Shown here: positions 1 through 64,000 of the stretch, piece after piece
Layout of the letters: each line of letters starts with the position of its first letter
Numbering within the stretch: position 1 is the stretch's first letter
Assembly: GCA_944325105.1 (NCBI GenBank)
Contig: CALUYW010000007.1
Coordinates: 1 to 64,000, forward strand
Direction: 5' to 3'
Source of the DNA: Candidatus Gastranaerophilales bacterium
Lineage (GTDB): Bacteria > Cyanobacteriota > Vampirovibrionia > Gastranaerophilales > Gastranaerophilaceae
Length of the DNA stretch: 64,000 nt
Notes under the pieces: model-generated
Seen by the model: only the letters and a program-made list of their open reading frames with translations
Database searches by the model: none
What the model was told of the DNA's origin: nothing
Position numbers and translations under genes: made by a program

Positions 1-197
1 TGGCTCAAGTGGTTATTTGAGGATAAGGTGGGATGCAAGTGAGCAGGAGTAGCGAACAATTAGTGCACTTGTGTGCATATCCTTATGCCTCCTTGTAAAT
101 TTTAACGGGGCACAAGCCCCGTAGAAAATTTACTACGCAGGTTTTGTATCTTTTGGGTACGGCTCCAGTATAAATTTACTTCCGTGCCCGTTTTTTT
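1..197 (+). ncRNA. 3' part of a structured RNA (identity unknown)
   Basis: No frame stays open here, but the plus strand folds well. A rod pairs 19-28 with 81-91 (10 bp, one bulged G) and, inside it, 35-41 with 66-72 (7 bp). A second hairpin pairs 95-103 with 125-133 and 105-111 with 116-122. A third hairpin at 155-189 is followed by seven T residues. This looks like the 3' end of a stable RNA or a long 3' UTR whose 5' part lies outside the window. The rod shape recalls 6S RNA, but I see no diagnostic motif of 6S, tmRNA, SRP RNA or RNase P RNA, so I do not name it. Confidence 0.4.
155..197 (+). terminator. Rho-independent terminator of the upstream structured RNA
   Basis: GGGTACGG (155-162) pairs with CCGTGCCC (182-189), including one G-U pair, and a T run follows at 191-197. 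The T tract lies on the plus strand, so it ends plus-strand transcription entering from the left. It does not serve the minus-strand sigma gene that stops next to it. Confidence 0.7.
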
Positions 198-199
198 AT

Positions 200-820
200 T
201 TACACAATCTCATTCTTAACAAGTTCGTCTTTAATTTTATCAAGACCTGATTTTATAATTCTTGATATTCTTGACGGGGATATAGAGAATTCTTCTGATA
301 ATTCGTGAAGTTTTTTTTCTTGAAAAAATTTAGACTCAATAAGCTCTCTTTCGCGTCTGGGAAGAGTAGATATTGCTTTTTTAATGGCTTCTGACATTTG
401 CTCAAATTCGCAAGACTCTTCGGGGTTTTTCCTTGCGTCTTTTACTTCAAAGGGCTTATCGTTATCATACATTTCATCTGTAGATAAAATTGTTTTATAA
501 ATAGCCTCTCTGATTTCATTTGCCTGCGCTTCGCTTTCTTTGCAGTTGTGGCGAACTCCGTGCCATCTATATCGTCGTCTAAGTTCGTTTCTTATTGCCC
601 ATTTTATGGCAGTAGAAAGATACGAGTCGTTATATGCTTCGTTTTTATCATCCGAACATAATATATCAACAGTTTGTATGCCTATATTTACAAGTTCATC
701 AAACTCAATCAGGTGCTGAGATGATATGCTCTTATATTCAACCTTGGCTATTTTATTGATAAGGTCAAGGTAACTCCTCAATTTGGCATTTTTTTCAATT
801 TTGTGTCTTAAATTTTCCAT
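200..820 (-). CDS. small sigma-70 family factor, sigma-28/FliA-like
   Basis: This 206-residue protein has a sigma region 2 segment (about 40-100, with the core-binding and -10 helix stretch AIRNELRRRYRW) and a C-terminal region 4 helix-turn-helix (about 150-200, LPRRERELI then ELSEEFSISPSRISRI). The region 4 turn SxSRISxI resembles the FliA/WhiG group (ESRVSQ). Region 3 is reduced to a charged linker and there is no region 1.1. It should direct RNA polymerase to an alternative promoter set. It is monocistronic and sits between an RNA terminator and the divergent rplJ promoter. Assignment to the sigma family is firm; the sigma-28 subgroup is inference, helped by a matching promoter and a FlgM-like gene near 58 kb. 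Confidence 0.82.
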   Translation of the reverse strand: MENLRHKIEKNAKLRSYLDLINKIAKVEYKSISSQHLIEFDELVNIGIQTVDILCSDDKNEAYNDSYLSTAIKWAIRNELRRRYRWHGVRHNCKESEAQANEIREAIYKTILSTDEMYDNDKPFEVKDARKNPEESCEFEQMSEAIKKAISTLPRRERELIESKFFQEKKLHELSEEFSISPSRISRIIKSGLDKIKDELVKNEIV

Positions 821-838
821 CTTTGTTTTACCAGAGTA

Positions 839-869
839 ATTATAATACCAGAAAAACTTAACTTGTCAC
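839..869 (-). promoter_or_regulatory. candidate promoter of the sigma factor gene
   Basis: Read on the minus strand, a perfect TATAAT (839-844) lies 18 bases before the start codon. A GTGACA box (864-869) lies 19 bases further upstream, so the spacing is slightly long. Two tandem copies of tgtatatact (901-920) lie behind it. Confidence 0.4.
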
Positions 870-900
870 TATTTTTTTAAAATATATTGTGTTATGTTCC

Positions 901-920
901 TGTATATACTTGTATATACT
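901..920. repeat. tandem 10-bp direct repeat tgtatatact x2
   Basis: Two exact adjacent copies lie between the divergent sigma and rplJ promoters, one helical turn apart. The same 10-mer recurs at 27643-27652 before the 27694 gene, with a partial copy at 27623-27630. It could be a regulator site or just AT-rich sequence. Confidence 0.4.
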
Positions 921-955
921 GAAAAACGGAAATTTAATATTTGTAACATTTTTTA

Positions 956-984
956 TTGACAATGGCTGTTGTTTAATATATGGT
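956..984 (+). promoter_or_regulatory. rplJ promoter
   Basis: A consensus -35 TTGACA sits at 956-961. The -10 falls in the AT-rich stretch 977-984 (TATATG or TATGGT, depending on a 15- or 17-base spacer). Transcription would start near 990 and give a leader of about 165 bases. Confidence 0.5.
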
Positions 985-1000
985 ATTTTTGTACCCAAGA

Positions 1001-1110
1001 CAGTCGGTGCAAATTTATGGAATTTGCTTAATTTCCGGCCCAGGTAACAATAAAGTTGAATATACTTGTTTGTTATTGTTTTGCGTGTACAAATATGTTC
1101 GCAAGACTTT
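1001..1110 (+). promoter_or_regulatory. structured 5' leader of rplJ-rplL (probable L10 leader)
   Basis: The transcribed leader contains three successive hairpins: 1009-1015 with 1021-1027 (7 bp), 1046-1053 with 1073-1080 (8 bp) and 1081-1085 with 1100-1104 (5 bp). Leaders of rplJL operons in many bacteria bind the L10-(L7/L12) complex and repress their own translation. Position and folding fit that role; I cannot confirm the family's consensus by eye. Confidence 0.5.
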
Positions 1111-1155
1111 TTAGTTTATATGCGAAAAACCCTTTAGAAAGGAGCGCATTTTAAA

Positions 1156-1677
1156 ATGGCAACAAAGGCTTTTAAAAACGAGAAAATCGAATATTTTAAA
1201 AAGCAGTTTGAGCAGGCAAAAGTTGCAATCGTTACAGACTATCGCGGTCTTAGCGTAGAAGAAATTACAGAACTTCGTCGTGAACTGCAAAAACAAAATT
1301 CCGATTATACCGTTACTAAAAACACTTTGTGTAAAATTGCTTCTAAGGGTACAAATTTTGAAGCTGTTGAAGCTTTAATGCAAGGCCCGAGCGCTATTGC
1401 TTTTGGTTTCGGTGATGAAGTAAGTGCAGCAAAAGTTGTTGCAAAATTCATTAAAGAAAACAAAAAAGGTGAAATCTTGGGCGGTGTGCTTGACGGTAAA
1501 TTATTAAGCGCGCAAGAAGCTCAACAACTTGCAAAAATGCCCTCAAAAGAAGAGCTTTACGCAAAAATGCTTGGTTCTATCAATTCGCCCGCTTCAGGCA
1601 TTGTTTACAGTGTCAATGGCGTTATGAGCGCGTTGGTTAGAGCAATCGATGCTGTTGCAAAACAAAAAGCATCATAA
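1156..1677 (+). CDS. rplJ: 50S ribosomal protein L10
   Basis: The protein forms the base of the ribosomal stalk and carries L7/L12 dimers. At 173 residues it has the usual length. The N-terminal 23S-binding domain contains the typical VTDYRGLSVEEITELRREL stretch (about 26-45) and VTKNTL, and the C-terminal helix that binds L7/L12 follows. The start is set by AAAGGAG about 10 bases upstream. It is cotranscribed with rplL 33 bases downstream. rplK-rplA are not upstream and rpoBC is not downstream, so the usual rplKAJL-rpoBC cluster is broken up here. Confidence 0.97.
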   Translation: MATKAFKNEKIEYFKKQFEQAKVAIVTDYRGLSVEEITELRRELQKQNSDYTVTKNTLCKIASKGTNFEAVEALMQGPSAIAFGFGDEVSAAKVVAKFIKENKKGEILGGVLDGKLLSAQEAQQLAKMPSKEELYAKMLGSINSPASGIVYSVNGVMSALVRAIDAVAKQKAS

Positions 1678-1710
1678 GATTACAAAAATAATAGTTGAAA
1701 GGATAAAAAA

Positions 1711-2091
1711 ATGAGCAACGTAGAAACAATTTTAGAATCAATTGAAAAATTAACTCTTATTGAAGCAGCTGAACTTGTTAAAGCTATGGAAGAAAAATTT
1801 GGCGTATCTGCAGCAGCTCCTGTAGCAGTTGCAGCAGCAGCTCCCGCAGCAGGTGCAGCAGAAGCAGGTGCTGAAGAAGCTTCTGAAGTAACTGTTGTAT
1901 TAGCATCAGCAGGCGCTAACAAAATCCCCGTACTTAAAATCGTTCGTGAAATCACAGGTCTTGGCTTGAAAGAAGCTAAAGATTTAGTTGATGGCGCTCC
2001 TAAACCAATCAAAGAAAATGTTAAAAAAGAAGAAGCTGCTGAAATGAAGAAAAAACTTGAAGAAGCAGGCGCTACTGTTGAATTAAAATAG
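1711..2091 (+). CDS. rplL: 50S ribosomal protein L7/L12
   Basis: This 126-residue stalk protein recruits translation GTPases. It has an N-terminal dimerisation domain, an Ala-rich flexible hinge (about 35-57) and the conserved C-terminal domain with [20 protein letters not shown] and [11 protein letters not shown]. An AAAGGA site lies 10 bases before ATG. It is the second and last gene of the rplJ operon, which ends at a strong terminator. Strong use of GCA/GCT and GAA codons fits high expression. Confidence 0.98.
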
Positions 2092-2113
2092 TTCCGTTTC
2101 TTTAATTCTTTTT

Positions 2114-2141
2114 AAGCCCCTGAATTTTCAGGGGCTTTTTG
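2114..2141 (+). terminator. terminator of rplJ-rplL
   Basis: AAGCCCCTGAA pairs with TTCAGGGGCTT around a tiny loop and is followed by a T run. Confidence 0.85.
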
Positions 2142-2173
2142 ATTAAAAAATATTTTTGTGTTTGAATAATCTT

Positions 2174-3304
2174 ATGAAGGAAAAAGAACAAAAAAAGAAA
2201 ATAAAAGTAGCATTCCCGCATATGGGAACAATATATATCGCCTGGGCAGCCGCACTCAAAAAAATGGGAATTGAGCCTTTTGTACCCCCTTATACAAGCA
2301 AAAGAACATTGTCACTGGGGACAAAAAACTCCCCCGAGGCAATATGTTTACCTTATAAACTTATTTTGGGGAATTTTATTGAAGCAATTGAAGGTGGTGC
2401 GGATTATGTTGCTATGATTACATCCCCCGGTATATGCAGGCTTGGCGAGTACGGTAAAAGTATTAAAAATGTTCTTGAAGAATTAGGCTATCATGCTAAT
2501 TATATTGAGCTTTCTCTGTATGACGGTTTTAAGGGCATGTATGATTTTCTTGTTAATTTAACAGGCTCAAAAAATATTATTCAGATAATCCGCGCTATAA
2601 ATATCGCAGTAAGAAAAGTTTTTGCAATGGATGAGTTGCAAAATTTCCTTTCATACCACAGAGCGCGCGAGATAAACTATGGCGACAGTGAAAAAGCTCA
2701 TAAGCGTGCGCTTAAGTATATTATGGACGCTAATTCATCTAAAGAGCTGAAAAAAGCCCTTAAAAAAGGCTTAAGAGAGATTTCAAACGTCAAAATCGAC
2801 CCAAATCGTGAAGTATTGCATGTTGATTTAACGGGCGAAATATTCCTTGTTTTGGATAGTTTTTCAAATCAAAATATAGAGCGTGAACTTGGCAAACTTG
2901 GAGTTCAAGTCAGAAGAAGCCTTACTATAAGCGGATTTTTAAAAGATGCCATAATTCCAAAAATGTGCAAGCGTGGCGAAACTCACCTTGAGAGAGCCTA
3001 TCGAATGGCTAAGCCCTATCTAATGCGCGACATTGGCGGAGATGCACTTGAGTGTATCAGTGATGTTATGTATGCTCAGGAAAAAGGTACAGATGGTTTA
3101 ATTCACGTGTCACCTTTTACTTGCATGCCTGAAATTATGTCACAGAATATCTTCCCTAAAATGAGAGAAGATGTTAATCTGCCGATTTTGAGCCTTATTA
3201 TGGATGAACAAACAGGCAAGGCGGGTTATATCACAAGGCTTGAGGCGTTTGTTGACTTAATGAGAAGAAAAAAACGCCGTCAGGCTATGCAGGTTGCTGA
3301 CTAA
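2174..3304 (+). CDS. 2-hydroxyacyl-CoA dehydratase activase-related protein (COG3580-like)
   Basis: A 376-residue soluble protein of the family found as 'CoA protein activase' next to BadF/HgdC-type ATPases. The N-terminal part has PHMGTIYIAWAAALKKMGIE and an ICLPYKLILGNF motif with one Cys. It also has SPGICRLGEY and C-terminal FTCMPEIM and DEQTGKAGYITRLEAF motifs, so several conserved Cys could hold an Fe-S cluster. No ASKHA ATPase domain is present. The physiological substrate is unknown. ATG 2174 is preferred to an in-frame TTG at 2156. A paralogue of the companion type lies at 38343-39422. The gene stands alone between the rplL terminator and the OppD gene. Confidence 0.75.
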   Translation: MKEKEQKKKIKVAFPHMGTIYIAWAAALKKMGIEPFVPPYTSKRTLSLGTKNSPEAICLPYKLILGNFIEAIEGGADYVAMITSPGICRLGEYGKSIKNVLEELGYHANYIELSLYDGFKGMYDFLVNLTGSKNIIQIIRAINIAVRKVFAMDELQNFLSYHRAREINYGDSEKAHKRALKYIMDANSSKELKKALKKGLREISNVKIDPNREVLHVDLTGEIFLVLDSFSNQNIERELGKLGVQVRRSLTISGFLKDAIIPKMCKRGETHLERAYRMAKPYLMRDIGGDALECISDVMYAQEKGTDGLIHVSPFTCMPEIMSQNIFPKMREDVNLPILSLIMDEQTGKAGYITRLEAFVDLMRRKKRRQAMQVAD

Positions 3305-3342
3305 ATTACTCTTTAGGTTCTTTTTAAAGTTTTTCAATATGC

Positions 3343-3348
3343 TATAAT
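3343..3348 (+). promoter_or_regulatory. -10 box of the OppD gene, leaderless start
   Basis: A perfect TATAAT is followed by six T residues and then the ATG at 3355. Transcription would start at or next to the A of the start codon. No Shine-Dalgarno sequence precedes the ATG. Confidence 0.6.
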
Positions 3349-3354
3349 TTTTTT

Positions 3355-4305
3355 ATGCAGCCTGTATTAGAGATAAAAAATTACTCACTTGGACTTAGTA
3401 TAGATGATAGTGTCTATAAGGTTTTAAACAATATTAATTTTACTTTTTACAAGGGTAAAATACACGCCATAGTCGGTGAATCGGGCTGCGGTAAGACAAT
3501 GAGTGTGATGAGTGTTCTTAAACTTTTGCCCAAAAATTCAAAAGTATTGAGCGGTGAAATACTTTTTGAGGGCTTAGATTTGCTAAAACTAAGCGAAAAA
3601 GAAATAAGGAAAATAAGAGGCAGAAAAATTGCACTTATTCCTCAAGACCCCATGACCAGTCTAAACCCGCTCTATACTGTTGAAAATCAACTTATAGAAA
3701 CAATAATGATGCACAATGACATAAGTCATAATGAGGCATTTAAAAAAGCAATTGAAGTACTCAAGAGTGTTGAATTTCCAAATCCTGAAGATAGGATAAA
3801 GTCCTACCCCCATGAGCTCTCCGGCGGTATGAAGCAAAGGGTAATAATTGCTATGGCGCTTGCAGCAAATGCTGATATTTTAATAGCAGATGAGCCGACA
3901 ACGGCGCTTGATGTTACAATTCAAGCGCAAATTTTAAAATTATTGGAAAAAATTAAAGAGCAAGGTAAAACAATTATCTTAATAACACACGATTTAGGCG
4001 TTGTAGCCAGGTATAGTGATGATATCTCTATTATGTATCTTGGTAATGTTGTTGAGCGCGCTCAAAGCGATGAGCTTTTTAAAAATCCTCATCATCCGTA
4101 CACAAGAGCTTTAATTGATGCGCTGCCCGTTAGAAAAGGTAAAAAATTAAAAAATATAAAAGGTCAGCCAAGTGCTTTAACGGAACCTATTTTTGGCTGT
4201 CCGTTTCACCCGCGTTGCCAAAGAGCTGATGATACTTGTGCTTCTAAATTGCCGCATTTAGAAAATATCGGCAATTCTTCTGTTGCGTGCCACCACCCTC
4301 TATAG
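3355..4305 (+). CDS. oligopeptide/nickel-type ABC transporter ATPase (OppD/DppD family)
   Basis: A complete ABC ATPase of 316 residues. It has Walker A GESGCGKT (41-48), Q-loop IPQDPMTSLNP (about 95-105), signature LSGGMKQR (155-162), Walker B ILIADE (175-180) and H-loop His 212. The C-terminal tail has the Cys-containing CPFHPRCQRADDTC segment typical of OppD/DppD. It should energise peptide or metal import with two membrane permeases and a binding protein, none of which is encoded nearby, so it must pair with subunits made elsewhere. The start is probably leaderless. Confidence 0.85.
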   Translation: MQPVLEIKNYSLGLSIDDSVYKVLNNINFTFYKGKIHAIVGESGCGKTMSVMSVLKLLPKNSKVLSGEILFEGLDLLKLSEKEIRKIRGRKIALIPQDPMTSLNPLYTVENQLIETIMMHNDISHNEAFKKAIEVLKSVEFPNPEDRIKSYPHELSGGMKQRVIIAMALAANADILIADEPTTALDVTIQAQILKLLEKIKEQGKTIILITHDLGVVARYSDDISIMYLGNVVERAQSDELFKNPHHPYTRALIDALPVRKGKKLKNIKGQPSALTEPIFGCPFHPRCQRADDTCASKLPHLENIGNSSVACHHPL

Positions 4306-4323
4306 TTGATTAATTTTTTTGTT

Positions 4324-4329
4324 TATAAT
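4324..4329 (+). promoter_or_regulatory. -10 box of rpsB-tsf
   Basis: A perfect TATAAT lies about 115 bases before the rpsB ATG, leaving a leader of about 110 bases. A small hairpin (GGTA gtta TACC, near 4377-4388) and a C/G-rich patch follow. The leader may be an S2 autoregulatory region, but I see no decisive motif. Confidence 0.45.
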
Positions 4330-4445
4330 ACACTTTTTTTAGATAAGGTTTAATTTAAAATTCGTATGGTAGTTATACCAGCCCGCGCCAATAGGGGTAG
4401 AAGTTTAAACCTTGAGTGTATAAGAAATTGAAAGGATTAAAAACT

Positions 4446-5201
4446 ATGGCAGTAGCAACATTAGTCGAATTACTCGATGCTGGTGTACACTTTGGTCACC
4501 AAACACAAAAATGGAACCCAAAAATGAAACCGTTTATTTTTGGTGCAAAAAACGGTATCTATATTCTTGATTTAAGAAAAACTTCAGATAAATTGGATGA
4601 AGCTTATGAAGCTGTTAGAGAAATGGCTGCAAGAGGCAGAAACATCCTTTTTGTAGGTACTAAAAAACAAGCTATGGATGTTATTGCACAAGAAGCAACT
4701 CGTGCAGGTGCATACTATGTTAACCGCAGATGGTTAGGCGGTATGATGACTAACTTTGAAACAATCAGAGGCAGAGTTAACAAACTTCGTGAACTTGAAT
4801 CATTTATGGAATCAGGTCACGCTCAAAAGCTTCCTAAAAAAGAAGTTGCTCAACTAAACAGACAACTTGCAAAATTATCAAAAACTCTTGGCGGTATCAA
4901 AGAAATGAAAGGCATGCCTGATATGCTTTTTGTTGTTGACCAAAAGAAAGAGCTTATTGCAATTCAAGAAGCTAACAAGTTGAACATTCCTGTTATCTGT
5001 CTTGCTGATACAAACGCTGACCCTGACGGCATTGACTACATTATCCCGGGTAACGATGACGCTTTGCGCTCAATCAAGCTTGTTGCTTCAAAATTAGCTG
5101 ATGCAATTTTAGAAGGTAAAGAACTCAGACAAAATAAAGCTGCTGACGTTAAAAAGATTGAAAAAATCGAAGCAGCAGACGCTAATGTTACAGCTGAATA
5201 A
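4446..5201 (+). CDS. rpsB: 30S ribosomal protein S2
   Basis: This 251-residue small-subunit protein binds at the head-body junction and helps load S1. It shows the family start [19 protein letters not shown], then [31 protein letters not shown] and PDMLFVVD. The ATG at 4446 is chosen over an upstream in-frame ATG at 4416 because AAAGGA lies about 10 bases before it and it gives the normal N terminus. It is transcribed with tsf 16 bases downstream, the near-universal pairing. pyrH and frr, which often follow, are 16 kb away. Confidence 0.97.
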
Positions 5202-5217
5202 ATAAAAGGAGTAAAAA

Positions 5218-6105
5218 ATGGAAATAAAAGCCTCTATGGTAAAAGAACTCAGAGATAAAACAGGCGCCGGCATGATGGATGCCAAAAAAGCCCTTGTTGA
5301 AGCTGAGGGCGATATGGAAAAAGCTGCAGAAATCCTTAGACAAAAAGGTATTGCTTCTGCAGATAAGAAAATGGGAAGAATAGCAGCCGAAGGCGCTATT
5401 GCTTCATTTATCGAAGATAAAGTCGGTGCAATGGTTGAACTTAACTGTGAAACTGACTTTGTTGCAAAAAATGAAAACTTCAAAGACCTTGCTAACATGA
5501 TGGCTCAAGCAGTTGCTAAATTAAACCCTAAATCTGTTGAAGAACTTCTTGAACTTGATTGCCCAGTATGCAAGAAAAAAATCGACGAAGTTGTTAAAGA
5601 ACAAATTGCAAAAATTGGTGAAAAAATCACTATCAGAAGATTTGTTCGCTACGAAGCTCCATGCTGCGTTTCTACATACATCCACAATGGCAAAATTGGT
5701 GTATTGCTTGAAACAAAATGTGAAGGCGCATGTTCAGATGAAACAAAAGCTATTGCAAAAGATATCTGCTTGCACATTGCTTCATCTGCTCCCGAGTTTG
5801 TTTCAAGAGAGCAAATTCCTCAATCTGTAATTGATGAAGAAACAAGAATAGAAATGGGTAAAGAAGACCTTGCAAACAAACCTGAAGCAATCAGAGCAAA
5901 AATTGTTGAAGGCCGTGTAAATAAACAAATGGCTCACAAGGTTCTTCTTGAACAACCTTTTGTTAAAAACCCTGACGAAACAGTTGAGCAATTAATCAAA
6001 GGTAAGTTATCAATTGTTAAGTTTGACAGATTTGTTCTTGGTGAAGGCTTGGAAAAAAGACAAGATAACTTCGCTGAAGAAGTTATGAACCAAATCAAAG
6101 GCTAG
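5218..6105 (+). CDS. tsf: translation elongation factor Ts
   Basis: EF-Ts recycles EF-Tu by exchanging GDP for GTP. The 295-residue protein has the N-terminal UBA-like module (about 1-50, KELRDKTGAGMMDAKKAL), the core TDFVAKNENF motif (about 80-90), and a dimerisation region ending in a helical C-terminus. A short Cys-bearing insertion (CPVCKK, about 117-122, and a second Cys pair near 150) is unusual for the family. The start has AAGGAG eight bases upstream. A terminator follows. Confidence 0.97.
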   Translation: MEIKASMVKELRDKTGAGMMDAKKALVEAEGDMEKAAEILRQKGIASADKKMGRIAAEGAIASFIEDKVGAMVELNCETDFVAKNENFKDLANMMAQAVAKLNPKSVEELLELDCPVCKKKIDEVVKEQIAKIGEKITIRRFVRYEAPCCVSTYIHNGKIGVLLETKCEGACSDETKAIAKDICLHIASSAPEFVSREQIPQSVIDEETRIEMGKEDLANKPEAIRAKIVEGRVNKQMAHKVLLEQPFVKNPDETVEQLIKGKLSIVKFDRFVLGEGLEKRQDNFAEEVMNQIKG

Positions 6106-6121
6106 TAGTTTATTGCATATT

Positions 6122-6156
6122 AAAATACCCTTGCTTGTGGCTGGGGTATTTTTTTG
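6122..6156 (+). terminator. terminator of rpsB-tsf
   Basis: AAAATACCC (6122-6130) pairs with GGGTATTTT (6144-6152), and the T run continues to 6155. Confidence 0.75.
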
Positions 6157-6182
6157 CACTTGATATATGTTAGTGGTAGAAT
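6154..6182 (+). promoter_or_regulatory. queD-uppP promoter, leaderless start
   Basis: TTGCAC (6154-6159), a 17-base spacer and TAGAAT (6177-6182) end six bases before the queD ATG at 6189, which has no Shine-Dalgarno sequence. The predicted mRNA starts at the initiation codon. Confidence 0.55.
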
Positions 6183-6188
6183 TTAGCT

Positions 6189-6545
6189 ATGTTTGAAGTA
6201 AAGATAGAAACACATTTTTCATCCGCGCACCATTTGCTTAACTACAAAGGCAACTGCGAAAACCAGCACGGACACAACTGGAAAGTAGAAGTTTATATTC
6301 AAGGGACTGAGCTTGATAAGTCAAATATTCTTATGGACTTTAAAATTTTAAAGAGAAAAGTTAACGAGATTGTAGATTATCTTGACCATAAAGATATTAA
6401 TGAATTGCCTGAGTTTCAAGGGGTTTCACCGAGTTCGGAGATAATTTCAAAATTTATTTATCAAAAAGTTAAAGAGCAATTTAGTGGTGTTTCAAGGGTT
6501 AACGTCTGGGAAACACCGACATCGCGCGCATCATACTGGGAGTAA
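6189..6545 (+). CDS. queD: 6-carboxy-tetrahydropterin synthase QueD
   Basis: QueD makes 6-carboxy-5,6,7,8-tetrahydropterin from 7,8-dihydroneopterin triphosphate, the first committed step to the 7-deazaguanine precursor of queuosine. At 118 residues it has the family length. It shows the zinc ligands in SSAHHL (His 15) and QHGHNW (His 27, 29) with the catalytic Cys 24 just before, and the later DHKDIN and WETPTSRASY motifs. It is transcribed with uppP nine bases downstream. The pathway's last reductase QueH is encoded 19 kb away at 25691-26236. Confidence 0.9.
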   Translation: MFEVKIETHFSSAHHLLNYKGNCENQHGHNWKVEVYIQGTELDKSNILMDFKILKRKVNEIVDYLDHKDINELPEFQGVSPSSEIISKFIYQKVKEQFSGVSRVNVWETPTSRASYWE

Positions 6546-6554
6546 GGAGTAATT

Positions 6555-7397
6555 ATGCAAACACTGCAAGCGGTTATTGTTGGAGCAGTACAGGGTATAA
6601 GTGAGTTTTTGCCGATTTCAAGTTCGGCGCACATTGTCTTTGCTCAGTCTTTATATAAGCTTTTTTGCGGCGTACAGTTTCTTGGTGATGTCGGCTCGGA
6701 AGAAATTTTCTTTGATATTATGGTGCACTTGGCTACCTTGCTTGCGGTTTTGATATTCTTTTTTAAAGATATTGTTGATATTGTAAAGGCTTTTTTTGTC
6801 GGTTTAGTAAAAAAAGACTACACATCAGTTGATTTTAAAACTGCGGTTTTTATAATAGCGGCTACCCCTGTTACCTGCATTGTAGCACTATTGCTTAAAG
6901 AGCCGACTCACGCCCTTGTAGAAAATCCAAAAATCGTAAGCTTGCTTTTAATAGTTACGGGTTTTATTCTTTTCTTTAGTGAAAAGCTAAAGTCTCAAAA
7001 CAAAGAAATGAACCTAAAAACATCCCTCTGGACCGGTTTAGCGCAGGGTCTTGCAGTGTTTCCGGGGCTTTCTCGCTCTGGTTTAACCATTGCAACACAA
7101 GTTTTTCTCGGTATAGATAGAGTTAAAGCTGCAAGGTTTTCTTTTCTTATGAGTATTCCTGTAATTTTAGGTGCTTCAATGATTTACCCGCTTTTGGAGA
7201 TGGATTTTACACAAATGGCAAAATTTAATTACACTGCAATAGGCTGGGGATTTTTAACCTCATTTGTTGTGGGATACCTTTGTATAAAATATTTTATGAA
7301 ATTGCTTGGTAAAATTACCCTTAAATGTTTCTCGTATTACTGCTTTGTCGTGGGCCTTGTGATGTTTGTACTATTTTCAGCCTGCCATCGTCTTTAA
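6555..7397 (+). CDS. uppP: undecaprenyl-diphosphatase UppP/BacA
   Basis: This polytopic membrane enzyme of 280 residues dephosphorylates undecaprenyl diphosphate so the lipid carrier can be reused for cell-wall synthesis. Family motifs are VQGISEFLPISSSAH (about 12-27) and VFPGLSRSGLTI (about 170-181), with about eight hydrophobic segments. AAGGAG lies before the ATG. The last 77 bases overlap head-on with the minus-strand 5'-nucleotidase gene. The C-terminal hydrophobic helix (FSYYCFVVGLVMFVLFSA) looks genuine, so the overlap is probably real. Confidence 0.95.
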   Translation: MQTLQAVIVGAVQGISEFLPISSSAHIVFAQSLYKLFCGVQFLGDVGSEEIFFDIMVHLATLLAVLIFFFKDIVDIVKAFFVGLVKKDYTSVDFKTAVFIIAATPVTCIVALLLKEPTHALVENPKIVSLLLIVTGFILFFSEKLKSQNKEMNLKTSLWTGLAQGLAVFPGLSRSGLTIATQVFLGIDRVKAARFSFLMSIPVILGASMIYPLLEMDFTQMAKFNYTAIGWGFLTSFVVGYLCIKYFMKLLGKITLKCFSYYCFVVGLVMFVLFSACHRL

Positions 7398-8874
7398 TTA
7401 CAAGTTCGTCTTTATCGGCACGATTTTTTATTAAATTTATGGCAGTTGTGTCTTTATCATAGTTAAGTTTTTCCACTTGATATTTTGGAACCATTTCGGG
7501 ATATTCTTTGCCGTTAGCAAGGAAGCTGTCAAGTGTTACAGTGTATGTCTTTGTTTTAGACGGGTTGTTGACATCAACAAGGGTTTCTTTGCCCTCTTTA
7601 TCAACAAAACTTAAATTAAGCAGGTTGCCATTGGTATCGATTGTATATTTAATACCGCTGCACTGTAGTAGCCCTGGGTAACCGTCAACTGCGCCATATG
7701 TTCTGTATGCGGCGTTTTTAATACCTGAGACGATTTGCTCTTCAGTCATTTGGGTCTTTATAAGTTCATTTTTCATTGGTGCGGACTCTTCAATGTCGCG
7801 CTCTGTTAATTTGCCTATTTGCGGTACTTTCCTTATGTTTGCACTGTTTATAATTGCAATATCCGTGTTAAGCGCTTCTCTCATAGAGTCTGCAACGAAG
7901 GCCGTCCACTGTGACGGCTGAGTTTTTCTGTTCTCGGGCATCGGGTCAATTTCTTTTATAGTGCCAACTTGAGGGGATGCACCGATTTCAGCATCTCTTA
8001 TATTGTCTATGATTGAACTTTTCTTTTTATTTGTTTCTATAACCGAATTTGAAACACTTTTTAAAATACCGTTTATGTCAAATTCGACATCTAAAATACC
8101 GTAGTTTTCTGCGTTTTGACCGGTTTGAAGTATTATAACAGGCTCTCCTGATTTGCTTCTTACAAGGTTTTCACCCTCTTTTGCGCCTTTGATTTTATCA
8201 TGCGAGTGGCCGCCGACAATAATATCAACGCCATCAAGAGATTGTGCCAGTTTTTCATCTAAATCCTTGCCAATATGGGATAGAATAATTATTTTATTAA
8301 CGCCTTGAGACTTTAGCTTGTCAATTTCTGCTTGTGTACTTTTTATTGTTTGTTCAAAATTTTCTACATCTAAATCAGGAATTTTCTCAACTGCAACGAC
8401 AGTTTTTAAGTCAAGGGGGGAGAGACCGATAATACCGTATTTATTTCCGTTTTCTTCTTTTATATACGATGCTGCTATGTTGTTTAGCCCTGTGCCGTCA
8501 GTTTTTTTAAGGTTGGCAGATACGAATTTTGTACCTCTTGAATTATTTACAACATCAAGCATTGCTTTTGTTCCTGCATCAAGCTCGTGGTTTCCAAGGG
8601 CACATGCGTCAAAACCCATATAGTTCATAAGGTTTAATATAAGATTATTTTTCTTTGTATTTGCTCCTGACCAGCTGTCACCCGCTATTAGCTTTAGAGT
8701 ATCAAGTTTTTGACCTTTTGTAGATGAGTCAAATTGTAACGATGCGCCTAAAATACCGCCCATATTATCTGTTTGACCATGCCAGTCATTTGTATAGAAA
8801 ACTTTTAACCTTGTGTTGTCGGTGTTCTGCGCTTGTTTAGGGTATATAAGATATTTTGAATCTATTCTTTCCAT
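7321..8874 (-). CDS. 5'-nucleotidase/UshA-type metallophosphoesterase
   Basis: A two-domain protein of about 517 residues. The N-terminal metallophosphoesterase domain has YTNDWHGQ, AGDSW, GNHELDAG, LSHIG and GGHSHDK, which supply the two-metal ligands. The C-terminal 5_nucleotid_C domain (about 300-500) has the substrate pocket with INSANIR-type residues. Relatives hydrolyse nucleotides, UDP-sugars or 2',3'-cyclic nucleotides, usually outside the cytoplasm. No signal peptide is visible from either the ATG at 8874 or an in-frame TTG at 8889, and neither has a good ribosome site, so location and start are uncertain. It follows aroA closely on the same strand. Confidence 0.85.
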   Translation of the reverse strand: MERIDSKYLIYPKQAQNTDNTRLKVFYTNDWHGQTDNMGGILGASLQFDSSTKGQKLDTLKLIAGDSWSGANTKKNNLILNLMNYMGFDACALGNHELDAGTKAMLDVVNNSRGTKFVSANLKKTDGTGLNNIAASYIKEENGNKYGIIGLSPLDLKTVVAVEKIPDLDVENFEQTIKSTQAEIDKLKSQGVNKIIILSHIGKDLDEKLAQSLDGVDIIVGGHSHDKIKGAKEGENLVRSKSGEPVIILQTGQNAENYGILDVEFDINGILKSVSNSVIETNKKKSSIIDNIRDAEIGASPQVGTIKEIDPMPENRKTQPSQWTAFVADSMREALNTDIAIINSANIRKVPQIGKLTERDIEESAPMKNELIKTQMTEEQIVSGIKNAAYRTYGAVDGYPGLLQCSGIKYTIDTNGNLLNLSFVDKEGKETLVDVNNPSKTKTYTVTLDSFLANGKEYPEMVPKYQVEKLNYDKDTTAINLIKNRADKDELVIKDDGRLKIVQTSQGPRQSSNTRNI

Positions 8875-8909
8875 ACAACCATAAAACAACTCAAGGCAAA
8901 AAATTGCCC

Positions 8910-10211
8910 TTAGCGAGAAATTTCTTCAAATAACGGTAAAAACTCAGGGAATGACGTGTTTATCCAGACAAAATCATTTACTTTAACAGGATTATCGCAG
9001 ACAAGTCCCGCAACAAAATAGCTCATTGCAAGCCTGTGGTCAAGGTGTGTTTCAACTTCGCAGCCGCCTTTTAATCCCTTTTTATCGCCGCAGATTACAA
9101 ACCCGTCAGGCTTTTCATTAATTTGAACGCCGATTTTTATAAGACCTTGAGCCAGAGCGCTAATTCTGTCAGATTCTTTGTTTCTTAGGTCTGCAGCGTC
9201 TTTTACAACTGTTTCGCCATTAGCGCATGATGCCAGAATTGCAATCACGGGCAATTCGTCAATTAATCTTGGTATAATATCGCCTGAAATCTCGCAACCC
9301 TTGATATCAGGACTGTACAGTACCTTTATGTCGCCTGTTTCTTCGTTTGAGATTATTTTTTTATCTAAAATATCATAATTTACGCCCATTTTGTCAAAAA
9401 CATCTAAAATTCCTGTGCGAGTTGGGTTTAGTCCGACATTTTTGATAATTATTTCACTATCAGGCACAATTGCCGCCATAACCATAAAAAACGCGGCTGA
9501 TGAAATATCGCCTGCAATTTCTATGTCTTTTGGTGTTAGCTGAGATTTTTCAATGGTGGTAAAAAATCCATTTTCGTCTTTGCCTGTTTGTATTTGAGCC
9601 TCAAGGTATTTAAACATTCTCTCCGAGTGGTCACGAGAAAGTGTATCTTCCCAGACTGTTGTCTTGCCTTGCGTGTTTACTCCTGCAAGTAAAATGCAAG
9701 ATTTAACCTGTGCCGAAGCTATAGGGCTTTTATACTGAATGGGTTTAAGTTTAGTGCCTTCAATTTCAAGCGGGGCTTTAAAGTTGTCGGATTTAATCTT
9801 TGCACCCATAAGGCTCAAGGGTTCAATTACTCTTTTCATTGGGCGTTTAGACAGGCTGGCGTCTCCTGTTAGGGTGCTTGTAAAATCTTGAGAAGACAAC
9901 ACACCTGATAAAAGCCTCATTGAAGTGCCTGAGTTGCCGCAATCAAGAGTATTTTTGGGCGCAGAAAAATTTTTTGGAGCGTTTAAAATAAGTGTGCGCT
10001 CGTCAATAAAGTTAACCTCGCAGCCGAGATTTTTTATAATTTCAAGAGTTGCTCTACAGTCTGCGCCAAAGGAAAAATTGGAAATTTTAACCCTACCTCC
10101 CGTCTGCGCAGCGAAAATAAGACTTCTGTGTGAGATAGATTTATCGGAAGGTATGGCTATAGTTCCTCTTAATCCTTTATTTGGTTTTTGACTTATACAG
10201 TAATTACTCAA
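8910..10211 (-). CDS. aroA: 3-phosphoshikimate 1-carboxyvinyltransferase (EPSP synthase)
   Basis: The enzyme joins shikimate-3-phosphate and phosphoenolpyruvate in chorismate synthesis. The 433-residue protein shows GTIAIPSDKSISHRSLI (about 17-33), DCGNSGTSMRLL (about 90-101), LTGDASLSKRPM, and the C-terminal DLRNKESDRI and DHRLAMS motifs. Its start overlaps the speE stop by eight bases, so the two genes are translationally coupled. Confidence 0.97.
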   Translation of the reverse strand: MSNYCISQKPNKGLRGTIAIPSDKSISHRSLIFAAQTGGRVKISNFSFGADCRATLEIIKNLGCEVNFIDERTLILNAPKNFSAPKNTLDCGNSGTSMRLLSGVLSSQDFTSTLTGDASLSKRPMKRVIEPLSLMGAKIKSDNFKAPLEIEGTKLKPIQYKSPIASAQVKSCILLAGVNTQGKTTVWEDTLSRDHSERMFKYLEAQIQTGKDENGFFTTIEKSQLTPKDIEIAGDISSAAFFMVMAAIVPDSEIIIKNVGLNPTRTGILDVFDKMGVNYDILDKKIISNEETGDIKVLYSPDIKGCEISGDIIPRLIDELPVIAILASCANGETVVKDAADLRNKESDRISALAQGLIKIGVQINEKPDGFVICGDKKGLKGGCEVETHLDHRLAMSYFVAGLVCDNPVKVNDFVWINTSFPEFLPLFEEISR

Positions 10212-11046
10212 CTCCTGCTATTTCCTTTACAAAATTTGGTACATCAAAAGATGAAGTTTGTATTCTTGCGTTATAAATTTTACAAAGTTTTGAAATCTCA
10301 TCTGCCCTTTGCTTGTCTACTTTTTTGTGGCAATGCGGTACTTCAACTTCATCAGAGCAAAAAGCCCATGACCAGTAGCCGCCCGGGTATGTAGGAATTG
10401 GGCCGCAGTACGGGGCCACATTTTTAAAGACTTTTCTTAAGAGTTTATACATTTTACCCATTTCAACAACATTTGCAAACGGTGACTCAGACTGAGGAAC
10501 AACAATTCCACCTTCGCGCAGTGAATTTTTAACATTTGTATAAAATTCTTCAGTAAACAGTCCTTCTCCAGGGCCCATTGGGTCTGTTGAATCAATGAGA
10601 ACAACATCATAGCAGTTTTTCTTATCTTTTATGTATTCTATTGCATCTTCAACAAAAATCTTAACTTTCGGGTCATTAAGTCCGCAAGAAATTGTAGGGA
10701 GGAATTTTTTGCTTGCTTCAATTACCATGCCGTCAATTTCACACATTTCAATGCTTTTAACGGATTTGTGTTTCAGTACTTCTCTTACTGTACCACCGTC
10801 GCCGCCGCCTATTACAAGGATGTTTTCAGGGTTTTTGTGTGCAACAAGGGGAATATGAGAAATCATTTCATGGTAGAAAAATTCATCTTTCTCGGTTGTC
10901 ATCATAAGTCCGTCAAGTGTTAAAACATTGCCTAAACCCTTGCTTTTAAAGATTTCAACTTCTTGAAATTCGGATTTGTCTTTAAATAAAGTTTCTTCTC
11001 TTTCTATTGCAATTCCATAGTGCAGCTGGTTTATTTCATGGTACAT
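10204..11046 (-). CDS. speE: spermidine synthase (polyamine aminopropyltransferase)
   Basis: It transfers an aminopropyl group from decarboxylated SAM to putrescine or a related amine. The 280-residue protein has the family start motif YGIAIEREETLFKDKSEFQ, ESMGDEF-like LDGLMMTTEKDEFFYHEM, the nucleotide site LVIGGGDGGTVREVL (about 82-96) and catalytic LIDSTDPMGPGEGLF. The ribosome site AAAGGA lies before ATG 11046, with TATAAT further upstream (11079-11084 on the minus strand). First gene of the speE-aroA-nucleotidase run. Confidence 0.95.
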   Translation of the reverse strand: MYHEINQLHYGIAIEREETLFKDKSEFQEVEIFKSKGLGNVLTLDGLMMTTEKDEFFYHEMISHIPLVAHKNPENILVIGGGDGGTVREVLKHKSVKSIEMCEIDGMVIEASKKFLPTISCGLNDPKVKIFVEDAIEYIKDKKNCYDVVLIDSTDPMGPGEGLFTEEFYTNVKNSLREGGIVVPQSESPFANVVEMGKMYKLLRKVFKNVAPYCGPIPTYPGGYWSWAFCSDEVEVPHCHKKVDKQRADEISKLCKIYNARIQTSSFDVPNFVKEIAGVE

Positions 11047-11078
11047 GTTAATTTCCTTTATTAAACTCTCTTAATCTA

Positions 11079-11109
11079 TTATACAAAAAAGCAAATTATT
11101 TGCTATAAT
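11079..11109. promoter_or_regulatory. divergent -10 boxes of speE (minus) and the 11122 gene (plus)
   Basis: TATAAT on the minus strand (11079-11084) serves speE. TATAAT on the plus strand (11104-11109) serves the 11122 gene and lies 12 bases before its ATG. An inverted repeat AGCAA-atta-TTGCT (11091-11104) lies between them and could be a shared operator. Confidence 0.4.
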
Positions 11110-11121
11110 AACTGTGAAACT

Positions 11122-11406
11122 ATGAGAAATGTCATCCTTAAATCTTTTGAAGACTTTATTACGCAGCCTTTGGGTATTTTGCGCAAAAAAATCATTCAAA
11201 TAGCAAATTTAAAGTCCGATTTTGTAAGTACAAAATCTGTTAATGTTGAGATTATGGATGACGCTGTTCAGGTTAATGTTATAAACAATGACAATGTCTA
11301 TAATCTTTTATCTGCAGTGGTTTATAAAAAAAGATTAAATGAGTTGAGAACACCGAGCTATGAAAATAAAACAAGCGAGCTTTTTACTAAGCTCTCCCAA
11401 TCTTGA
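11122..11406 (+). CDS. small protein of unknown function
   Basis: A 94-residue soluble protein that I do not recognise. It is mixed alpha/beta, with a basic N-terminal helix and hydrophobic strands in the middle (VNVEIMDDAVQVNVINN). There is no signal peptide or Cys. It has no ribosome site; a TATAAT lies 12 bases before the ATG, giving a leader of about six bases. Its 3' end overlaps the engB start by 47 bases in a different frame. The clear promoter and coding-like composition make it probably real. Confidence 0.55.
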   Translation: MRNVILKSFEDFITQPLGILRKKIIQIANLKSDFVSTKSVNVEIMDDAVQVNVINNDNVYNLLSAVVYKKRLNELRTPSYENKTSELFTKLSQS

Positions 11407-11938
11407 ACTTTGTCCCGTAACCGATATTTGCGAATTTGCACTTTTGGGGCGCTCAAATGTGGGTAAATCTACTTTTATAAATACGCTTGTAAATAATCAA
11501 AAACTTGCAAAAACTTCAAATACACCCGGCAAAACAAGACTTATAAACCTTTTTGAAATTCAAACCACCTCTAAGCCCTTTATAATCGCTGATTTACCCG
11601 GGTATGGTTATGCTAAAGTTTCAAAAGCCGAGCAGGCAAGCTGGCAAAAAAATCTTGAAGAATATCTGCTGAAAAGAAAAAATCTCATATCTTGTATTCA
11701 GTTTATTGACGCGCGTCATGATATTCAAAAGAACGATTTTCAAATGCACGAGTGGCTAACGCTAAATTCTGTGCCTAATTTTACGATATTGGCAAAATGT
11801 GACTATATTTCAAGAAATGAAGCCTTTAAAAAAGCAGTTTATATAAAAAAAGCCTTTGGCACGGATGTTTTGTACTTTTCTTCTAAAAATCGCTCCTATG
11901 TTGACGATGTTTTGGCGCATTTAGAAAAATTAATGTAA
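11360..11938 (+). CDS. engB: ribosome biogenesis GTPase EngB/YsxC
   Basis: An essential TRAFAC GTPase needed for late large-subunit assembly. The 192-residue protein has G1 GRSNVGKS (30-37), the G2 Thr in TPGKTR (55-60), G3 DLPGYGYAK (78-86), G4 as LAKCD (TKxD variant) and G5 SSK near 172. The start lies within the preceding small gene. Length and motif order are normal. Confidence 0.95.
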   Translation: MKIKQASFLLSSPNLELCPVTDICEFALLGRSNVGKSTFINTLVNNQKLAKTSNTPGKTRLINLFEIQTTSKPFIIADLPGYGYAKVSKAEQASWQKNLEEYLLKRKNLISCIQFIDARHDIQKNDFQMHEWLTLNSVPNFTILAKCDYISRNEAFKKAVYIKKAFGTDVLYFSSKNRSYVDDVLAHLEKLM

Positions 11939-11977
11939 CAAAAACTTAAACTTATAATGCACAACTGAAAAAAATGC

Positions 11978-11983
11978 TATAGT
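11978..11983 (+). promoter_or_regulatory. -10 box of the 11990 gene, leaderless start
   Basis: TATAGT ends six bases before the ATG at 11990. There is no Shine-Dalgarno sequence. The -35 region is weak. Confidence 0.4.
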
Positions 11984-11989
11984 CTAATC

Positions 11990-12208
11990 ATGGAGAGTCC
12001 GATTTCAAGAAGTTATATTAACGATTTTACTTTTAATCAAATGATTAGAGAGGCTCGTGCTCTTCAGGTAAAAAATACTTTAGAGAGAATTGGTGAATTT
12101 AATCGCACTACGCGCGATGATATTTTGGATAAAGTTCTTGAAAATACTTCAAAATTCAGAGTGCAAAATAAATTTAAAGCATTAAAAAATGCAGGAAAAA
12201 GTTTATAA
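11990..12208 (+). CDS. small helical protein of unknown function
   Basis: A 72-residue, highly charged protein predicted to be almost entirely helical, with heptad-like stretches (NQMIREARALQVKNTLERIGEF). No domain is recognised. It starts just after a -10 box and overlaps the DUF2344 gene by 20 bases, so it is probably the first gene of the operon leading to RNase E/G. The composition fits a real gene, but it could be partly spurious. Confidence 0.5.
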   Translation: MESPISRSYINDFTFNQMIREARALQVKNTLERIGEFNRTTRDDILDKVLENTSKFRVQNKFKALKNAGKSL

Positions 12209-12875
12209 ATACAGAATAAAACTTACAAAATACGGTGAGTTAAAATATATTTCCCATCTTGATTGGCAAAACCTTGTTATAAAATCCTTGAGGCGCTCCA
12301 ATCTTGAACTTGTGCTGACCGAGGGATTTAACAAAATTCCAAAGACTTCTTTTTCGCCTGCATTGCCTTTGTTCATAGAAAGTGATTGCGAGCTTGTATA
12401 TTTTCAAACACGAAAGCCCTTAGGGGATGATTTTAAAGAAACTTTTGAAAAAAATACAAATCCAAACGTCAAACTTGTTGAATGTGTGGATTTTTCAGAA
12501 TGTGAGCACAAGCTCCCGCCGCTTGAAACGCTTATTCAGTGGGCAAAATACACGGCCAAGCCTATACTCTACAAAAATGAGAGTATTTTAAATTTTAAAG
12601 AATTAGAGTATAATACAGAAAAATGTTTATCTTGCGATGAAGTTTTAATCGAAAGAAAAACAAAAAAAGGTTTAAATAAAGTTATTAATTATCGAAAATC
12701 TTTAAACTCACTGGAGTTTAAAGACTCGGTTTTGACATTTGTTTTAAAAACGGGTCAAAACGAGGATATACCATCTTTTAGGGCTGATGAGTTCTTAAAG
12801 GTAATTTATGGAGAGCAGTGGCTCTTTGACATAAAGAGAGTATGTTTTTTCGATAAAGACTTAAAAGTTTTATAA
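12189..12875 (+). CDS. DUF2344 / TIGR03936-family protein
   Basis: A 228-residue protein with the family signature YRIKLTKYGELKYISHLDWQ at the N-terminus, followed by SNLELVLTEGFNKIPKTSFSPALPLFIES. In many bacteria this domain is fused to, or sits beside, a B12-binding radical SAM protein and is followed by RNase E/G. Here the domain is free-standing and no radical SAM gene is present, but the RNase follows after 20 bases. A CLSCDE motif near 148 offers a pair of Cys. The function of the family is unknown, with a proposed role in RNA modification. Confidence 0.8.
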   Translation: MQEKVYKYRIKLTKYGELKYISHLDWQNLVIKSLRRSNLELVLTEGFNKIPKTSFSPALPLFIESDCELVYFQTRKPLGDDFKETFEKNTNPNVKLVECVDFSECEHKLPPLETLIQWAKYTAKPILYKNESILNFKELEYNTEKCLSCDEVLIERKTKKGLNKVINYRKSLNSLEFKDSVLTFVLKTGQNEDIPSFRADEFLKVIYGEQWLFDIKRVCFFDKDLKVL

Positions 12876-12895
12876 GATTTAAAAGGAATATTTTC

Positions 12896-14608
12896 ATGTC
12901 AAAAAAAATTGTAATTTCAGAAAAAGACAACATTGCTGCTCTTATTGAAAACAACAAGGTAAATGAGTTTTTTGTCTCTAAGGGCGATGTTTTAATGGGG
13001 GATGTATATCTTGCTCGTGTAGATAATGTTCTTCCAAGTATTGAGGCTGCTTTTTTAGATGTTGGCATGCCTGATAAAATGGCGTTTATTCACGCAAATG
13101 ATATTTCAGGCAAGGGTCCTCTTAAAGAAAAAGTTAAGCCTAATCAAAAACTTATTGTGCAAGTTGTAAAAGAACCCACAGGGCACAAAGGCCCAAGGGT
13201 AACAACTGCTCTTAGCTTACCGGGACGTTTTCTTGTGCTTTTACCTGACGAAACTGGTGTTAATGTTTCAAGAAAAATTGTTTCAAACAAAGAACGTGCC
13301 CGCTTAAAATCAATTGTTAGCCTCCTAAAACCCGTAGGCGTCGGCGTTATTGTAAGGACCGAAGCTGAGGGGCAATCTGAGGCTGAAATTCAAGAAGATA
13401 TTGAAATCTTGCTTGAAAAATGGAACTCTATAGTTACTGCAGCAGACACAGCTAATCCTCCCTGTCTTTTGTATCGTGACCAAGACTTGCTATACAGGGT
13501 AATTCGTGAGGCATGTACTGAAGATGTTGAAGAAATAATTGTAGATACACCTTTTGCACTTCACAGAACAACTCAGCTTTTGCAACATTGGAATATGAAT
13601 GTAAAAGTAAATATGCACAAAGGCAATGACCCCTTGCTTGTTGCAACGGGGGTTAATAAAGAAATTCACGCTGCACTTCAAACAAAAGTAAATCTCCCTC
13701 TTGGCGGATATTTATTTATTCAGCAGACAGAAGCACTTACCGTAGTTGACGTTAACAGTGGTAAGTTTACAAGTTCGTCTTCTCAAGCGGAAACTATTTT
13801 AAAGACAAATCTTCAAGCAGCCGATGAAATCGCAAGACAATTAAAGCTCAGAAACATTGGCGGTATGGTGGTTGTAGACTTTATCGACATGGTTTCTCGC
13901 ATGGATAAACTTGCAGTTCTTGAGCACTTTGAGTTAGCGCTTGAGCAGGATAAAGCTAAACCTCAAATCGGTCAGCTCTCTGATTTGGGGCTTGTTGAGC
14001 TTACTCGCCACAGACAAGGTCAATCATTAGCTGAAATATTTACCAAAAAATGCGATAAATGTAACGGCCAAGGCTTTGTTGTAGAAGACCTTAAGTTCCA
14101 AACTTCAAACGCTCAAGGTGAAAACAGAGCAAAGATGAATAAAATAAAAGGCCCGTTCTCGGCTAATTTTGCAACCGAGGGCAAGCCTAACAACACAAAC
14201 GGTCAAAATCAACAAAAATTCAACAAAAAAGATAAAAGAAACAGGTTTAATAAAGACTTTAATAAACCTCAAGAAGCTGAAGAAAATATAGTTTCCCAAG
14301 AAGTAGAGGTTCAACCTCAAGTTGTTGAGGAAGTTGTTACGCCTGAGGTGAATGTTATTGAAACGCCTGTTGAGCCAAATGTTGAAGAAGCTGTGGTTCA
14401 AGAAGCACCTCAAACCGAAGAAAAACCCAAAAAAGTTTCAAGAAAAACCAAAAAATCTCAGAAAAAAGAGGCTCAAAAAGCAGCAGAAGAACCACAGGCT
14501 CAAAACGAAAGCACTGAGGCTGATGTAGCACAAGAAGAAAAATCTGAAGAAGTTGCTCCGGAAAAGCCAAAGCGTAGAGGTAGAACAAGAAAGGTTAAAA
14601 ATGCGTAA
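12896..14608 (+). CDS. rng: ribonuclease E/G family endoribonuclease
   Basis: A 570-residue single-strand RNA endonuclease for mRNA decay and rRNA maturation. It has an S1 domain (about 34-110, GDVLMGDVYLARVDNVLPS), the RNase H-like and DNase I-like catalytic part with VVDVNSGKF (about 285-293) and VVDFIDM (two Mg-binding Asp), and the zinc link CDKCNGQG (about 386-393). The last 170 residues are low complexity, first Asn/Lys-rich, then acidic Glu/Val/Pro, ending in a Lys/Arg cluster. This tail may scaffold partners, as in RNase E. Its stop overlaps the next gene's start by eight bases. Confidence 0.93.
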   Translation: MSKKIVISEKDNIAALIENNKVNEFFVSKGDVLMGDVYLARVDNVLPSIEAAFLDVGMPDKMAFIHANDISGKGPLKEKVKPNQKLIVQVVKEPTGHKGPRVTTALSLPGRFLVLLPDETGVNVSRKIVSNKERARLKSIVSLLKPVGVGVIVRTEAEGQSEAEIQEDIEILLEKWNSIVTAADTANPPCLLYRDQDLLYRVIREACTEDVEEIIVDTPFALHRTTQLLQHWNMNVKVNMHKGNDPLLVATGVNKEIHAALQTKVNLPLGGYLFIQQTEALTVVDVNSGKFTSSSSQAETILKTNLQAADEIARQLKLRNIGGMVVVDFIDMVSRMDKLAVLEHFELALEQDKAKPQIGQLSDLGLVELTRHRQGQSLAEIFTKKCDKCNGQGFVVEDLKFQTSNAQGENRAKMNKIKGPFSANFATEGKPNNTNGQNQQKFNKKDKRNRFNKDFNKPQEAEENIVSQEVEVQPQVVEEVVTPEVNVIETPVEPNVEEAVVQEAPQTEEKPKKVSRKTKKSQKKEAQKAAEEPQAQNESTEADVAQEEKSEEVAPEKPKRRGRTRKVKNA

Positions 14609-15098
14609 AGCCTTAATTTCTATATTATGTTGTATGTTTTTATTCTCGGGTTCTTTTGTTTTTGCTGAACCCGTGGGCATAAATGTACAAGAAAATGCGC
14701 AGGTTGAAGCTGTTCAAGATGACACTGTTGCGCAAACCCAAGAGCAGAGTGATATAGATAAACTGAATGAAGAAATGGGCTTAGGCGAGCAAAAACAAAT
14801 TGTTATAGATGATGTTCAAAGCTCGCCTAATGATAATGTCGCTCTTACAAAACGTGTTGTGCCTGATACTAAGTCTGAACTTACTAAAATGGTTAAGATG
14901 TTCTTGAAAGTAATGCTGGCGGTGGCAATCAGTTCGGTTGTTATTTTTGTTGTGCTGCTTTTTGTAAGGCGTTTCTATTCGCCCATGGTTACTATGGAAG
15001 AGTTGAACAAAGAAGATAGTAAAAATATTTCGCTCGATACGCCGCAGAATAAAAACGAGGCACTAAAGACATTCTTGAATAAAACAAAAGATGTTTAA
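14601..15098 (+). CDS. exported single-pass membrane protein, unknown function
   Basis: A 165-residue protein with an N-terminal signal sequence (MRKALISILCCMFLFSGSFVFA), an acidic, Gln-rich external region (about 23-95), one transmembrane helix (about 99-123, LAVAISSVVIFVVLLFV) and a short cytoplasmic tail after Arg-Arg. The start is set by the ATG overlapping the rng stop, so the gene is coupled to RNase E/G. An earlier in-frame ATG at 14553 would spoil the signal peptide. I do not recognise the family. It ends tail-to-tail with the next gene, sharing a TTAA stop. Confidence 0.75.
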   Translation: MRKALISILCCMFLFSGSFVFAEPVGINVQENAQVEAVQDDTVAQTQEQSDIDKLNEEMGLGEQKQIVIDDVQSSPNDNVALTKRVVPDTKSELTKMVKMFLKVMLAVAISSVVIFVVLLFVRRFYSPMVTMEELNKEDSKNISLDTPQNKNEALKTFLNKTKDV

Positions 15099-15316
15099 AA
15101 CAAGAGTTTTTCTTGCGGTTTACCGTGTAATTGTAAGAGCAAATGTACAATTTTTGGCATTTGACAGACAAAAGAGTATTTGTTTATTTCAATCGAACAC
15201 TTTTTGCAATTACAGTTGATTGAATAGCACTCATATGCTTGCTGTGTCCAGTTTTGAACCAGTGAATCTGATACCTCACCGTTTGTTTGAGGGATAAAAA
15301 CTTCGGAATTATTCAT
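15095..15316 (-). CDS. small cysteine-rich protein, unknown function
   Basis: A 73-residue protein with a cluster of Cys at about 30, 35, 37, 40 and 51 (WTQQAYECY, then NCNCKKCSI). The arrangement could bind a metal or Fe-S cluster. AGAGGTG sits before the ATG, which supports a real gene. Its stop shares TTAA with the convergent membrane-protein gene. The family is not recognised. Confidence 0.6.
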   Translation of the reverse strand: MNNSEVFIPQTNGEVSDSLVQNWTQQAYECYSINCNCKKCSIEINKYSFVCQMPKIVHLLLQLHGKPQEKLLF

Positions 15317-15416
15317 AACAACACCTCTGAAACTTACCCTACATGTATATTTTAAACCTTTATTTTCTTGTTTTTATCCTGTATTTGGACTATGATTGTA
15401 AATAAAATTATAATTT

Positions 15417-15445
15417 TTGTGTTTAGTGCTATTTTTTGCTAAAAT
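15417..15445 (+). promoter_or_regulatory. promoter of the glycosyltransferase-mur-ftsQ run
   Basis: TTGTGT (15417-15422), a 17-base spacer and TAAAAT (15440-15445). Transcription would start near 15452, giving a 25-base leader that contains GAGGAGA. Confidence 0.5.
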
Positions 15446-15476
15446 CAAACAATGAGGAGAATAATTAGCTGGGATT

Positions 15477-16784
15477 ATGAAAGATAGAATTACATTATTG
15501 CTTATAATTTCTTGCCTTTTGGCTTTTTTAATTATTTTTCAAAATTACTTTAAGACATCTTATGCGGTAATTTTCTTAATTTGCTTTATGGCACTGTATA
15601 TGCTCTATATGTACCTGTCTATTAAGCACCAAAGAAGAAAATTAAAGAAAAATCCGCCTGCTATAAATTCTTCTTATAGGCCTTTTATCTCCATTATGAT
15701 TCCATGTCATAATGAACATGAGGTAATATCTGAAACTGTTAAAAACATTTTAAATGTTGATTATGAAAATTATGAAATAATTGTTATAGACGACAGGTCA
15801 GATGATTCAACCCCAGAAATCATAAAACAACTGGAGGCTCGCTATGACAAGGTTAGAGCCCTTATTAGAGATAAAGACGCATACCCCGGTAAGTCTGCAG
15901 TTTTAAATGATGCGTTTAAAATCGCCAAGGGTGATGCAATTTTGGTTTTTGACGCGGACGCCAGAATTGAGCCTGATTTTATAAATATTTTACTCCCCAA
16001 ACTTGAACCAAAGGGGGTTGGAGCTGTTCAAGCAAGGAAAAATATTATTAATGCAAAGCAAAATTTCTTAACCGCATGCCAGTATAACGAGTATGTTTTT
16101 GACTCATATCTGCAAATCGGCAGAGATGCGGTAAAAGGCGCAGTTGAGCTTCGCGGTAACGGCGAGATGATTAAAAGAGAGGCCCTTGTTGATATCGGCG
16201 GATGGAATAATGAAACCATTACGGATGACCTTGATATGTCAACAAGACTTCATATAAAAGGCTGGGATATTCGTTTTTGTCCCGATGCTATTGTGCATGA
16301 GGAAGGTGTAATTTGCTTTAGTGCTCTTATTCGTCAGCGCAGACGCTGGGTTGAGGGCAGTATCAGAAGATATTTAGAATTTGCAAAAGATGTATTTTTC
16401 TCAAAAGATATGTCACTTAGAGTTGGTTTTGACCTTATAGCATATATTTCTGAGTTTTTATTGCCGTTTTGGCTTATTGCCGAGATATTTATCCAAGCTT
16501 TTCGCTTTGTAAGAGGGTATGAGGACAGTATATTATCCTCTATTATCCTGCTTGTGTGTACGGGCGTATTTTTTGCCTGTGGTCTTGTGTATTCGCTTAT
16601 TAAATACTCGCACTATGATTTCTTTAAAGCCCTCTGGCATGCTGTTATAACGGCGATTTACTTTGTTGTCATTTGGTTCCCTATAGCAATGTTTATAATA
16701 TTTAAAATTATTTTCACAAAGAAAACCATGGACTGGGGCAAAACTCAGCATGGAGTTGTGCAAGACTGTTGCGGAGGGGTGTAG
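15477..16784 (+). CDS. membrane family-2 glycosyltransferase (polysaccharide synthase type)
   Basis: A processive-type GT2 of 435 residues. Two N-terminal membrane helices (about 6-24 and 28-48) are followed by a cytoplasmic GT-A domain with DDRSDDST (105-112), DAD (159-161), TDD (249-251) and QRRRW (287-291), and then three to four C-terminal membrane helices. The D, DxD, D, QxxRW set matches cellulose, hyaluronan and poly-GlcNAc synthases. The product is unknown. Its TAG is followed immediately by the murC ATG, so it is coupled to cell-wall genes. Confidence 0.85.
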   Translation: MKDRITLLLIISCLLAFLIIFQNYFKTSYAVIFLICFMALYMLYMYLSIKHQRRKLKKNPPAINSSYRPFISIMIPCHNEHEVISETVKNILNVDYENYEIIVIDDRSDDSTPEIIKQLEARYDKVRALIRDKDAYPGKSAVLNDAFKIAKGDAILVFDADARIEPDFINILLPKLEPKGVGAVQARKNIINAKQNFLTACQYNEYVFDSYLQIGRDAVKGAVELRGNGEMIKREALVDIGGWNNETITDDLDMSTRLHIKGWDIRFCPDAIVHEEGVICFSALIRQRRRWVEGSIRRYLEFAKDVFFSKDMSLRVGFDLIAYISEFLLPFWLIAEIFIQAFRFVRGYEDSILSSIILLVCTGVFFACGLVYSLIKYSHYDFFKALWHAVITAIYFVVIWFPIAMFIIFKIIFTKKTMDWGKTQHGVVQDCCGGV

Positions 16785-18176
16785 ATGGAGTTTCCCGAGT
16801 ATCATTTTATAGCCATTGGAGGTATAGGGCAGAGCGCTCTGGCTGAAATTTTGCTAAAAGAGGGTAAAACAGTAAGCGGCTCTGACATTTCAAAAAGTAA
16901 ATACGTGCAAAGGCTTGAAAAATTCGGCGCAAAAGTTTATATAGGGCACAGTGCGAATAATATTTCAGGTTCGCCAAAAGTCGTTATTTCAAGTGCTATA
17001 AAAGAAGACAACCCAGAGCTTAAATACGCTCGTGATAAGGGTTTAGAGGTTTTGCACCGTTCCGATTTATTGAAAATAATTTCTCAAAGATATCCAAAGT
17101 TTTTTGGTTTTTGCGGAACTCACGGTAAGACTACAACAAGCGGACTTTGTGCTTATTTGTTATCAAAAGGAGGCTACAAGCCCGCATACGCTATTGGCGG
17201 TATAATCCCTGAACTAAACACAAATGGTGACTGCGAAGACAAAAATACTCCATATTTTTCTGCTGAACTTGATGAAAGCGATGGTACGGTTTTAAAATAT
17301 TCTCCCCCTTATGCTCTTATAAATAACCTTGAGGCTGACCATTTGGATTTTTATAAAAACGGCTTGAGCGATATTTTGGATACATTTTCTAAATTTTTAA
17401 ATAACCTTTCATCAGACGCTAAAGTGCTAATTAACCTTGATAACAAAGGTAATTTAGAGCTAATAGAGAAAAATAATGATTTTAAAAATTTTATCGGGTA
17501 TTCAATAGATAATTCTGATGCAAAATACAGGGCAAAAGACATTAGATACGATGTTTTATCTTGCAGTTTTGATTTTTGCTCTGATGATAAGATTATTGGA
17601 AAAATTGAGCTTTCAATCCCCGGCAAACATAATGTTATAAACGCTCTAGGTGTTGCGTCGATATTATATGAAGCGGGTATAGATTTTGAAAAAATCGCAC
17701 CGCATTTTAAAACTTTTAGCGGCATGGGCAGGCGTTTTCAAAAAAGTGCAGAGTTTAATTCCATAAGAATTATAGATGATTATGCTCATCATCCGAGCGA
17801 AATAAAAGCAACGCTTGATGCCGTTAAAAACTATAAAGAAGGCAGAATTGTTGCAATATTTCAACCACACAGATTTTCTCGTTTTAAGGGATTGTACGAA
17901 GATTTTAAATCTGCACTTTCTCTTGCGGATTTTATCTGCGTATTGGATGTTTATGCGGCAGGCGAGAGCTATCAAGGTGGCAAAACCCCGAGTGATTTAG
18001 CTCTAGAGCTTATTAAAGAAGGTAAGGAAGCTAAATATTTTGAAGGTTCTATAGAAAATGCCGCCCAAACAATTTTACCTTTACTTAAGGAAAACGATAT
18101 AGTCTTCACACTTGGAGCTGGTGACATTACAAAAATGGGCAAGGTTTTAAATGAATTGTATGTGTCAGAAAAGTAA
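16785..18176 (+). CDS. murC: UDP-N-acetylmuramate--L-alanine ligase
   Basis: This cytoplasmic ligase adds the first amino acid to UDP-MurNAc. The 463-residue protein has a Rossmann-like N-terminal domain (FIAIGGIGQSALAEIL, about 8-23), the ATP loop GTHGKTTT (about 110-117), central ligase motifs (ELDESDGT) and the C-terminal domain with IDDYAHHPSEI. It begins directly after the glycosyltransferase stop and overlaps murB by 26 bases. Confidence 0.97.
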   Translation: MEFPEYHFIAIGGIGQSALAEILLKEGKTVSGSDISKSKYVQRLEKFGAKVYIGHSANNISGSPKVVISSAIKEDNPELKYARDKGLEVLHRSDLLKIISQRYPKFFGFCGTHGKTTTSGLCAYLLSKGGYKPAYAIGGIIPELNTNGDCEDKNTPYFSAELDESDGTVLKYSPPYALINNLEADHLDFYKNGLSDILDTFSKFLNNLSSDAKVLINLDNKGNLELIEKNNDFKNFIGYSIDNSDAKYRAKDIRYDVLSCSFDFCSDDKIIGKIELSIPGKHNVINALGVASILYEAGIDFEKIAPHFKTFSGMGRRFQKSAEFNSIRIIDDYAHHPSEIKATLDAVKNYKEGRIVAIFQPHRFSRFKGLYEDFKSALSLADFICVLDVYAAGESYQGGKTPSDLALELIKEGKEAKYFEGSIENAAQTILPLLKENDIVFTLGAGDITKMGKVLNELYVSEK

Positions 18177-19098
18177 TATTGAATCGTATGAAAATTTTGA
18201 ACTGAAGAACTTTAATACTCTTAAAATGTCCTCGGTAGCTGATGTTGCATACTTTGTAAAAAATGAAGCTCAACTGTGCTCGCTTTTTGAAAAACATGAA
18301 AAACTTGCAATTTTAGGTGCGGGTTCAAATGTATTACTCTCGAGTTTGGGGGTTAGAGAGCCTGTTGTAATAACTAAAAAAATGTCAGAAATTTCTTTTA
18401 GGAAAAATATAGTTGAGGTTGAAGCCGGCGCAAGTGCTCAAAAGCTCTCTGTTGAAGCATTTAAAAACTCCCTTGGCGGGTTTGAATTTTTAATAGGCTT
18501 GCCCGCAACACTGGGTGGTGCGGTTGCAATGAACGCAGGAGCACATGAGCAGTGTATAAGTGATTTTTTAATTAGTGCAAGGGTGTATGACACCAAAGAA
18601 AGAAAGATTTTAAATTTTACAAAAGAGGATTTTAATTTTTCCTACAGAAACTCAATAGTTAAGCAAAACCCTCAAATATATGTGGTTTTAAGTGCAAAAT
18701 TTGAGCTTAAAAAGACAGATAAATCTTTAATTCAAGAAAAAATGGAGAAAAATACGGCTTTTAGAAAAAAAGTTCAACCCTCGCTCGCCCTGCCTAATTT
18801 AGGAAGCGTATTTAAAAATCCGACTCTTCCTGGCGGGGAGAAGTTAAGCGCAGGCTTGCTTGTGGATAAATGCGGATTAAAGGGCTATAGGTCAGGTGGT
18901 GCAGGCGTTTGGGAAAATCATGGGAATTTTGTTATAAATTATGACAACTGTAGCTCAAGTGACTATACAAATGTGGTTTATAAAATGTATGATAGTGTAA
19001 GAGAGAAATTTGACATCGAACTTGAATGTGAGATAGTTCGACTTGGAGAATTTAGCGAGTCAGAGGAAGAAAAATGGAAAACAATGAGAAAAGATTAG
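18151..19098 (+). CDS. murB: UDP-N-acetylenolpyruvoylglucosamine reductase
   Basis: This FAD enzyme reduces enolpyruvyl-UDP-GlcNAc to UDP-MurNAc with NADPH. At 315 residues it shows the FAD-binding LGAGSNVL (about 53-60), GLPATLGGAVAMNAGA (about 116-131), the YRxS active-site stretch FSYRNS and the C-terminal GSVFKNP with LVDKCGLKGYRSGGA. It is the short type II form. The start at 18151 has AAGG a few bases upstream; ATG 18160 is a weaker option. It overlaps ddl by 25 bases. Confidence 0.96.
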   Translation: MNCMCQKSNIESYENFELKNFNTLKMSSVADVAYFVKNEAQLCSLFEKHEKLAILGAGSNVLLSSLGVREPVVITKKMSEISFRKNIVEVEAGASAQKLSVEAFKNSLGGFEFLIGLPATLGGAVAMNAGAHEQCISDFLISARVYDTKERKILNFTKEDFNFSYRNSIVKQNPQIYVVLSAKFELKKTDKSLIQEKMEKNTAFRKKVQPSLALPNLGSVFKNPTLPGGEKLSAGLLVDKCGLKGYRSGGAGVWENHGNFVINYDNCSSSDYTNVVYKMYDSVREKFDIELECEIVRLGEFSESEEEKWKTMRKD

Positions 19099-20027
19099 AT
19101 AAAAATTCAAAAATAGCAGTTTTGTGCGGCGGGATGTCAGCAGAGCGTGAAGTTTCACTCAGAAGCGGAAAAAACGTGCACAAAGCACTTTTAGACCTTG
19201 GTTATAAAAATGCGCTTATGGTTGATGTTGATAGAAATGTTGCAAAAACTCTAAGTGATGGCGAATTTGAATTTGCCTTTAATGTTTTACATGGCAGATA
19301 TGGAGAAGACGGTTGTATTCAAGGTCTGCTTGAGATTATGGGTATTAAATATACAGGTTGTGATGTTAAATCAAGTGCAATTTGCATGGACAAAGAAACT
19401 ACAAAAAATGTTCTGGCTTCTTGTGGCGTGCCCTTGATTTCATCTGTTTGTGTGACAGATATGGAAGAACTTGAAAAATCTGTCTCGGGTCTTGATTATC
19501 CTTTAATGGTGAAACCCGTAAAAGAAGGCTCCAGTATTGGTATGAGCAAAGTTGACAACTTTGATGAGCTCAAAGATGCTTTTTTGCTTGCTAAAAAATC
19601 TGATGATAAAATTTTAATCGAGGAGTACTATCAGGGAAAATCCGCAACTGTAGGTGTTCTGCAGAGAATGAAAAATGGCAAGATTGAAACCTTTGCTACT
19701 CCCATTTTAGGTTTTGAAACAAAAACCCAATGGTATGATTATGAGGCAAAATACACAGAGGGTATGACAAAGTTTATCTTGCCTGCTGATTTTGATGAAA
19801 ATATGACAAAAGAAATTCAAGACATAGCCGTTAAATCTTTTGTTGCTTGCGAATGCTCGGGTGTAGCGAGAGTGGATTTTTTGGTGTATAATAATACCCC
19901 GTATGTCCTTGAGATAAATACTAACCCCGGGATGACTGATTTGAGTGATTTACCTGCGCAAGCGAACTGTATGGGGATAGATTATAAAAATCTTGTTGAA
20001 TTAATACTGAAGACTTCGGAGTTTTAA
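19074..20027 (+). CDS. ddl: D-alanine--D-alanine ligase
   Basis: An ATP-grasp ligase of 317 residues that makes the D-Ala-D-Ala end of peptidoglycan precursors. Motifs are VLCGGMSAEREVSLRSG (about 14-30), HGRYGEDGCIQG (about 73-84), KPVKEGSSIGM (about 147-157), and the metal-binding VDFLVYNNTPYVLEINTNPGM near the C-terminus. GAGGAAG lies before the ATG. Its stop overlaps the ftsQ start (TAATG). Confidence 0.96.
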   Translation: MENNEKRLDKNSKIAVLCGGMSAEREVSLRSGKNVHKALLDLGYKNALMVDVDRNVAKTLSDGEFEFAFNVLHGRYGEDGCIQGLLEIMGIKYTGCDVKSSAICMDKETTKNVLASCGVPLISSVCVTDMEELEKSVSGLDYPLMVKPVKEGSSIGMSKVDNFDELKDAFLLAKKSDDKILIEEYYQGKSATVGVLQRMKNGKIETFATPILGFETKTQWYDYEAKYTEGMTKFILPADFDENMTKEIQDIAVKSFVACECSGVARVDFLVYNNTPYVLEINTNPGMTDLSDLPAQANCMGIDYKNLVELILKTSEF

Positions 20028-20905
20028 TGGGACAGGAATACTACAGAAGACGCTTAAAGGCTAATAAAATGCGAAGAAAAATCGCTTCGACAAAAATGTC
20101 GATTAGAAATTTTCGCAGACTTTTGCGTTTTATAGTAATTGTTCTTATAATTCTTTTTGGTTTAAAGGTTCTAAAACTCCACGGTTGGTATCTGGATAGA
20201 ACGCTTTTAGCGTCAGCTGATGAAAGTGTTATAAAAATTGAGGGTAATGCAATTACTCCTAAATATAAAATAGTTGATTTAATAAGACAGGTGCAAGTTC
20301 CTTATACTCAGATTTTTAGACTAGATACTACCGAAATGGAAAAAAATATCACCCAGCTGCAGCCTATTAAAAAGGTCTATATCCGCAGGCTTTGGCACCC
20401 TGCAAGATTAAATGTATTGGTTGAGGAGAGAGTTCCCGTTTTTCTTATTACTCCAAAAATTGACGCAGAGCCGATTTCAGCTATTACAACCGATGGTGTC
20501 TTTATAGATAGGGAATATATGCCCATAAGTCCTAAGTTTAAGACTTATAAAATTATTACCTATGGTGTTCGAGGTGATGATTATGAAAAATGGAATAAAG
20601 ACAGGGTAGATGAAATTTTGCACCTCACCAAGTCGCTTGAGGCGTATAGCGGGCAAAGAGTCGAATATTTGGATTTAAGAAACCCGAGTGATGTCTATAT
20701 TAAACTTGAAAAGGTGCTTATAAGATTTGGTGAAATAAATGACACAGCGCTTGTTCGGGCAAAGTGGATAGCAACAATTTTGCCTGAAACCGAAAATTTT
20801 AAGCAAAAAATTAAGTATATTGATTTAAGATGGGAAGACGCTCACTATATAAAACTCGATGAGCCTGTTTCGCAAAGTGCACCAAAAGAAGAATCTGAGG
20901 ATTAA
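20027..20905 (+). CDS. ftsQ: cell division protein FtsQ/DivIB
   Basis: A 292-residue bitopic divisome protein. A basic cytoplasmic N-terminus (KANKMRRKIASTK) leads into one membrane helix (about 34-46) and then a POTRA-type domain (VIKIEGNAITPKYKIVDLI, about 66-84) and the FtsQ beta domain (PIKKVYIRRLWHPARLNVLVEERVPV). It closes the murC-murB-ddl run. ftsA and ftsZ, which often follow ftsQ, are absent. A convergent gene starts at once and shares a TTAA stop. Confidence 0.88.
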   Translation: MGQEYYRRRLKANKMRRKIASTKMSIRNFRRLLRFIVIVLIILFGLKVLKLHGWYLDRTLLASADESVIKIEGNAITPKYKIVDLIRQVQVPYTQIFRLDTTEMEKNITQLQPIKKVYIRRLWHPARLNVLVEERVPVFLITPKIDAEPISAITTDGVFIDREYMPISPKFKTYKIITYGVRGDDYEKWNKDRVDEILHLTKSLEAYSGQRVEYLDLRNPSDVYIKLEKVLIRFGEINDTALVRAKWIATILPETENFKQKIKYIDLRWEDAHYIKLDEPVSQSAPKEESED

Positions 20906-22092
20906 AAGTAGCTTTTGAAAAGCTCTTTTGCGTTTCTTTCGGTTATTTTCTCAAGTCCGATTGTAGAATTAAGCTTGCAATTAAGGCATTTTGCAGCTCT
21001 TGCACATTCGCAAAGTACTTCGCTATCAGTGCTTTTTGCGTAAAGTTCTTCTATTTCTTTGAAATTTTCCTTAGAATTCAGGTTTATAAAGGTGTTTAGG
21101 GCTCTTAGTGCTCTTTTTTTCTCGCTTTTAAGTTCATCGGATATTAATGCACTCTCGCTCTTATGGTTTTTTAACAGATTTTCAATATTTTTTAGTTCAG
21201 ACAGGGCGTTTTTGTTTAAGTCGTATGTATAAATGTTTTCATTTACTACAAGTTCTACAAGCAGCTTTGCATCTGTTAGAACTCTTTGTATGTGAGGGTT
21301 CATATTGTTTATGTTTTTTTCTATAAATTCATACACACTAAAATCCTGAATTGTATCAAGAGAAATGTCTTCGGGGTATGAGCTTATAATTTCATCATAA
21401 AGAGCGATAATGTCATCTGGCGCAAGAAGATTTTCAAGTTCGCAAAAATCGTATTTATACATGATTTCTTGAGCAATGTTTGAGCCAAAGGGTGAGTTTT
21501 TAAGTTCATTTACTACTGTTATAAGGTCTTCCTTTGAACCGTAGTTAATTAAAAACTTTATTGCAGAGAATTTTTGAAAATCATCAGCAGTTTTTAGCAT
21601 TTCAAGCGCTTTATTTCTTGAAGTTTCATCCCCGAATGCTCTAAGTGTGCAAGCGCAAGCAGAGCTTAAAATTTCATCCTCGTCAAAGGCGTATTTATTT
21701 AAAAACTCAAGCGCTAAAGGGTCATTTATTTTTTCAAAATATTTTGCGGCATGTATTTTTTGTTCAGTTGTACCTGAGTCAAAAATGTTTAAAATCTCAT
21801 CTGTCAAGTCTTCATTTGCATATTTTTGCCATACGGCTTCAATGTATTGAGAAAATTTAGTATCATAGAACTTCGCAAATTCAAAAGTTGCTGACAGATT
21901 TCTCTTGTTTGTGGCGTTTACAAGGTTCTTTATTGCCTTATCCGCCACAAAGTCAAAAATGTAGTCTGAATTTTTGCAAAGTGTTTCAAATGTTTTTGTG
22001 TCAGTAGAATTTACAATATCAATCGCTGCTTGACTTGATAGCTTAAAGTCTTTAGATATAAGGTTTCTGGCGTTTTGTGTTTCTAAGTCCAT
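20902..22092 (-). CDS. HEAT-like helical repeat protein, unknown function
   Basis: A 396-residue soluble, almost all-helical protein. The central part (about 100-200) has HEAT-like pairs such as EQKIHAAKYFEKINDPLALEFLNKYA and later FQKFSAIKFLINYGSKEDLI. The C-terminal half has acidic helices and a CKL/CLNCK pair of Cys near 375. Such solenoids usually bind proteins, and no enzyme motif is seen. TATAAT lies seven bases before the ATG, so the transcript is probably leaderless. The stop is shared with ftsQ. Confidence 0.7.
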   Translation of the reverse strand: MDLETQNARNLISKDFKLSSQAAIDIVNSTDTKTFETLCKNSDYIFDFVADKAIKNLVNATNKRNLSATFEFAKFYDTKFSQYIEAVWQKYANEDLTDEILNIFDSGTTEQKIHAAKYFEKINDPLALEFLNKYAFDEDEILSSACACTLRAFGDETSRNKALEMLKTADDFQKFSAIKFLINYGSKEDLITVVNELKNSPFGSNIAQEIMYKYDFCELENLLAPDDIIALYDEIISSYPEDISLDTIQDFSVYEFIEKNINNMNPHIQRVLTDAKLLVELVVNENIYTYDLNKNALSELKNIENLLKNHKSESALISDELKSEKKRALRALNTFINLNSKENFKEIEELYAKSTDSEVLCECARAAKCLNCKLNSTIGLEKITERNAKELFKSYF

Positions 22093-22099
22093 ATTTACA

Positions 22100-22128
22100 A
22101 TTATACATCAGATTGATTTTCTTGTATA
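22100..22128 (-). promoter_or_regulatory. promoter of the HEAT-like gene, leaderless start
   Basis: On the minus strand, TATACA (22123-22128), a 17-base spacer and TATAAT (22100-22105) end seven bases before the ATG at 22092. It overlaps the divergent pyrH -10 box TATAAT (plus, 22125-22130). Confidence 0.5.
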
Positions 22129-22130
22129 AT
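22125..22130 (+). promoter_or_regulatory. -10 box of the pyrH operon
   Basis: A perfect TATAAT lies 30 bases before the pyrH ATG. Its -35 partner is weak. The box overlaps the -35 region of the divergent HEAT-like gene, so the two promoters may compete. Confidence 0.45.
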
Positions 22131-22160
22131 TAATTTAAGTTAGTTTTGTAAGGCTAAATC

Positions 22161-22883
22161 ATGTCAGAATTAAAATTTAAAAAAATACTCCTTAAGATAA
22201 GTGGAGAAGCTTTGTTAGGTAGTCAGGAGTTTGGTATTGACCCAAAGCCTGTTGAGATGATATGCAATGAAATTAAAAAAGTGCATGGCAAAGGTGTGCA
22301 GCTTGCGATAGTAGTTGGCGGCGGGAATATTTTTCGTGGTATGAAAAATTCCCAGAAGCTTGGTATGGATCAGGCGTCGGGTGATTATGTCGGCATGCTG
22401 GCAACCGTTATGAATGCTATAGCTCTTCAGAGTGAATTAAGAAAAATAGGAGTCCCTTGCAGAGTTCAATCTGCTCTTGATATTCATAAAATTGCAGAAC
22501 CTTACATAAGATTTAAGGCAATAAGACACCTTGAAAAAGGCAGAGTAGTTATTTTTGCCGCAGGTACTGGTAATCCTTTCTTTACAACAGATACTGCTGC
22601 AGCCCTAAGAGCTGCTGAAATTGGGGCAGAGGCTATGTTAATGGCTAAAAACGGGGTTGACGGTGTATATTCTGATGACCCAAGAATTAACCTTGATGCT
22701 AAAAAATATGAAAAAATCAAATACGATGATATTATTATGAATAACCTGAAAGTTATGGACTTAACTTCTTGTTCTTTGTGTAAACAAAATAATATACCCA
22801 TTTTTGTATTTGATTTTGCACAAAAAGACAGTATTATAAAAATCTTAAATAATGAAAATATAGGAACATATGTAGGAGAATAA
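22161..22883 (+). CDS. pyrH: UMP kinase
   Basis: This amino-acid-kinase-fold enzyme converts UMP to UDP. The 240-residue protein shows KILLKISGEALLG (about 8-20), VVGGGNIFRG (about 51-60), ARG-type FAAGTGNPFFTTDTAAALRA (about 132-151) and KNGVDGVY. It leads the pyrH-frr-cdsA-rnc-rpe run. frr begins two bases after its stop. Confidence 0.97.
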   Translation: MSELKFKKILLKISGEALLGSQEFGIDPKPVEMICNEIKKVHGKGVQLAIVVGGGNIFRGMKNSQKLGMDQASGDYVGMLATVMNAIALQSELRKIGVPCRVQSALDIHKIAEPYIRFKAIRHLEKGRVVIFAAGTGNPFFTTDTAAALRAAEIGAEAMLMAKNGVDGVYSDDPRINLDAKKYEKIKYDDIIMNNLKVMDLTSCSLCKQNNIPIFVFDFAQKDSIIKILNNENIGTYVGE

Positions 22884-22885
22884 AG

Positions 22886-23446
22886 ATGTCAGTTGACGAA
22901 ATTAAAAATTCAGGTAAGGAAAAAATGGAAAAATGTGTCGCTCAATTAAAAAAAGAATTGGCGACAGTAAGAACAGGCAGAGCTAATCCGCTTATTCTTG
23001 ATAAAGTTATGGTTGACTATTACGGAGCACCCACTCCGCTTCGTCAAATGGCACAAGTGAGCGTATCTGAGGGTACTACTCTTGTCATCACTCCTTTTGA
23101 TAAAACAATTGTTAAAGAAATTGAAAAAGCTATTGTTAAGGCTGAATTAGGTATAGCGCCCAACTCAGATGGCATTGTTGTAAGACTTTCTTTCCCGCCC
23201 TTAACAGAAGACAGAAGAAAGCAACTTTCGAAAGATGTTAAAGCAATGGGCGAGAATGCAAAGGTTGCAATAAGAAATGTTCGCCGCGATATGACGGATG
23301 ATGTTAAAAAACTTGAAAAAGCAGAAAATATGCCTGAGGACGCTGTTAAAGATGCTCAGGCAGAAGTTCAAAAATTAACCGATAAATACATTGCAGTAGT
23401 TGATGAAATAGTTGCTGAAAAAGAAAAAGAGGTTTTGACAGTATAG
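22886..23446 (+). CDS. frr: ribosome recycling factor
   Basis: This factor works with EF-G to split post-termination ribosomes. The 186-residue two-domain protein has the family start with VAQLKKELATVRTGRANPLIL (split around residue 30), VDYYGAPTPL and LTEDRRKQLSKDVK. Length and order are standard. Its TAG overlaps the GTG start of cdsA by one base. Confidence 0.97.
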   Translation: MSVDEIKNSGKEKMEKCVAQLKKELATVRTGRANPLILDKVMVDYYGAPTPLRQMAQVSVSEGTTLVITPFDKTIVKEIEKAIVKAELGIAPNSDGIVVRLSFPPLTEDRRKQLSKDVKAMGENAKVAIRNVRRDMTDDVKKLEKAENMPEDAVKDAQAEVQKLTDKYIAVVDEIVAEKEKEVLTV

Positions 23447-24348
23447 TGGATGAAGCACAAAAGCAAAATAAAATAATGAGAGTGATAACAGGCCTTATAA
23501 TCTCTCTTGTTGCACTTGTTTGTCTTTTTATGGGCGGATTGCCTATATTAGGATTTCTTTTGGTTGTAATATTTTTAGGTTCTATCGAGTATGTGAAAAT
23601 CCTTAGAACAAAGGGGTTTCATCCGAGTTTATCTTTAATATTGCTAACCGACCTTGCTTTTGCGCTATTGATATTTTTTAGAAGGTTCGACCTTTTACCT
23701 TCAATAATCTCACTTGCAGTTATGGCGTCTTTTCTCATGGTGCTTTTTATGGGGCGTCAGCCATATATTGTAAATGTTGCAACGACAGTGCTCGGGTTTT
23801 TGTACTCGGGTTGGCTGCCTTGTCATTTGCTTTTGATAAGACAAATTAGTTCGAATAGAATTAACGCCTTTCAAATAGGCATAAACGAGGGTCTGTGGCT
23901 TGTAATTTTTGTCTTTTTGATTGTTGTAGCAACTGATATTGGCGGGTATTATTTTGGTTCCAAATTTGGGAAACACAAACTCTCACCTGTTATAAGTCCT
24001 AAAAAAACAATAGAGGGTGCGCTTGGCGCAACAATTGCCGCACTCATTGTTGCAGCTGCGGGTGTTTTTTATACAAAGCTTACAATTACTCAGGCGCTGA
24101 TTGCAGGGCTTTTAATAACAGTATCATCACAATTGGGTGATTTATCGGAATCGCTTGTAAAGCGAGACGCGGGTGTAAAGGATTCAAGTAATATTCTCCC
24201 CGGTCATGGCGGCATACTGGATAGGACTGACGGATATTTGTTTGCTCTTCCTGTCGCTTATTATTATTTTGTGAACTTTGCGTACGGGCATAATTTGTTC
24301 CATGAATTTTTAAGATATTTTCAAGGTGCAATAAATGTCTACTTCTGA
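23446..24348 (+). CDS. cdsA: phosphatidate cytidylyltransferase
   Basis: A polytopic membrane enzyme of 300 residues that makes CDP-diacylglycerol from phosphatidate and CTP. It has about seven hydrophobic segments and the CdsA signature near 235-265 (SLVKRDAGVKDSSNILPGHG then GILDRTDG), plus SPKKTIEGALG (about 184-194). It starts with GTG, overlapping the frr stop. rnc begins inside its 3' end (14-base overlap). Confidence 0.95.
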   Translation: MDEAQKQNKIMRVITGLIISLVALVCLFMGGLPILGFLLVVIFLGSIEYVKILRTKGFHPSLSLILLTDLAFALLIFFRRFDLLPSIISLAVMASFLMVLFMGRQPYIVNVATTVLGFLYSGWLPCHLLLIRQISSNRINAFQIGINEGLWLVIFVFLIVVATDIGGYYFGSKFGKHKLSPVISPKKTIEGALGATIAALIVAAAGVFYTKLTITQALIAGLLITVSSQLGDLSESLVKRDAGVKDSSNILPGHGGILDRTDGYLFALPVAYYYFVNFAYGHNLFHEFLRYFQGAINVYF

Positions 24349-25072
24349 TAGAGAACTTGCATATTGCAAATTTTTAGACGGCCTTGGCTTTGGTAATGTG
24401 GTTGATTTTTCTCTGTTTGAAAAAGCTATGCGCCATACGTCATACATTCATGAGGCTCAAATCCCTCTTGAATGTTCGTATGAGCGACTGGAGTTTTTGG
24501 GTGATGCTGTTTTAAAGCTTGTTATAAGTAAGTATCTTTACCTTAAATACCCTGACTACAAAGAGGGTCTTATATCGAAACTAAGAGGTGAAATAGTTGC
24601 TGATAAGACACTTGCTACTTTTGCAACAAAAGTTGGGTTAAATAATTTTATATTGCTTTCAAAAAACGAAAGAAAATCGGGCGGTGAGATGAAGCAATCG
24701 ATTTTAGCGTGTGCTTTTGAAGCTTTTTTGGGTGCGATTTATCTTACTTGTGGTAAAGATGGTTATGACAGGGTTGAGGATTTCATAGTTTCAAATTTTA
24801 GCTGTGCTATGTGTCAAATTGAAGATAATATTGAAAAAATCAACCCAAAGCAGCAATTGCAAGAGTATACTCAGGAAAAAAGTCATACGCTGCCCGAGTA
24901 TGTGATTCTTTCAAAAGAAGGCAGCGAGCACAATTCCGTTTTTGAAGTTGCAGTTTATTTTGATGGCAAAAAACTTGCTACAGGTCGTGGCGCTTCAAAA
25001 AAATCTGCACAACAAGATGCTGCAAAAAATGCTCTTGAGTATTTAAAAAAGGAGGGTTTGTGGGAGTCGTAA
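24335..25072 (+). CDS. rnc: ribonuclease III
   Basis: A double-strand RNA endonuclease of 245 residues for rRNA and mRNA processing. The catalytic domain carries ERLEFLGDAVL (50-60) with the metal-binding Glu and Asp, and LACAFEAFLGAIY. A C-terminal dsRBD (about 170-240) has QLQEYTQ and GRGASKKSAQQDAAKNAL. It overlaps cdsA upstream and rpe downstream. Confidence 0.96.
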   Translation: MSTSDRELAYCKFLDGLGFGNVVDFSLFEKAMRHTSYIHEAQIPLECSYERLEFLGDAVLKLVISKYLYLKYPDYKEGLISKLRGEIVADKTLATFATKVGLNNFILLSKNERKSGGEMKQSILACAFEAFLGAIYLTCGKDGYDRVEDFIVSNFSCAMCQIEDNIEKINPKQQLQEYTQEKSHTLPEYVILSKEGSEHNSVFEVAVYFDGKKLATGRGASKKSAQQDAAKNALEYLKKEGLWES

Positions 25073-25710
25073 TTTCTCCATCTATTTTATCGGCTGATTT
25101 TGCAAACTTAGAGCGAGACATAAAGCGTGTGGCTGATGCGGGTGCAAAGTGGGTTCATATTGATGTTATGGATGGGCACTTTGTACCGAATATTACAATA
25201 GGCGCTTCTGTAGTTAAGTCGCTGCGCAAGGTTTGCGATTTGGTACTTGATGTTCACCTTATGATAAGTGAGCCAAAAAAATACGTCAGTGACTTTATAA
25301 AAGCGGGTTCTGATATTATTACATTCCATTATGAGGCTCAAAAAGAATTGACCCTTGATATTATAAAAGAAATAAAGTCATCGGGTGTTAAGGTTGGTTT
25401 GTCTATAAAACCTCAAACAAGCACTGATGAGATAAGGGAATTTATACCGTATTTGGATTTAGTTCTTATTATGACGGTTGAGCCCGGTTTTGGCGGTCAG
25501 AAGTTTATGCATGAATGCGTGCAAAAAATAGCTGATATTAAAGAGTTTGCAAGATTATACAAACGAGATGGCCTATATATTCAGGTTGACGGTGGAATTA
25601 ATGAAAAAACGGCTAATATTTGTAAAAATCTAGGCGCAAATTCGCTAGTGGCAGGTAGCTACATATTCAATAGCAGCGATATTAATCAGGCTATTGCTTC
25701 ACTTCTCTGA
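25060..25710 (+). CDS. rpe: ribulose-phosphate 3-epimerase
   Basis: A TIM-barrel enzyme of the pentose phosphate pathway that interconverts ribulose-5-P and xylulose-5-P. The 216-residue protein shows ISPSILSADFANL (about 5-17), the metal ligands in WVHIDVMDGHFVPNIT (about 31-46), LDVHLMIS and VDGGI. It starts with GTG inside the rnc end. Its 3' end overlaps the convergent queH by 20 bases. Confidence 0.96.
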   Translation: MGVVISPSILSADFANLERDIKRVADAGAKWVHIDVMDGHFVPNITIGASVVKSLRKVCDLVLDVHLMISEPKKYVSDFIKAGSDIITFHYEAQKELTLDIIKEIKSSGVKVGLSIKPQTSTDEIREFIPYLDLVLIMTVEPGFGGQKFMHECVQKIADIKEFARLYKRDGLYIQVDGGINEKTANICKNLGANSLVAGSYIFNSSDINQAIASLL

Positions 25711-26236
25711 TTGAATATTTGCAACCACAGTAGGTTTGTTTATACATGTTATTTTCTTTTGCAATTTGCTGAGTAATTTTAAACCCGTCTTTTTTCTTGA
25801 AATCGTAAGGCAAAAATTCAATTCCAGTTTCTTTTGAAATTGTATTTCCTGCTTCGAAAATTTGCCTTGTGACTTTATGAGGGCTTACTGTAAGGGTTGT
25901 TGTAAAACGATCTATACTTAGCTCTTTGGCTTTTTGTGCGGTTTTGCCAAGTCTTAGGTAAAAACATTTTTCGCATCTTTTGCCTTTTTCGGGCTCTTTT
26001 TCGTATCCTTTTGTATTTTTTTCAAAGTCCTCGGTTTTTAGCTCTTCAAAGTAAAGTTCAAAATCTTCTTTTTTAGAATAAGCAACAAGTTCATCCAGTC
26101 TTCTTTTGTACTCAATTTCAGGGTATATGTTTGGATTGTAAAAATAAACTACAGGTTCATAACCCTCAGACCTAAGGAACCTTATAGGGTAAGCTGCACA
26201 TACGGCGCAGCAGGCATGCAAAAGGACTTTTTTCAT
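25691..26236 (-). CDS. queH: epoxyqueuosine reductase QueH
   Basis: QueH is the Fe-S epoxyqueuosine reductase (formerly DUF208) that replaces QueG in many anaerobes and makes queuosine in tRNA. The 181-residue protein has the vicinal Cys pair in LLHACCAVCA (Cys 9, 10, 13), RCEKCFYLRL (about 87-96) and the C-terminal CGCKYS. With queD (6189-6545) it shows that the genome makes queuosine. It overlaps the VKOR-DsbA gene stop by four bases, so the two are cotranscribed. Confidence 0.92.
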   Translation of the reverse strand: MKKVLLHACCAVCAAYPIRFLRSEGYEPVVYFYNPNIYPEIEYKRRLDELVAYSKKEDFELYFEELKTEDFEKNTKGYEKEPEKGKRCEKCFYLRLGKTAQKAKELSIDRFTTTLTVSPHKVTRQIFEAGNTISKETGIEFLPYDFKKKDGFKITQQIAKENNMYKQTYCGCKYSIREVKQ

Positions 26237-27426
26237 TTTTGTGCCTTTGCGGAGTGTCTTTTTTGGGCTTGTTTGTACAATAGCTTGATTTTATAGTATG
26301 GCATAGCGCTAATGTATGGAATGTCGTCAATGACAATTGTGGGCGTACCATATATTCCCTTGCTATGCGCTGTTTCTATTTGATTTAGAAGTTCCTGTTC
26401 AATTTCTTGTGAGTTGACATCTTCTATAAGTTTTGCAATATCTAAATTTAATTTTTCGCTTAAATATAAAATATCTGCTTCACTGTTTGGATGTTCATCA
26501 AATATCAAATTTGCCATACCCCAGTATTTGCCTTGTTTTTGTGCTGCAAGTGCATATTTTGCAAGTAAACACGCTCCGGGGTGTACTGTATTGGGGACGT
26601 ATTTGTTACATGTTGAATCAAGTGGAAAGTTCATATGGATTACTTGTACATTTTTTTCTTCATGTGCAAACTTACTTGCCATAATGTTTGTTATTCTGCA
26701 GAACGGGCACATAAAATCACTGTATACATATAATGTGTCCCCGTTTGGATTTCCAAGTATATTGCCTTCTGTTGCATATTTATTTTTCTCCATTTTCATA
26801 AACTCATCAAAAGATTTTTGCATCTTTTGTTGGGGAGAAAATACCATAGATAAACTTGTGTAGCTAACCAATGACACAAAAGCGATAACGGCAATAATTG
26901 TAAGCAAGGTATATTTTTTTGCCCCATCTATAAAATCAAGCACTGTGGCTTTTATATCCTTTATAAAGAAGCTGCCTTTGCTTTTTGCAACAATGGCGAT
27001 AAAAAGGTCTATAAAATATGTTATAAAGCAAAGTACACATATTTTGTTTATTTTAAATATAGATATTGTTGCAAGACACATTGAAACCGCAAATGAAATA
27101 AGGCCAAGGGTAGCTATATAGCTCTTAGGGTTTTTAAAAACGTCGAAAATGGTGTTTTTAAACTTGTTTTGAATTAAGTGCACAAAATTTAAAAACAATG
27201 TTAAGAGATAGTAAAACATACCCCATAGTGCAAGCGGTATACCCAGAAACATTGAATAATTTGTTTTTGCAACACCGTCACAGTCTATTAAGTTGCTAAC
27301 CGAGCAAAAACTTGCTGCATATTGTTCATTAAAATTTACTTTAAAAAATATAAATGCTAACTCAAATGTTAGCGCTAAGCCAATTGTTGCAAGTATTGCA
27401 ATAATTACTGTCTTTTTCTTATCCAT
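26233..27426 (-). CDS. vitamin K epoxide reductase-DsbA/thioredoxin fusion
   Basis: A 397-residue disulfide-forming membrane protein. The N-terminal VKOR domain (about 1-165) has four to five helices, a loop Cys pair in FCSVSNLIDCDG and the quinone-side CVLC (about 131-134). After another helix comes an extracytoplasmic DsbA-like thioredoxin domain (about 215-397) with active site CPFC and cis-Pro region GTPTIVID. Electrons pass from substrate thiols to quinone. Such fusions are typical of Cyanobacteria and relatives. GAGGGAA lies before the ATG. It shares an operon with queH. Confidence 0.9.
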   Translation of the reverse strand: MDKKKTVIIAILATIGLALTFELAFIFFKVNFNEQYAASFCSVSNLIDCDGVAKTNYSMFLGIPLALWGMFYYLLTLFLNFVHLIQNKFKNTIFDVFKNPKSYIATLGLISFAVSMCLATISIFKINKICVLCFITYFIDLFIAIVAKSKGSFFIKDIKATVLDFIDGAKKYTLLTIIAVIAFVSLVSYTSLSMVFSPQQKMQKSFDEFMKMEKNKYATEGNILGNPNGDTLYVYSDFMCPFCRITNIMASKFAHEEKNVQVIHMNFPLDSTCNKYVPNTVHPGACLLAKYALAAQKQGKYWGMANLIFDEHPNSEADILYLSEKLNLDIAKLIEDVNSQEIEQELLNQIETAHSKGIYGTPTIVIDDIPYISAMPYYKIKLLYKQAQKRHSAKAQK

Positions 27427-27693
27427 AATTCCCTCTGTATTAATTTTACAACAAGAAAATTCTAATTACATTAATAATTTGGTCATTAGATAAATTTACA
27501 ATTCTTAATATTATTCTAAAGTTTCGGAAAATTCTGACGATGTATTGAATAACAAGGTTACAATATGGGAATAGTAAAATCAGAAAGGGTTCTCTTAATG
27601 CTTATGTAAAGAATTGTTACAATATATACTTTTTATGAATTTTGTATATACTGTGCGTTTTTATATAAGTAAGAAATGTAAAGGTGGTATAAT
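27427..27693 (+). promoter_or_regulatory. regulatory gap before the 27694 gene
   Basis: This AT-rich gap holds no gene. Two partial copies of tatatact 22 bases apart (27623-27630 and 27645-27652) and several -10-like boxes lie in its last 80 bases. AAAGGTGG just before the ATG is a good ribosome site. The copy at 27643-27652 matches the tandem repeat at 901-920. Confidence 0.35.
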
Positions 27694-28533
27694 ATGGGAC
27701 TAGCAGCAAGCCAAGGCAGATTATTACTTCTCACAGCAAGAAAAAGTGACTTGGAATATCGTGCCCAAGAAATCTCTCAAAGAAGGCTTATCCTTGCTAC
27801 AGAACTTGAAACAGTTTCTTCAAAGTATGCTCGTGCTACGGCCAACAGACAAATGAAACTTACAAGACAAGTTAAGATGGGTGAGGCTAACCAAACTCAA
27901 ACAGTCAACTTGACTTACAGAAATTTAATTGAATACGGTATGAACGATGATGGTACCGGCACTTCAATTTATCGTATTAAAAACTCGCGCGGTCAAGTTG
28001 TTGTTTCAGATTCAAGCGAATTGCCAAAAACTGCAGCTGATGCTGGCTATTCAGGCAGTAACGGTATCAATGTAAAAGTTGAAGGCAATAGAGCGATTGT
28101 AAGCGGTACAGACAAAAACAACAATGAAGTATATGTTGAGTATGTTGTAGATAGCAAGATTTCAGATGCTTCAGACACTGAAAACTATTTCCAAGAAGGC
28201 TTAAGAAATGGCAGATTTATCATAGAACAACTAACTAGCCTTGACCCCACGGGAAACCAAAATTTGGGTACAAACGGTGAGGCAGCAACTGAATGGAGTG
28301 CAGTAGGTTGGTCAGGAATGTCTGAAATTCAAGATAACTACTATACAGATGATGATGCAACTGCACAAGCTGAGTACCAATCAGCATCAGCAAGGGTTCA
28401 GGCACAAGATAAAAAACTAGAAACTGACCAAAAACAAATTGAAACCCAACATAAAGCGGTAGAAACAGAATTTGAATCAGTGCAAAAAGTAATTCAAAGT
28501 AACATTGAAAACTCTTTTAAAATGTTTAGTTAA
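27694..28533 (+). CDS. helical terminal-domain protein of unknown function
   Basis: A 279-residue protein without signal peptide, membrane helix or Cys. It has a long N-terminal helix with a distinctive start (MGLAASQGRLLLLTARKSD), a beta-rich, Gly/Asn/Thr-containing middle (about 70-165) and a long C-terminal coiled coil (about 220-279) ending in IENSFKMFS. Helical ends around a variable middle recall flagellin-, hook- or needle-like export substrates, but no such identity is shown. The gene is monocistronic with a strong ribosome site and a strong terminator. I do not recognise a named family. Confidence 0.75.
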   Translation: MGLAASQGRLLLLTARKSDLEYRAQEISQRRLILATELETVSSKYARATANRQMKLTRQVKMGEANQTQTVNLTYRNLIEYGMNDDGTGTSIYRIKNSRGQVVVSDSSELPKTAADAGYSGSNGINVKVEGNRAIVSGTDKNNNEVYVEYVVDSKISDASDTENYFQEGLRNGRFIIEQLTSLDPTGNQNLGTNGEAATEWSAVGWSGMSEIQDNYYTDDDATAQAEYQSASARVQAQDKKLETDQKQIETQHKAVETEFESVQKVIQSNIENSFKMFS

Positions 28534-28560
28534 TTGAATTTTGAGCCCCATTTACCTTTA

Positions 28561-28599
28561 CAAATAAAAAACCGACATTTGATGTCGGTTTTTTATTTG
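28561..28599. terminator. bidirectional terminator between the 27694 gene and hisF
   Basis: A perfect 18-bp stem with a three-base loop; the core is ACCGACAT/ATGTCGGT with A and T tracts on the two sides, so it works on both strands. Confidence 0.9.
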
Positions 28600-28602
28600 C
28601 TA

Positions 28603-29364
28603 TTATATTTTTCTTGTTTGAATTCCGTATTTTTTTAAGTCTGCTTTTAATGTTTCTACGGGAAGCGTGTCAAAATGAAATATTGACGCTGCAAGTGCTG
28701 CGTCTACGTCTGTTTGCTCAAATACATCTATAAAATGTTTGCTTTTTGCTCCTGCGCCACCTGAAGCTATTGTTGGAATTTTAACCGATTGACTTACAAT
28801 TTTATTCATATTAATGTCAAAGCCCTTTTGGGTTCCGTCAAAATCCATTGACGTAAGAAGTATTTCACCGGCACCTCTTTTTTCAACTTCTTTTGCCCAG
28901 TCAACAAGGTCAATATTTGTATTCTTTTTCCCCGCATTAATATGCACCTTGTATTCATTGCCGATTTTTTTTGCATCAATTGCTATAACTATGCATTGTG
29001 AGCCAAAATAATTGACACACTCGCTTATGAGTTCAGGATTTTTAACTGCGGCAGAGTTGATTGACACTTTATCAGCTCCTGCTTGTAAAATTGCCCTGAT
29101 ATCCTCAATCGAGTTGATTCCGCCGCCAACCGTAAATGGTATAAAGACGTTCTTTGCAACCCTTTCAACAAGTTCTACTATTGTTTTTCTTTTTTCATTA
29201 GTTGCTGTTATGTCAAGAAAAACAAGCTCGTCCGCTCCCTGTTTTGAATATTTCTTTGCAAGTTCAACAGGGTCTCCTGCATATTTCAGGTTTTCAAAAT
29301 TCACACCTTTTACGGTTTGTCCGTTTTTTACATCAAGGCAAGGAATTATTCTTTTGGCAAGCAT
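28603..29364 (-). CDS. hisF: imidazole glycerol phosphate synthase subunit HisF
   Basis: The cyclase half of IGP synthase in histidine synthesis. The 253-residue TIM barrel has catalytic Asp 11 in [15 protein letters not shown] and Asp near 130 in AIDAKK, plus PFTVGGGI and LTSMDFDGT. Its partner hisH and other his genes are not in this window. The start overlaps the stop of the GGDEF gene by one base (TAATG). Confidence 0.96.
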
Positions 29365-30242
29365 TAGTAATCCAAATTCATTTTTGAAAATTCTACAATC
29401 TGATTTTTACCATGCTTTTTAGCGGCATAAAGAGCATGTTCTGCGTATCTTATAATTGTGTTTGAATTTTCTTCTACGTTTTCCAAGAATGGATACGAAG
29501 AAATACCTCCGGATATTGTTATCGGATGTCTTTCTTCTTCGTTTGCAGGGATGAATTCCATTTTTTCTATATCGCGTCTAAATCTTTCTGCAAAGATAAA
29601 GGCATTGTCCTCAGATGTGTTTGGAAGAATTAATATAAACTCCTCATCACCGTATCTTGTAAGAATATCTTCCTTTCTTATTAAAGCTTCGAGCATTTGT
29701 GCGATTTTTTTAAGGAGTACATCACCCCAGTCGTATCCGTACATGTCATTTACGGTTTTAAAGAAATCTATGTCTATCAACAAGCAAGAAAGAGGTGTTC
29801 CATATCTTTTTGCCCTTGATATTTCTGCTTCAAGTCTGTGATGCAGATATTTTCTGTTATACAGACCTGTAAGTTCATCAGTTACGGATTGTTTTTTTAG
29901 ATTTATTCTATATTTTGAAGTTTTAGCAAGTGCTTCTATTCTTGTATTAAGCTCGTTTTGATTAACTGGTTTTGTGATGTAATCGTAAGAGTCTGCTCTT
30001 ACTGTCAAATCTTCGGGAATTTCGTCAACTGCTATCAGTACAGAAGTTTCAAATTTGGTAACTGCACATGCTTCTTTAACTTTATCAATTGGTGCATCCA
30101 TGACTATTACGGCAGGGTTTACCTCTTTATAATTTTTAATTTCACTAAATTTAAATTCACGTATTACAAACTCATCGTTTTTATCAACAACTGATTGTGC
30201 GTATTCGCTTTTGCCGTTTTGACTGTAAAAAATAATATTCAT
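29364..30242 (-). CDS. GGDEF-domain protein with degenerate receiver
   Basis: A 292-residue soluble protein. The N-terminal part (about 1-115) is receiver-like, with VIVMDAP at the phospho-acceptor strand and [11 protein letters not shown] as the conserved Lys-Pro end, but lacks the usual acidic pair. A GGDEF domain follows (about 125-285) with [12 protein letters not shown] and [10 protein letters not shown]. The signature reads GDEEF, so the second Gly of the A-site is Asp. It may be a cyclic-di-GMP synthase with an altered motif, or inactive. It sits between a small exported protein and hisF on one transcript. Confidence 0.85.
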
Positions 30243-30243
30243 C

Positions 30244-30630
30244 TTAATATCCTTTATATGGTACTTTCATTATAATATCTTTAATTTTATATCTCTGTAT
30301 TTCAATTTTTCCTACAGGTGTGTAAATAATGGCATTAAGTCTGTCTAAACTTTCTACCCTGCCTGATAACCGCATGATTTTTTTTGAGAAAAAATTTTTC
30401 TTATACATGACCGCATCGCCAAAGTACTCATTATTAACCTCTCTTCTGTATGTAAGGTCAGAGCCGTTATCTCTTATTAAAATCATGCCGGCGTTAACTG
30501 TCTTTATTCTGCCGTTTGATTCTCCCAAGGGGCTTATTACTGTATCAGCAAATACACAATTTGCGCCAAGGCAAAATGTCAAGGTTGCAAGATAGGCAAT
30601 TACAGCATTTTTTACAGTTTTTACCCTCAT
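30244..30630 (-). CDS. small exported protein, unknown function
   Basis: A 128-residue protein with a cleavable signal sequence (start MRVKTVKNAVIAYLATLTF, cleavage after VFA). A compact beta-rich domain of about 100 residues follows (RIKTVNAGMILIRDN, YTPVGKIEIQRYKI). The start at 30630 is preferred to 30675 because it gives a clean signal peptide and has TATACT seven bases upstream. The family is not recognised. First gene of a run with the GGDEF protein and hisF. Confidence 0.65.
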   Translation of the reverse strand: MRVKTVKNAVIAYLATLTFCLGANCVFADTVISPLGESNGRIKTVNAGMILIRDNGSDLTYRREVNNEYFGDAVMYKKNFFSKKIMRLSGRVESLDRLNAIIYTPVGKIEIQRYKIKDIIMKVPYKGY

Positions 30631-30637
30631 GGCTGAT

Positions 30638-30643
30638 AGTATA
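30638..30643 (-). promoter_or_regulatory. -10 box of the 30630 gene, leaderless start
   Basis: TATACT (minus strand) is followed by seven bases and then the ATG at 30630. No ribosome-binding sequence is present. Confidence 0.45.
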
Positions 30644-30743
30644 GCACATATTTTAATATTATGAATTTTTTTCATATAAATATACTATGTTTTTTTGTTG
30701 AATATTGTCTAAACTGGTAATGTAGAGTTTGTGGAGAGTGTAT

Positions 30744-31922
30744 TTGCCTGCTCAAGTTAGAAAACAGCAAATAAATGAGGTTTCTTACGGTACGATAAAA
30801 GTCTACCCTAAGCGAGTTTCGAATATTCATAAAAAGAAAAAAAAGAAAAACCCGCTTGTCAGGCTATTAAGATTTTTAGTGTCGTCAGCTTTTCTGGCAA
30901 CTTTTGCATACGTTTTTGCTCCACATTTGTATAGTCAATATTTCGAACCTCTTGTTTTAAATCATTTAGTGAACAGAAATTTGAAAATTAATGTTTCACC
31001 TTATGTTTCGCCGCATTTAAATTATTTGAGCAATTCGGAATTATTTGGTCAAAATCTTTTGGTGCCTTCAAGTGATATTTCTACAGGCGTAGTTTCAATA
31101 GTTGTAGGCGGTGAATTGACAACTACAAAAACCATGCTTGAATCTCTTTTTAATAAATATCCAAAGTTGCACCCATCAGTTTATGTTTGGGAGTATTCCA
31201 GTGCTAAAGAAGTTAACATAGAGGCTGATAAGAAAGTAAGTTCGGCAAGCATAATTAAGCTCCCGGTTTTATTTGAACTATTTAGGAAAATTGATAGGAG
31301 CGAGAGTGACGGTTCTAACCAAACTACACTTTCTAAAAAACTTTTGTACAATGAATTGAACAAAACCTCGGGTTCGGGAAAATTACAGTATATGCCCTTG
31401 AATAGGTATTTAACGGTTGATTATCTGGCAAAAATTATGATAACTCAGTCTGACAATTCTGCTACAAATATGTTAATCGAAGAAGCTGGGGGTATGGCTG
31501 CTTTTAATTCCTCTATGAGGTCATTAGGCATGTCGGGAATTACTCTTCAAAACAGACTTCCTGATTTAGAGGGTACAAATAAAATTACTGCAAGGCAGAT
31601 TGCAACACTTTTGTACAATCTGGATAATCCAAAGTTTTTGAGTCAAAAATCAAAAATTACAATCAAAGAATATATGGCAAATGTTGAAAACAGAAGTCTT
31701 TTGCAGGCAGGGCTGCCTCCTGAAGCTATTTTAATTCATAAAACTGGCGACATTGGCAAAATGCTGGGGGATGCCGGTATTGTTTATGCCCAAAACGGAA
31801 GAAAATACATTGTTGTGATACTTGTAGAGCGTCCGCACAACGACTATAGTGCTCGAGATTTAATTCAAGAGGCTTCAAAGATAATATATAAAAATATAAA
31901 TTCAGGAGTTGATATTTATTAG
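30744..31922 (+). CDS. membrane-anchored serine hydrolase, class A beta-lactamase fold
   Basis: A protein of about 392 residues. A Lys-rich cytoplasmic N-terminus is followed by one membrane helix (about 45-65) and an external domain with the penicilloyl-serine set: SIIK (SxxK), SDN and KTG. The stretch where class A enzymes carry Glu 166 reads RLPDLEG, so the deacylating Glu seems to be missing and the omega loop short. It may be a peptidoglycan peptidase rather than a lactamase. TTG 30744 after GGAGAG is my choice; TTG 30729 is an in-frame alternative. Confidence 0.75.
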   Translation: MPAQVRKQQINEVSYGTIKVYPKRVSNIHKKKKKKNPLVRLLRFLVSSAFLATFAYVFAPHLYSQYFEPLVLNHLVNRNLKINVSPYVSPHLNYLSNSELFGQNLLVPSSDISTGVVSIVVGGELTTTKTMLESLFNKYPKLHPSVYVWEYSSAKEVNIEADKKVSSASIIKLPVLFELFRKIDRSESDGSNQTTLSKKLLYNELNKTSGSGKLQYMPLNRYLTVDYLAKIMITQSDNSATNMLIEEAGGMAAFNSSMRSLGMSGITLQNRLPDLEGTNKITARQIATLLYNLDNPKFLSQKSKITIKEYMANVENRSLLQAGLPPEAILIHKTGDIGKMLGDAGIVYAQNGRKYIVVILVERPHNDYSARDLIQEASKIIYKNINSGVDIY

Positions 31923-31928
31923 ATATTA

Positions 31929-31956
31929 AAAAAAGCGGCTTTTAAAGCCGCTTTTT
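31929..31956. terminator. bidirectional terminator between the 30744 gene and aspS
   Basis: AAAAGCGGCTT pairs with AAGCCGCTTTT around a short loop, with A and T tracts outside. It serves both convergent genes. Confidence 0.85.
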
Positions 31957-31957
31957 A

Positions 31958-33736
31958 TTAATGTATTTTTGGTAAGTTTCTGAGTTTTATATGTAACTCT
32001 CTCAACTGTTCTTCTGAAACCTCTGACGGTGCTTGTGTCATAACGCATTTAGCCTGAGCGTTCTTAGGAAATGCTATTACATCCCTAATAGAATTTGCTC
32101 TTACAAGAAGTGCTACAAGTCTGTCTAAGCCAAGAGCAATACCACCATGCGGAGGTGTGCCATACTTGAATGCATTAATCATAAACTCAAATTTATTTTG
32201 AATTTCTTCTTCGCTTAAGCCAAGCGCTTTAAATGCTTTTTCTTGAATTTCGGGGTCATGGATTCTTATTGAACCGCCGCCAAGCTCGTTGCCGTTATAT
32301 ACAACGTCATATGCTATTGATTTTACGTTTGCTTTGTCTGTTTCAAGCTTGTCTAAATCCTCATAAGCAGGCATTGTGAACGGGTGGTGAACACTTACAT
32401 AACGGTCTTCTTCCGCCGAGTATTCAAACAGAGGAAAATCAACTACCCAAAGCAGGTCATGCTGAGATTTGTCAATCATACCAAGTCTTTCGCCAAAGTA
32501 TAATCTAAATCTTCCAAGTACATCAAATACCACTTTGTGAGCATCGGCTACAAAGAATACTATGTCACCCTTTTGAGCATCAGCTCTTTTTTGAATTTCA
32601 TCAATTTGTTCTTGAGTTAAGAATTTGAATACGGGTGATTTTACCGTGCCGTCTTCCATATATGTAATCCAAGCAAGACCTTTGGCGCCGTAGGAAATAG
32701 CAAGATTTCTGACATCATCCATTTCTTTTCTTGAGTAGCCTGCAATTCCTGGGATTTTTATAGCTCTTACGGTGCCGCCTTTTTCAACTACGGACTTGAA
32801 TGCCTCAAAAGTAGAAGCTGCCATAATATCTGATACATCAAAAAGCTCAAGTCCAAAACGGGTATCAGGCTTATCTGAACCGTATTTTTCCATTGCTTCT
32901 TTCCAAGTTAATCTTTTAAAAGGTGCACTGACTTCAACGCCTGCTGCCTTAAAAGCATCAACAATAAGCCCTTCGGCCATATTTATAACGTCATCTTGTT
33001 TTACAAAGCTCATTTCAATATCAACTTGTGTAAATTCAGGTTGTCTGTCTGCTCTTAGGTCTTCATCTCTAAAGCAGCGAGCTATTTGGTAGTATTTTTC
33101 AATGCCGCCTACCATAAGAAGTTGTTTAAAAATCTGAGGTGATTGTGGAAGTGCGTAAAACTTGCCGTCATGAACTCTGCTTGGTACAAGATAGTCACGA
33201 GCACCCTCAGGAGTTGCTTTTGTAAGGTTTGGTGTTTCAACTTCCAAGAAATCTTCTTTGTTCAAATAGTTTCTGATTGCAGCTACAATTTTGTGTCTTA
33301 ATGTAAGATTTGAGAGCATTTTTTCGCGCCTGATGTCCAGATAGCGATATTTTAGGCGGACTTCTTCAGACACATCCTCATCATCAAGCACAAAAGGAAG
33401 TGCGATTGATTTTGATAAAATTTCTATATTATCAGGATACATTTCAACAGTACCCGTTTTAAGTCTTTCATTAATCGTGTCATCAGGTCTTTTTGAAACT
33501 TTACCCGTAACTTGAATTACAAATTCACTTCTTAGCTGTTGGAATTTTTCATAGACCTGCGGGTTAACTTTAGGGTCAGCTACAACTTGAAAAAGACCGC
33601 TTCTGTCGCGAACTTCGACAAAGATAATACCGCCCAAGTCACGAACTGTTGAGACCCAACCTGCAAGCATGCAGTCTTTGCCTATGTAGTCTTCATTTAT
33701 TTGCGTACAATTTTGTTTTTTGTAAGACAATTCCAT
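31958..33736 (-). CDS. aspS: aspartate--tRNA ligase
   Basis: A class II synthetase of 592 residues, the long bacterial type. It has an N-terminal OB-fold anticodon domain (about 1-105), motif 2 in QIARCFRDEDLRADRQPEF (about 210-228), the bacterial GAD insertion (about 285-420) and motif 3 in GGIALGLDRLV (about 530-540). It is monocistronic with TATAAT (minus, 33772-33777) and a GAGGA site upstream. It diverges from metK. Confidence 0.97.
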   Translation of the reverse strand: MELSYKKQNCTQINEDYIGKDCMLAGWVSTVRDLGGIIFVEVRDRSGLFQVVADPKVNPQVYEKFQQLRSEFVIQVTGKVSKRPDDTINERLKTGTVEMYPDNIEILSKSIALPFVLDDEDVSEEVRLKYRYLDIRREKMLSNLTLRHKIVAAIRNYLNKEDFLEVETPNLTKATPEGARDYLVPSRVHDGKFYALPQSPQIFKQLLMVGGIEKYYQIARCFRDEDLRADRQPEFTQVDIEMSFVKQDDVINMAEGLIVDAFKAAGVEVSAPFKRLTWKEAMEKYGSDKPDTRFGLELFDVSDIMAASTFEAFKSVVEKGGTVRAIKIPGIAGYSRKEMDDVRNLAISYGAKGLAWITYMEDGTVKSPVFKFLTQEQIDEIQKRADAQKGDIVFFVADAHKVVFDVLGRFRLYFGERLGMIDKSQHDLLWVVDFPLFEYSAEEDRYVSVHHPFTMPAYEDLDKLETDKANVKSIAYDVVYNGNELGGGSIRIHDPEIQEKAFKALGLSEEEIQNKFEFMINAFKYGTPPHGGIALGLDRLVALLVRANSIRDVIAFPKNAQAKCVMTQAPSEVSEEQLRELHIKLRNLPKIH

Positions 33737-33792
33737 ACTTTTAAATCCTCTTAAATTCTCTTTATAAAGTAATTATAGAATAAAAATATTAT

Positions 33793-33820
33793 TTGACCAC
33801 GATTTTTTTTAAGTTACACT
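33793..33820 (+). promoter_or_regulatory. metK promoter
   Basis: TTGACC (33793-33798), a 16-base spacer and TACACT (33815-33820). The leader is about 30 bases, so there is no room for a SAM riboswitch. Confidence 0.6.
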
Positions 33821-33855
33821 GGTATTGTTATCAATTTTAATTGGAGTGAGTATTA

Positions 33856-35121
33856 ATGGCATTAAAGAACTTTTTATTTACATCCGAATCTGTAACAGAA
33901 GGTCACCCTGATAAAGTATGTGACCAAATTTCTGATGCTATTTTGGATGAATTTTTAACAAAAGACCCTAAATCAAGAGTTGCAGCTGAAACTACGGTTA
34001 CAACAGGTATGGCTCTTGTTTGCGGTGAAATTACATCTAACTGCTATGTTGACATCCCATCTGTCGTTAGAAATACTATTAAATCTATCGGTTATAACGG
34101 TGAAGAAGGTGGCGGTTTCGACTATAAAACTTGCGCTGTTTTAACAAGTATTGATGAGCAATCGAGCGATATCGCAGGCGGTGTTAACAAGGCTCTTGAA
34201 ACAAGAAGCGACAATGCTGACACTTCAAAAGATGAAACTCTTGATATCGGTGCGGGCGATCAGGGTATTATGTTTGGTTATGCTTGTGATGAAACACCCG
34301 AGCTAATGCCTTTGCCTATATCTTTGGCTCACAGACTTGCTTTTCAACTTTCTAAAGTAAGAAAAGACCGTACGGTAAGCTACTTAAGACCTGACGGTAA
34401 ATCTCAAGTAACAGTTGAGTACAAAGATGGAAAACCCTTTAGAATTGACACTATTGTTATTTCAACTCAACATGACCCTGAAATTAACGGTGTTAGTGAT
34501 AACCAAAAAATTCAACAAATTATACGTGAAGATATGATTAAATATGTTATTGAACCTGTTTTTGCAAATGACGCCATAAAGCCTGATTCAACTACAAAAT
34601 ATTTAATCAACCCCTCAGGAAGATTTGTAATAGGTGGCCCTCAGGGTGATGCAGGTCTTACAGGCAGAAAAATTATCGTTGACACATACGGCGGTTATGC
34701 TCGTCACGGCGGCGGTGCGTTCTCTGGCAAAGACCCGACTAAAGTTGACCGCTCGGCAGCTTATGCTGCCCGCTGGGTTGCAAAAAATATTGTTGCAGCA
34801 GGTTTAGCGCAAAAATGCGAAGTTGAACTTGCCTATGCTATCGGTGTTAGCCGCCCTGTTTCAGTATTAGTTGATACTTTTGATACAGGCAAAATTGATG
34901 ATGAGTGCTTGGCAAAACTTGTTGAAAAGAACTTCGACCTGCGTCCTGCAGCAATCATCAAAGAATTTGACTTGAGAAATCTGCCCGCTAAAAACGGCGG
35001 AAAATTCTACCAAAGACTTTCCGCATACGGTCATATCGGCAGAGTTGATTTTGAAGTACCTTGGGAAGATACTTCAATGGCTGCAAAGCTTAAAGAACAA
35101 GCGCTTGCTTGCACTAAGTAG
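33856..35121 (+). CDS. metK: S-adenosylmethionine synthase
   Basis: It makes SAM from methionine and ATP. The 421-residue protein shows [20 protein letters not shown] (about 8-27), [12 protein letters not shown] (about 135-146) and [16 protein letters not shown]. It is somewhat longer than most, with small insertions near 160-260. TTGGAGTGAG precedes the ATG. A terminator follows. Confidence 0.97.
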
Positions 35122-35135
35122 TTTATAAATTTTAT

Positions 35136-35164
35136 ACGGCGGTACATCTGTGCCGCCGTTTTTT
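35136..35164 (+). terminator. metK terminator
   Basis: ACGGCGGTAC pairs with GTGCCGCCGT (one G-U pair), followed by six T. The T run ends just before the next gene. Confidence 0.85.
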
Positions 35165-35170
35165 AATATT

Positions 35171-35680
35171 ATGAATGAAAATATTTTCTCAATTTCCGAT
35201 ATTTTAAATGACGGACTTTTTGGTTCAAATAAAAGCTCTGCCATAAAATATTCGACCATTTTTTCTTTTTGGGGACAAATTGCGGGCAAGAAATTTTTAA
35301 AAACTACAAAGCCCTACCAAATCAAAGGTTCTAAGATGTATGTCACTTGCGAGAATTCTTTTGTTGTACAGGAAATGATTATGTATAAGAAAATTCTTCT
35401 TGATAAGCTTAAGCCTTATTGTGAGCCCCTTGGGGTGGGTATTTCAGATATTGTTTTTGACTATAAAAATTGGAGTAACTTTAGTCAAGAAGATATGGTT
35501 AATGATTTTCCTAATTTTTACTCAGACGAGGAACTATCTGAAGTTGAGTATAACCGTGCAGATTTTAGTGAAGTTTTTATAAATATCGATAACAGTTCTT
35601 ATCTTACGCAAGAGCAAAAAGAAAAGTTTAAAAATAAAATAATTAAACTACAAAAGGCAAAAAACCTCAGATTTTCTTAA
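35171..35680 (+). CDS. DUF721/DciA-like protein
   Basis: A protein of about 169 residues. The N-terminal half carries the DUF721 pattern FWGQIAGKKFLKTTKPYQIKG then MYVTCENSFVVQEMIMYK, which is shared with the DciA helicase loader that recruits DnaB in bacteria lacking DnaC. The C-terminal 70 residues are acidic and not typical. ATG 35171 is chosen because an upstream in-frame GTG lies inside the metK terminator. Confidence 0.7.
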   Translation: MNENIFSISDILNDGLFGSNKSSAIKYSTIFSFWGQIAGKKFLKTTKPYQIKGSKMYVTCENSFVVQEMIMYKKILLDKLKPYCEPLGVGISDIVFDYKNWSNFSQEDMVNDFPNFYSDEELSEVEYNRADFSEVFINIDNSSYLTQEQKEKFKNKIIKLQKAKNLRFS

Positions 35681-35746
35681 TTTTCTTGTAAAGTTTTCAA
35701 AAAAAATATAAAATATATTTGTGAATTAGGTAATTTTAGGGTTTTT

Positions 35747-36016
35747 ATGAGCGATAGCGAAAAAAAAGTTGTTTCAATAGGTTCAAAAGCAAAGAAAAAC
35801 ACAGAAAAAAAAGAAAATGAAGTTCAAAGAGAGCTTGAGTACTGCAGTTTTTGCGGTAGGCCAAATACCATGGTGCCAAAGCTTGTTAAGGGTCCGGGGG
35901 TAAATATATGCTCCGAATGTACTCTTATTGCTGTTCAGTATTTAATTCTTCAAGACGGCGCGCTATCTGCCGAGGCACAGAGAATTATTGATATGCTCTG
36001 GGGTACTAAAAGATGA
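35747..36016 (+). CDS. isolated ClpX-type zinc-finger protein
   Basis: An 89-residue protein. A Lys-rich N-terminus is followed by a C4 zinc module (Cys 33, 36, 55, 58; YCSFCGRPN then GVNICSECTLIAVQYL) that matches the ZBD of ClpX, including the helix after the second Cys pair. The AAA+ domain is wholly absent and the protein ends soon after. It could dimerise with, or deliver substrates to, the real ClpX. Its stop overlaps the next gene by four bases, tying it to a large unknown protein and ruvX. Confidence 0.8.
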   Translation: MSDSEKKVVSIGSKAKKNTEKKENEVQRELEYCSFCGRPNTMVPKLVKGPGVNICSECTLIAVQYLILQDGALSAEAQRIIDMLWGTKR

Positions 36017-37650
36017 GCGCTGACTCAAAAATCTCAAAAATCCAGATAAGAGCGCAAGTTCTGCAGAATATTTTAAAATACAAAAATTCTTCGATACCTT
36101 CTGATTTTGAGGTTGAGGGTTCGATTTGCGAACTAAACAAAATTGAAGATAAAGAGTTTGTCGCCTCACTTTTGCTAAAGGAAATTACCGGTTCGGGTGT
36201 TACTTATGACAATATCTTGTGTCTGATTTTGTATAATATTGTACCAAATGACATATTATCAAAAGAAATTTTTTCACTGCTTTCAAGTCCAAATGTTGCT
36301 GATGCAAAAAAAATGTTTTTAATTAATATGCTTCGCGAGCGGGGACAAGGTGTTGATTATAATTTTATTCAATCCTGTGTTGATAATCCTGATGAAGCTA
36401 TTGATGTTGAGACAAAAAAATTTTTAGAAGAAGCAAAATTAAGTCCCGAAACTCTTATTGACTTTTATGATTTTTATTTTACGGTAGGACAAAGCGATAG
36501 GGAGTTGTTGCTTGAATCTATAATAAATGATTATTCGGGAGATAGTCTTGCTAATCTTTTATCTCCTTTTGCTTATTTTTATCCTGAAACACACATAAAT
36601 AAAAAAATTTTAGATGCTCTTTGTGAGTCAAAATCTTATTTTGCCTACCTTGCACTTGATTTTTGTTCAAAAAATTGTACCGATAATGAGCTTGCAAGTT
36701 ATGCTGAAAAGCAGCTAAAAAAACTAAATTTTTCGGGGTTGAAAGCCGATAAAAGTGTTGCGCAGATTTATTCGCAGCTTTTTGAAAACTCTGTTCCGTA
36801 TGGCTTTTGGTATTCTATAGCTGATGGAAACTCTAACATTTCCTGCGTTTTTGCAAGAAAAAGAGAAAATGGCTCAATTCAAACATTCTTTACTGTCTTT
36901 AATCTTGAATATGGCCCTGTGAGCACTTTTGGCTTTAATGAAATATCAAAGGAAGATTTTGACGTTGTGCTTTTAAGGTTTTTTAAATCGTCACTGCATG
37001 CACGCGTAAATCTTGCAGAAGGTAAAGCTATATTTGATGCATTGACTAATCGCGGCTGGAAGAGCGGGTATAAAGTCCCGTATGAATTTGTCTGCTGGAG
37101 GCTGTTAACGTATGACATTGAGCCTGATAATAAGGTGTTTGCTGGTATTATAAATTCTCAATCGCCCCAAAAGATGATAAATAAAAATGTTGTTTACAAA
37201 ATACTTAACTCTGACCTTTTTTCAAGCTGGTTTTTTGAATATTCGGATTTGCCCGAATTTGATAAACTTATTGATAATATTGAACAAAATTGTATTTTAG
37301 ATATTTCAGGAATAGAAACACTTGCTAAAAACACCTCAGATGGGCTAATTACAGATACTGGGTTTAGACAAAAATTTGTAGAGAAAATTAAATTTCAATC
37401 CTTTATTTTAAAAAATGCTGATATGGATTCAACTTCAAAGATTTTTTTGACTCTTGCGGGTTCAGATGAATTATTAAAAGAAGTTTTAGAATTTATTATT
37501 AAAAAAAGCATATATGTTTATTTTTTGAACAAAAGCAGTTGTGATACTTCAGATGCTAAAGTAAATATTTTTTCTGCCGCAAAAAAGTCGGAAAAAGATT
37601 GTGATTTTTTAAAAAAAGTTGTTTGTTTAATTGAGGAAAAATGGACTTAA
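36013..37650 (+). CDS. large helical protein of unknown function
   Basis: A 545-residue soluble, mostly helical protein with repeat-like acidic helices in the first 250 residues, a more globular segment (about 265-380: PYGFWYSIADGNSNISCVFARK, TNRGWKSGYKVPYEFVCWRL) and a helical C-terminus. No catalytic motif, signal or membrane helix is seen. It is coupled to the ClpX-like zinc-finger gene upstream and overlaps ruvX by 10 bases. Family unknown. Confidence 0.7.
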   Translation: MSADSKISKIQIRAQVLQNILKYKNSSIPSDFEVEGSICELNKIEDKEFVASLLLKEITGSGVTYDNILCLILYNIVPNDILSKEIFSLLSSPNVADAKKMFLINMLRERGQGVDYNFIQSCVDNPDEAIDVETKKFLEEAKLSPETLIDFYDFYFTVGQSDRELLLESIINDYSGDSLANLLSPFAYFYPETHINKKILDALCESKSYFAYLALDFCSKNCTDNELASYAEKQLKKLNFSGLKADKSVAQIYSQLFENSVPYGFWYSIADGNSNISCVFARKRENGSIQTFFTVFNLEYGPVSTFGFNEISKEDFDVVLLRFFKSSLHARVNLAEGKAIFDALTNRGWKSGYKVPYEFVCWRLLTYDIEPDNKVFAGIINSQSPQKMINKNVVYKILNSDLFSSWFFEYSDLPEFDKLIDNIEQNCILDISGIETLAKNTSDGLITDTGFRQKFVEKIKFQSFILKNADMDSTSKIFLTLAGSDELLKEVLEFIIKKSIYVYFLNKSSCDTSDAKVNIFSAAKKSEKDCDFLKKVVCLIEEKWT

Positions 37651-38069
37651 AAGAGAGAATTCTAGGACTTGATATAGGTACAAAAAGAATAGGTGTGGCA
37701 GTGTGTGACCCTATGTGGATAATAAGCTCTGAAGTCGGATTAATTGAGAGAAAGAGCGGGGTGGATGGTGACCGACTGGCGCTTTTAGAGATTGAAAAAT
37801 TGTGTGAAAAATATAATACAAAGACAATCCTAATAGGCGTTCCCTATAATATGGACGGCTCTTTGGGCTTTCAGGCGCAAAATTGCATAGACTTTATTAA
37901 ACCGCTTGATGGAAAATATAAAATCTTATATCATGATGAAAGGCTTTCTTCTTTTGAAGCGGAAGAAATTCTAAAAAAAGAAGGTAAGAAATATACAAAA
38001 AACAAAGGCTTGGTGGACGTCAAAAGTGCCTGTCTTATATTGCAAGACTACATAAATGAAAAGAGATGA
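37641..38069 (+). CDS. ruvX: RuvX/YqgF Holliday-junction resolvase-like protein
   Basis: A 142-residue RNase H-fold nuclease linked to pre-16S rRNA 5' processing and recombination. It shows LGLDIGTKRIGVAVCDP (with the first catalytic Asp near 11), IGVPYNMDGSLGFQAQ, DERLSSFEAE and a DVKSACLILQ C-terminal motif with Asp. It overlaps both neighbours, as part of one transcript from 35747 to 38341. Confidence 0.93.
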   Translation: MDLKERILGLDIGTKRIGVAVCDPMWIISSEVGLIERKSGVDGDRLALLEIEKLCEKYNTKTILIGVPYNMDGSLGFQAQNCIDFIKPLDGKYKILYHDERLSSFEAEEILKKEGKKYTKNKGLVDVKSACLILQDYINEKR

Positions 38070-38341
38070 ATATGGAAAATAACGAATTTGAAATAATAAA
38101 AACTATTGGCGAAAAAGGCGAAGAAATTGAGCTTAAGCTTATTGATATCGTAACAGTTAATGATGTTGACTATGCACTTTTGCTGCCCGCTGATGCTGAT
38201 ATTGATAACGAAGACGAGTGCGAAATCGTTCTTATGCGCCTAAAACAAGACAATAACGATTATGTCTTTGAAACAATAGAAGATGAAGACGAGTTTGACC
38301 TCGTTTCGCAAGCTATAATTGAAGATGACTCTGAAGAATAA
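38066..38341 (+). CDS. DUF1292-family small acidic protein
   Basis: A 91-residue strongly acidic protein. The order EFEIIKTIGEKGEEIELKLI, VNDVDYALLLPA and EDEFDLVSQAI matches DUF1292 (YrzB type), a small protein often found next to ruvX in Firmicutes. The link with ruvX is conserved here. Function unknown. Confidence 0.82.
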   Translation: MNMENNEFEIIKTIGEKGEEIELKLIDIVTVNDVDYALLLPADADIDNEDECEIVLMRLKQDNNDYVFETIEDEDEFDLVSQAIIEDDSEE

Positions 38342-38342
38342 T

Positions 38343-39422
38343 CTATCTTCTTATTGATAAAATATTGTTGAGCTTTTCAATTGTTTTAGTATCTTCTTGC
38401 ATGTTATTGTCAAGTTGGCGGGTGATTTTTACCCTTTTATTTCTAAAGAGCATATCGCAAAACGCCTCAAGCCTTGTAACAAAGCCTGCTTCACCTGTGT
38501 GTTCGTCAATTGATAAGTGTAAAAGCGGTTTTTGGAAATTTTTGGCTTTTCTTTTGATATCTTCTATCATAAGTGAATCAGGGCCGCAGCCAAAGGCGGT
38601 AATGGTTATTATACCGTCAATTTTGTCGCTTTTTAGGTAATGACCGGCACAGCCTGTAACTTCAAGCTGGTTTGCCCAGTATGTAGTTGTATCAAGTGCA
38701 CAAATGCCGCTTGTAAGCTCTTCATCTGTCAGCTGGTAAGCGCTATGAACGACTACACCCATATTTTTTAATTTTTTAAATATATCCATACTTGCTTTTT
38801 TGTCGTAGATATTGTAACCGTGCGCTACAAGTGCTACATGGATTACACCTTGAGAGTCTTCGGTTTTTGGGGAAATTACAACCTTACCAGCTTTTGCATT
38901 TTTGAGTGCTTCTTCAAAGCTTAGCCCCTGCTGCATCATTACTCTAAAGTTATTTTGTACAACAAAACCTGCACGCGAGGCTTCTTTTATAAGCTTTTCA
39001 TCAGTTATACCAAAGGGTTTTACCGCTTGTTTTAAAAACTCATACAGCCCAAGATTTTTTTCTGATTTATCAAGCGTTGCTTCAATTATTTCAAAATCAC
39101 CTTTTACCACGTTTCTGATTAAGTCAGGCAAACCTCTGATTTTAGAGCAGTTGTAAATCTTTGGAGCAATAGATTGAATAGAGGGTACAAAAATCTTTTT
39201 TACACCTTTATTAACAAGCTCTACAATGTGGCCTACAAAAACCTTTATAGGCAGGCAAGTTTCTGTTACAACAAGAGCTGAACCCTCTGAGAGAGTCTTT
39301 TTTGTTGTAGGGGAACTTAGAACAATCTCTATCCCTAAATGGTTAAAAAAGCCCCAATAGTAAGGAAAATAATTATAATAAGAAAGCGCACGCGCTATAC
39401 CGATTTTTTTCTCTTCTGTCAT
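38343..39422 (-). CDS. DUF2229 2-hydroxyacyl-CoA dehydratase activase-related protein (COG3581-like)
   Basis: A 359-residue protein with the DUF2229 start IGIARALSYYNYFPYYWGFF, LGIEIVLSSPTTKKTL and VTETCLPIKVFVGHI (conserved Cys). It also has a C-terminal GCGPDSLMIEDI and DEHTGEAGFVTRLEAF, so it may bind an Fe-S cluster. It is the usual partner type of the protein at 2174-3304; in clostridia both are neighbours of a BadF ATPase. Here both stand alone, 35 kb apart. It has a GGAGC site. It converges on DUF1292 with a one-base gap. Confidence 0.78.
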   Translation of the reverse strand: MTEEKKIGIARALSYYNYFPYYWGFFNHLGIEIVLSSPTTKKTLSEGSALVVTETCLPIKVFVGHIVELVNKGVKKIFVPSIQSIAPKIYNCSKIRGLPDLIRNVVKGDFEIIEATLDKSEKNLGLYEFLKQAVKPFGITDEKLIKEASRAGFVVQNNFRVMMQQGLSFEEALKNAKAGKVVISPKTEDSQGVIHVALVAHGYNIYDKKASMDIFKKLKNMGVVVHSAYQLTDEELTSGICALDTTTYWANQLEVTGCAGHYLKSDKIDGIITITAFGCGPDSLMIEDIKRKAKNFQKPLLHLSIDEHTGEAGFVTRLEAFCDMLFRNKRVKITRQLDNNMQEDTKTIEKLNNILSIRR

Positions 39423-39576
39423 TAGGATGCTCCAACTTTTATTTAATTATATAATACTTGAAACAATATTTTTTTGCACAAGTGTTTGTAACATTAGATT
39501 AATTTTTTATACACAAGTGTTTAGGTAAAGGCAATTAATTTGTGTTATTGTTTTTTATGTTTACATAGGAATTCTT
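39423..39576 (+). promoter_or_regulatory. divergent control region with CACAAGTGTTT direct repeats
   Basis: Two exact 11-base repeats (39477-39487 and 39512-39522) lie 35 bases apart before the M16 gene. The core ACACAAGTGT is itself an imperfect inverted repeat (ACAC/GTGT). They may be operator half sites. AGGA lies before the ATG at 39577. Confidence 0.35.
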
Positions 39577-42444
39577 ATGCAGCCAAATATAAATAACAAT
39601 TACAATCGTTTTATAAACGGTTATTATAGCTCAGTTGTTACTAACGGACAATCACCCTCGGTGAGCGTGAATTATCCGCAAAGTACTACTGTTCCTATTT
39701 ATCAGTCAAATCCTATTAACCCGACGCTTGTAAATCCAAAAATCTCGGGTGGGTATACGTATTTAGGTACAGTTAAAGCTCCTACCGGTGAAGATATTTA
39801 TACCTACATGCTAAAAAGCGGCCAGAGGGTTGCTATTATGCCAAGAGAGGGTACAACGATACTAAAAACTTTTGTTGACTCGGGTTCAATGAATGAAAAT
39901 GATAGAATAAGGGGTATTAGTCATTTTATTGAACATAATTTGTTTAACGGTAGCGAAAAATTACAACCGGGGCAGTTTTTTAAAGACGTTACAAAAATGG
40001 GTGCAAGTACAAACGCCTCAACTGACTATGCTCAGACTGATTATTATATTTCATCAGGCATAATGCAGCCAAAAGATTTTGAGCAAGCTGCAATAATGCA
40101 TGCTGATATGATTTTAAGACCTAAGTTTTATCAAAATATGCTTGAGAAAGAAAAAGGCCCCGTAACATCAGAAATCAGCATGATTAATGATGATGTTACG
40201 ACAAAAGCAGCTAATGAAGTTGTAAGAAATCTTTTTCAAATAAATTCAAGCTCGGACAACCTTGTGGCAGGTTCAATTGAAACGGTAAACAACCTGACCA
40301 GAGGTGATGTTGTTAATTATTGGTCAAATCACTATACACCCGATAGCCTCTACACCGTTGTTGTGGGTGATGTTGATCCGAGTAATGCTATAGAAATTTT
40401 ATCCAGAGAGTTTAATCAGCCTGCTAAAGTTCGCTCAAATTCTGTTACTAAAGAAAAACTTACACCTATTGATAGACCTGTAAGAATGGACTTTAAGTCA
40501 CCAATAACAAACTCCACAAGCGTTATTATGGGCTTTGCAGCTCCTCCTGCAGGAAATTTAAAGGATACCATTGCTCTTGAGGCTCTTGATATCTTGCTTG
40601 AAGGCAATTCAAACTCAAGACTTACAAAAGCCTTGGCACCCCTTAATTCTTACAGCTTTTTGAGTATGCAAAAAGTAGGACTTGTAAAAGATGACCCGCA
40701 AGCGCTTTTTGTGCAGCTAAATACTCCTCCAAATGGTGAACAGAAAGCAATTGATGTGTTTTATGATGCAATTTTAAACATTGTTCAAAATCCGCCAAGT
40801 GATTATGAAATGCAAGCAATAAAAAATAATCTTACAAAAAACCTTGCGATGAACTTTGAAAATGCTGAGGCAATTTGCGAAACAATTGGTTCCGGCTATC
40901 TTGACGGAAATCTTGAGCAAATTTCTCAAATGCAAAATATAATCAACTCGCTCACGCCGTACGACATTGTTCAGGCTGCACAAAAATATGTTGATTTAAA
41001 TAAGGTCTCAATGGCAGTAGTCCACCCATCTTTCGTTAGTAATGAGCAAATAGTGAATAATTACTCTCAAAGCAAATTTGTGACTAAAAACAACAGCTCT
41101 TCCTCTATTTCTTTCGGTTCAAGAAAAATTGATACTACTGACATAGAAGAGTATAGTCTCAATAACAATACCCACCTTGTAATAAACAATTCGGATAAAT
41201 CTGATATTTGTTATTTAAGTTGGCGGTTGAGCGCTATGAGTGCTATGCCAAAAAACCTTGCGGTACCTTATGTACTGACGGAACTTTTAAATGCGGGTAG
41301 CGCTAACAGGACAAAAGAGCAAGCTGTGCTTTCGACTAATGCTAAAGGCATAGAGTATGATTTCGACTCAAATGGTTTTCAAATTTTAGTTAATGCTAAC
41401 TGTATGTCAAAAGACCTTAATGAAACAATTAACCTTTTAAATGAAGTTACGTATTCACCTAATTTTTCTCAAGACGAGTTTGAAAAAGCCAAGGCAAAAA
41501 TAAGAGCTTATTTTGAATCCATTGAAAAAGACGGTTCAAACAATATGTTAGTCGAGTTATATCCAGGCTACTTTGGCTCACCCAAGGAAATTCTTAAGGG
41601 GCTTGATAAAATGACACTAAACGATGTCATTAAACACCATAGCGATATGATAAATAAATCATCTTCAAACTATGTCGTGACTGCTCCTTTTAATAAAAAT
41701 CCCAATATGAAGCAAAATGTGGTAAATCTCTTATCATCTGCTCCTGTTGTGTACAAAGACTTTACGCCAAAGCTTTCAAAAGTGTATAAGCCAAATGATA
41801 AATCAAAAGTAATTGTTGATACGGCTGAGCTAAATCAAGCGCAAATTTATAAGACATATTCTTTTAAAATGTCAGGCAACATAAAAGATGATGTTAAATT
41901 TGAGCTTTTAAATGAAATTCTTGGCGGCTCACCTGCTTCAAGGCTATTCCAAGAATTAAGAGAAAAACAAAAACTTGCATACAGGGTGTCATCTCAAGTC
42001 CAATCTTTCGAAGATACAGGTATTTTGACCATGTTTATTATGACAACAACCGATAATAAGGCTCAAAATGAGATTAGTTATGATAATTTACAAAAATCGC
42101 TTGACGGGTTTGACGAACAAATTCAAAAAATCTTAAATGAGCCCGTGACCGAAGAAGAGCTACAGTCGGCTAAAATGCAGCTAAAGCAGCGAATAGCAAA
42201 ACAAACTGAGTTGCCATCTTCTGAAACTGACTTGCTTTCAATGAATATGACTCTTCCTTATGGAATTAAAAGAATAGATGAGTACGTCAAGGCAATTGAT
42301 ATGATAACCGTGGATGACATTAAGCAAGCTGCAAATCACGTGTTTAAAAATAAGCCCACTGTTTCAATTCTGGCAAGTGCTGATACTGTAGAAAATCAAA
42401 AAGAATATATCTCCTCGCTTGGCGAAGTCGTTCAAGCCGCCTAG
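39577..42444 (+). CDS. M16 family zinc protease, two-repeat
   Basis: A 955-residue pitrilysin-type protein. The first half carries the inverted zinc motif HFIEH (about 113-117) and a downstream Glu in the EKEKGPVTSEISM helix. The second half (about 510-955) repeats the fold without HxxEH but keeps the R/Y-type LREKQKLAYRVSSQ segment. Such enzymes close around unfolded peptides. No signal peptide is seen; the N-terminus (about 1-60) is Asn/Ser/Tyr-rich and disordered. It converges on the AsmA-like gene and shares the four-base CTAG stop. Confidence 0.88.
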   Translation: MQPNINNNYNRFINGYYSSVVTNGQSPSVSVNYPQSTTVPIYQSNPINPTLVNPKISGGYTYLGTVKAPTGEDIYTYMLKSGQRVAIMPREGTTILKTFVDSGSMNENDRIRGISHFIEHNLFNGSEKLQPGQFFKDVTKMGASTNASTDYAQTDYYISSGIMQPKDFEQAAIMHADMILRPKFYQNMLEKEKGPVTSEISMINDDVTTKAANEVVRNLFQINSSSDNLVAGSIETVNNLTRGDVVNYWSNHYTPDSLYTVVVGDVDPSNAIEILSREFNQPAKVRSNSVTKEKLTPIDRPVRMDFKSPITNSTSVIMGFAAPPAGNLKDTIALEALDILLEGNSNSRLTKALAPLNSYSFLSMQKVGLVKDDPQALFVQLNTPPNGEQKAIDVFYDAILNIVQNPPSDYEMQAIKNNLTKNLAMNFENAEAICETIGSGYLDGNLEQISQMQNIINSLTPYDIVQAAQKYVDLNKVSMAVVHPSFVSNEQIVNNYSQSKFVTKNNSSSSISFGSRKIDTTDIEEYSLNNNTHLVINNSDKSDICYLSWRLSAMSAMPKNLAVPYVLTELLNAGSANRTKEQAVLSTNAKGIEYDFDSNGFQILVNANCMSKDLNETINLLNEVTYSPNFSQDEFEKAKAKIRAYFESIEKDGSNNMLVELYPGYFGSPKEILKGLDKMTLNDVIKHHSDMINKSSSNYVVTAPFNKNPNMKQNVVNLLSSAPVVYKDFTPKLSKVYKPNDKSKVIVDTAELNQAQIYKTYSFKMSGNIKDDVKFELLNEILGGSPASRLFQELREKQKLAYRVSSQVQSFEDTGILTMFIMTTTDNKAQNEISYDNLQKSLDGFDEQIQKILNEPVTEEELQSAKMQLKQRIAKQTELPSSETDLLSMNMTLPYGIKRIDEYVKAIDMITVDDIKQAANHVFKNKPTVSILASADTVENQKEYISSLGEVVQAA

Positions 42445-45400
42445 TTTTGAGTTTCTTTATTCGCCCATTTAAAAGACTTAATTGATGTGGTTTTTGATAC
42501 ATTTCCGTTTATTAATACCTGAAAGTCTTTTGATGTAGCATTATAAGATGTAACGCTCAACTGCGGGATTTTTGCAAGGTCATTTTTATTTATGTCTGCA
42601 AAAAGCGGACTTTGCGGTACTACGGATTTTATGGTATCAATAATTGCAATACCTGTCTGAGGAAGTTTATCTACAAGTTTATCAAGCGAGAATGAGCCAA
42701 GAGGACCAAGAACACTCACAACTGTTGAAGATATTCTGCCCAGTACTTTTAAATCGGCATTTTGTGTAAGAAGATTGTACTTGCCTGTAATATATAAGCT
42801 CATATTTGGGCCGGATGATTCAAGGCTTGTGATATTTGCCCAGCCGTTAGCTAATGATATTTTGCCCTCAATTTTCTTAAATTCGCCCGTATTTTTGCTT
42901 GTAACGGCAGATATTGTGTGATTTAGGTTTAAGTTTAACAAACTTTGGGATAGCAAGTTGCCGGCATGTAAGAATCTCTCAAACCTTGCTGCTTCGCCGT
43001 ACTGACCATTTACTATGTCAAATATAACCTGTCCGTTTAAACTTCTCATCTGTTGCTCATAGGTATTGCCTCTAAAGTTTAATTTGGCTATACCGTTAGC
43101 GGTTCCTGACATAATAATTGAACTTCCGCCGACAAAGCAGTTTGCAGCTTTCCTTGCGTTTATGTTTTTGCCTGTGCCGTCAACATTTACTTTTGTATTT
43201 GCAATGTTATAATCAGCGTCAGCAGCGATTTTGCCGTCAGCAAATGTTGCAGCAATATTTGTCAGTTTAACTAAATTATTGTTTAAGGTGAAGTTGAATG
43301 AAATATTTTCTGCGCTTATGTTGCCGGATTTTAATTTTGTAATTTTTCCCATACCTTTTTTAATCGTCAAAGGTACGCTTGGCCCTGCGGTTGTTTGTGT
43401 GTTTGGCATGGACGTCATAAGCTTGATTAAAGCGTCAGAGTCAATGTAAGATGAGCTAAAATCAAGATTGTTTATTGTGGTTGTTTTGGCTAAATTTGAT
43501 GAAATTTCAGCATTTCCTGAAAAATCAGACCCCGCTACCTTTATACCATGTACTCTTGCGTTTATTATTGATTTTTTAAACTCAAGATAAGCGCTTGAGA
43601 TTGTTGTTTTGAACTCTTGCCAGCTTAGGTTTGAAATATCTGCATTGCCTGTTATTTGTGGGTTATACATATTTCCGTTAAGTGCAATATTACATCCTCC
43701 ATCAAGGCTCAATCTACCCATGATAGGCAGGTTGAGAGATAGTTTTTCTTTTGTAACAACATTTATTGGTGATAGGGTTGGAGTTTTTGCATAAATGTTG
43801 TTAATTTTGCCGTTAACTGAGGCTATATTTGCAATTCCTGCTGAGTTAATTAAAAGTGTATCGCCCTTAAGGTTAATATCAGCACTCAGCCTATTTTGCT
43901 GTCCTTTTAAGTTTTTAATCTCTATAATGCTTATGTAGTTTTGCGGATTTGATGTAACATCGGCAAGAATTTTTATATTATCGGGTTTGCCGTTAAGTGT
44001 TACTTCAAAAGGCATTTGCCCTGCACGAGTCACGTATTTTTTATTTTGTGCGGGTATAAAAGTTAAGATTGTTTCGGGGTTGATTTTTCCGTTTAATTTA
44101 GCAGACATATCGGGTTTTGTCATGTAGTCTTTGAGTGAGCCTGAAACTATGGTAGAGCTGCCGTGCAAATTTAACGCAAACGGCTGAATTGTAATATCTT
44201 TTGAATTAGCCTCAAGAGTGCATTTTGCCGCGCTTATGTTAAAAGTTGGGTTTTTAAGGTTAGCACTAAAGTTTTTAGCATCAATATTTGCGATAAAATC
44301 TTTTTTATTTTTTTCATCAATTTTGGCTACAATAGAAGCTTTTGTTAGTGTTATCGGGGCATTGAGGCTTTTAATCAGTAATGACAGGTTGTTAAGCTCA
44401 ATATTTGCAACGGGAATAATATTTTTGAGGTCTCCTTTTACGTCAAGCAGAATATTTACCGTGCCCGCCCTAAAAGAGTAGTCTTTAATGTCTTTTTCTT
44501 TAATGAAGCCAAGTCCTGTTGCGAGTTTTACTATGTCTGATATTTTTAGCGGGTCAGATTTTACTTTTAAATCAAGATTGGTTTTTGTATCTATAGTGCC
44601 TGATAGTGCAAATTTTGAGCCGTTAAGATATGCGCCTGTGTCTTTTATATTTATTTTATTGTCGCTAAAGTCAAGGTATGAGGTGATTTTATCAAGTACT
44701 ACATTTGCAGACGGATATTTAATAACTCCGTCTGTAAGTTCGAGTGTACCTTGAGATTTTACGGTTTTAAAATTGCTTTGCAGGTTAAAGTCGCATTTTA
44801 TAATGCCTGATGCATTTATAAGTGCAAGAGAATTTTTAATATTTAGCATACTAAGTACAGATTGGCTCAGAGTCTTTATGTTTGCTAAATCAAGCTTATC
44901 GGTTTTAATGTCCAGATTAATTGAAGATTTTTTGCCTGACTTATAGGTATTGTTTGTGCTTATGTATTCGTCTTCTGAAATATATATTCTTGATTGTGTT
45001 TTAACGGTATTTTTGTCAAATTTTGTGCGAATTGAGCTTTCGGGCAGCTGCTTGCCGTTTATTTTTATAGTAACTTTATCAATATTGGCGTAGCCCTTGG
45101 CGTTGAAGTTTTCCGAGGGGTCAGAAATTTTTAAATCCACATCAATTTTTGACCTGAGTGAAAATAAATCCATTCCCACAAAGGGGTTAAAATTAAATTT
45201 AAAATCATTTAATGTTTGATTTTGGGTTTCATTATCCTGTGCTATTTGAGGGAGTTTTGTTTGAAAATTTATATTAAAGTCTGCAAAATTTTCATCCAAG
45301 CCTTCTCTTTTAATGTAGCCTGTTGTTTTGATTTTTAGCGGGCCTTTTAGAGTTGAGAGAGAAATCTGCGAGTCGTTTGCCTCAAGAATGTAGTTTTTAG

Positions 45401-45956
45401 AGATGTTTTCATCCCAAAGGCTTAGTTTAATTTTTTGTGCTATTACATTTATATTTCTGAGTTCAAGCGCAAAATTGCTCTTTTTTTCTTCTTCCTTGGG
45501 CTCAGGCAGATTATTTACGGTATTTAAAATGTATTTTTCAAGTGCATAGTTTTTATCTTTTGTAAAAACAAGCTTCATTTGCGCTTCTTTTACAAATATT
45601 TTGTCTAAATTAAGATGCCCAAAGATTAAAGTCGGCAGATTCAGCTCCAGAGAGGGTGACAAAAGGTTTATAAAATCTGTATCATCATCATACTTAAGTG
45701 AAATATTATCAGCTTGAATCTTTATTCCTAAATTCCAGGTTGTTTTAAGCTTTGGATTATCAAGGGCGAGTTTAAAACCGCTTATTTTTTCAACCTGTTC
45801 GTTTATTTGCGGAGTGAAGTTATTTATATTTATTGCATTTGGTAAAATAAACAAAAAAGCCGCATATAGCAGCGCTGCAAAAGAAACAATAATTATGGAG
45901 AATGTTTTTATGTAACCAAACAATTTCGGGTCATTTTTGATTTTTTTAAAAATCAT
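42441..45956 (-). CDS. AsmA/TamB-like large envelope protein
   Basis: A protein of about 1171 residues. A short cytoplasmic N-terminus and one membrane helix (about 18-40) are followed by an AsmA-type start (INNFTPQINEQVEKISGFKL), then about 1000 residues of repeated beta-strands and a C-terminal AsmA_2-like segment (TGEFKKIEGKISL ... NADLKVLGRIS). Relatives (AsmA, TamB, YhdP) form periplasmic lipid-binding grooves that bridge the two membranes. ATG 45956 after GGAGG is the clear start. It follows two exbD genes at once, so it belongs to the ExbB-ExbD transcript. Confidence 0.82.
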   Translation of the reverse strand: MIFKKIKNDPKLFGYIKTFSIIIVSFAALLYAAFLFILPNAININNFTPQINEQVEKISGFKLALDNPKLKTTWNLGIKIQADNISLKYDDDTDFINLLSPSLELNLPTLIFGHLNLDKIFVKEAQMKLVFTKDKNYALEKYILNTVNNLPEPKEEEKKSNFALELRNINVIAQKIKLSLWDENISKNYILEANDSQISLSTLKGPLKIKTTGYIKREGLDENFADFNINFQTKLPQIAQDNETQNQTLNDFKFNFNPFVGMDLFSLRSKIDVDLKISDPSENFNAKGYANIDKVTIKINGKQLPESSIRTKFDKNTVKTQSRIYISEDEYISTNNTYKSGKKSSINLDIKTDKLDLANIKTLSQSVLSMLNIKNSLALINASGIIKCDFNLQSNFKTVKSQGTLELTDGVIKYPSANVVLDKITSYLDFSDNKINIKDTGAYLNGSKFALSGTIDTKTNLDLKVKSDPLKISDIVKLATGLGFIKEKDIKDYSFRAGTVNILLDVKGDLKNIIPVANIELNNLSLLIKSLNAPITLTKASIVAKIDEKNKKDFIANIDAKNFSANLKNPTFNISAAKCTLEANSKDITIQPFALNLHGSSTIVSGSLKDYMTKPDMSAKLNGKINPETILTFIPAQNKKYVTRAGQMPFEVTLNGKPDNIKILADVTSNPQNYISIIEIKNLKGQQNRLSADINLKGDTLLINSAGIANIASVNGKINNIYAKTPTLSPINVVTKEKLSLNLPIMGRLSLDGGCNIALNGNMYNPQITGNADISNLSWQEFKTTISSAYLEFKKSIINARVHGIKVAGSDFSGNAEISSNLAKTTTINNLDFSSSYIDSDALIKLMTSMPNTQTTAGPSVPLTIKKGMGKITKLKSGNISAENISFNFTLNNNLVKLTNIAATFADGKIAADADYNIANTKVNVDGTGKNINARKAANCFVGGSSIIMSGTANGIAKLNFRGNTYEQQMRSLNGQVIFDIVNGQYGEAARFERFLHAGNLLSQSLLNLNLNHTISAVTSKNTGEFKKIEGKISLANGWANITSLESSGPNMSLYITGKYNLLTQNADLKVLGRISSTVVSVLGPLGSFSLDKLVDKLPQTGIAIIDTIKSVVPQSPLFADINKNDLAKIPQLSVTSYNATSKDFQVLINGNVSKTTSIKSFKWANKETQN

Positions 45957-45980
45957 ATTCAATCCTCCAAAATTTGCCAA

Positions 45981-46367
45981 TTATATTTCTGTTATGGATA
46001 TACTTTTAACACCTGCATTTCTTGCGGTATCCATAAGTTTTACAACACAACCGTGCTGGCTGTCACCTTCTGCCTCAATCATAAGACCGTCGCTAAGGGT
46101 TGCTGATTTTTCTTTTATAGTGTTAAACAGGTCGTTTTCAGTAATTTCTTGACCATCTATGTAGTATTTATTGTCTGCAGTCACTGTAACGGTTAGGATT
46201 TTATTATCTTTAGGTGTATCTTGGGTTTTTTCAATATAATCAGGAATTGCAAGGTTTAACCCCTGTTGGTCGAGCATGGGCGCTATAACCATCATAATGA
46301 TTAAAAGCACAAGAAAAATATCCGTAAGCGGTGTTATATTGATTTCATTAAATGTCTGTCTTCTCAT
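45981..46367 (-). CDS. ExbD/TolR-type proton channel subunit (second copy)
   Basis: A 128-residue bitopic protein. It has a short cytoplasmic N-terminus with NEINITPLTDIFLVLLIIMMV, including the membrane Asp that carries protons, and a periplasmic alpha/beta domain (about 40-128). It works with an ExbB/TolQ pentamer. Its start overlaps the stop of the first ExbD gene by one base. The two ExbD copies are nearly identical in the membrane segment but diverged in the periplasm. Confidence 0.9.
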   Translation of the reverse strand: MRRQTFNEINITPLTDIFLVLLIIMMVIAPMLDQQGLNLAIPDYIEKTQDTPKDNKILTVTVTADNKYYIDGQEITENDLFNTIKEKSATLSDGLMIEAEGDSQHGCVVKLMDTARNAGVKSISITEI

Positions 46368-46819
46368 TATTCTTCACCGTTTTCCTTTAATTCTTTCTGT
46401 TCTTTTTTGCTCAGCGGTTCGCCTGCAACTACAAGCTTTTCAAAACCTGCATTTTGAGCACTTCTCATTATTTTCATAATATCGGAACTTTTTGCTTTTT
46501 CGTCAGCTTTTACAACAACCTCTTTTTTATCAAGGTTGGCGATTAATGTCGCAAGGTCACCCTCGAGCTTTTCTTCGTCCGTTCTCTCGCCGTTTAGAAA
46601 CATCTCGCCCTCTTTGGTAAGTGATACGGTGGCATTTTTTTCCTCAATGCTCACGCCCGAGTTTATTTCAGGAATTACAATATTTTTATCAAGTGACTGA
46701 AAGCTTGGTGCAATAACCATCATGATGATTAAAAGCACAAGAAAAATATCTGTTAATGGTGTGATATTTATTTCGTTAAATACCGGTTTTTTACCGTCAG
46801 CATTGAGTTTGATTGCCAT
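46367..46819 (-). CDS. ExbD/TolR-type proton channel subunit (first copy)
   Basis: A 150-residue protein with the same FNEINITPLTDIFLVLLIIM membrane segment as its neighbour, preceded by a longer basic N-terminus (MAIKLNADGKK). The periplasmic domain ends in an acidic tail. Two different ExbD subunits next to one ExbB suggest a mixed channel or two alternative ones. It lies 12 bases after the ExbB gene. Confidence 0.9.
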   Translation of the reverse strand: MAIKLNADGKKPVFNEINITPLTDIFLVLLIIMMVIAPSFQSLDKNIVIPEINSGVSIEEKNATVSLTKEGEMFLNGERTDEEKLEGDLATLIANLDKKEVVVKADEKAKSSDIMKIMRSAQNAGFEKLVVAGEPLSKKEQKELKENGEE

Positions 46820-46831
46820 TTTTACCTCAAA

Positions 46832-47479
46832 TTATAGGGCTATTGTACCTGATTCGTCCACTTTAACTTCTTCATCGGAGTCAATGAAGCTTAAAAATAC
46901 GAGTTTAATTAATTTAAAATCACTTTCGAAGCGAGAAACTACGGTCTGGAAGTAGTTGTACAATACAACCGCAACGATTGCGACGCCAAGACCAAAGGCT
47001 GTAGCAATAAGGGCTGAAGCGATACCTGTTGCAACTGCAGCAGATTGGTTACCTTGAACTGCCAAATCTTGGAAAGTGTACAGGATACGAACAACCGTAC
47101 CGAACAAACCTAAGAACGGAGCTACACCGCCGACTGTTCCAAGGATAGTCAAGCCCTTTTCAAGTTTTCTTGTTGCAAGACTTGATGAGATATCATATGC
47201 TCTTGAGAAACCTGAGCGTTGTTCTGTGTAAATTCTAAGACCTTCATCAACCATTTCACTTATAATACCGCCAAGCTGAACAGAGGCTCTTTGTGCTGCG
47301 CCAATGTTATTTTTGACAAGTGCTTTTTGAAGTGTTTGAATAAATTCGCCGATGTTGCGGTCGTTTTTCTTGTAGTAGCAAAATCTGTTGATTGCAACTG
47401 CGATTGTAAGAATTGAGCAAATGAATATGGGGGTAAGTACCGGCCAATCCATTTTAATTGATTCTAAAAAAAGTTCCAT
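46832..47479 (-). CDS. ExbB/TolQ/MotA-family proton channel protein
   Basis: A 215-residue polytopic protein with three membrane helices (about 15-32, 115-140, 150-175). It has the family LGTVGGVAPFLGLFGTVVRI and GIASALIATAFGLGVAIVAV segments that line the proton path. It drives ExbD and a TonB-like arm with the proton motive force. GAGG precedes the ATG. It follows the TonB-like gene by 24 bases. Confidence 0.93.
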   Translation of the reverse strand: MELFLESIKMDWPVLTPIFICSILTIAVAINRFCYYKKNDRNIGEFIQTLQKALVKNNIGAAQRASVQLGGIISEMVDEGLRIYTEQRSGFSRAYDISSSLATRKLEKGLTILGTVGGVAPFLGLFGTVVRILYTFQDLAVQGNQSAAVATGIASALIATAFGLGVAIVAVVLYNYFQTVVSRFESDFKLIKLVFLSFIDSDEEVKVDESGTIAL

Positions 47480-47503
47480 AGTTATATCCTCATTTTTCTG
47501 TTT

Positions 47504-48685
47504 TTATCTATAACTTGCGCCAAGCACGTTGTAGTCAAACGTGAAGTCTATTTCTATACTGTTTCCTTTATATTCGGGAGGAAGCGGTTTAAAGGGAGCA
47601 GTAAGTTCGACCGCTGCCCTTGCTGCAGCGTCAGAGAGTGGCTGACCTGAGCTTTTTATTGTTTGAATTGAAAGTAGTCTGCCGTCACGTCCTATCTTAA
47701 ACAATAGTACAACGCGCTTACTCTGGTCACCTTTCGGAGGGTTCCAATTTCTTTTAATTCTTGCCTCAAGGTCGCGCATATACGGACCCCAGTTGGGTTG
47801 TTTAATTGCATCAATTCCTGGAGGGCCTGACGGGTTGCCAGGGCCGGGGTTGCCTACGTTGCCACCTGAGTATCCCGAGCCTCTTGAGCCTGATGACCCT
47901 CTTGAGGCCGATGAGCCTGAAGATGAGCCTTTAGATGCTGAAAACTGGGGTGCGGGCATTCCTGAACGACCTGTTCCGCTTGATGAGCCGCCTGAGGCGC
48001 TACTCGAGCCTGATTTAGAACCATACGTGGGCGCAGGGCCAACAGGTGCTGTGCTTTTGGGCACTGCTATAGAAAACGGACTCTTTGGCACTTGTGAAAG
48101 CTTTGGAGCCTGTGCCTTAGGCGGTGTTAAAGATGGTTTAAAACTCGGTTTAAAGCTCGGAGATGGAGCTTTAACAGGCTGCGGTTTGGCGGGAGCCTTC
48201 TGTACAGGCTTTTGTGTTACCTGTTTTGTAACAGTTTTTTGCGGTGCAGGTGCTTGTTTTTTTGGTTGCTGCACTTTTTTGGGTGCGGAAGAAGGGGAAG
48301 CTACGGATTTTTTAGTAGCTTTTGAAGGAGCGCTCGGCATTGATACAACCCTTTTTGGGTCATGTTTCCCGCCTGCCCTTGAATTTTTATCCGAGCGATA
48401 TTTAGTATTTTTGTTTATAGGCATTGCTTCGTTTTGAGTTATTACAAACTCAATATCTCTCGGTTTCATTTGTGGTTTTTGGATTAAATTCAAGCTGATT
48501 GCATAAGCTATAAGCGCCCAGATGATAAAAAACACAAGCGGATGAAGTATAGCAGAAAGTAAAAGAGAATTTCTCATAGATACTTCGTCGCTATGGTCAT
48601 CAAACATATTAGGAAGTGTTTTCATTTCACTATCTAATGTGTCGTCAAAATCGTCGATATTAAATCTGTTTCTAAGTTGTGTCAT
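47504..48685 (-). CDS. TonB/TolA-like energy-transducing protein
   Basis: A 393-residue protein. A 45-residue cytoplasmic acidic region is followed by one membrane helix (about 42-66) and a long Pro/Lys/Ser/Gly-rich periplasmic arm (about 95-285, with SSGSSASRGSSGSRG-type repeats). The C-terminal TonB/TolA-fold domain (about 300-393) has YMRDLEARIKRNWNPP and VVLLFKIGRDGRLLSIQTIK. It should transmit ExbB-ExbD motion to the outer membrane. First gene of the module. Confidence 0.85.
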   Translation of the reverse strand: MTQLRNRFNIDDFDDTLDSEMKTLPNMFDDHSDEVSMRNSLLLSAILHPLVFFIIWALIAYAISLNLIQKPQMKPRDIEFVITQNEAMPINKNTKYRSDKNSRAGGKHDPKRVVSMPSAPSKATKKSVASPSSAPKKVQQPKKQAPAPQKTVTKQVTQKPVQKAPAKPQPVKAPSPSFKPSFKPSLTPPKAQAPKLSQVPKSPFSIAVPKSTAPVGPAPTYGSKSGSSSASGGSSSGTGRSGMPAPQFSASKGSSSGSSASRGSSGSRGSGYSGGNVGNPGPGNPSGPPGIDAIKQPNWGPYMRDLEARIKRNWNPPKGDQSKRVVLLFKIGRDGRLLSIQTIKSSGQPLSDAAARAAVELTAPFKPLPPEYKGNSIEIDFTFDYNVLGASYR

Positions 48686-48763
48686 ATTTTCTCGTTTATT
48701 GTACTTTTGGATTAATTGTCGGATAAAATATTTTAAAATAAATTAGCCGATTTACTACTTTTA

Positions 48764-49468
48764 CTAGTAGCCGTTTGGTGCACTTATTGTGACGGGTTGA
48801 TCAAAGTAAAGCTCAATTGTTGCGTTAGCGGGTATTTCAACATCTTCGCCGGATTGTCTTGCTGCGTTAAGGAGTCCGAGACCGCCGCCTACTGCAGTGC
48901 CGTAAACCGCACCTTTGCCAACTTCACCACCTGATAGCGGGCCCATTACAGTTCCCAATATAGCTCCTCCTGCAGCCCCTATTGCTGCGTTTTTGCCATA
49001 ATCTTTGGCGCTGTCTACTGTGGCACCACCTTTTAAAATACCGCTGCCGTCAGTTGTGGCAACTGTTGCGCTTATTGGAATGTTATAGCCCTGAGGTGTT
49101 CTAATGTTCGTAAAGCGGATTTGAATTTGCCCGTTTCTGTTACCTATTCCTGCTTTTTTGCACTTAACTATCGTGCCGCTTACACTTGAGCCTGCTGGTG
49201 CTATTTTTGTCGAATTATAAATAAAATCTTTATCTAAGGTTGCAAAAACACTCATACCTTCGCTTGAGGTCTGAGAATTTAGTGCTTGTGATAAAACTGC
49301 ACTTGTTTTTGTGCCCATAGGGATGAAGACAACATTACCTTTAAGTGAGTTGTATTGCTTGTTTGAAACATCATAAGAATAGTTTGAAGCAGCGTATGAA
49401 GTGCTAAAACAAAGTATACAAGAAGTAAGTAGTGTAAAGCACACGCCTTTTTTAAATATATTTCCCAT
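48764..49468 (-). CDS. secreted beta-rich protein with glycine zipper (VirB10/TrbI-like C-terminus)
   Basis: A 234-residue exported protein. The signal sequence is MGNIFKKGVCFTLLTSCIL with cleavage after SYA. A beta-rich domain has LDKDFIYNSTKIAPAGSSVSG and IPISATVAT, then a Gly zipper AIGAAGGAILGTVMG (about 165-180) and a C-terminal EIPANATIELYFDQPV. The order recalls the outer-membrane part of VirB10/TrbI-type proteins, but no other secretion gene is near. ATG 49468 is set by AGGAGGA. It is downstream of the 50093 gene on the same strand. Confidence 0.72.
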   Translation of the reverse strand: MGNIFKKGVCFTLLTSCILCFSTSYAASNYSYDVSNKQYNSLKGNVVFIPMGTKTSAVLSQALNSQTSSEGMSVFATLDKDFIYNSTKIAPAGSSVSGTIVKCKKAGIGNRNGQIQIRFTNIRTPQGYNIPISATVATTDGSGILKGGATVDSAKDYGKNAAIGAAGGAILGTVMGPLSGGEVGKGAVYGTAVGGGLGLLNAARQSGEDVEIPANATIELYFDQPVTISAPNGY

Positions 49469-49532
49469 GTCTCCTCCTTTTTTTAATATACAATATAAAT
49501 TTTGATAGTAAAGTTTAATAAATTGTAAAAAG

Positions 49533-50093
49533 CTAAAATCTTTCTTCACTATAGTATGATTTATCTAAAATTATAAACAATTTTTGCCCTGGTGTAACCC
49601 CTCTGTGCTGACCATACTCGTATTCTCCGCTCGGAACCCACTGTGTTGTGCCTGACCAGTGCCATCTCGACTGGTATGGATGCGCCATTTTGTTATACGA
49701 AGCAGGAGGTGCAAGTTCTCCGCCTATTATATCGCTTGTTCCGTTGCTTATTCTGCCTTCAAATTCTTTTGTTGTACCGTCCGGTAGAATAATATGGGTA
49801 ATTTTGAAGCTGATAGCAGCATTAATCCCTTTTACAGGCATTTTTAACATGCTTACGAAACCAACAAAAACTGAGTTTTTGGGTACAATATTGGTCTCAT
49901 TTACCCAAACGTCTGCAGGTGATACAAAATACACCCTGTCACCTTCTTGCAGTGTTTCTGTTGAGAGTACTTTTTTTGCATTAACAAGTACAAAAGCGCC
50001 CTTATCAAGCTTTACCATATTCTGAGCATTAACTGATAAGATTGATATAAATACCGCTAGGGCGGCTATTGCAAAAGCAACTATTCTTTTCAT
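49533..50093 (-). CDS. secreted beta-rich protein, unknown function
   Basis: A 186-residue exported protein with signal peptide MKRIVAFAIAALAVFISILS (cleavage near VNA). A beta domain follows (TLQEGDRVYFVSPADVWVN, NIVPKNSVFVGFVSMLKMP) and a Trp/His/Tyr-rich loop (RWHWSGTTQWVPSGEYEYG). The pattern 'NIVPKNSVFVGFV' parallels 'KIAPAGSSVSGTIV' of the next gene, suggesting distant relatives. A TAATAT box lies seven bases before the ATG, so the start may be leaderless. Confidence 0.7.
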   Translation of the reverse strand: MKRIVAFAIAALAVFISILSVNAQNMVKLDKGAFVLVNAKKVLSTETLQEGDRVYFVSPADVWVNETNIVPKNSVFVGFVSMLKMPVKGINAAISFKITHIILPDGTTKEFEGRISNGTSDIIGGELAPPASYNKMAHPYQSRWHWSGTTQWVPSGEYEYGQHRGVTPGQKLFIILDKSYYSEERF

Positions 50094-50154
50094 AATTATA
50101 ATATTAAGCTATTTTTTCACTTTTGCAAAAAGAAATTAATAAATATGAAGAATT

Positions 50155-50183
50155 TTTACTGTATTAAATTTACAATATATAAT
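50155..50183 (+). promoter_or_regulatory. promoter of the second AsmA/TamB-like gene, leaderless start
   Basis: TTTACT (50155-50160), 17 bases, TATAAT (50178-50183), then seven bases to the ATG at 50191. No ribosome-binding sequence is present. Confidence 0.55.
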
Positions 50184-50190
50184 TATTACC

Positions 50191-53100
50191 ATGGTTTTTT
50201 GGCTTAAAAACAATTTAAAAAAGATTTTAACAACACTTGGGGTTTTTGTAACCCTTATCTTTGTTCTTTATTTATCTTTGGGTTTTCTTATTACCTCTTT
50301 TTTGGATGTTGAAAAAATACAATCATATGCTAAAAAAACTACCGGACTTGATATTATCATTGAAAACCCTGCTATTAAGACCATGCCTGACTTGTCGCTT
50401 GTTATTAAGGCAAATGAACTTAAAGTGGGCATAAAAAGCGAGAATAAAGTTTTCTTTGTTGCAAGCAAACCTAACTTAAGAGCAAGGGTTCTTCCTTTTT
50501 TACTTAAAAAGTTATCTGTAGCGGAGTTTGAGTCTGATAATATCAAAATTAATATATCAAGAGATAAAAATTCTGTTTTTGATTTTGAAAAATATTTACC
50601 AAAAGAGGTAAAAACTCCCCTTAAACTAAGTTTTGCCAATACAAAAGTAAACGTAAACAAGGCCAATGTAGAATTTTTAGATTATAAACAGTCTAAAAAA
50701 ATACTCTTAAACTCTGACAATTTTAGAGTTTTTGAATATTCAGATGGCAAAAAAATAAACTCAAATATTAGTGCTTTACTTAAAATCTGTGACTTAAACA
50801 CAGATGCGTGTAATGTTTCGAATTTATCTTTAAAATCAGACTTAAAACTGCCTTTAATCAAACACATTGATGAGGATAAAACCTACATTGATTTATCTTT
50901 TGGCGACTTTTCTCTATCTTCAATAAGCCCTTATGTAGAGGAATTTTCTCCGGTTAAATTTAAAAAAATTAGCGGCAATGTTTCGCTTGATATAAAGAAG
51001 AACAGTGGTATTTACTTGGCAAATACTAAAACAAAATCTATTGATATTGAATTTCTATATAATGGCAAAAAAAGTAATTTCCTGTTGGAGGGAATTTCAA
51101 ACGGAGTATTTAAGGCTAAATTTGAAGATGACAAAGTACTTATTTCTGATTCATCTTTTGTATCAGATGGCATAAATACCGAGTTTTCAGGCGAGATAAA
51201 AAAATACAAAACAAAAAAACCTGTGCCAAATCTTGATATAAAAATTAATAACAGTGACTTTTTAAAACTTGTGCAACTTATACCGGCAGGGTTTGTCGTC
51301 TATAAAACAGATGTAATTAATGAGCTTATAAAAGCTCGTCCCTACGCCAGAGTTGAGGGAGGGTTAAATATCTCAAAAAACTTTACAACACCTGATGTTG
51401 TAGGAAGTTTAAAGATTTTTGATATTTATCTGTTTAAAAAGCCTGTAGGTTTTGCACCTGCTGTTGCCCTGTGTGATTTTATAGGCGATAAGGTAAAAGT
51501 GGACGTCAGAGTTGATGCTCCAAATTCTCAATATGTAAAAGTCAAAGGTGTATCAGAGCTCTACGGCAGACAATCGGGTGAATATGACATTGTATCTTCT
51601 GAAAATGTAAATCTGGCTTTTGCTCATAAGTATCTTATTCCTGTTCAAAGAGTAATCGGCTTTAAACTTGGCCCACTTCCTTTTATGAAAATTGACGGCA
51701 GCGGCAAAATTCATATTGTTGCAAAAGGAACAATTTATGACGCCGTTGTTGACGGTAAGTTCTTTGGTAAAAACATAAAAGCCTCTTTAGATGGGCTAAA
51801 TGCTCCTTTGTCTGAGGGAAAAATCGAGCTTGATTTTAAAGGCAAAGTAATAAATATTGTAGATACTTCCGCAAAAATCTTTGACGGCATGTTTTTAATT
51901 TCAGGTTTTGCTGATGATTATGGAAATATTAATATAAAATCAGATGTAAAAAATGTTTCCGCTAACAGTCTGCTTGCAGCTGCAAAAATAAGTGAAATTA
52001 TAAAGCCAAGGACAGGTGATTTATCAAAAATAAAAAGCGCAACAGGTAAGTGTGACCTTACTGTTATTTTAAAAGGAAAGGCAAAAAGCCTTGAGGGACT
52101 TGATTTTCTTGATGATATTTTACCTGTGGGTAATATAGTATTTAAAAACGTCGGCGCGATTATTTATCCGAATATTAAAATGTCATCGACTAACGGGCAA
52201 GTTGTTTTTGACAAGGATTATAAAATTAATCTAAAAACTGTTTACAAAAATTCTCCGGTGACGGTTAATGGTACTTTGACGCCTAATAAGTCGGATTTGT
52301 CCGATAAAAATGCAAAGGTCAAAGTTGATATTGTATCTAATGCAGAGAAAATGCGCTATAGTGATATTTTAGAGTTTGTGCGCGAGCAAAATTACTTCGA
52401 CGATAAAAACCTAAGGTTTGCAATAAATAATCTCCCCTTGGGCGCAATTGATTTTATTTTTAATACAAAGATTGCAGCTAAGGGTACAATTCCTGTGCAG
52501 TTTAGCATGAAGGATTTATCCAAGCTTTCTCTTGACGGCTCTTTTGTGCCTCTAAATAGTGAACTTTCAAAAAATATAAGCTTTAAAGGTGGCATATATA
52601 AAATTGAAAAACAAAAGATAAAAGTACAAAATTCAAATATTTCCGTGTTTAACTCAAATATATATTCTAACGGCACGATTGAAAATATATTCTCTAAACC
52701 CCAGGTTAATATTGCCCTTAGAGCACAATCGGTTCCTATGAGTAATTTGGGTGGCATGTCAGGGTATACAAACATTGCTTTCTTTAAGTCTTTATTATCT
52801 GATTTTACGGATTATAAAGGTAGTGTAAATCTGGATGTAAATATTAGAAAAAATGTTCCAAAGGGACATATTTCTTTTAATAATGTTAGTGCGTACAATT
52901 CCAAGCAAGAGCTTTCCTTGGTTCTTAAAAGTGGCTTGATAAAGTTTTCAGGCAATAAACTTTTAATAGATGCGCTTAATTTTTCGTACGGAAATACCCC
53001 GTTGTATTTTAATGCAATTGTTCAGAACTATCTTAGCAAACACCCTGCTTTTAGTGCAACATTTACGACTAATATTGACGAAGTAGCGGCAGATAAGCTT

Positions 53101-54732
53101 ATTAACCCTTATTTAACTTATCCGTTAAAGGTTAAGGGTGAAATAATATTAAAAGGTAAAATAAAAGGCGGATTAAACGACTATACGCTTTTTTCAAATC
53201 TTTTATTACCTAAAGATGCCGATATTTCTTACATGGGGGCTAATCTTGGTGATTTAAACTACGATAGAGAATTTGATGCAAAAATCGATTTTTCAAAAAA
53301 TATTGCAAAAATTAACAGTGCTAAATACCAGAAATATGTTACTTCCCAAAATAACAAACCTACACCTGTTACTGCTCTAAGGGCGGACGGCAGAGTTGTT
53401 TCAACTTCGGGAAAACTGAATTTTGAAAATTTACATGTTGTTACACCAACTGCACTTACAGCAAGGATTTTTAATGTAATATTTAAAAAATCAGTTCTTA
53501 AACAGGGTTTGTTTAGTTGCGATTTGCATCTTAACGGCAATATTTTAATGCCCCATGCAACAGGCGAGATTAACTTTAGAGATATAAACATTCCTCTCTA
53601 TAATACCAAAATCAGTGATATGGATTTTGATATCAAAAAAGATGTTATCCATGCAGTGTTTAGGGGAAAAACTTTTGATTCTGACGTTGATATAACTGCT
53701 GATATTAAAAATAAACAGACTTTTCCCATTGTGTTGAATAACCTTGAAATTAAATCAAAAAAAACAAGTCTGTCAGGTTTGTTTGAGGGAATTTCTCAAA
53801 TTCCCAGAGGTTCATCAGATATTGTTCCTGACCAACCTATTGTATTTAAGCCTCAGGACCTTGTTGTTATAAAGGGTAGTGCTTTTGCAGATGTTATTGA
53901 ATTTAAAAACATAAAAGCGACTGACTTAAAGGCAAGTTTTTCTAATCCCACAGGCTTTGAGTTTAATATTGACAACATAGAGTTTGATATTGCAGGGGGC
54001 AAGGTAGTATCAAAAGGTAATTTTGATGTTGTATCATTGCTTTTTGATATTGATTCCATTGTATATGATTGTGATGCAAATTTACTTACAGAGAGCTTTT
54101 TGGGTCTAAAAAATCAAATGTTTGGCAGAGCAAATGCAAAGATTAATTTGAGCGGTAAGGTTCCTCAGACTCCGGAGGATATAAAATTTGTAAACGGTAG
54201 AGTGGAATTCAGCGTGAATGAGGGTAAAATGCCAAAGCTTGGCTCTTTAGAATACCTTTTAAGAGCAGGAAATCTCATTAAGAGTGGGTTGTTTGGGTTG
54301 ACATTAAATAACCTTATTGAAGTATTAACGCCCTACAAGACGGGTGAATTTTCAACAATTAGGGGTAATTTTAAGCTTGCCAGCGCTAAAATCAATTCGC
54401 TTGAAATATTTTCAAAGGGTAAAAATTTGAGCTTATTTATATACGGTAACTATGACATTATTAATGATGATGCCGACATAGAAATATTAGGCAGATTATC
54501 AAAAAATGTCAGCAATGTTTTAGGCAGATTTGGCAATGCCTCAATTAATTCTTTGTTTAATGTTTTAACGGGTAATAAGATTAAAGAGGGTGCAAAAAAA
54601 CAAATTATTGATAATGTAAATAAAATTCCTTTAATAGAGATATCCGGTGATGACTACAGATTATTTCTTGCCAAGATTAAAGGAAAGCTAAATTCTGATG
54701 ATTATGTCAAGAGCTTTAACTGGTTGAACTAG
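50191..54732 (+). CDS. very large AsmA/TamB-like envelope protein
   Basis: A 1513-residue protein. One membrane helix (about 11-35, GVFVTLIFVLYLSLGFLIT) is followed by an AsmA-like start (IQSYAKKTTGLDIIIENPAI), more than 1300 residues of repeated beta-strands and a C-terminal AsmA_2-like region (TGEFSTIRGNFKL ... DADIEILGRLS) that clearly matches the paralogue at 42441-45956. The length would allow it to span the periplasm as a lipid bridge. The TPR lipoprotein and lgt follow on the same strand. Confidence 0.82.
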   Translation: MVFWLKNNLKKILTTLGVFVTLIFVLYLSLGFLITSFLDVEKIQSYAKKTTGLDIIIENPAIKTMPDLSLVIKANELKVGIKSENKVFFVASKPNLRARVLPFLLKKLSVAEFESDNIKINISRDKNSVFDFEKYLPKEVKTPLKLSFANTKVNVNKANVEFLDYKQSKKILLNSDNFRVFEYSDGKKINSNISALLKICDLNTDACNVSNLSLKSDLKLPLIKHIDEDKTYIDLSFGDFSLSSISPYVEEFSPVKFKKISGNVSLDIKKNSGIYLANTKTKSIDIEFLYNGKKSNFLLEGISNGVFKAKFEDDKVLISDSSFVSDGINTEFSGEIKKYKTKKPVPNLDIKINNSDFLKLVQLIPAGFVVYKTDVINELIKARPYARVEGGLNISKNFTTPDVVGSLKIFDIYLFKKPVGFAPAVALCDFIGDKVKVDVRVDAPNSQYVKVKGVSELYGRQSGEYDIVSSENVNLAFAHKYLIPVQRVIGFKLGPLPFMKIDGSGKIHIVAKGTIYDAVVDGKFFGKNIKASLDGLNAPLSEGKIELDFKGKVINIVDTSAKIFDGMFLISGFADDYGNINIKSDVKNVSANSLLAAAKISEIIKPRTGDLSKIKSATGKCDLTVILKGKAKSLEGLDFLDDILPVGNIVFKNVGAIIYPNIKMSSTNGQVVFDKDYKINLKTVYKNSPVTVNGTLTPNKSDLSDKNAKVKVDIVSNAEKMRYSDILEFVREQNYFDDKNLRFAINNLPLGAIDFIFNTKIAAKGTIPVQFSMKDLSKLSLDGSFVPLNSELSKNISFKGGIYKIEKQKIKVQNSNISVFNSNIYSNGTIENIFSKPQVNIALRAQSVPMSNLGGMSGYTNIAFFKSLLSDFTDYKGSVNLDVNIRKNVPKGHISFNNVSAYNSKQELSLVLKSGLIKFSGNKLLIDALNFSYGNTPLYFNAIVQNYLSKHPAFSATFTTNIDEVAADKLINPYLTYPLKVKGEIILKGKIKGGLNDYTLFSNLLLPKDADISYMGANLGDLNYDREFDAKIDFSKNIAKINSAKYQKYVTSQNNKPTPVTALRADGRVVSTSGKLNFENLHVVTPTALTARIFNVIFKKSVLKQGLFSCDLHLNGNILMPHATGEINFRDINIPLYNTKISDMDFDIKKDVIHAVFRGKTFDSDVDITADIKNKQTFPIVLNNLEIKSKKTSLSGLFEGISQIPRGSSDIVPDQPIVFKPQDLVVIKGSAFADVIEFKNIKATDLKASFSNPTGFEFNIDNIEFDIAGGKVVSKGNFDVVSLLFDIDSIVYDCDANLLTESFLGLKNQMFGRANAKINLSGKVPQTPEDIKFVNGRVEFSVNEGKMPKLGSLEYLLRAGNLIKSGLFGLTLNNLIEVLTPYKTGEFSTIRGNFKLASAKINSLEIFSKGKNLSLFIYGNYDIINDDADIEILGRLSKNVSNVLGRFGNASINSLFNVLTGNKIKEGAKKQIIDNVNKIPLIEISGDDYRLFLAKIKGKLNSDDYVKSFNWLN

Positions 54733-54819
54733 CCTAATTGCACAGGTTAAAAATAAAACTTTACATACTTGATAGAATTAAAATTTGATTATAAAATTTA
54801 ACACAAAAAGGAATAACAT

Positions 54820-55422
54820 ATGAGAAAACTGACATTATTTTTAGCGATTTTATTTGTAAGCGTCCTATGCAGCGCTTGTATAAATAACATTGCAATTCAG
54901 GAATTAAATAATAAAGCTCAAGAATATATGCAAAAAGGTGACTTTCAAAGTGCTATCTCAAGACTTGAGTCAAGCGTTGACCTTGATGGCAGTGTATTTG
55001 AAACAAGGTATAATTTAGGCGTTGCTTACATTAGCGCCCAAGACTTTAAAAAAGCTCAAGAGCAGTTAAAGGAAGCTATTAAAATAAAACCCGATTTTGC
55101 TGATTCTTACTATTCTCTTGCCGTAGCTCAAGAAAGTGAGGCACTAAAGGTACTGGAAGATACTGACGATGAAAATCAGGTTGAGGTTGCGGTTGTTTCC
55201 GATGATGAGTATTCTGATTTAAAAAATATCAGCAAAGAAGATGCACTTTATATGGTAAATCTTTTGGATGAGGCGGTTAATGCTTACAATAAATATCTTG
55301 AGCTAAAACCCCAAACACAAGATAAGCAAGATGTAGAAGCACAAGTGGAATACTTGAAAGAAACTGCATCTAAATACGCTCAAAAATACGAAATTACCGG
55401 CGATACGGAAGAGCAGCAGTAA
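54820..55422 (+). CDS. TPR-repeat lipoprotein
   Basis: A 200-residue lipoprotein with signal peptide and lipobox LCSAC (Cys 19), then about three TPR units (about 28-110: NNKAQEYMQKGDFQSAISRL, TRYNLGVAYISAQDFKKAQE, FADSYYSLAVAQ) and an acidic helical C-terminus. TPRs usually assemble envelope complexes. AAGGA lies before the ATG. Its stop overlaps the lgt ATG (TAATG), so the lipidating enzyme is coupled to one of its own substrates. Confidence 0.82.
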   Translation: MRKLTLFLAILFVSVLCSACINNIAIQELNNKAQEYMQKGDFQSAISRLESSVDLDGSVFETRYNLGVAYISAQDFKKAQEQLKEAIKIKPDFADSYYSLAVAQESEALKVLEDTDDENQVEVAVVSDDEYSDLKNISKEDALYMVNLLDEAVNAYNKYLELKPQTQDKQDVEAQVEYLKETASKYAQKYEITGDTEEQQ

Positions 55423-56213
55423 TGTTTACTTCGCCCTTATCTACGGTTTTTAGCGTGGGTGTTTTTGAAGTAAGAATGTATGGCGTGATGATTTTTCTTG
55501 CAATCATCTGTGCGGTTTTTTGTATAAATAAAATTGCAAAAAAATACTACCCACAGGTAAGCACTGATGTTTTACTTGATTTGTATCCGATTTTAATAAT
55601 TTTTGGGGTAATTTGCGCAAGATTGTATTATGTCTTATTAAATCTTGATTATTACCTTGTGCGTCCGTCTGAAATTTTGGCGCTCTGGCATGGAGGTATT
55701 TCTATCCACGGTGCACTTTTAGGCGGATTTGTTGCAGGTGTTATTTATTTAAAAAAGAAAAATTTGCCAATCTTATGCTACGCCGATGTCATAACTTTTG
55801 GACTTGTTTTGGGGCAAGCAATAGGCAGGTGGGGCAATTTCTTTAATTCGGAAGCCTTTGGCACTCCTTGTGATTTACCTTGGAAACTCTACATAGCGCC
55901 TATGTATCGCCCTGTAGAGTATTTTAGCTACAGTTACTTTCACCCGACTTTCTTGTACGAGTCGCTTTGGTGCATATTTGTATTTTTAATTTTGTTTTTT
56001 GTAATAAGAAAATATCAAAAATCTCGCTCTGGGCTCATTTTCTTTTCTTATTTAATTTTATACTCTATAGGCAGATTTTTAATTGAGGGAATAAGAATCG
56101 ACAGTGTCTTTAATGTGGGCTCTGTGCCTATTGCTCAAATAGTCAGTGTAATTATCCTTTTAACAGGCATTTTGGGAGTAATTTATTGCATAAAAAAACA
56201 CCCCTTGAATTAA
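55422..56213 (+). CDS. lgt: prolipoprotein diacylglyceryl transferase
   Basis: A membrane enzyme of 263 residues that adds diacylglycerol to the lipobox Cys. It has about seven helices and the family motifs RLYYVL, HGGISIHGALLGG (about 91-103), GQAIGRWGNFFNSEAFG (about 129-145) and GRFLIEGIR. It starts on the preceding gene's stop. The terminator overlaps its last codons. Confidence 0.96.
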   Translation: MFTSPLSTVFSVGVFEVRMYGVMIFLAIICAVFCINKIAKKYYPQVSTDVLLDLYPILIIFGVICARLYYVLLNLDYYLVRPSEILALWHGGISIHGALLGGFVAGVIYLKKKNLPILCYADVITFGLVLGQAIGRWGNFFNSEAFGTPCDLPWKLYIAPMYRPVEYFSYSYFHPTFLYESLWCIFVFLILFFVIRKYQKSRSGLIFFSYLILYSIGRFLIEGIRIDSVFNVGSVPIAQIVSVIILLTGILGVIYCIKKHPLN

Positions 56214-56224
56214 GGGGTGTTTTA
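56195..56224. terminator. bidirectional terminator between lgt and gpmI
   Basis: AAAACACCCCTT pairs with AAGGGGTGTTTT around a short loop. A and T tracts on both sides serve the convergent genes. It includes the lgt stop codon. Confidence 0.85.
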
Positions 56225-56232
56225 AATATTAC

Positions 56233-57762
56233 TTAGTGTTTGATTAGGCTTTCACCTGTCATTTCTGCGGGTTTTTTAATATTCAGCAGGTCAAGCACGG
56301 TAGGCGCGATGTCACATAGTGCGCCTGTATCTTTTAGCTTTGCATCTTTCATATCGTTTGTTACAAGTATAAAAGGTACAGGGTTTGTAGTGTGAGCAGT
56401 TTGTGGTGAGTGAGTTTGTTCGTTGTACATCCACTCGGCATTACCGTGGTCTGCGGTTATAATCATCTCTACGTTATTTTCAAGTGCCTTTTGTGCAATT
56501 TTACCTACGCATTCATCAACCGCCTCAACCGCTTTTACTGCAGCTTCCATAACGCCTGTGTGTCCTACCATATCAGGGTTAGCAAAGTTTACAAGGATAA
56601 AGCCGTAGTCTTTGTTTGACAGTGCTTCAAGCACATTGTCGCATACTTCATAGGCGCTCATCTCAGGTTTTAAATCGTATGTTGCAACTTTAGGTGAGGC
56701 AACAAGTTTTCTTGTTTCAAGTTTAAAGGGAACTTCTTCCCCGCCGTTAAAGAAAAATGTAATGTGTGCGTATTTTTCGGTTTCTGCGGTTCTGAATTCT
56801 TTTACATTGTTATCATCAAGTACCTGTCCTAAGATATTTTTTAGTCTTTCAGGCTTAAAAGCCACACTTAGCGGGAATGTTTCATCATATTGTGTCATGC
56901 ATACATAATAAATGTTATCCCTTACCGCTTTTCTTTTAAAACCGTCAAAGTCTTTAAGTGCGATAGCGCTTGTGATTTCTCTTGCTCTGTCGGGTCTGTA
57001 GTTAAAGAAAATAACCGCGTCGTTATCTTCTATTCTCTTGCCGCCTACAACAATGGGTTCTACAAATTCATCGTTTTTGCCGTTTTTATAAGACTCTTTT
57101 AGTCCCTCAATTGCACTTTGAGCTTTGTTGCCTTCGCCAAGAAGAAGAGCATTGTATGCTCTCTCTACTCTTTCCCAGCGTTTATCTCTGTCCATTACCC
57201 AATATCTGCCTATAACAGAGGCTATTGGAGGTAGGTTATATTGCTTAAGGGTATCTTCTATTTCTGCTAAAAACTCTTCAGCGCTTTGCGGCGGTGTGTC
57301 GCGACCGTCAAGAAAAGCGTGAACATATACATCTTTCAAGCCGTTATCTGCAGCCATTTTTATAAGGGCTTTTAAGTGTTCAATTGAACTGTGTACGCCG
57401 CCGGTTGAAACAAGTCCGTAAATATGAAGAGATGAGTTGTTTTTCTTTGCATGGTTTATTGCGTTTAAAAATTCCTCGTTTTTAAAGAACTCACCTTCTT
57501 TTATGGCTTTGTTTATCCTTGTTAATTCTTGATAAACAATCCTGCCTGCACCTATGTTTAAGTGACCAACTTCCGAGTTGCCCATTTGCCCCTCAGGCAG
57601 CCCTACATTATTACCGTCAGCATGAATTTGCGTGTGCGGCATAGTTTTTAAATATTTGTCGTAATTTGGTGTTTTACCAAGTTCTATGGCGTTTGATTTT
57701 GTGTCTGTTGAAATACCCCATCCGTCAAGGATGCATAGTAATACTCTTTTTTGATTTTCCAT
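56233..57762 (-). CDS. gpmI: 2,3-bisphosphoglycerate-independent phosphoglycerate mutase
   Basis: An alkaline-phosphatase-superfamily enzyme of glycolysis, 509 residues. It has LCILDGWG (metal Asp about 13), the phosphoserine motif GNSEVGHLNIGAGR (about 61-74), HAFLDGRDTPP, FFNYRPDRARE and ITADHGNAE (about 437-445). GAGGA precedes the ATG. It is monocistronic. Confidence 0.97.
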   Translation of the reverse strand: MENQKRVLLCILDGWGISTDTKSNAIELGKTPNYDKYLKTMPHTQIHADGNNVGLPEGQMGNSEVGHLNIGAGRIVYQELTRINKAIKEGEFFKNEEFLNAINHAKKNNSSLHIYGLVSTGGVHSSIEHLKALIKMAADNGLKDVYVHAFLDGRDTPPQSAEEFLAEIEDTLKQYNLPPIASVIGRYWVMDRDKRWERVERAYNALLLGEGNKAQSAIEGLKESYKNGKNDEFVEPIVVGGKRIEDNDAVIFFNYRPDRAREITSAIALKDFDGFKRKAVRDNIYYVCMTQYDETFPLSVAFKPERLKNILGQVLDDNNVKEFRTAETEKYAHITFFFNGGEEVPFKLETRKLVASPKVATYDLKPEMSAYEVCDNVLEALSNKDYGFILVNFANPDMVGHTGVMEAAVKAVEAVDECVGKIAQKALENNVEMIITADHGNAEWMYNEQTHSPQTAHTTNPVPFILVTNDMKDAKLKDTGALCDIAPTVLDLLNIKKPAEMTGESLIKH

Positions 57763-57828
57763 AATTTTATCCTCTCTTATATTCTTAATATATCACAAAA
57801 ATATTTCTTAACATCCCTGTGTTTATTA

Positions 57829-57855
57829 TAAAGTTTTTTACTTTATGCCCGATAT
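57829..57855 (+). promoter_or_regulatory. sigma-28-like promoter of the CHAP gene
   Basis: TAAA (57829-57832), 15 bases, then CCCGATAT (57848-57855). The sigma-28 (FliA) consensus is TAAA-N15-GCCGATAA, so the -35 core matches fully and the -10 matches six of eight. Transcription would start near 57862, just ahead of AGGAAACGG and the ATG at 57883. Confidence 0.5.
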
Positions 57856-57882
57856 ATAACTTGTAGGAAACGGGATTTTTTA

Positions 57883-58905
57883 ATGCAAGGTGTACCTGAT
57901 ATAACAAAACTCGGAAATAAATTTGATGTACAAGGTTCTACTGCAACTTCCGGTACTGCTGCAGGCAGTAGTTCTTCATTGTTAGGCCTTTCAAGCAGCT
58001 CTGAAGATGAGCTTCAAACTCTGGAGATTGACTCATCTGACCCTGTTAGCATGATAGAAAGTCAAAGCGCTTTGACGCAGCAAATGTATATGTTGCAAAT
58101 TGAACTGTGCAAACAGGAAATTGAAAATATTAAGCTAGAAATACAAAAAATAGAGTCTGAGAGAAGCTCGCTTCTTTCTCAGATGGGTAATGAAGATGTC
58201 GAGACCTCTGATATTATCAGTCAGTTTAACAAGCTGGGAAGTTCAAAGTTAAAATTATTTAATGAAATTCAGTCAATTACTGCTCAAATATCTTCAATTC
58301 AATTGCAAATGCAGCAGGATTTATTGAGTACACAAGCTTCAATTGCTCAAATTAATGCTCTTTCTTCGCAGGCTGCAAGTTTGAATGATTCTTATAATTC
58401 TGGTGTGTCTAATATAACGAGCATAAACACCTCTTCTGACGTTGGCAATATCGCGGTACAGATGGGACTTTCTTTTGTCGGTGTTATTAATTCAGACGCT
58501 CAGGGAAATGCCGAGTTTTCGCCGGGTGGTGCATCTCAACACTGGTGTGCTGACTTTGTAACATCAATTACAAAACGTGCGTATGAAGCAAAAGGTTTGC
58601 AAGTTCCCTCGGGGTTTGGCTCTTCTGCAGTAAGCGGGCTGCAATCTTGGGGCAAAAGCAATGGAGTGTATCTGGATACCGCTTCAAACTCTAATAAAGC
58701 CTCGGCCATTGCTTCTTCCGTTAAACCCGGCGATATCATGATTCAAAAAAGAAACGGTGCGTCACATACCGGTATTGTAACAAAGGTCTATTCTGACGGC
58801 AGTTTTGACACTGTGGAAGGTAATTCTTCGGATGCTGTTAAGACGAGACATTACAATGCTGATAGTAATATTCTTTCAGGATTTGTACTTATGAGCGCTC
58901 TTTAG
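57883..58905 (+). CDS. CHAP-domain peptidoglycan hydrolase with coiled-coil N-terminus
   Basis: A 340-residue protein. A Ser/Thr-rich, Gly-rich start (about 1-60, no signal peptide) is followed by a long Gln-rich coiled coil (about 60-180) and a CHAP (NlpC/P60-like) amidase domain (about 190-340) with catalytic Cys in HWCADFV (about 224), His in SHTGIV (about 290) and polar VEGNS. It should cut peptidoglycan peptides. Without a signal peptide, export would need a specialised route. A sigma-28-like promoter precedes it and a FlgM-like gene follows. Confidence 0.85.
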   Translation: MQGVPDITKLGNKFDVQGSTATSGTAAGSSSSLLGLSSSSEDELQTLEIDSSDPVSMIESQSALTQQMYMLQIELCKQEIENIKLEIQKIESERSSLLSQMGNEDVETSDIISQFNKLGSSKLKLFNEIQSITAQISSIQLQMQQDLLSTQASIAQINALSSQAASLNDSYNSGVSNITSINTSSDVGNIAVQMGLSFVGVINSDAQGNAEFSPGGASQHWCADFVTSITKRAYEAKGLQVPSGFGSSAVSGLQSWGKSNGVYLDTASNSNKASAIASSVKPGDIMIQKRNGASHTGIVTKVYSDGSFDTVEGNSSDAVKTRHYNADSNILSGFVLMSAL

Positions 58906-58996
58906 TATAATGTCATGAAAAATAGACCTAAAGATTGATACAATTTTATTCTAAATATTGGATACTATACATGTGAATGAATAAGGACTTGGGAAT

Positions 58997-59329
58997 ATGT
59001 TGGATAGAATTTCTAACGACCATAGTGAAGCACTTTCAAATAACAGTATAAGTAAAATTTCTTCTCTCGGAGTTTCAAACGCTTATAATACAAATGATAA
59101 TGACTTATTCGTAGATGAATCAAACATTTCCGATGCAGCTATAAAGCTTTACGAGAGAGAAAGGGATGTGAAAAAATTTACTGAGCTTGCTTTAAGTGAC
59201 CAGGATGATACAAGTGCCGATGCACTTGTAATCTCAAAAGCACTCAGTGGTGAGATTTCAATTGATGACGATGAAGCTATTTTTTCACTATTATCAAATG
59301 AAGATTTTCTAAATGAGCTTGCTTCATAA
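58997..59329 (+). CDS. small FlgM-like protein (candidate anti-sigma factor)
   Basis: A 110-residue acidic protein. The first 40 residues are Ser/Asn-rich and probably unstructured. Then comes NISDAAIKLYERE (about 43-55), similar to the SDAQAKL box of FlgM, and a C-terminal part (ISKALSGEISIDDDEAIFSL, about 79-98) resembling the FlgM 'ExRNGxxKMDxxxIA' helix region that grips sigma-28. Length and layout match FlgM (about 90-100 residues). AAGGA lies upstream. The assignment rests on short motifs and is tentative. Confidence 0.5.
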   Translation: MLDRISNDHSEALSNNSISKISSLGVSNAYNTNDNDLFVDESNISDAAIKLYERERDVKKFTELALSDQDDTSADALVISKALSGEISIDDDEAIFSLLSNEDFLNELAS

Positions 59330-59774
59330 ACTTTTTGCCTCAATAAAAAGGTTTTATTACCTGAAAATTTTAAGGCGGAAATATTACCGCAGCGGTAAGT
59401 GTAACTGTTGCGGGCGTTGTTGTGAAAAAATTTATGTTAAACATGGCAAAAATATTATAAAAGATGAAGAGTTGTTTAATAAACTAAAGACTATGCATTC
59501 TTTTTATGATGATTTAGAGGTTGTTGATAAGGATGATACAGGTCTTGTATTCAGGTGTAATAACTTAGATTTAGAAACAAGAAAATGCAAAATCCATAAG
59601 CACAGGGCAAAAATTTGCAGGAACTACCCGCAGGAAGAAATTTTTATGATGGGTGCACAGTTAAGTGAAGATTGCGGGTATTCTTTTACACCAATTGTTC
59701 CTTTTAGTGAAGTATTTCAAAAGGTTCTAAAATCTAAAAATTCAAATTCTGACTGCAAGTTTTTTATTGAGTAA
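59313..59774 (+). CDS. YkgJ-type (UPF0153) zinc/iron-cluster protein
   Basis: A 153-residue protein with the CxxxCxxCC-type cluster motif (CNCCGRCC, about 30-37), a second Cys/His group (RCNN, RKCKIHKHRAKICRNYP, about 85-110) and a late Cys at 127. The family binds a metal or Fe-S cluster; its role is unclear. It overlaps the preceding gene by 17 bases and the convergent folP by 11. Confidence 0.85.
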   Translation: MSLLHKLFASIKRFYYLKILRRKYYRSGKCNCCGRCCEKIYVKHGKNIIKDEELFNKLKTMHSFYDDLEVVDKDDTGLVFRCNNLDLETRKCKIHKHRAKICRNYPQEEIFMMGAQLSEDCGYSFTPIVPFSEVFQKVLKSKNSNSDCKFFIE

Positions 59775-60906
59775 AAATAGTTCCAAACTTGATCGCCTCA
59801 ATATTTTTTATGACATTGTGCACCCTTATGTAGTCTATTCCTTTTTGGGCAAAATAAGCGCTTGTGTATGCGGTTATATCGTCTGCATCCTTTGGCTTGT
59901 CAACATTGGCTAATTGTCTTAAAAATCTCTTCCTTGATACTCCGACAAGCATTTTATAGCCCATGCTTTTAAATTCTTCTATTCTTTGCATAAGTTCAAT
60001 ATTTTGTTCATAGTTTTTTGCAAAACCAAACCCCGGGTCAATGATTATATTTTGCGCTCTAATCCCGCTTTCAAGTGCTAGTGTACATTGGTTTTGAAGT
60101 TCTTTATAGACTTCATCAGCAAGATTTTTATAATTGCACATATTATCCATATCAGATGGATTTGAGCGAGAGTGCATAATTACAACTTTGGCGTCAAATT
60201 GAGCAATGGTTTTTGCCATGTCTTTGTCATATCTTAGACCTGATACATCATTTATAATATCAACACCGAGCTTTAGGGCAGCAAGTGCTGTTTTTGAATT
60301 TCTTGTATCAATACTTGTTTGTATATTTTGATATTTTTCTTTTATGTATTTGATGACAGGGATTATTTTTTCTGTTTCAATGTCGGGGTTTACGCTCAAT
60401 GCTCCTGGGCGGGTGCTTTCTGCGCCTATATCTATTATTTTTGCACCCTCTTGTATCATTTTATCAACTTGAGTGCGGGCGCTATTGTAGTCTAGATACT
60501 CTCCGCCGTCAGAAAAAGAGTCCTCTGTCAGGTTTAAAATTCCCATAATTTCGCTTTTTGCCTGATGTTTTGAATGAAGTATCATATTTAAAATTTCATC
60601 GCTTAATTTAGGAAGCGAAAGTGGTTGTTTTCTTAGTTTTTTAGATACTTCAATAAGCTGAGAGAAGCTGCCGCTTAGCACGCAGTCCGTTTTTTCTACT
60701 TTGCAGTCGATAGAGTTTTTATGTACGGCGCAGTCGCAATCGCAAGAAAGCGCGGTTTGTTTTAGGATATTAGCTTCAATAGCCCTTAGCTCAAATATTT
60801 TAATATTTAAAAACTTGTGTTTATTTGCGCCTATAGATACGTACTCAGGGCTAAAACCGGTGTTTTTTATTTCCTGCTCTATAAAGTTTTTTGAAATAAT
60901 TTTCAT
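59764..60906 (-). CDS. folP: dihydropteroate synthase with N-terminal extension
   Basis: This folate enzyme joins p-aminobenzoate to the pterin diphosphate. The TIM barrel starts at about residue 118, with MGILNLTEDSFSDGG (121-135; most relatives have Pro where this has Glu), ESTRPG (about 163-168) and the C-terminal GVSRKRFL. A 115-residue N-terminal extension carries a Cys cluster (CDCDC at 55-59, Cys 68, 75) that is not part of the enzyme fold and could bind metal. The start is the only ATG giving the extension. Confidence 0.9.
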   Translation of the reverse strand: MKIISKNFIEQEIKNTGFSPEYVSIGANKHKFLNIKIFELRAIEANILKQTALSCDCDCAVHKNSIDCKVEKTDCVLSGSFSQLIEVSKKLRKQPLSLPKLSDEILNMILHSKHQAKSEIMGILNLTEDSFSDGGEYLDYNSARTQVDKMIQEGAKIIDIGAESTRPGALSVNPDIETEKIIPVIKYIKEKYQNIQTSIDTRNSKTALAALKLGVDIINDVSGLRYDKDMAKTIAQFDAKVVIMHSRSNPSDMDNMCNYKNLADEVYKELQNQCTLALESGIRAQNIIIDPGFGFAKNYEQNIELMQRIEEFKSMGYKMLVGVSRKRFLRQLANVDKPKDADDITAYTSAYFAQKGIDYIRVHNVIKNIEAIKFGTIFTQ

Positions 60907-60980
60907 AGTTAAATTGCATTTTTCTTTTTACTACATATAATAGAATAACATCAAAGTAATATTTTTAGGAGATTAATAAA

Positions 60981-61268
60981 ATGGCTGAAACTACCATCAT
61001 CAAACTAAACGCTCAAGAGCGCGATACTGATAAAAATCCTCGTCAACTGAGAGCTGCGGGTTTTGTTCCTGCTACGGTTTACGGTAAGGGTATGGAGTCA
61101 AAAAACATTCAAGTTTGTGCTCATGAATTTGAAATGTCTACAAGAGATAACCGTGGTGCGGTTATTGAACTTGCTTTAGGTAAAGAAAAATTAAATGTAG
61201 TTATTCAAGAATTACAAAAAAATTACTCTACAAATCAAGTTCTAAATATTGAATTTAAGCTTGCTTAG
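60981..61268 (+). CDS. rplY: 50S ribosomal protein L25 (short form)
   Basis: The 95-residue 5S-rRNA-binding protein is of the short E. coli type, without the CTC C-terminal domain. It has LRAAGFVPATVYGKG (about 24-38) and FEMSTRDNRGAVIELAL. AGGAG lies before the ATG and TATAAT near 60935. A terminator follows. Confidence 0.88.
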   Translation: MAETTIIKLNAQERDTDKNPRQLRAAGFVPATVYGKGMESKNIQVCAHEFEMSTRDNRGAVIELALGKEKLNVVIQELQKNYSTNQVLNIEFKLA

Positions 61269-61279
61269 TTAATGATTTT

Positions 61280-61309
61280 TAAAAACCGCCCGTAAAAGGG
61301 CGGTTTTTT
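61280..61309 (+). terminator. rplY terminator
   Basis: AAAAACCGCCC pairs with GGGCGGTTTTT, with a T run after it. The A tract on the other side could also end the convergent small gene. Confidence 0.88.
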
Positions 61310-61310
61310 G

Positions 61311-61592
61311 TTACTCGTTTTCATTAAATGAAGTTGTATAGTTTGTACTTTGTGAATTAAGCGAGTCAATAAAGTGTGTGTATCTTTCCATACGCAACTT
61401 TAACCAGCCCAACATTGAGTTTGAGCCTATGATTTTTACTATTCTTATTGAGCCAAAGCATTTCATCTTTGGGTTATAACTTTCCTCAAAGAATGTCTGG
61501 CACTTGCAGTTGAGTTCATCAACCAAATCGTAGAGCGTCTTTAGCCATGCGCTCTGAACATTTAGTTCGTCTATTTTGTATTCAAGTATCAT
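61311..61592 (-). CDS. small protein of unknown function
   Basis: A 93-residue protein with a helical first half (LNVQSAWLKTLYDLVDELNC), a CKC pair near 29-31 and a beta segment MKCFGSIRIVKIIGS. A strong GGAGG site seven bases before the ATG supports a real gene. It is convergent with rplY across the terminator. Not recognised. Confidence 0.6.
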   Translation of the reverse strand: MILEYKIDELNVQSAWLKTLYDLVDELNCKCQTFFEESYNPKMKCFGSIRIVKIIGSNSMLGWLKLRMERYTHFIDSLNSQSTNYTTSFNENE

Positions 61593-61723
61593 TTATGCCT
61601 CCTTGGCGAGTTAGTAATAATTTCCTTTTTGAGATGAAAAGTTAATGTATGCGATTGATGTCTACTACAAATATAGTAATATATATTTTATTATATCAGA
61701 TGTTTTGAAAAATACTAGTGTCT

Positions 61724-62068
61724 ATGTCTAAGAAATCAAAAATTTTTTTAAACGGTGAGTTAATTTGTGTTAACTGTAATTTAGCCTCAGGCTTTTTCGA
61801 CAGGCTTTTTGGATTAATGTTTTTAAAAAAACCTCGTTTTCAAAAGGTTCTGATTTTTAAAAACGCTCCTTGGATTCACTCGTTTTTTGTTTTCTTCAGG
61901 TTTGATGCGATTTTTCTTGACGATAGTTTTAGAGTGATAGCCTACAAAAATAATATTCCACCATTTTCAATTTTAAAACCTATTTTTAATTCGACCTATA
62001 CACTTGAAGTTGTAAACAGGTGCTTTGATTTCAAAATTGGTGATAAAATACTTATTGATGAGCACTGA
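61724..62068 (+). CDS. DUF192-family protein
   Basis: A 114-residue protein with DUF192 features: SGFFDRLFGLMFLKKP, KNAPWIHSFFVFFRFDAIFLD and FKIGDKILID. Most family members are exported; no signal peptide is seen here. ATG 61724 is used, with a GTG at 61718 as an alternative. The 3' end overlaps uvrC by 11 bases. Function unknown. Confidence 0.75.
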   Translation: MSKKSKIFLNGELICVNCNLASGFFDRLFGLMFLKKPRFQKVLIFKNAPWIHSFFVFFRFDAIFLDDSFRVIAYKNNIPPFSILKPIFNSTYTLEVVNRCFDFKIGDKILIDEH

Positions 62069-63722
62069 TATTAAACAGCAAATTAAACTTATGCCAAAGC
62101 TCCCCGGGTGTTATCAGTATTTTGATAAGACGGGAGAAATAATTTACATTGGTAAGGCAAAAAACCTTTATAACCGTGTAAACAGTTATTTTGTCGGCAA
62201 AAAAGACTCTCCTAAGCTTCAGGTTATGGTGCCGCAAATTGTTCGTGTTGAATGTATTGTTGTAAACAGTGAAATTGAAGCACTTATTTTAGAGTCTGAA
62301 CTAATTAAAAAACATAAACCTAAATACAATGTCTTGCTAAAAGATGATAAAAAATTTCCTTATTTTCTTATAACAGATGAAGAATACCCGAGAATTACCG
62401 TTGTCAGAAAAGCAAATAAAAATATGCTCAAAGGTAGGTACTTTGGCCCCTATACTGATTCAAGGGCTATGTATTGCACTCTTGAAACACTGGGTAAAAT
62501 TTTCCCTTTAAAAAAATGCAAGACACCAAAGTTTCGCTCAAGACCTTGTTTATACTACGACATAGGTCAGTGTAGTGCGCCTTGTCAGAAGTTAATTTCA
62601 AGTGAAGATTATAAAAAAATCCTAAAAGATGTTGAGCTTTTTTTATCAGGCAGACAAAATGAGCTTTTAAAGGTTTTAGAAAACGAGATGAAAAAAGCGT
62701 CTGAAAATCTTGAGTTTGAAAAAGCTGCAAGATATCGTGACAGCTATAACGACATTAAAAAGACCATGGAAAAACAAAAAGTGGTCAGTGAAAATACAAG
62801 GATTAATCAAGATTTTGTGGGTATTGCAAAGTCTGAAGCACTCTATTGTGTAAGTATTTTGCAGGTTAGGCAAGGAAGGTTGATTAATAAAAAAGACTTC
62901 ACTTTTTCTCATATTGCAAATTCTCAGGTGAATGATTTAAGTGAAATAATTTATGCGGTTTTAAGGGAATATTATGGGATTATCACAGATACTGAAATCC
63001 CTACAAAAATTACCCTTTCTATGCTTCCTGATGATATTGAACTTTATCAAAAATGGCTAACTGACAGGCTGGGTAAAAAAGTAATAATTAATGAAGCAAA
63101 GTCGCAGCGTGACAAAGAAATGTTAAATATGGCACAAAACACTGCCGCTTTTAATCTTGAGCAAGCTAAATTAAAAGAGCTTACCGTTATTCAAAACGAA
63201 TACAACGAAGTTGGCACATATCTAATGGAAAAACTAAAACTGAGGAAATTTCCTCATACGATCGAGTGCTATGATATATCCCATATTCAAGGTACAAACA
63301 CCGTAGCTTCGGGTGTATTTTTTGAAAACGGTATGCCTAAAAAATCTAAATATAGAAAATATAAGCTCCGCACACTTCAAAAAGGTGAAGTGGATGATTT
63401 TAAGAGTATGCGAGAAATTCTAAGGCGCAGATTTAATAGAATTAAAAAAGGAGAAATTGAGCCAGCGGATTTAATAATAATTGATGGCGGCAAAGGACAA
63501 CTATCGAGCGTCATTGAGGTAATGAAGGAAATGGGGCTTAATTTGGATATTGTTTCTCTTGCAAAGAGAGAAGAAGAGGTATTTTTGCCAAGCTGTTCAG
63601 AGCCTGTTATTTTCCCGCTAAATTCACCTGCCTTGCATTTGTTTCAGAGGATAAGAGATGAAGCTCACAGGTTTGCTATTACATTCCACAGGCAACTAAG
63701 GTCAAAAAACATGACAAAATGA
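62058..63722 (+). CDS. uvrC: excinuclease ABC subunit C, without HhH domain
   Basis: The dual nuclease of nucleotide excision repair. It has the N-terminal GIY-YIG domain (about 10-95, PGCYQYFDKTGEIIYIGKAK), a Cys-rich region (RPCLYYDIGQCSAPC, about 165-180), a UVR motif (about 195-230) and the RNase H-like C-terminal nuclease (ECYDISHIQG, about 405; IIDGGKGQL, about 480). It stops right after HRFAITFHRQLRSK, where family members go on into a tandem HhH domain, so that domain is missing. ATG 62058 lies within the DUF192 end. Confidence 0.92.
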   Translation: MSTDIKQQIKLMPKLPGCYQYFDKTGEIIYIGKAKNLYNRVNSYFVGKKDSPKLQVMVPQIVRVECIVVNSEIEALILESELIKKHKPKYNVLLKDDKKFPYFLITDEEYPRITVVRKANKNMLKGRYFGPYTDSRAMYCTLETLGKIFPLKKCKTPKFRSRPCLYYDIGQCSAPCQKLISSEDYKKILKDVELFLSGRQNELLKVLENEMKKASENLEFEKAARYRDSYNDIKKTMEKQKVVSENTRINQDFVGIAKSEALYCVSILQVRQGRLINKKDFTFSHIANSQVNDLSEIIYAVLREYYGIITDTEIPTKITLSMLPDDIELYQKWLTDRLGKKVIINEAKSQRDKEMLNMAQNTAAFNLEQAKLKELTVIQNEYNEVGTYLMEKLKLRKFPHTIECYDISHIQGTNTVASGVFFENGMPKKSKYRKYKLRTLQKGEVDDFKSMREILRRRFNRIKKGEIEPADLIIIDGGKGQLSSVIEVMKEMGLNLDIVSLAKREEEVFLPSCSEPVIFPLNSPALHLFQRIRDEAHRFAITFHRQLRSKNMTK

Positions 63723-63736
63723 TTTTGTTTTTGTGC

Positions 63737-63742
63737 TAGTAT
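63737..63742 (+). promoter_or_regulatory. -10 box of the GT8 gene, leaderless start
   Basis: TAGTAT ends six bases before the ATG at 63749. No ribosome-binding sequence precedes it, and a clear -35 is not seen. Confidence 0.35.
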
Positions 63743-63748
63743 TTTCTT

Positions 63749-64000
63749 ATGAATAGAATTAATGTGTGTTTATCAACGGATGATAACTATGTAAAATATG
63801 CCTCAAATGTTATTTTGAGCACACTGTCAAATAAAAATCCGGATGATGAGTATAAATTTTATGTTTTGTATTCTTCATTAAGTGGCGAGTCAAAGAAGAT
63901 TCTAAAAAGTTATGATGGGGTTGAACTTTGTCCTGTGGATAGCGAAAAGTATGCTCCTTATTTTAACAATTCGGCGTGTCCGCATGTGGCTCTGCCTACT
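63749..64000 (+). CDS. family-8 glycosyltransferase, N-terminal part
   Basis: 84 codons are visible before the window ends. The start INVCLSTDDNYVKYASNVIL with later YKFYVLYSSLSGE matches the Rossmann-like N-terminus of GT8 enzymes such as LgtC and GspA, which move glucose or galactose from UDP-sugars to lipopolysaccharide or protein. The DxD motif lies beyond the window. It could also be a bifunctional envelope glycosyltransferase. Confidence 0.75.
   Translation, partial: MNRINVCLSTDDNYVKYASNVILSTLSNKNPDDEYKFYVLYSSLSGESKKILKSYDGVELCPVDSEKYAPYFNNSACPHVALPT

Follow-up and report, generated by a model that had tools for sequence, protein, structure and literature searches.

On what a proton-driven motor acts when its usual partners are missing from the genome is the question raised by a locus in a Candidatus Gastranaerophilales-type genome, from a cyanobacterial relative that lives in the gut. 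The Tol and Ton motors have TolB-Pal or receptors as their known targets; the gene neighbours that are constant around the present motor resemble, instead, the ring that a DNA-secretion machine forms in the outer membrane. The locus lies in a window of 64,000 nucleotides (the whole stretch of DNA that was analysed), for which a sequence-only reading had proposed an energised lipid-transport system, i.e. an ExbB/ExbD/TonB module powering AsmA-like lipid bridges. According to the available part of a 2025 survey (PMC12204202), further force-transducer systems remain to be discovered.

The locus (table 1) consists of a co-directional run on the minus strand, which encodes two exported proteins, the arm, TolQ/ExbB, two TolR/ExbD proteins and the YhdP-like AsmA1. 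The genes named in the sequence-only reading were all recovered where it had placed them and with the domains it had assigned, as judged from open reading frame coordinates and profile matches. Its ‘divergent pair’ of secreted beta-rich genes had to be redrawn: S52 and TrbI51 have the same direction as the motor, the gaps measuring 64 and 78 bp; AsmA2 alone is divergent from this run, at a distance of 97 bp. The 1171-residue AsmA1 does directly follow the ExbD pair, its start (ATG, 45956) being 24 bp past the second ExbD and closely preceded by GGAGGA; likewise, the 1513-residue AsmA2 is its paralogue (hhalign probability 100), and a TPR protein with a lipobox-like signal follows AsmA2, as a neighbour and putative member of the system. 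Promoter and terminator scans exceeded shuffled sequences by 1.6 and 1.9 standard deviations, respectively, and were left out of the argument.

Table 1. Genes of the motor locus, in positions of the window.
Feature	Position	Strand	Description
S52	49533..50093	-	Exported; hairpin-less paralogue of the VirB10-CTD-like TrbI51; first in the motor run
TrbI51	48764..49468	-	Exported, VirB10 C-terminal-domain-like; Gly-zipper stretch at about residues 160-203
TolA/TonB-like arm	47504..48685	-	Transmembrane segment with S44/H48, Ser/Pro/Lys/Gly-rich linker, TonB_2 C-terminal domain
TolQ/ExbB-type proton channel	46832..47479	-	MotA_ExbB 103 bits, tolQ 106 bits
ExbD/TolR copy 1	46367..46819	-	ExbD 87 bits
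ExbD/TolR copy 2	45981..46367	-	ExbD 90 bits
AsmA1	42441..45956	-	YhdP/AsmA-family, 1171 aa; closes the motor run; YhdP 57.9 bits (cut-off 46)
AsmA2	50191..54732	+	AsmA/DUF748-like, 1513 aa, divergent; DUF748 41.3 bits (below cut-off 50)
TPR protein	54820..55422	+	Downstream of AsmA2; TPR_11 59.5 bits; lipobox-like signal by eye

The domains of an ExbB/ExbD/TonB module are indeed present, but the profiles lean towards Tol for the motor (tolQ 106 versus exbB 80 bits; tolR 84 versus ExbD 60, all four scores lying under their own curated cut-offs) and are tied for the arm (tolA 39.3, TonB family 39.1), which ends in TonB_C and TonB_2 domains (TonB_2 55 bits) and gave no match by sequence to the PDB at E <= 0.001. 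Of the three PF01618 genes in the genome, two adjoin a MotB gene and TolQ alone does not. Thr128 and Thr160 of the channel align with TolQ residues 145 and 178 and are invariant in 49 sequences. In the second ExbD/TolR copy, Asp16 aligns with ExbD residue 25 in a PDB alignment and corresponds, going by the offset of that match, to TolR residue 23; Asp24 of the first copy lies in the same transmembrane motif, and the transmembrane core is invariant in 39 sequences of copy 1 and 41 of copy 2. Ser44 and His48 of the arm were assigned by motif, without alignment, the His being found in 47/47 and the Ser in 42/47 sequences. Functional roles are given for TolQ T145/T178, TolR D23 and TolA S18/H22 in the available part of PMC12583513. 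As judged from these residues, the channel, both TolR/ExbD copies and the arm retain the residues known for proton carriage and arm docking. The TolQ-TolR-TolA type of motor, with an intact channel Thr pair, transmembrane Asp and (by motif) arm Ser/His, is therefore shared with Tol-Pal; the present locus differs in having two TolR-type genes and VirB10-like exported proteins adjoining the motor.

The partners are a further difference. TolB (TolB_N, PF04052) was found in none of the 98 related genomes compared, the control search having matched 3 of 14, E. coli included. The PF00691 search of the source genome returned two OmpA-domain proteins, both with MotB_plug and beside a PF01618 gene, and no OmpA-domain lipoprotein of the Pal type; a PF00691 match is present in 54 of 58 relatives, sorted by type in the source genome only. 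A Pal devoid of a recognisable OmpA domain is possible. With Ton, the locus has in common a motor and a Pro-rich arm with a TonB-type C-terminal domain, but no TonB-dependent receptor was found in the source genome with the Plug profile (PF07715), and the motor genes stay with the VirB10-like proteins. In 13 of the 15 genus genomes, the source included, there is neither a Plug match nor a first-look candidate; of the others, one gave a candidate that failed, the other a match. Overall, Plug is matched in 11 of 58 genomes, in 10 of them above the cut-off.

In its model, TrbI51 shows the fold of the VirB10 C-terminal domain over residues 43-233, with Z of 8.8-13.3 against 4.2 for the next best (VIA) and a Foldseek E of 1e-7 to chains of type IV secretion system (T4SS) outer-membrane cores. 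Such cores make up all of the top 24 Foldseek rows and the top 14 VIA entries and include VirB10, CagY and ComB10 by description, the remaining chains being presumably VirB10 counterparts. The modelled fold is backed by sequence similarity to ComB10 and CagY; Pfam TrbI matches TrbI51 at 30.5 bits (cut-off 35, not reached) and 14 of 33 family members at E <= 0.01. VirB10 itself has a cytoplasmic tail, a transmembrane segment and a Pro-rich linker ahead of the C-terminal domain. TrbI51 (234 aa) departs from this layout, as well as from T4SS in adjoining a Tol/Ton motor: it opens with a signal-peptide-like segment, to which the domain succeeds almost at once, in place of the cytoplasmic N-terminus, transmembrane segment and Pro-rich periplasmic stretch. 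The Gly-zipper stretch precedes the last strands and its hairpin is modelled at a pLDDT of about 30, so that membrane insertion of TrbI51 is something we infer rather than read from the model. S52 is a paralogue of TrbI51 (hhalign 99.1%, E 6e-19) that is devoid of the hairpin, and its profile found one PDB match only (E 1.5, unrelated). TrbI-like matches number 5-14 per genome and, therefore, TrbI51 need not be specific to the motor.

What is conserved, as gene neighbourhoods indicate, is the motor together with the exported proteins, a core that is maintained throughout the order. TolQ has matches in 97 of the 98 genomes, of which 96 are at E <= 3.2e-46, and neighbourhoods were read in 45 genomes outside the genus. 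Among the 33 family/order loci, TrbI51 lies within 3 kb of TolQ on the same strand in 32, the arm is kept in all 33, two ExbD genes in 32, and S52, again at no more than 3 kb from the motor, in 23. In the class outside the order, TrbI51 is near the motor by the same measure in 4 of 12 loci and absent within 3 kb in 8, two of which have it at 7-8 kb, with TrbI family matches in these genomes. Outside the class, TrbI was found beside ExbB in 0/18 loci, the ExbB open reading frame itself being unrecovered in 5 of the 18.

The explanation that fares best, which we hold tentatively and with somewhat less than even confidence, is that a Tol/Ton-type motor acts on VirB10-like outer-membrane partners, which replace TolB-Pal or receptors. 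A near-universal motor, the lack of TolB throughout, the lack of a recognised Pal or plug in the source genome and the stability of the VirB10-type partners together point to another outer-membrane target of proton power. A TolQ pentamer with a TolR/TolR' pair would turn upon protonation and pull the TolA-like arm, whose C-terminal domain would engage the VirB10-like proteins; the Gly-zipper hairpin of TrbI51 would enter the outer membrane at the place taken in VirB10 by the membrane-crossing helices, and TrbI51 would there assemble probably as a ring. As the arm pulls on the VirB10-like proteins, the outer membrane would be kept tied and shaped by the motor, as by Tol-Pal elsewhere. In the clade of the source genome the operon would have gained AsmA1, with AsmA2 adjoining, so that phospholipid bridges would probably be made together with the motor; their being directly powered by it is possible.

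The earlier proposal goes further: the motor would pull or open AsmA1 and AsmA2, so that phospholipid moves against, or faster than, its gradient. We consider it unlikely. AsmA1 and AsmA2 are like the YhdP/TamB/YdbH bridges in being very long with an N-terminal hydrophobic segment. Between them they match YhdP, DUF748 and AsmA, AsmA1 alone passing a curated cut-off (Pfam YhdP) and AsmA2 lying under all of them, so that the AsmA/TamB-like call holds as YhdP/AsmA-type and DUF748, but TamB and DUF3971 are absent among the matches listed. Among 8 aligned AsmA1 members, the YhdP profile and the AsmA profile find 4 each at E <= 0.001; AsmA matches 2 of 6 AsmA2 members. By profile, AsmA1 has no relative in the PDB at E <= 1 and AsmA2 a single match to an unrelated channel subunit (E 0.07); the AlphaFold2 model of AsmA1 (5 sequences, mean pLDDT 37.7) is unusable for reading a groove.

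Unlike those bridges, they have a Tol/Ton-type motor for a neighbour, in one clade. In favour of the proposal, AsmA1 closely follows the second ExbD in the source genome, and it adjoins the motor in 15/15 genus genomes and in four further genera, so that the gene order is conserved in part; however, of the 33 family/order loci outside the genus, 6 have an AsmA gene at 3 kb or less from the motor and 27 have none. Thus, of the two findings that the sequence-only reading had named as adverse to itself, the TonB receptor did not appear (no Plug in the source genome), but the lack of conservation did. AsmA families are matched in 93 of 98 genomes. In other genera they sit elsewhere in the genome; among the matches listed, those that come closest to the motor are at distances of about 10 kb in G065 and 19 kb in G021, the others being farther off or on other contigs. 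The AsmA-linked loci form one clade in the locus tree (43 of 56 loci, those having TolQ, arm and second ExbD); L219 is a repeat of the L065 genome, and L191 is apparently the same contig as L082. By this tree and the AsmA tree, which took in two of the eight loci L184-L191 and, throughout, proteins longer than 700 aa, AsmA1 joined the motor once and was later partly lost, a lineage-specific link, and a motor that powers AsmA proteins in general is therefore not supported; as a general rule the pairing is ruled out by the single clade.

A local link may nonetheless exist, since AsmA1 was kept in 4/4 loci of three genera where the seven other scored neighbours were kept in 0/28; a fifth such locus (L034) has kept every scored neighbour and is uninformative. 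The TPR gene is kept together with AsmA2 and Lgt in 5/5 clade loci that have no AsmA1. Proximity of TrbI to AsmA beyond the locus was ruled out: in 12 genomes, with the best 58 of 105 TrbI matches, TrbI is within 5 kb of 6 of 31 AsmA genes, 4 of the 6 being the present locus in two genus genomes, and the 2/27 found elsewhere compare with about 1.1 expected by chance (all 31). In the available parts of the literature, E. coli tol-pal mutants seem impaired in retrograde phospholipid transfer, but the role of Tol-Pal in phospholipid traffic is argued to be indirect (PMC7391070, a review), and for the anterograde direction in E. coli, transport is said to be by diffusion, without dependence on energy (PMC11226057). 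What stands of the proposal is a genuine linkage that dates far back in one clade; against it are the single origin and the VirB10-like proteins, which are, as far as gene neighbourhoods tell, more conserved partners of the motor than the AsmA genes. The joining of lipid-bridge genes to the motor in one branch hints at powered lipid traffic, and this clade, where the motor is found with both, one or no AsmA, is a natural comparison bearing on whether any lipid bridge is ever powered.

Doubtful, too, is a gate in the outer membrane, in which TrbI51 and S52 would form a VirB10-like ring channel that the arm opens or closes for import or export, the AsmA proteins being bystanders. The fold of TrbI51, with its Gly-zipper ahead of the last strands, and a genome without a receptor plug as arm target are consistent with it, but in the loci read the core was not found to be accompanied by any substrate or transporter gene, S52 is without a hairpin, and a near-universal motor fits housekeeping better than a single substrate. 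A combined scheme, in which the proton-driven arm works a VirB10-like ring derived from a split VirB10 and, in the source clade, also pulls phospholipid along the YhdP-like bridges, strikes us as quite improbable. An ordinary Ton system, with accidental neighbours and the arm powering a TonB-dependent receptor encoded at some other site, agrees with the C-terminal domains of the arm and the scattered Plug matches, but is largely refuted and very improbable, given the source and 12 other genus genomes with neither Plug match nor candidate, a motor matched in nearly all genomes regardless, and VirB10-like genes that stay with it; a Plug-less receptor would revive it.

Among the matches listed, no such motor was found in the literature, and that on Melainabacteria/Vampirovibrio leaves Tol-Pal unmentioned. 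The main text of a paper on YhdP, TamB and YdbH (PMC8593681) is without energy, Tol-Pal or TonB. Searches combining TolQ, TamB and YhdP, or joining VirB10, TonB, TolA and energy, found nothing within a coverage that leaves out preprints and most subscription journals. For AsmA-like proteins together with the proton motive force, a single paper, on PqiC, came up within the same coverage.

On the minus strand, seven co-directional genes encode S52, its paralogue TrbI51 (an exported protein resembling the VirB10 C-terminal domain), a TolA/TonB-like arm, a TolQ/ExbB, two ExbD/TolR copies and AsmA1, a YhdP/AsmA-type protein of 1171 residues. From S52 to AsmA1 the successive spacings are 64, 78, 24 and 12 bp, a one-base overlap between the two ExbD/TolR copies and, finally, 24 bp. 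AsmA1 starts at the ATG at 45956, with GGAGGA immediately 5' of it, while AsmA2 (1513 residues) is divergent from S52, with 97 bp between them. The open reading frames claimed by the sequence-only reading are present as described, and its family calls are upheld by Pfam and NCBIfam; likewise, AsmA1 is homologous to AsmA2, as its claim of paralogy requires. As to its TamB-like label, the matches listed by the profile searches include YhdP and DUF748, and none to TamB or DUF3971. For the motor genes, the NCBIfam tolQ and tolR models score above the Ton models, all being below their own cut-offs, and for the arm tolA (39.3) ties with the TonB family (39.1). Two further genes of the window (2156-3304 and 38343-39422) are probably 2-hydroxyacyl-CoA dehydratase-like (HgdB-like).

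Genes of the motor run and the divergent AsmA2, with their family assignments
Feature	Position	Strand	Assignment
S52	49533-50093	-	exported protein, paralogue of TrbI51
TrbI51	48764-49468	-	Pfam TrbI below cut-off
TolA/TonB-like arm	47504-48685	-	Pfam TonB_2
TolQ/ExbB	46832-47479	-	Pfam MotA_ExbB
ExbD/TolR 1	46367-46819	-	Pfam ExbD
ExbD/TolR 2	45981-46367	-	Pfam ExbD
AsmA1	42441-45956	-	Pfam YhdP, 57.9 bits vs cut-off 46
AsmA2	50191-54732	+	DUF748 below cut-off

The motor residues are intact. In Escherichia coli, the path of the protons and the docking site of TolA are built from TolQ T145/T178, TolR D23 and TolA S18/H22 (PMC12583513). T128 and T160 of TolQ/ExbB, which align with TolQ 145 and 178, do not vary among 49 sequences. 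Neither ExbD set (41 and 39 sequences) shows any variation in the transmembrane core that holds the aspartate, D16 of ExbD/TolR copy 2 being aligned to ExbD 25. The transmembrane histidine of the arm is found in 47/47 sequences and a serine four residues earlier in 42/47, the equivalence of arm S44/H48 to TolA S18/H22 being by motif alone, not alignment.

TrbI51 carries the VirB10 fold. It scores 30.5 with Pfam TrbI against a cut-off of 35, and 14 of the 33 aligned members match that family at E <= 0.01; a search of the PDB with its profile brings up ComB10 (E 6e-4) and CagY. In the AlphaFold2 model (mean pLDDT 61) residues 51-140 reach 75-92 in ten-residue blocks and residues 149-206 stay below 50. 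The best 24 Foldseek rows (E 1e-7 to 5e-4) and the first 14 VIA entries (Z 8.8-13.3; the next, 4.2) are all type IV secretion outer-membrane cores, several matched chains being described as VirB10, CagY or ComB10; the F-type and Dot/Icm chains among these matches are counterparts of VirB10. The low-pLDDT stretch is a Gly-zipper whose GxxxG steps begin at 164-180 and 186-194; averaged over 19 residues, its hydropathy reaches 1.4. It follows the beta domain and precedes the last two strands, the position of the membrane-crossing helices in VirB10; S52 is without the zipper. TrbI-like matches occur in 98/98 genomes, with 5-14 in each, which amounts to an expansion of the family, and the source genome encodes such proteins away from the motor as well (G000:C1:51275-51859, C8:31282-31863 and C3:43081-43659; L213-L215).

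What is conserved, and was less to be expected, is a motor of Tol/Ton type accompanied by VirB10-like partners. TolQ is matched in 97/98 genomes, the source included (E <= 3.2e-46 in 96), and motor neighbourhoods were compared in 45 genomes of other genera: 33 belong to the family or order of the source genome and 12 to different orders within its class, Vampirovibrionia (Melainabacteria) of the Cyanobacteriota. Within 3 kb of the motor, the family/order loci hold the arm in 33/33, two ExbD genes in 32/33, TrbI51 on the same strand in 32/33 and S52 in 23/33; at the sole locus without TrbI51 (L062) the sequence stops 1.5 kb upstream of the arm. The corresponding figures in the other orders are 7/12 for the arm and 4/12 for TrbI51. 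One locus (L046, G053:C2:30500-50400) has S52, TrbI51, arm and TolQ, and no ExbD was found adjoining. Outside the class, TrbI or AsmA was found in none of the 18 stretches compared, in five of which the ORF filter left the ExbB gene itself unrecovered.

The usual targets of such motors were not found. Since two of the three PF01618 matches of the source genome adjoin MotB genes (L078:8878-10658 and L079:9044-10564), the motor described here is the only one of Ton/Tol type among them. TolB_N is matched in 0/98 genomes, including 0/15 of the genus, and no Pal was recognised in the source genome, whose two OmpA-domain proteins are MotB. A TonB receptor, the partner that would have spoken against the sequence-only reading, was not found there by the Plug search; within the genus, Plug is matched in 1/15 genomes (G013:C31:1453-1773, L223), which may be a true acquisition or a contaminating contig. 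An assembly gap is possible in principle in a draft (1.76 Mb, 28 contigs, completeness 99.84%), yet the genus-wide TolB and Plug counts are concordant. Omp85 is present twice, so the cell should have an outer membrane and assemble barrels in it.

We infer that the arm engages TrbI51 and S52, that TrbI51 would enter the outer membrane as a ring, and that the job would be Tol-like, i.e. outer-membrane tethering, shape and lipid balance. In Anabaena, the integrity of the outer membrane is affected by a TonB-like protein, for which a role like that of TolA has been proposed (PMC8597729). The two different TolR-type subunits may form one pair within the pentamer; in other phyla, an unlike tolR-like gene pair beside tolQ is reported to accompany vWA transducers (PMC12204202).

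Energised lipid transport by the AsmA proteins, as first proposed from the gene order, is a possible reading within the clade of the source genome. E. coli AsmA proteins have been suggested to form hydrophobic channels for diffusion (PMC11226057), and retrograde phospholipid transfer seems impaired in tol-pal mutants, although the review that describes this favours an indirect role (PMC7391070). The gene observation behind the proposal of energised transport is confirmed, and its interpretation is supported in part; linkage of AsmA genes to the motor does exist, although as a local feature. By match coordinates, AsmA1 adjoins the motor in 15/15 genomes of the genus, and one wider clade shares the link; yet any AsmA gene lies within 3 kb of the motor in only 6/33 family/order loci, and in 0/12 of the other orders. 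In other genera, the motor is accompanied by AsmA1 in five genomes (G050, G035, G055, G052 and G016) and AsmA2 in three (G050, G035 and G040); both are linked in G247 and G240, of the genus of G035, and AsmA2 without AsmA1 at loci L187-L190.

The link has a single origin. In a motor-protein tree of 43 loci all 16 AsmA-linked loci group together in a clade with no other member (support 1.0), and the operon copies of AsmA1 (eight sequences, support 0.997) and of AsmA2 (seven, support 1.0) are one clade each; thus, each gene joined once and was lost at least once. Within the clade, L034 retains all nine scored genes, and L035-L038 retain AsmA1 in 4/4, AsmA2 in 1/4 and the seven other neighbours in 0/28, a local pattern that argues weakly for an AsmA1-motor link there. 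At L039 and L187-L190, AsmA2 is retained in 5/5, as are the neighbouring TPR and Lgt genes, and AsmA1 in 0/5; retention lends no support to a general link. AsmA-family matches occur in 93/98 genomes, and the source genome has a third member (942 residues) on a different contig. Proximity of TrbI- and AsmA-family genes, which is not above chance in 12 genomes, is also seen at two loci of G046 unrelated to the motor (L193 and L204), where the distance from an AsmA-family gene to a TrbI-family gene is 1.6 kb in one case and 2.2 kb in the other.
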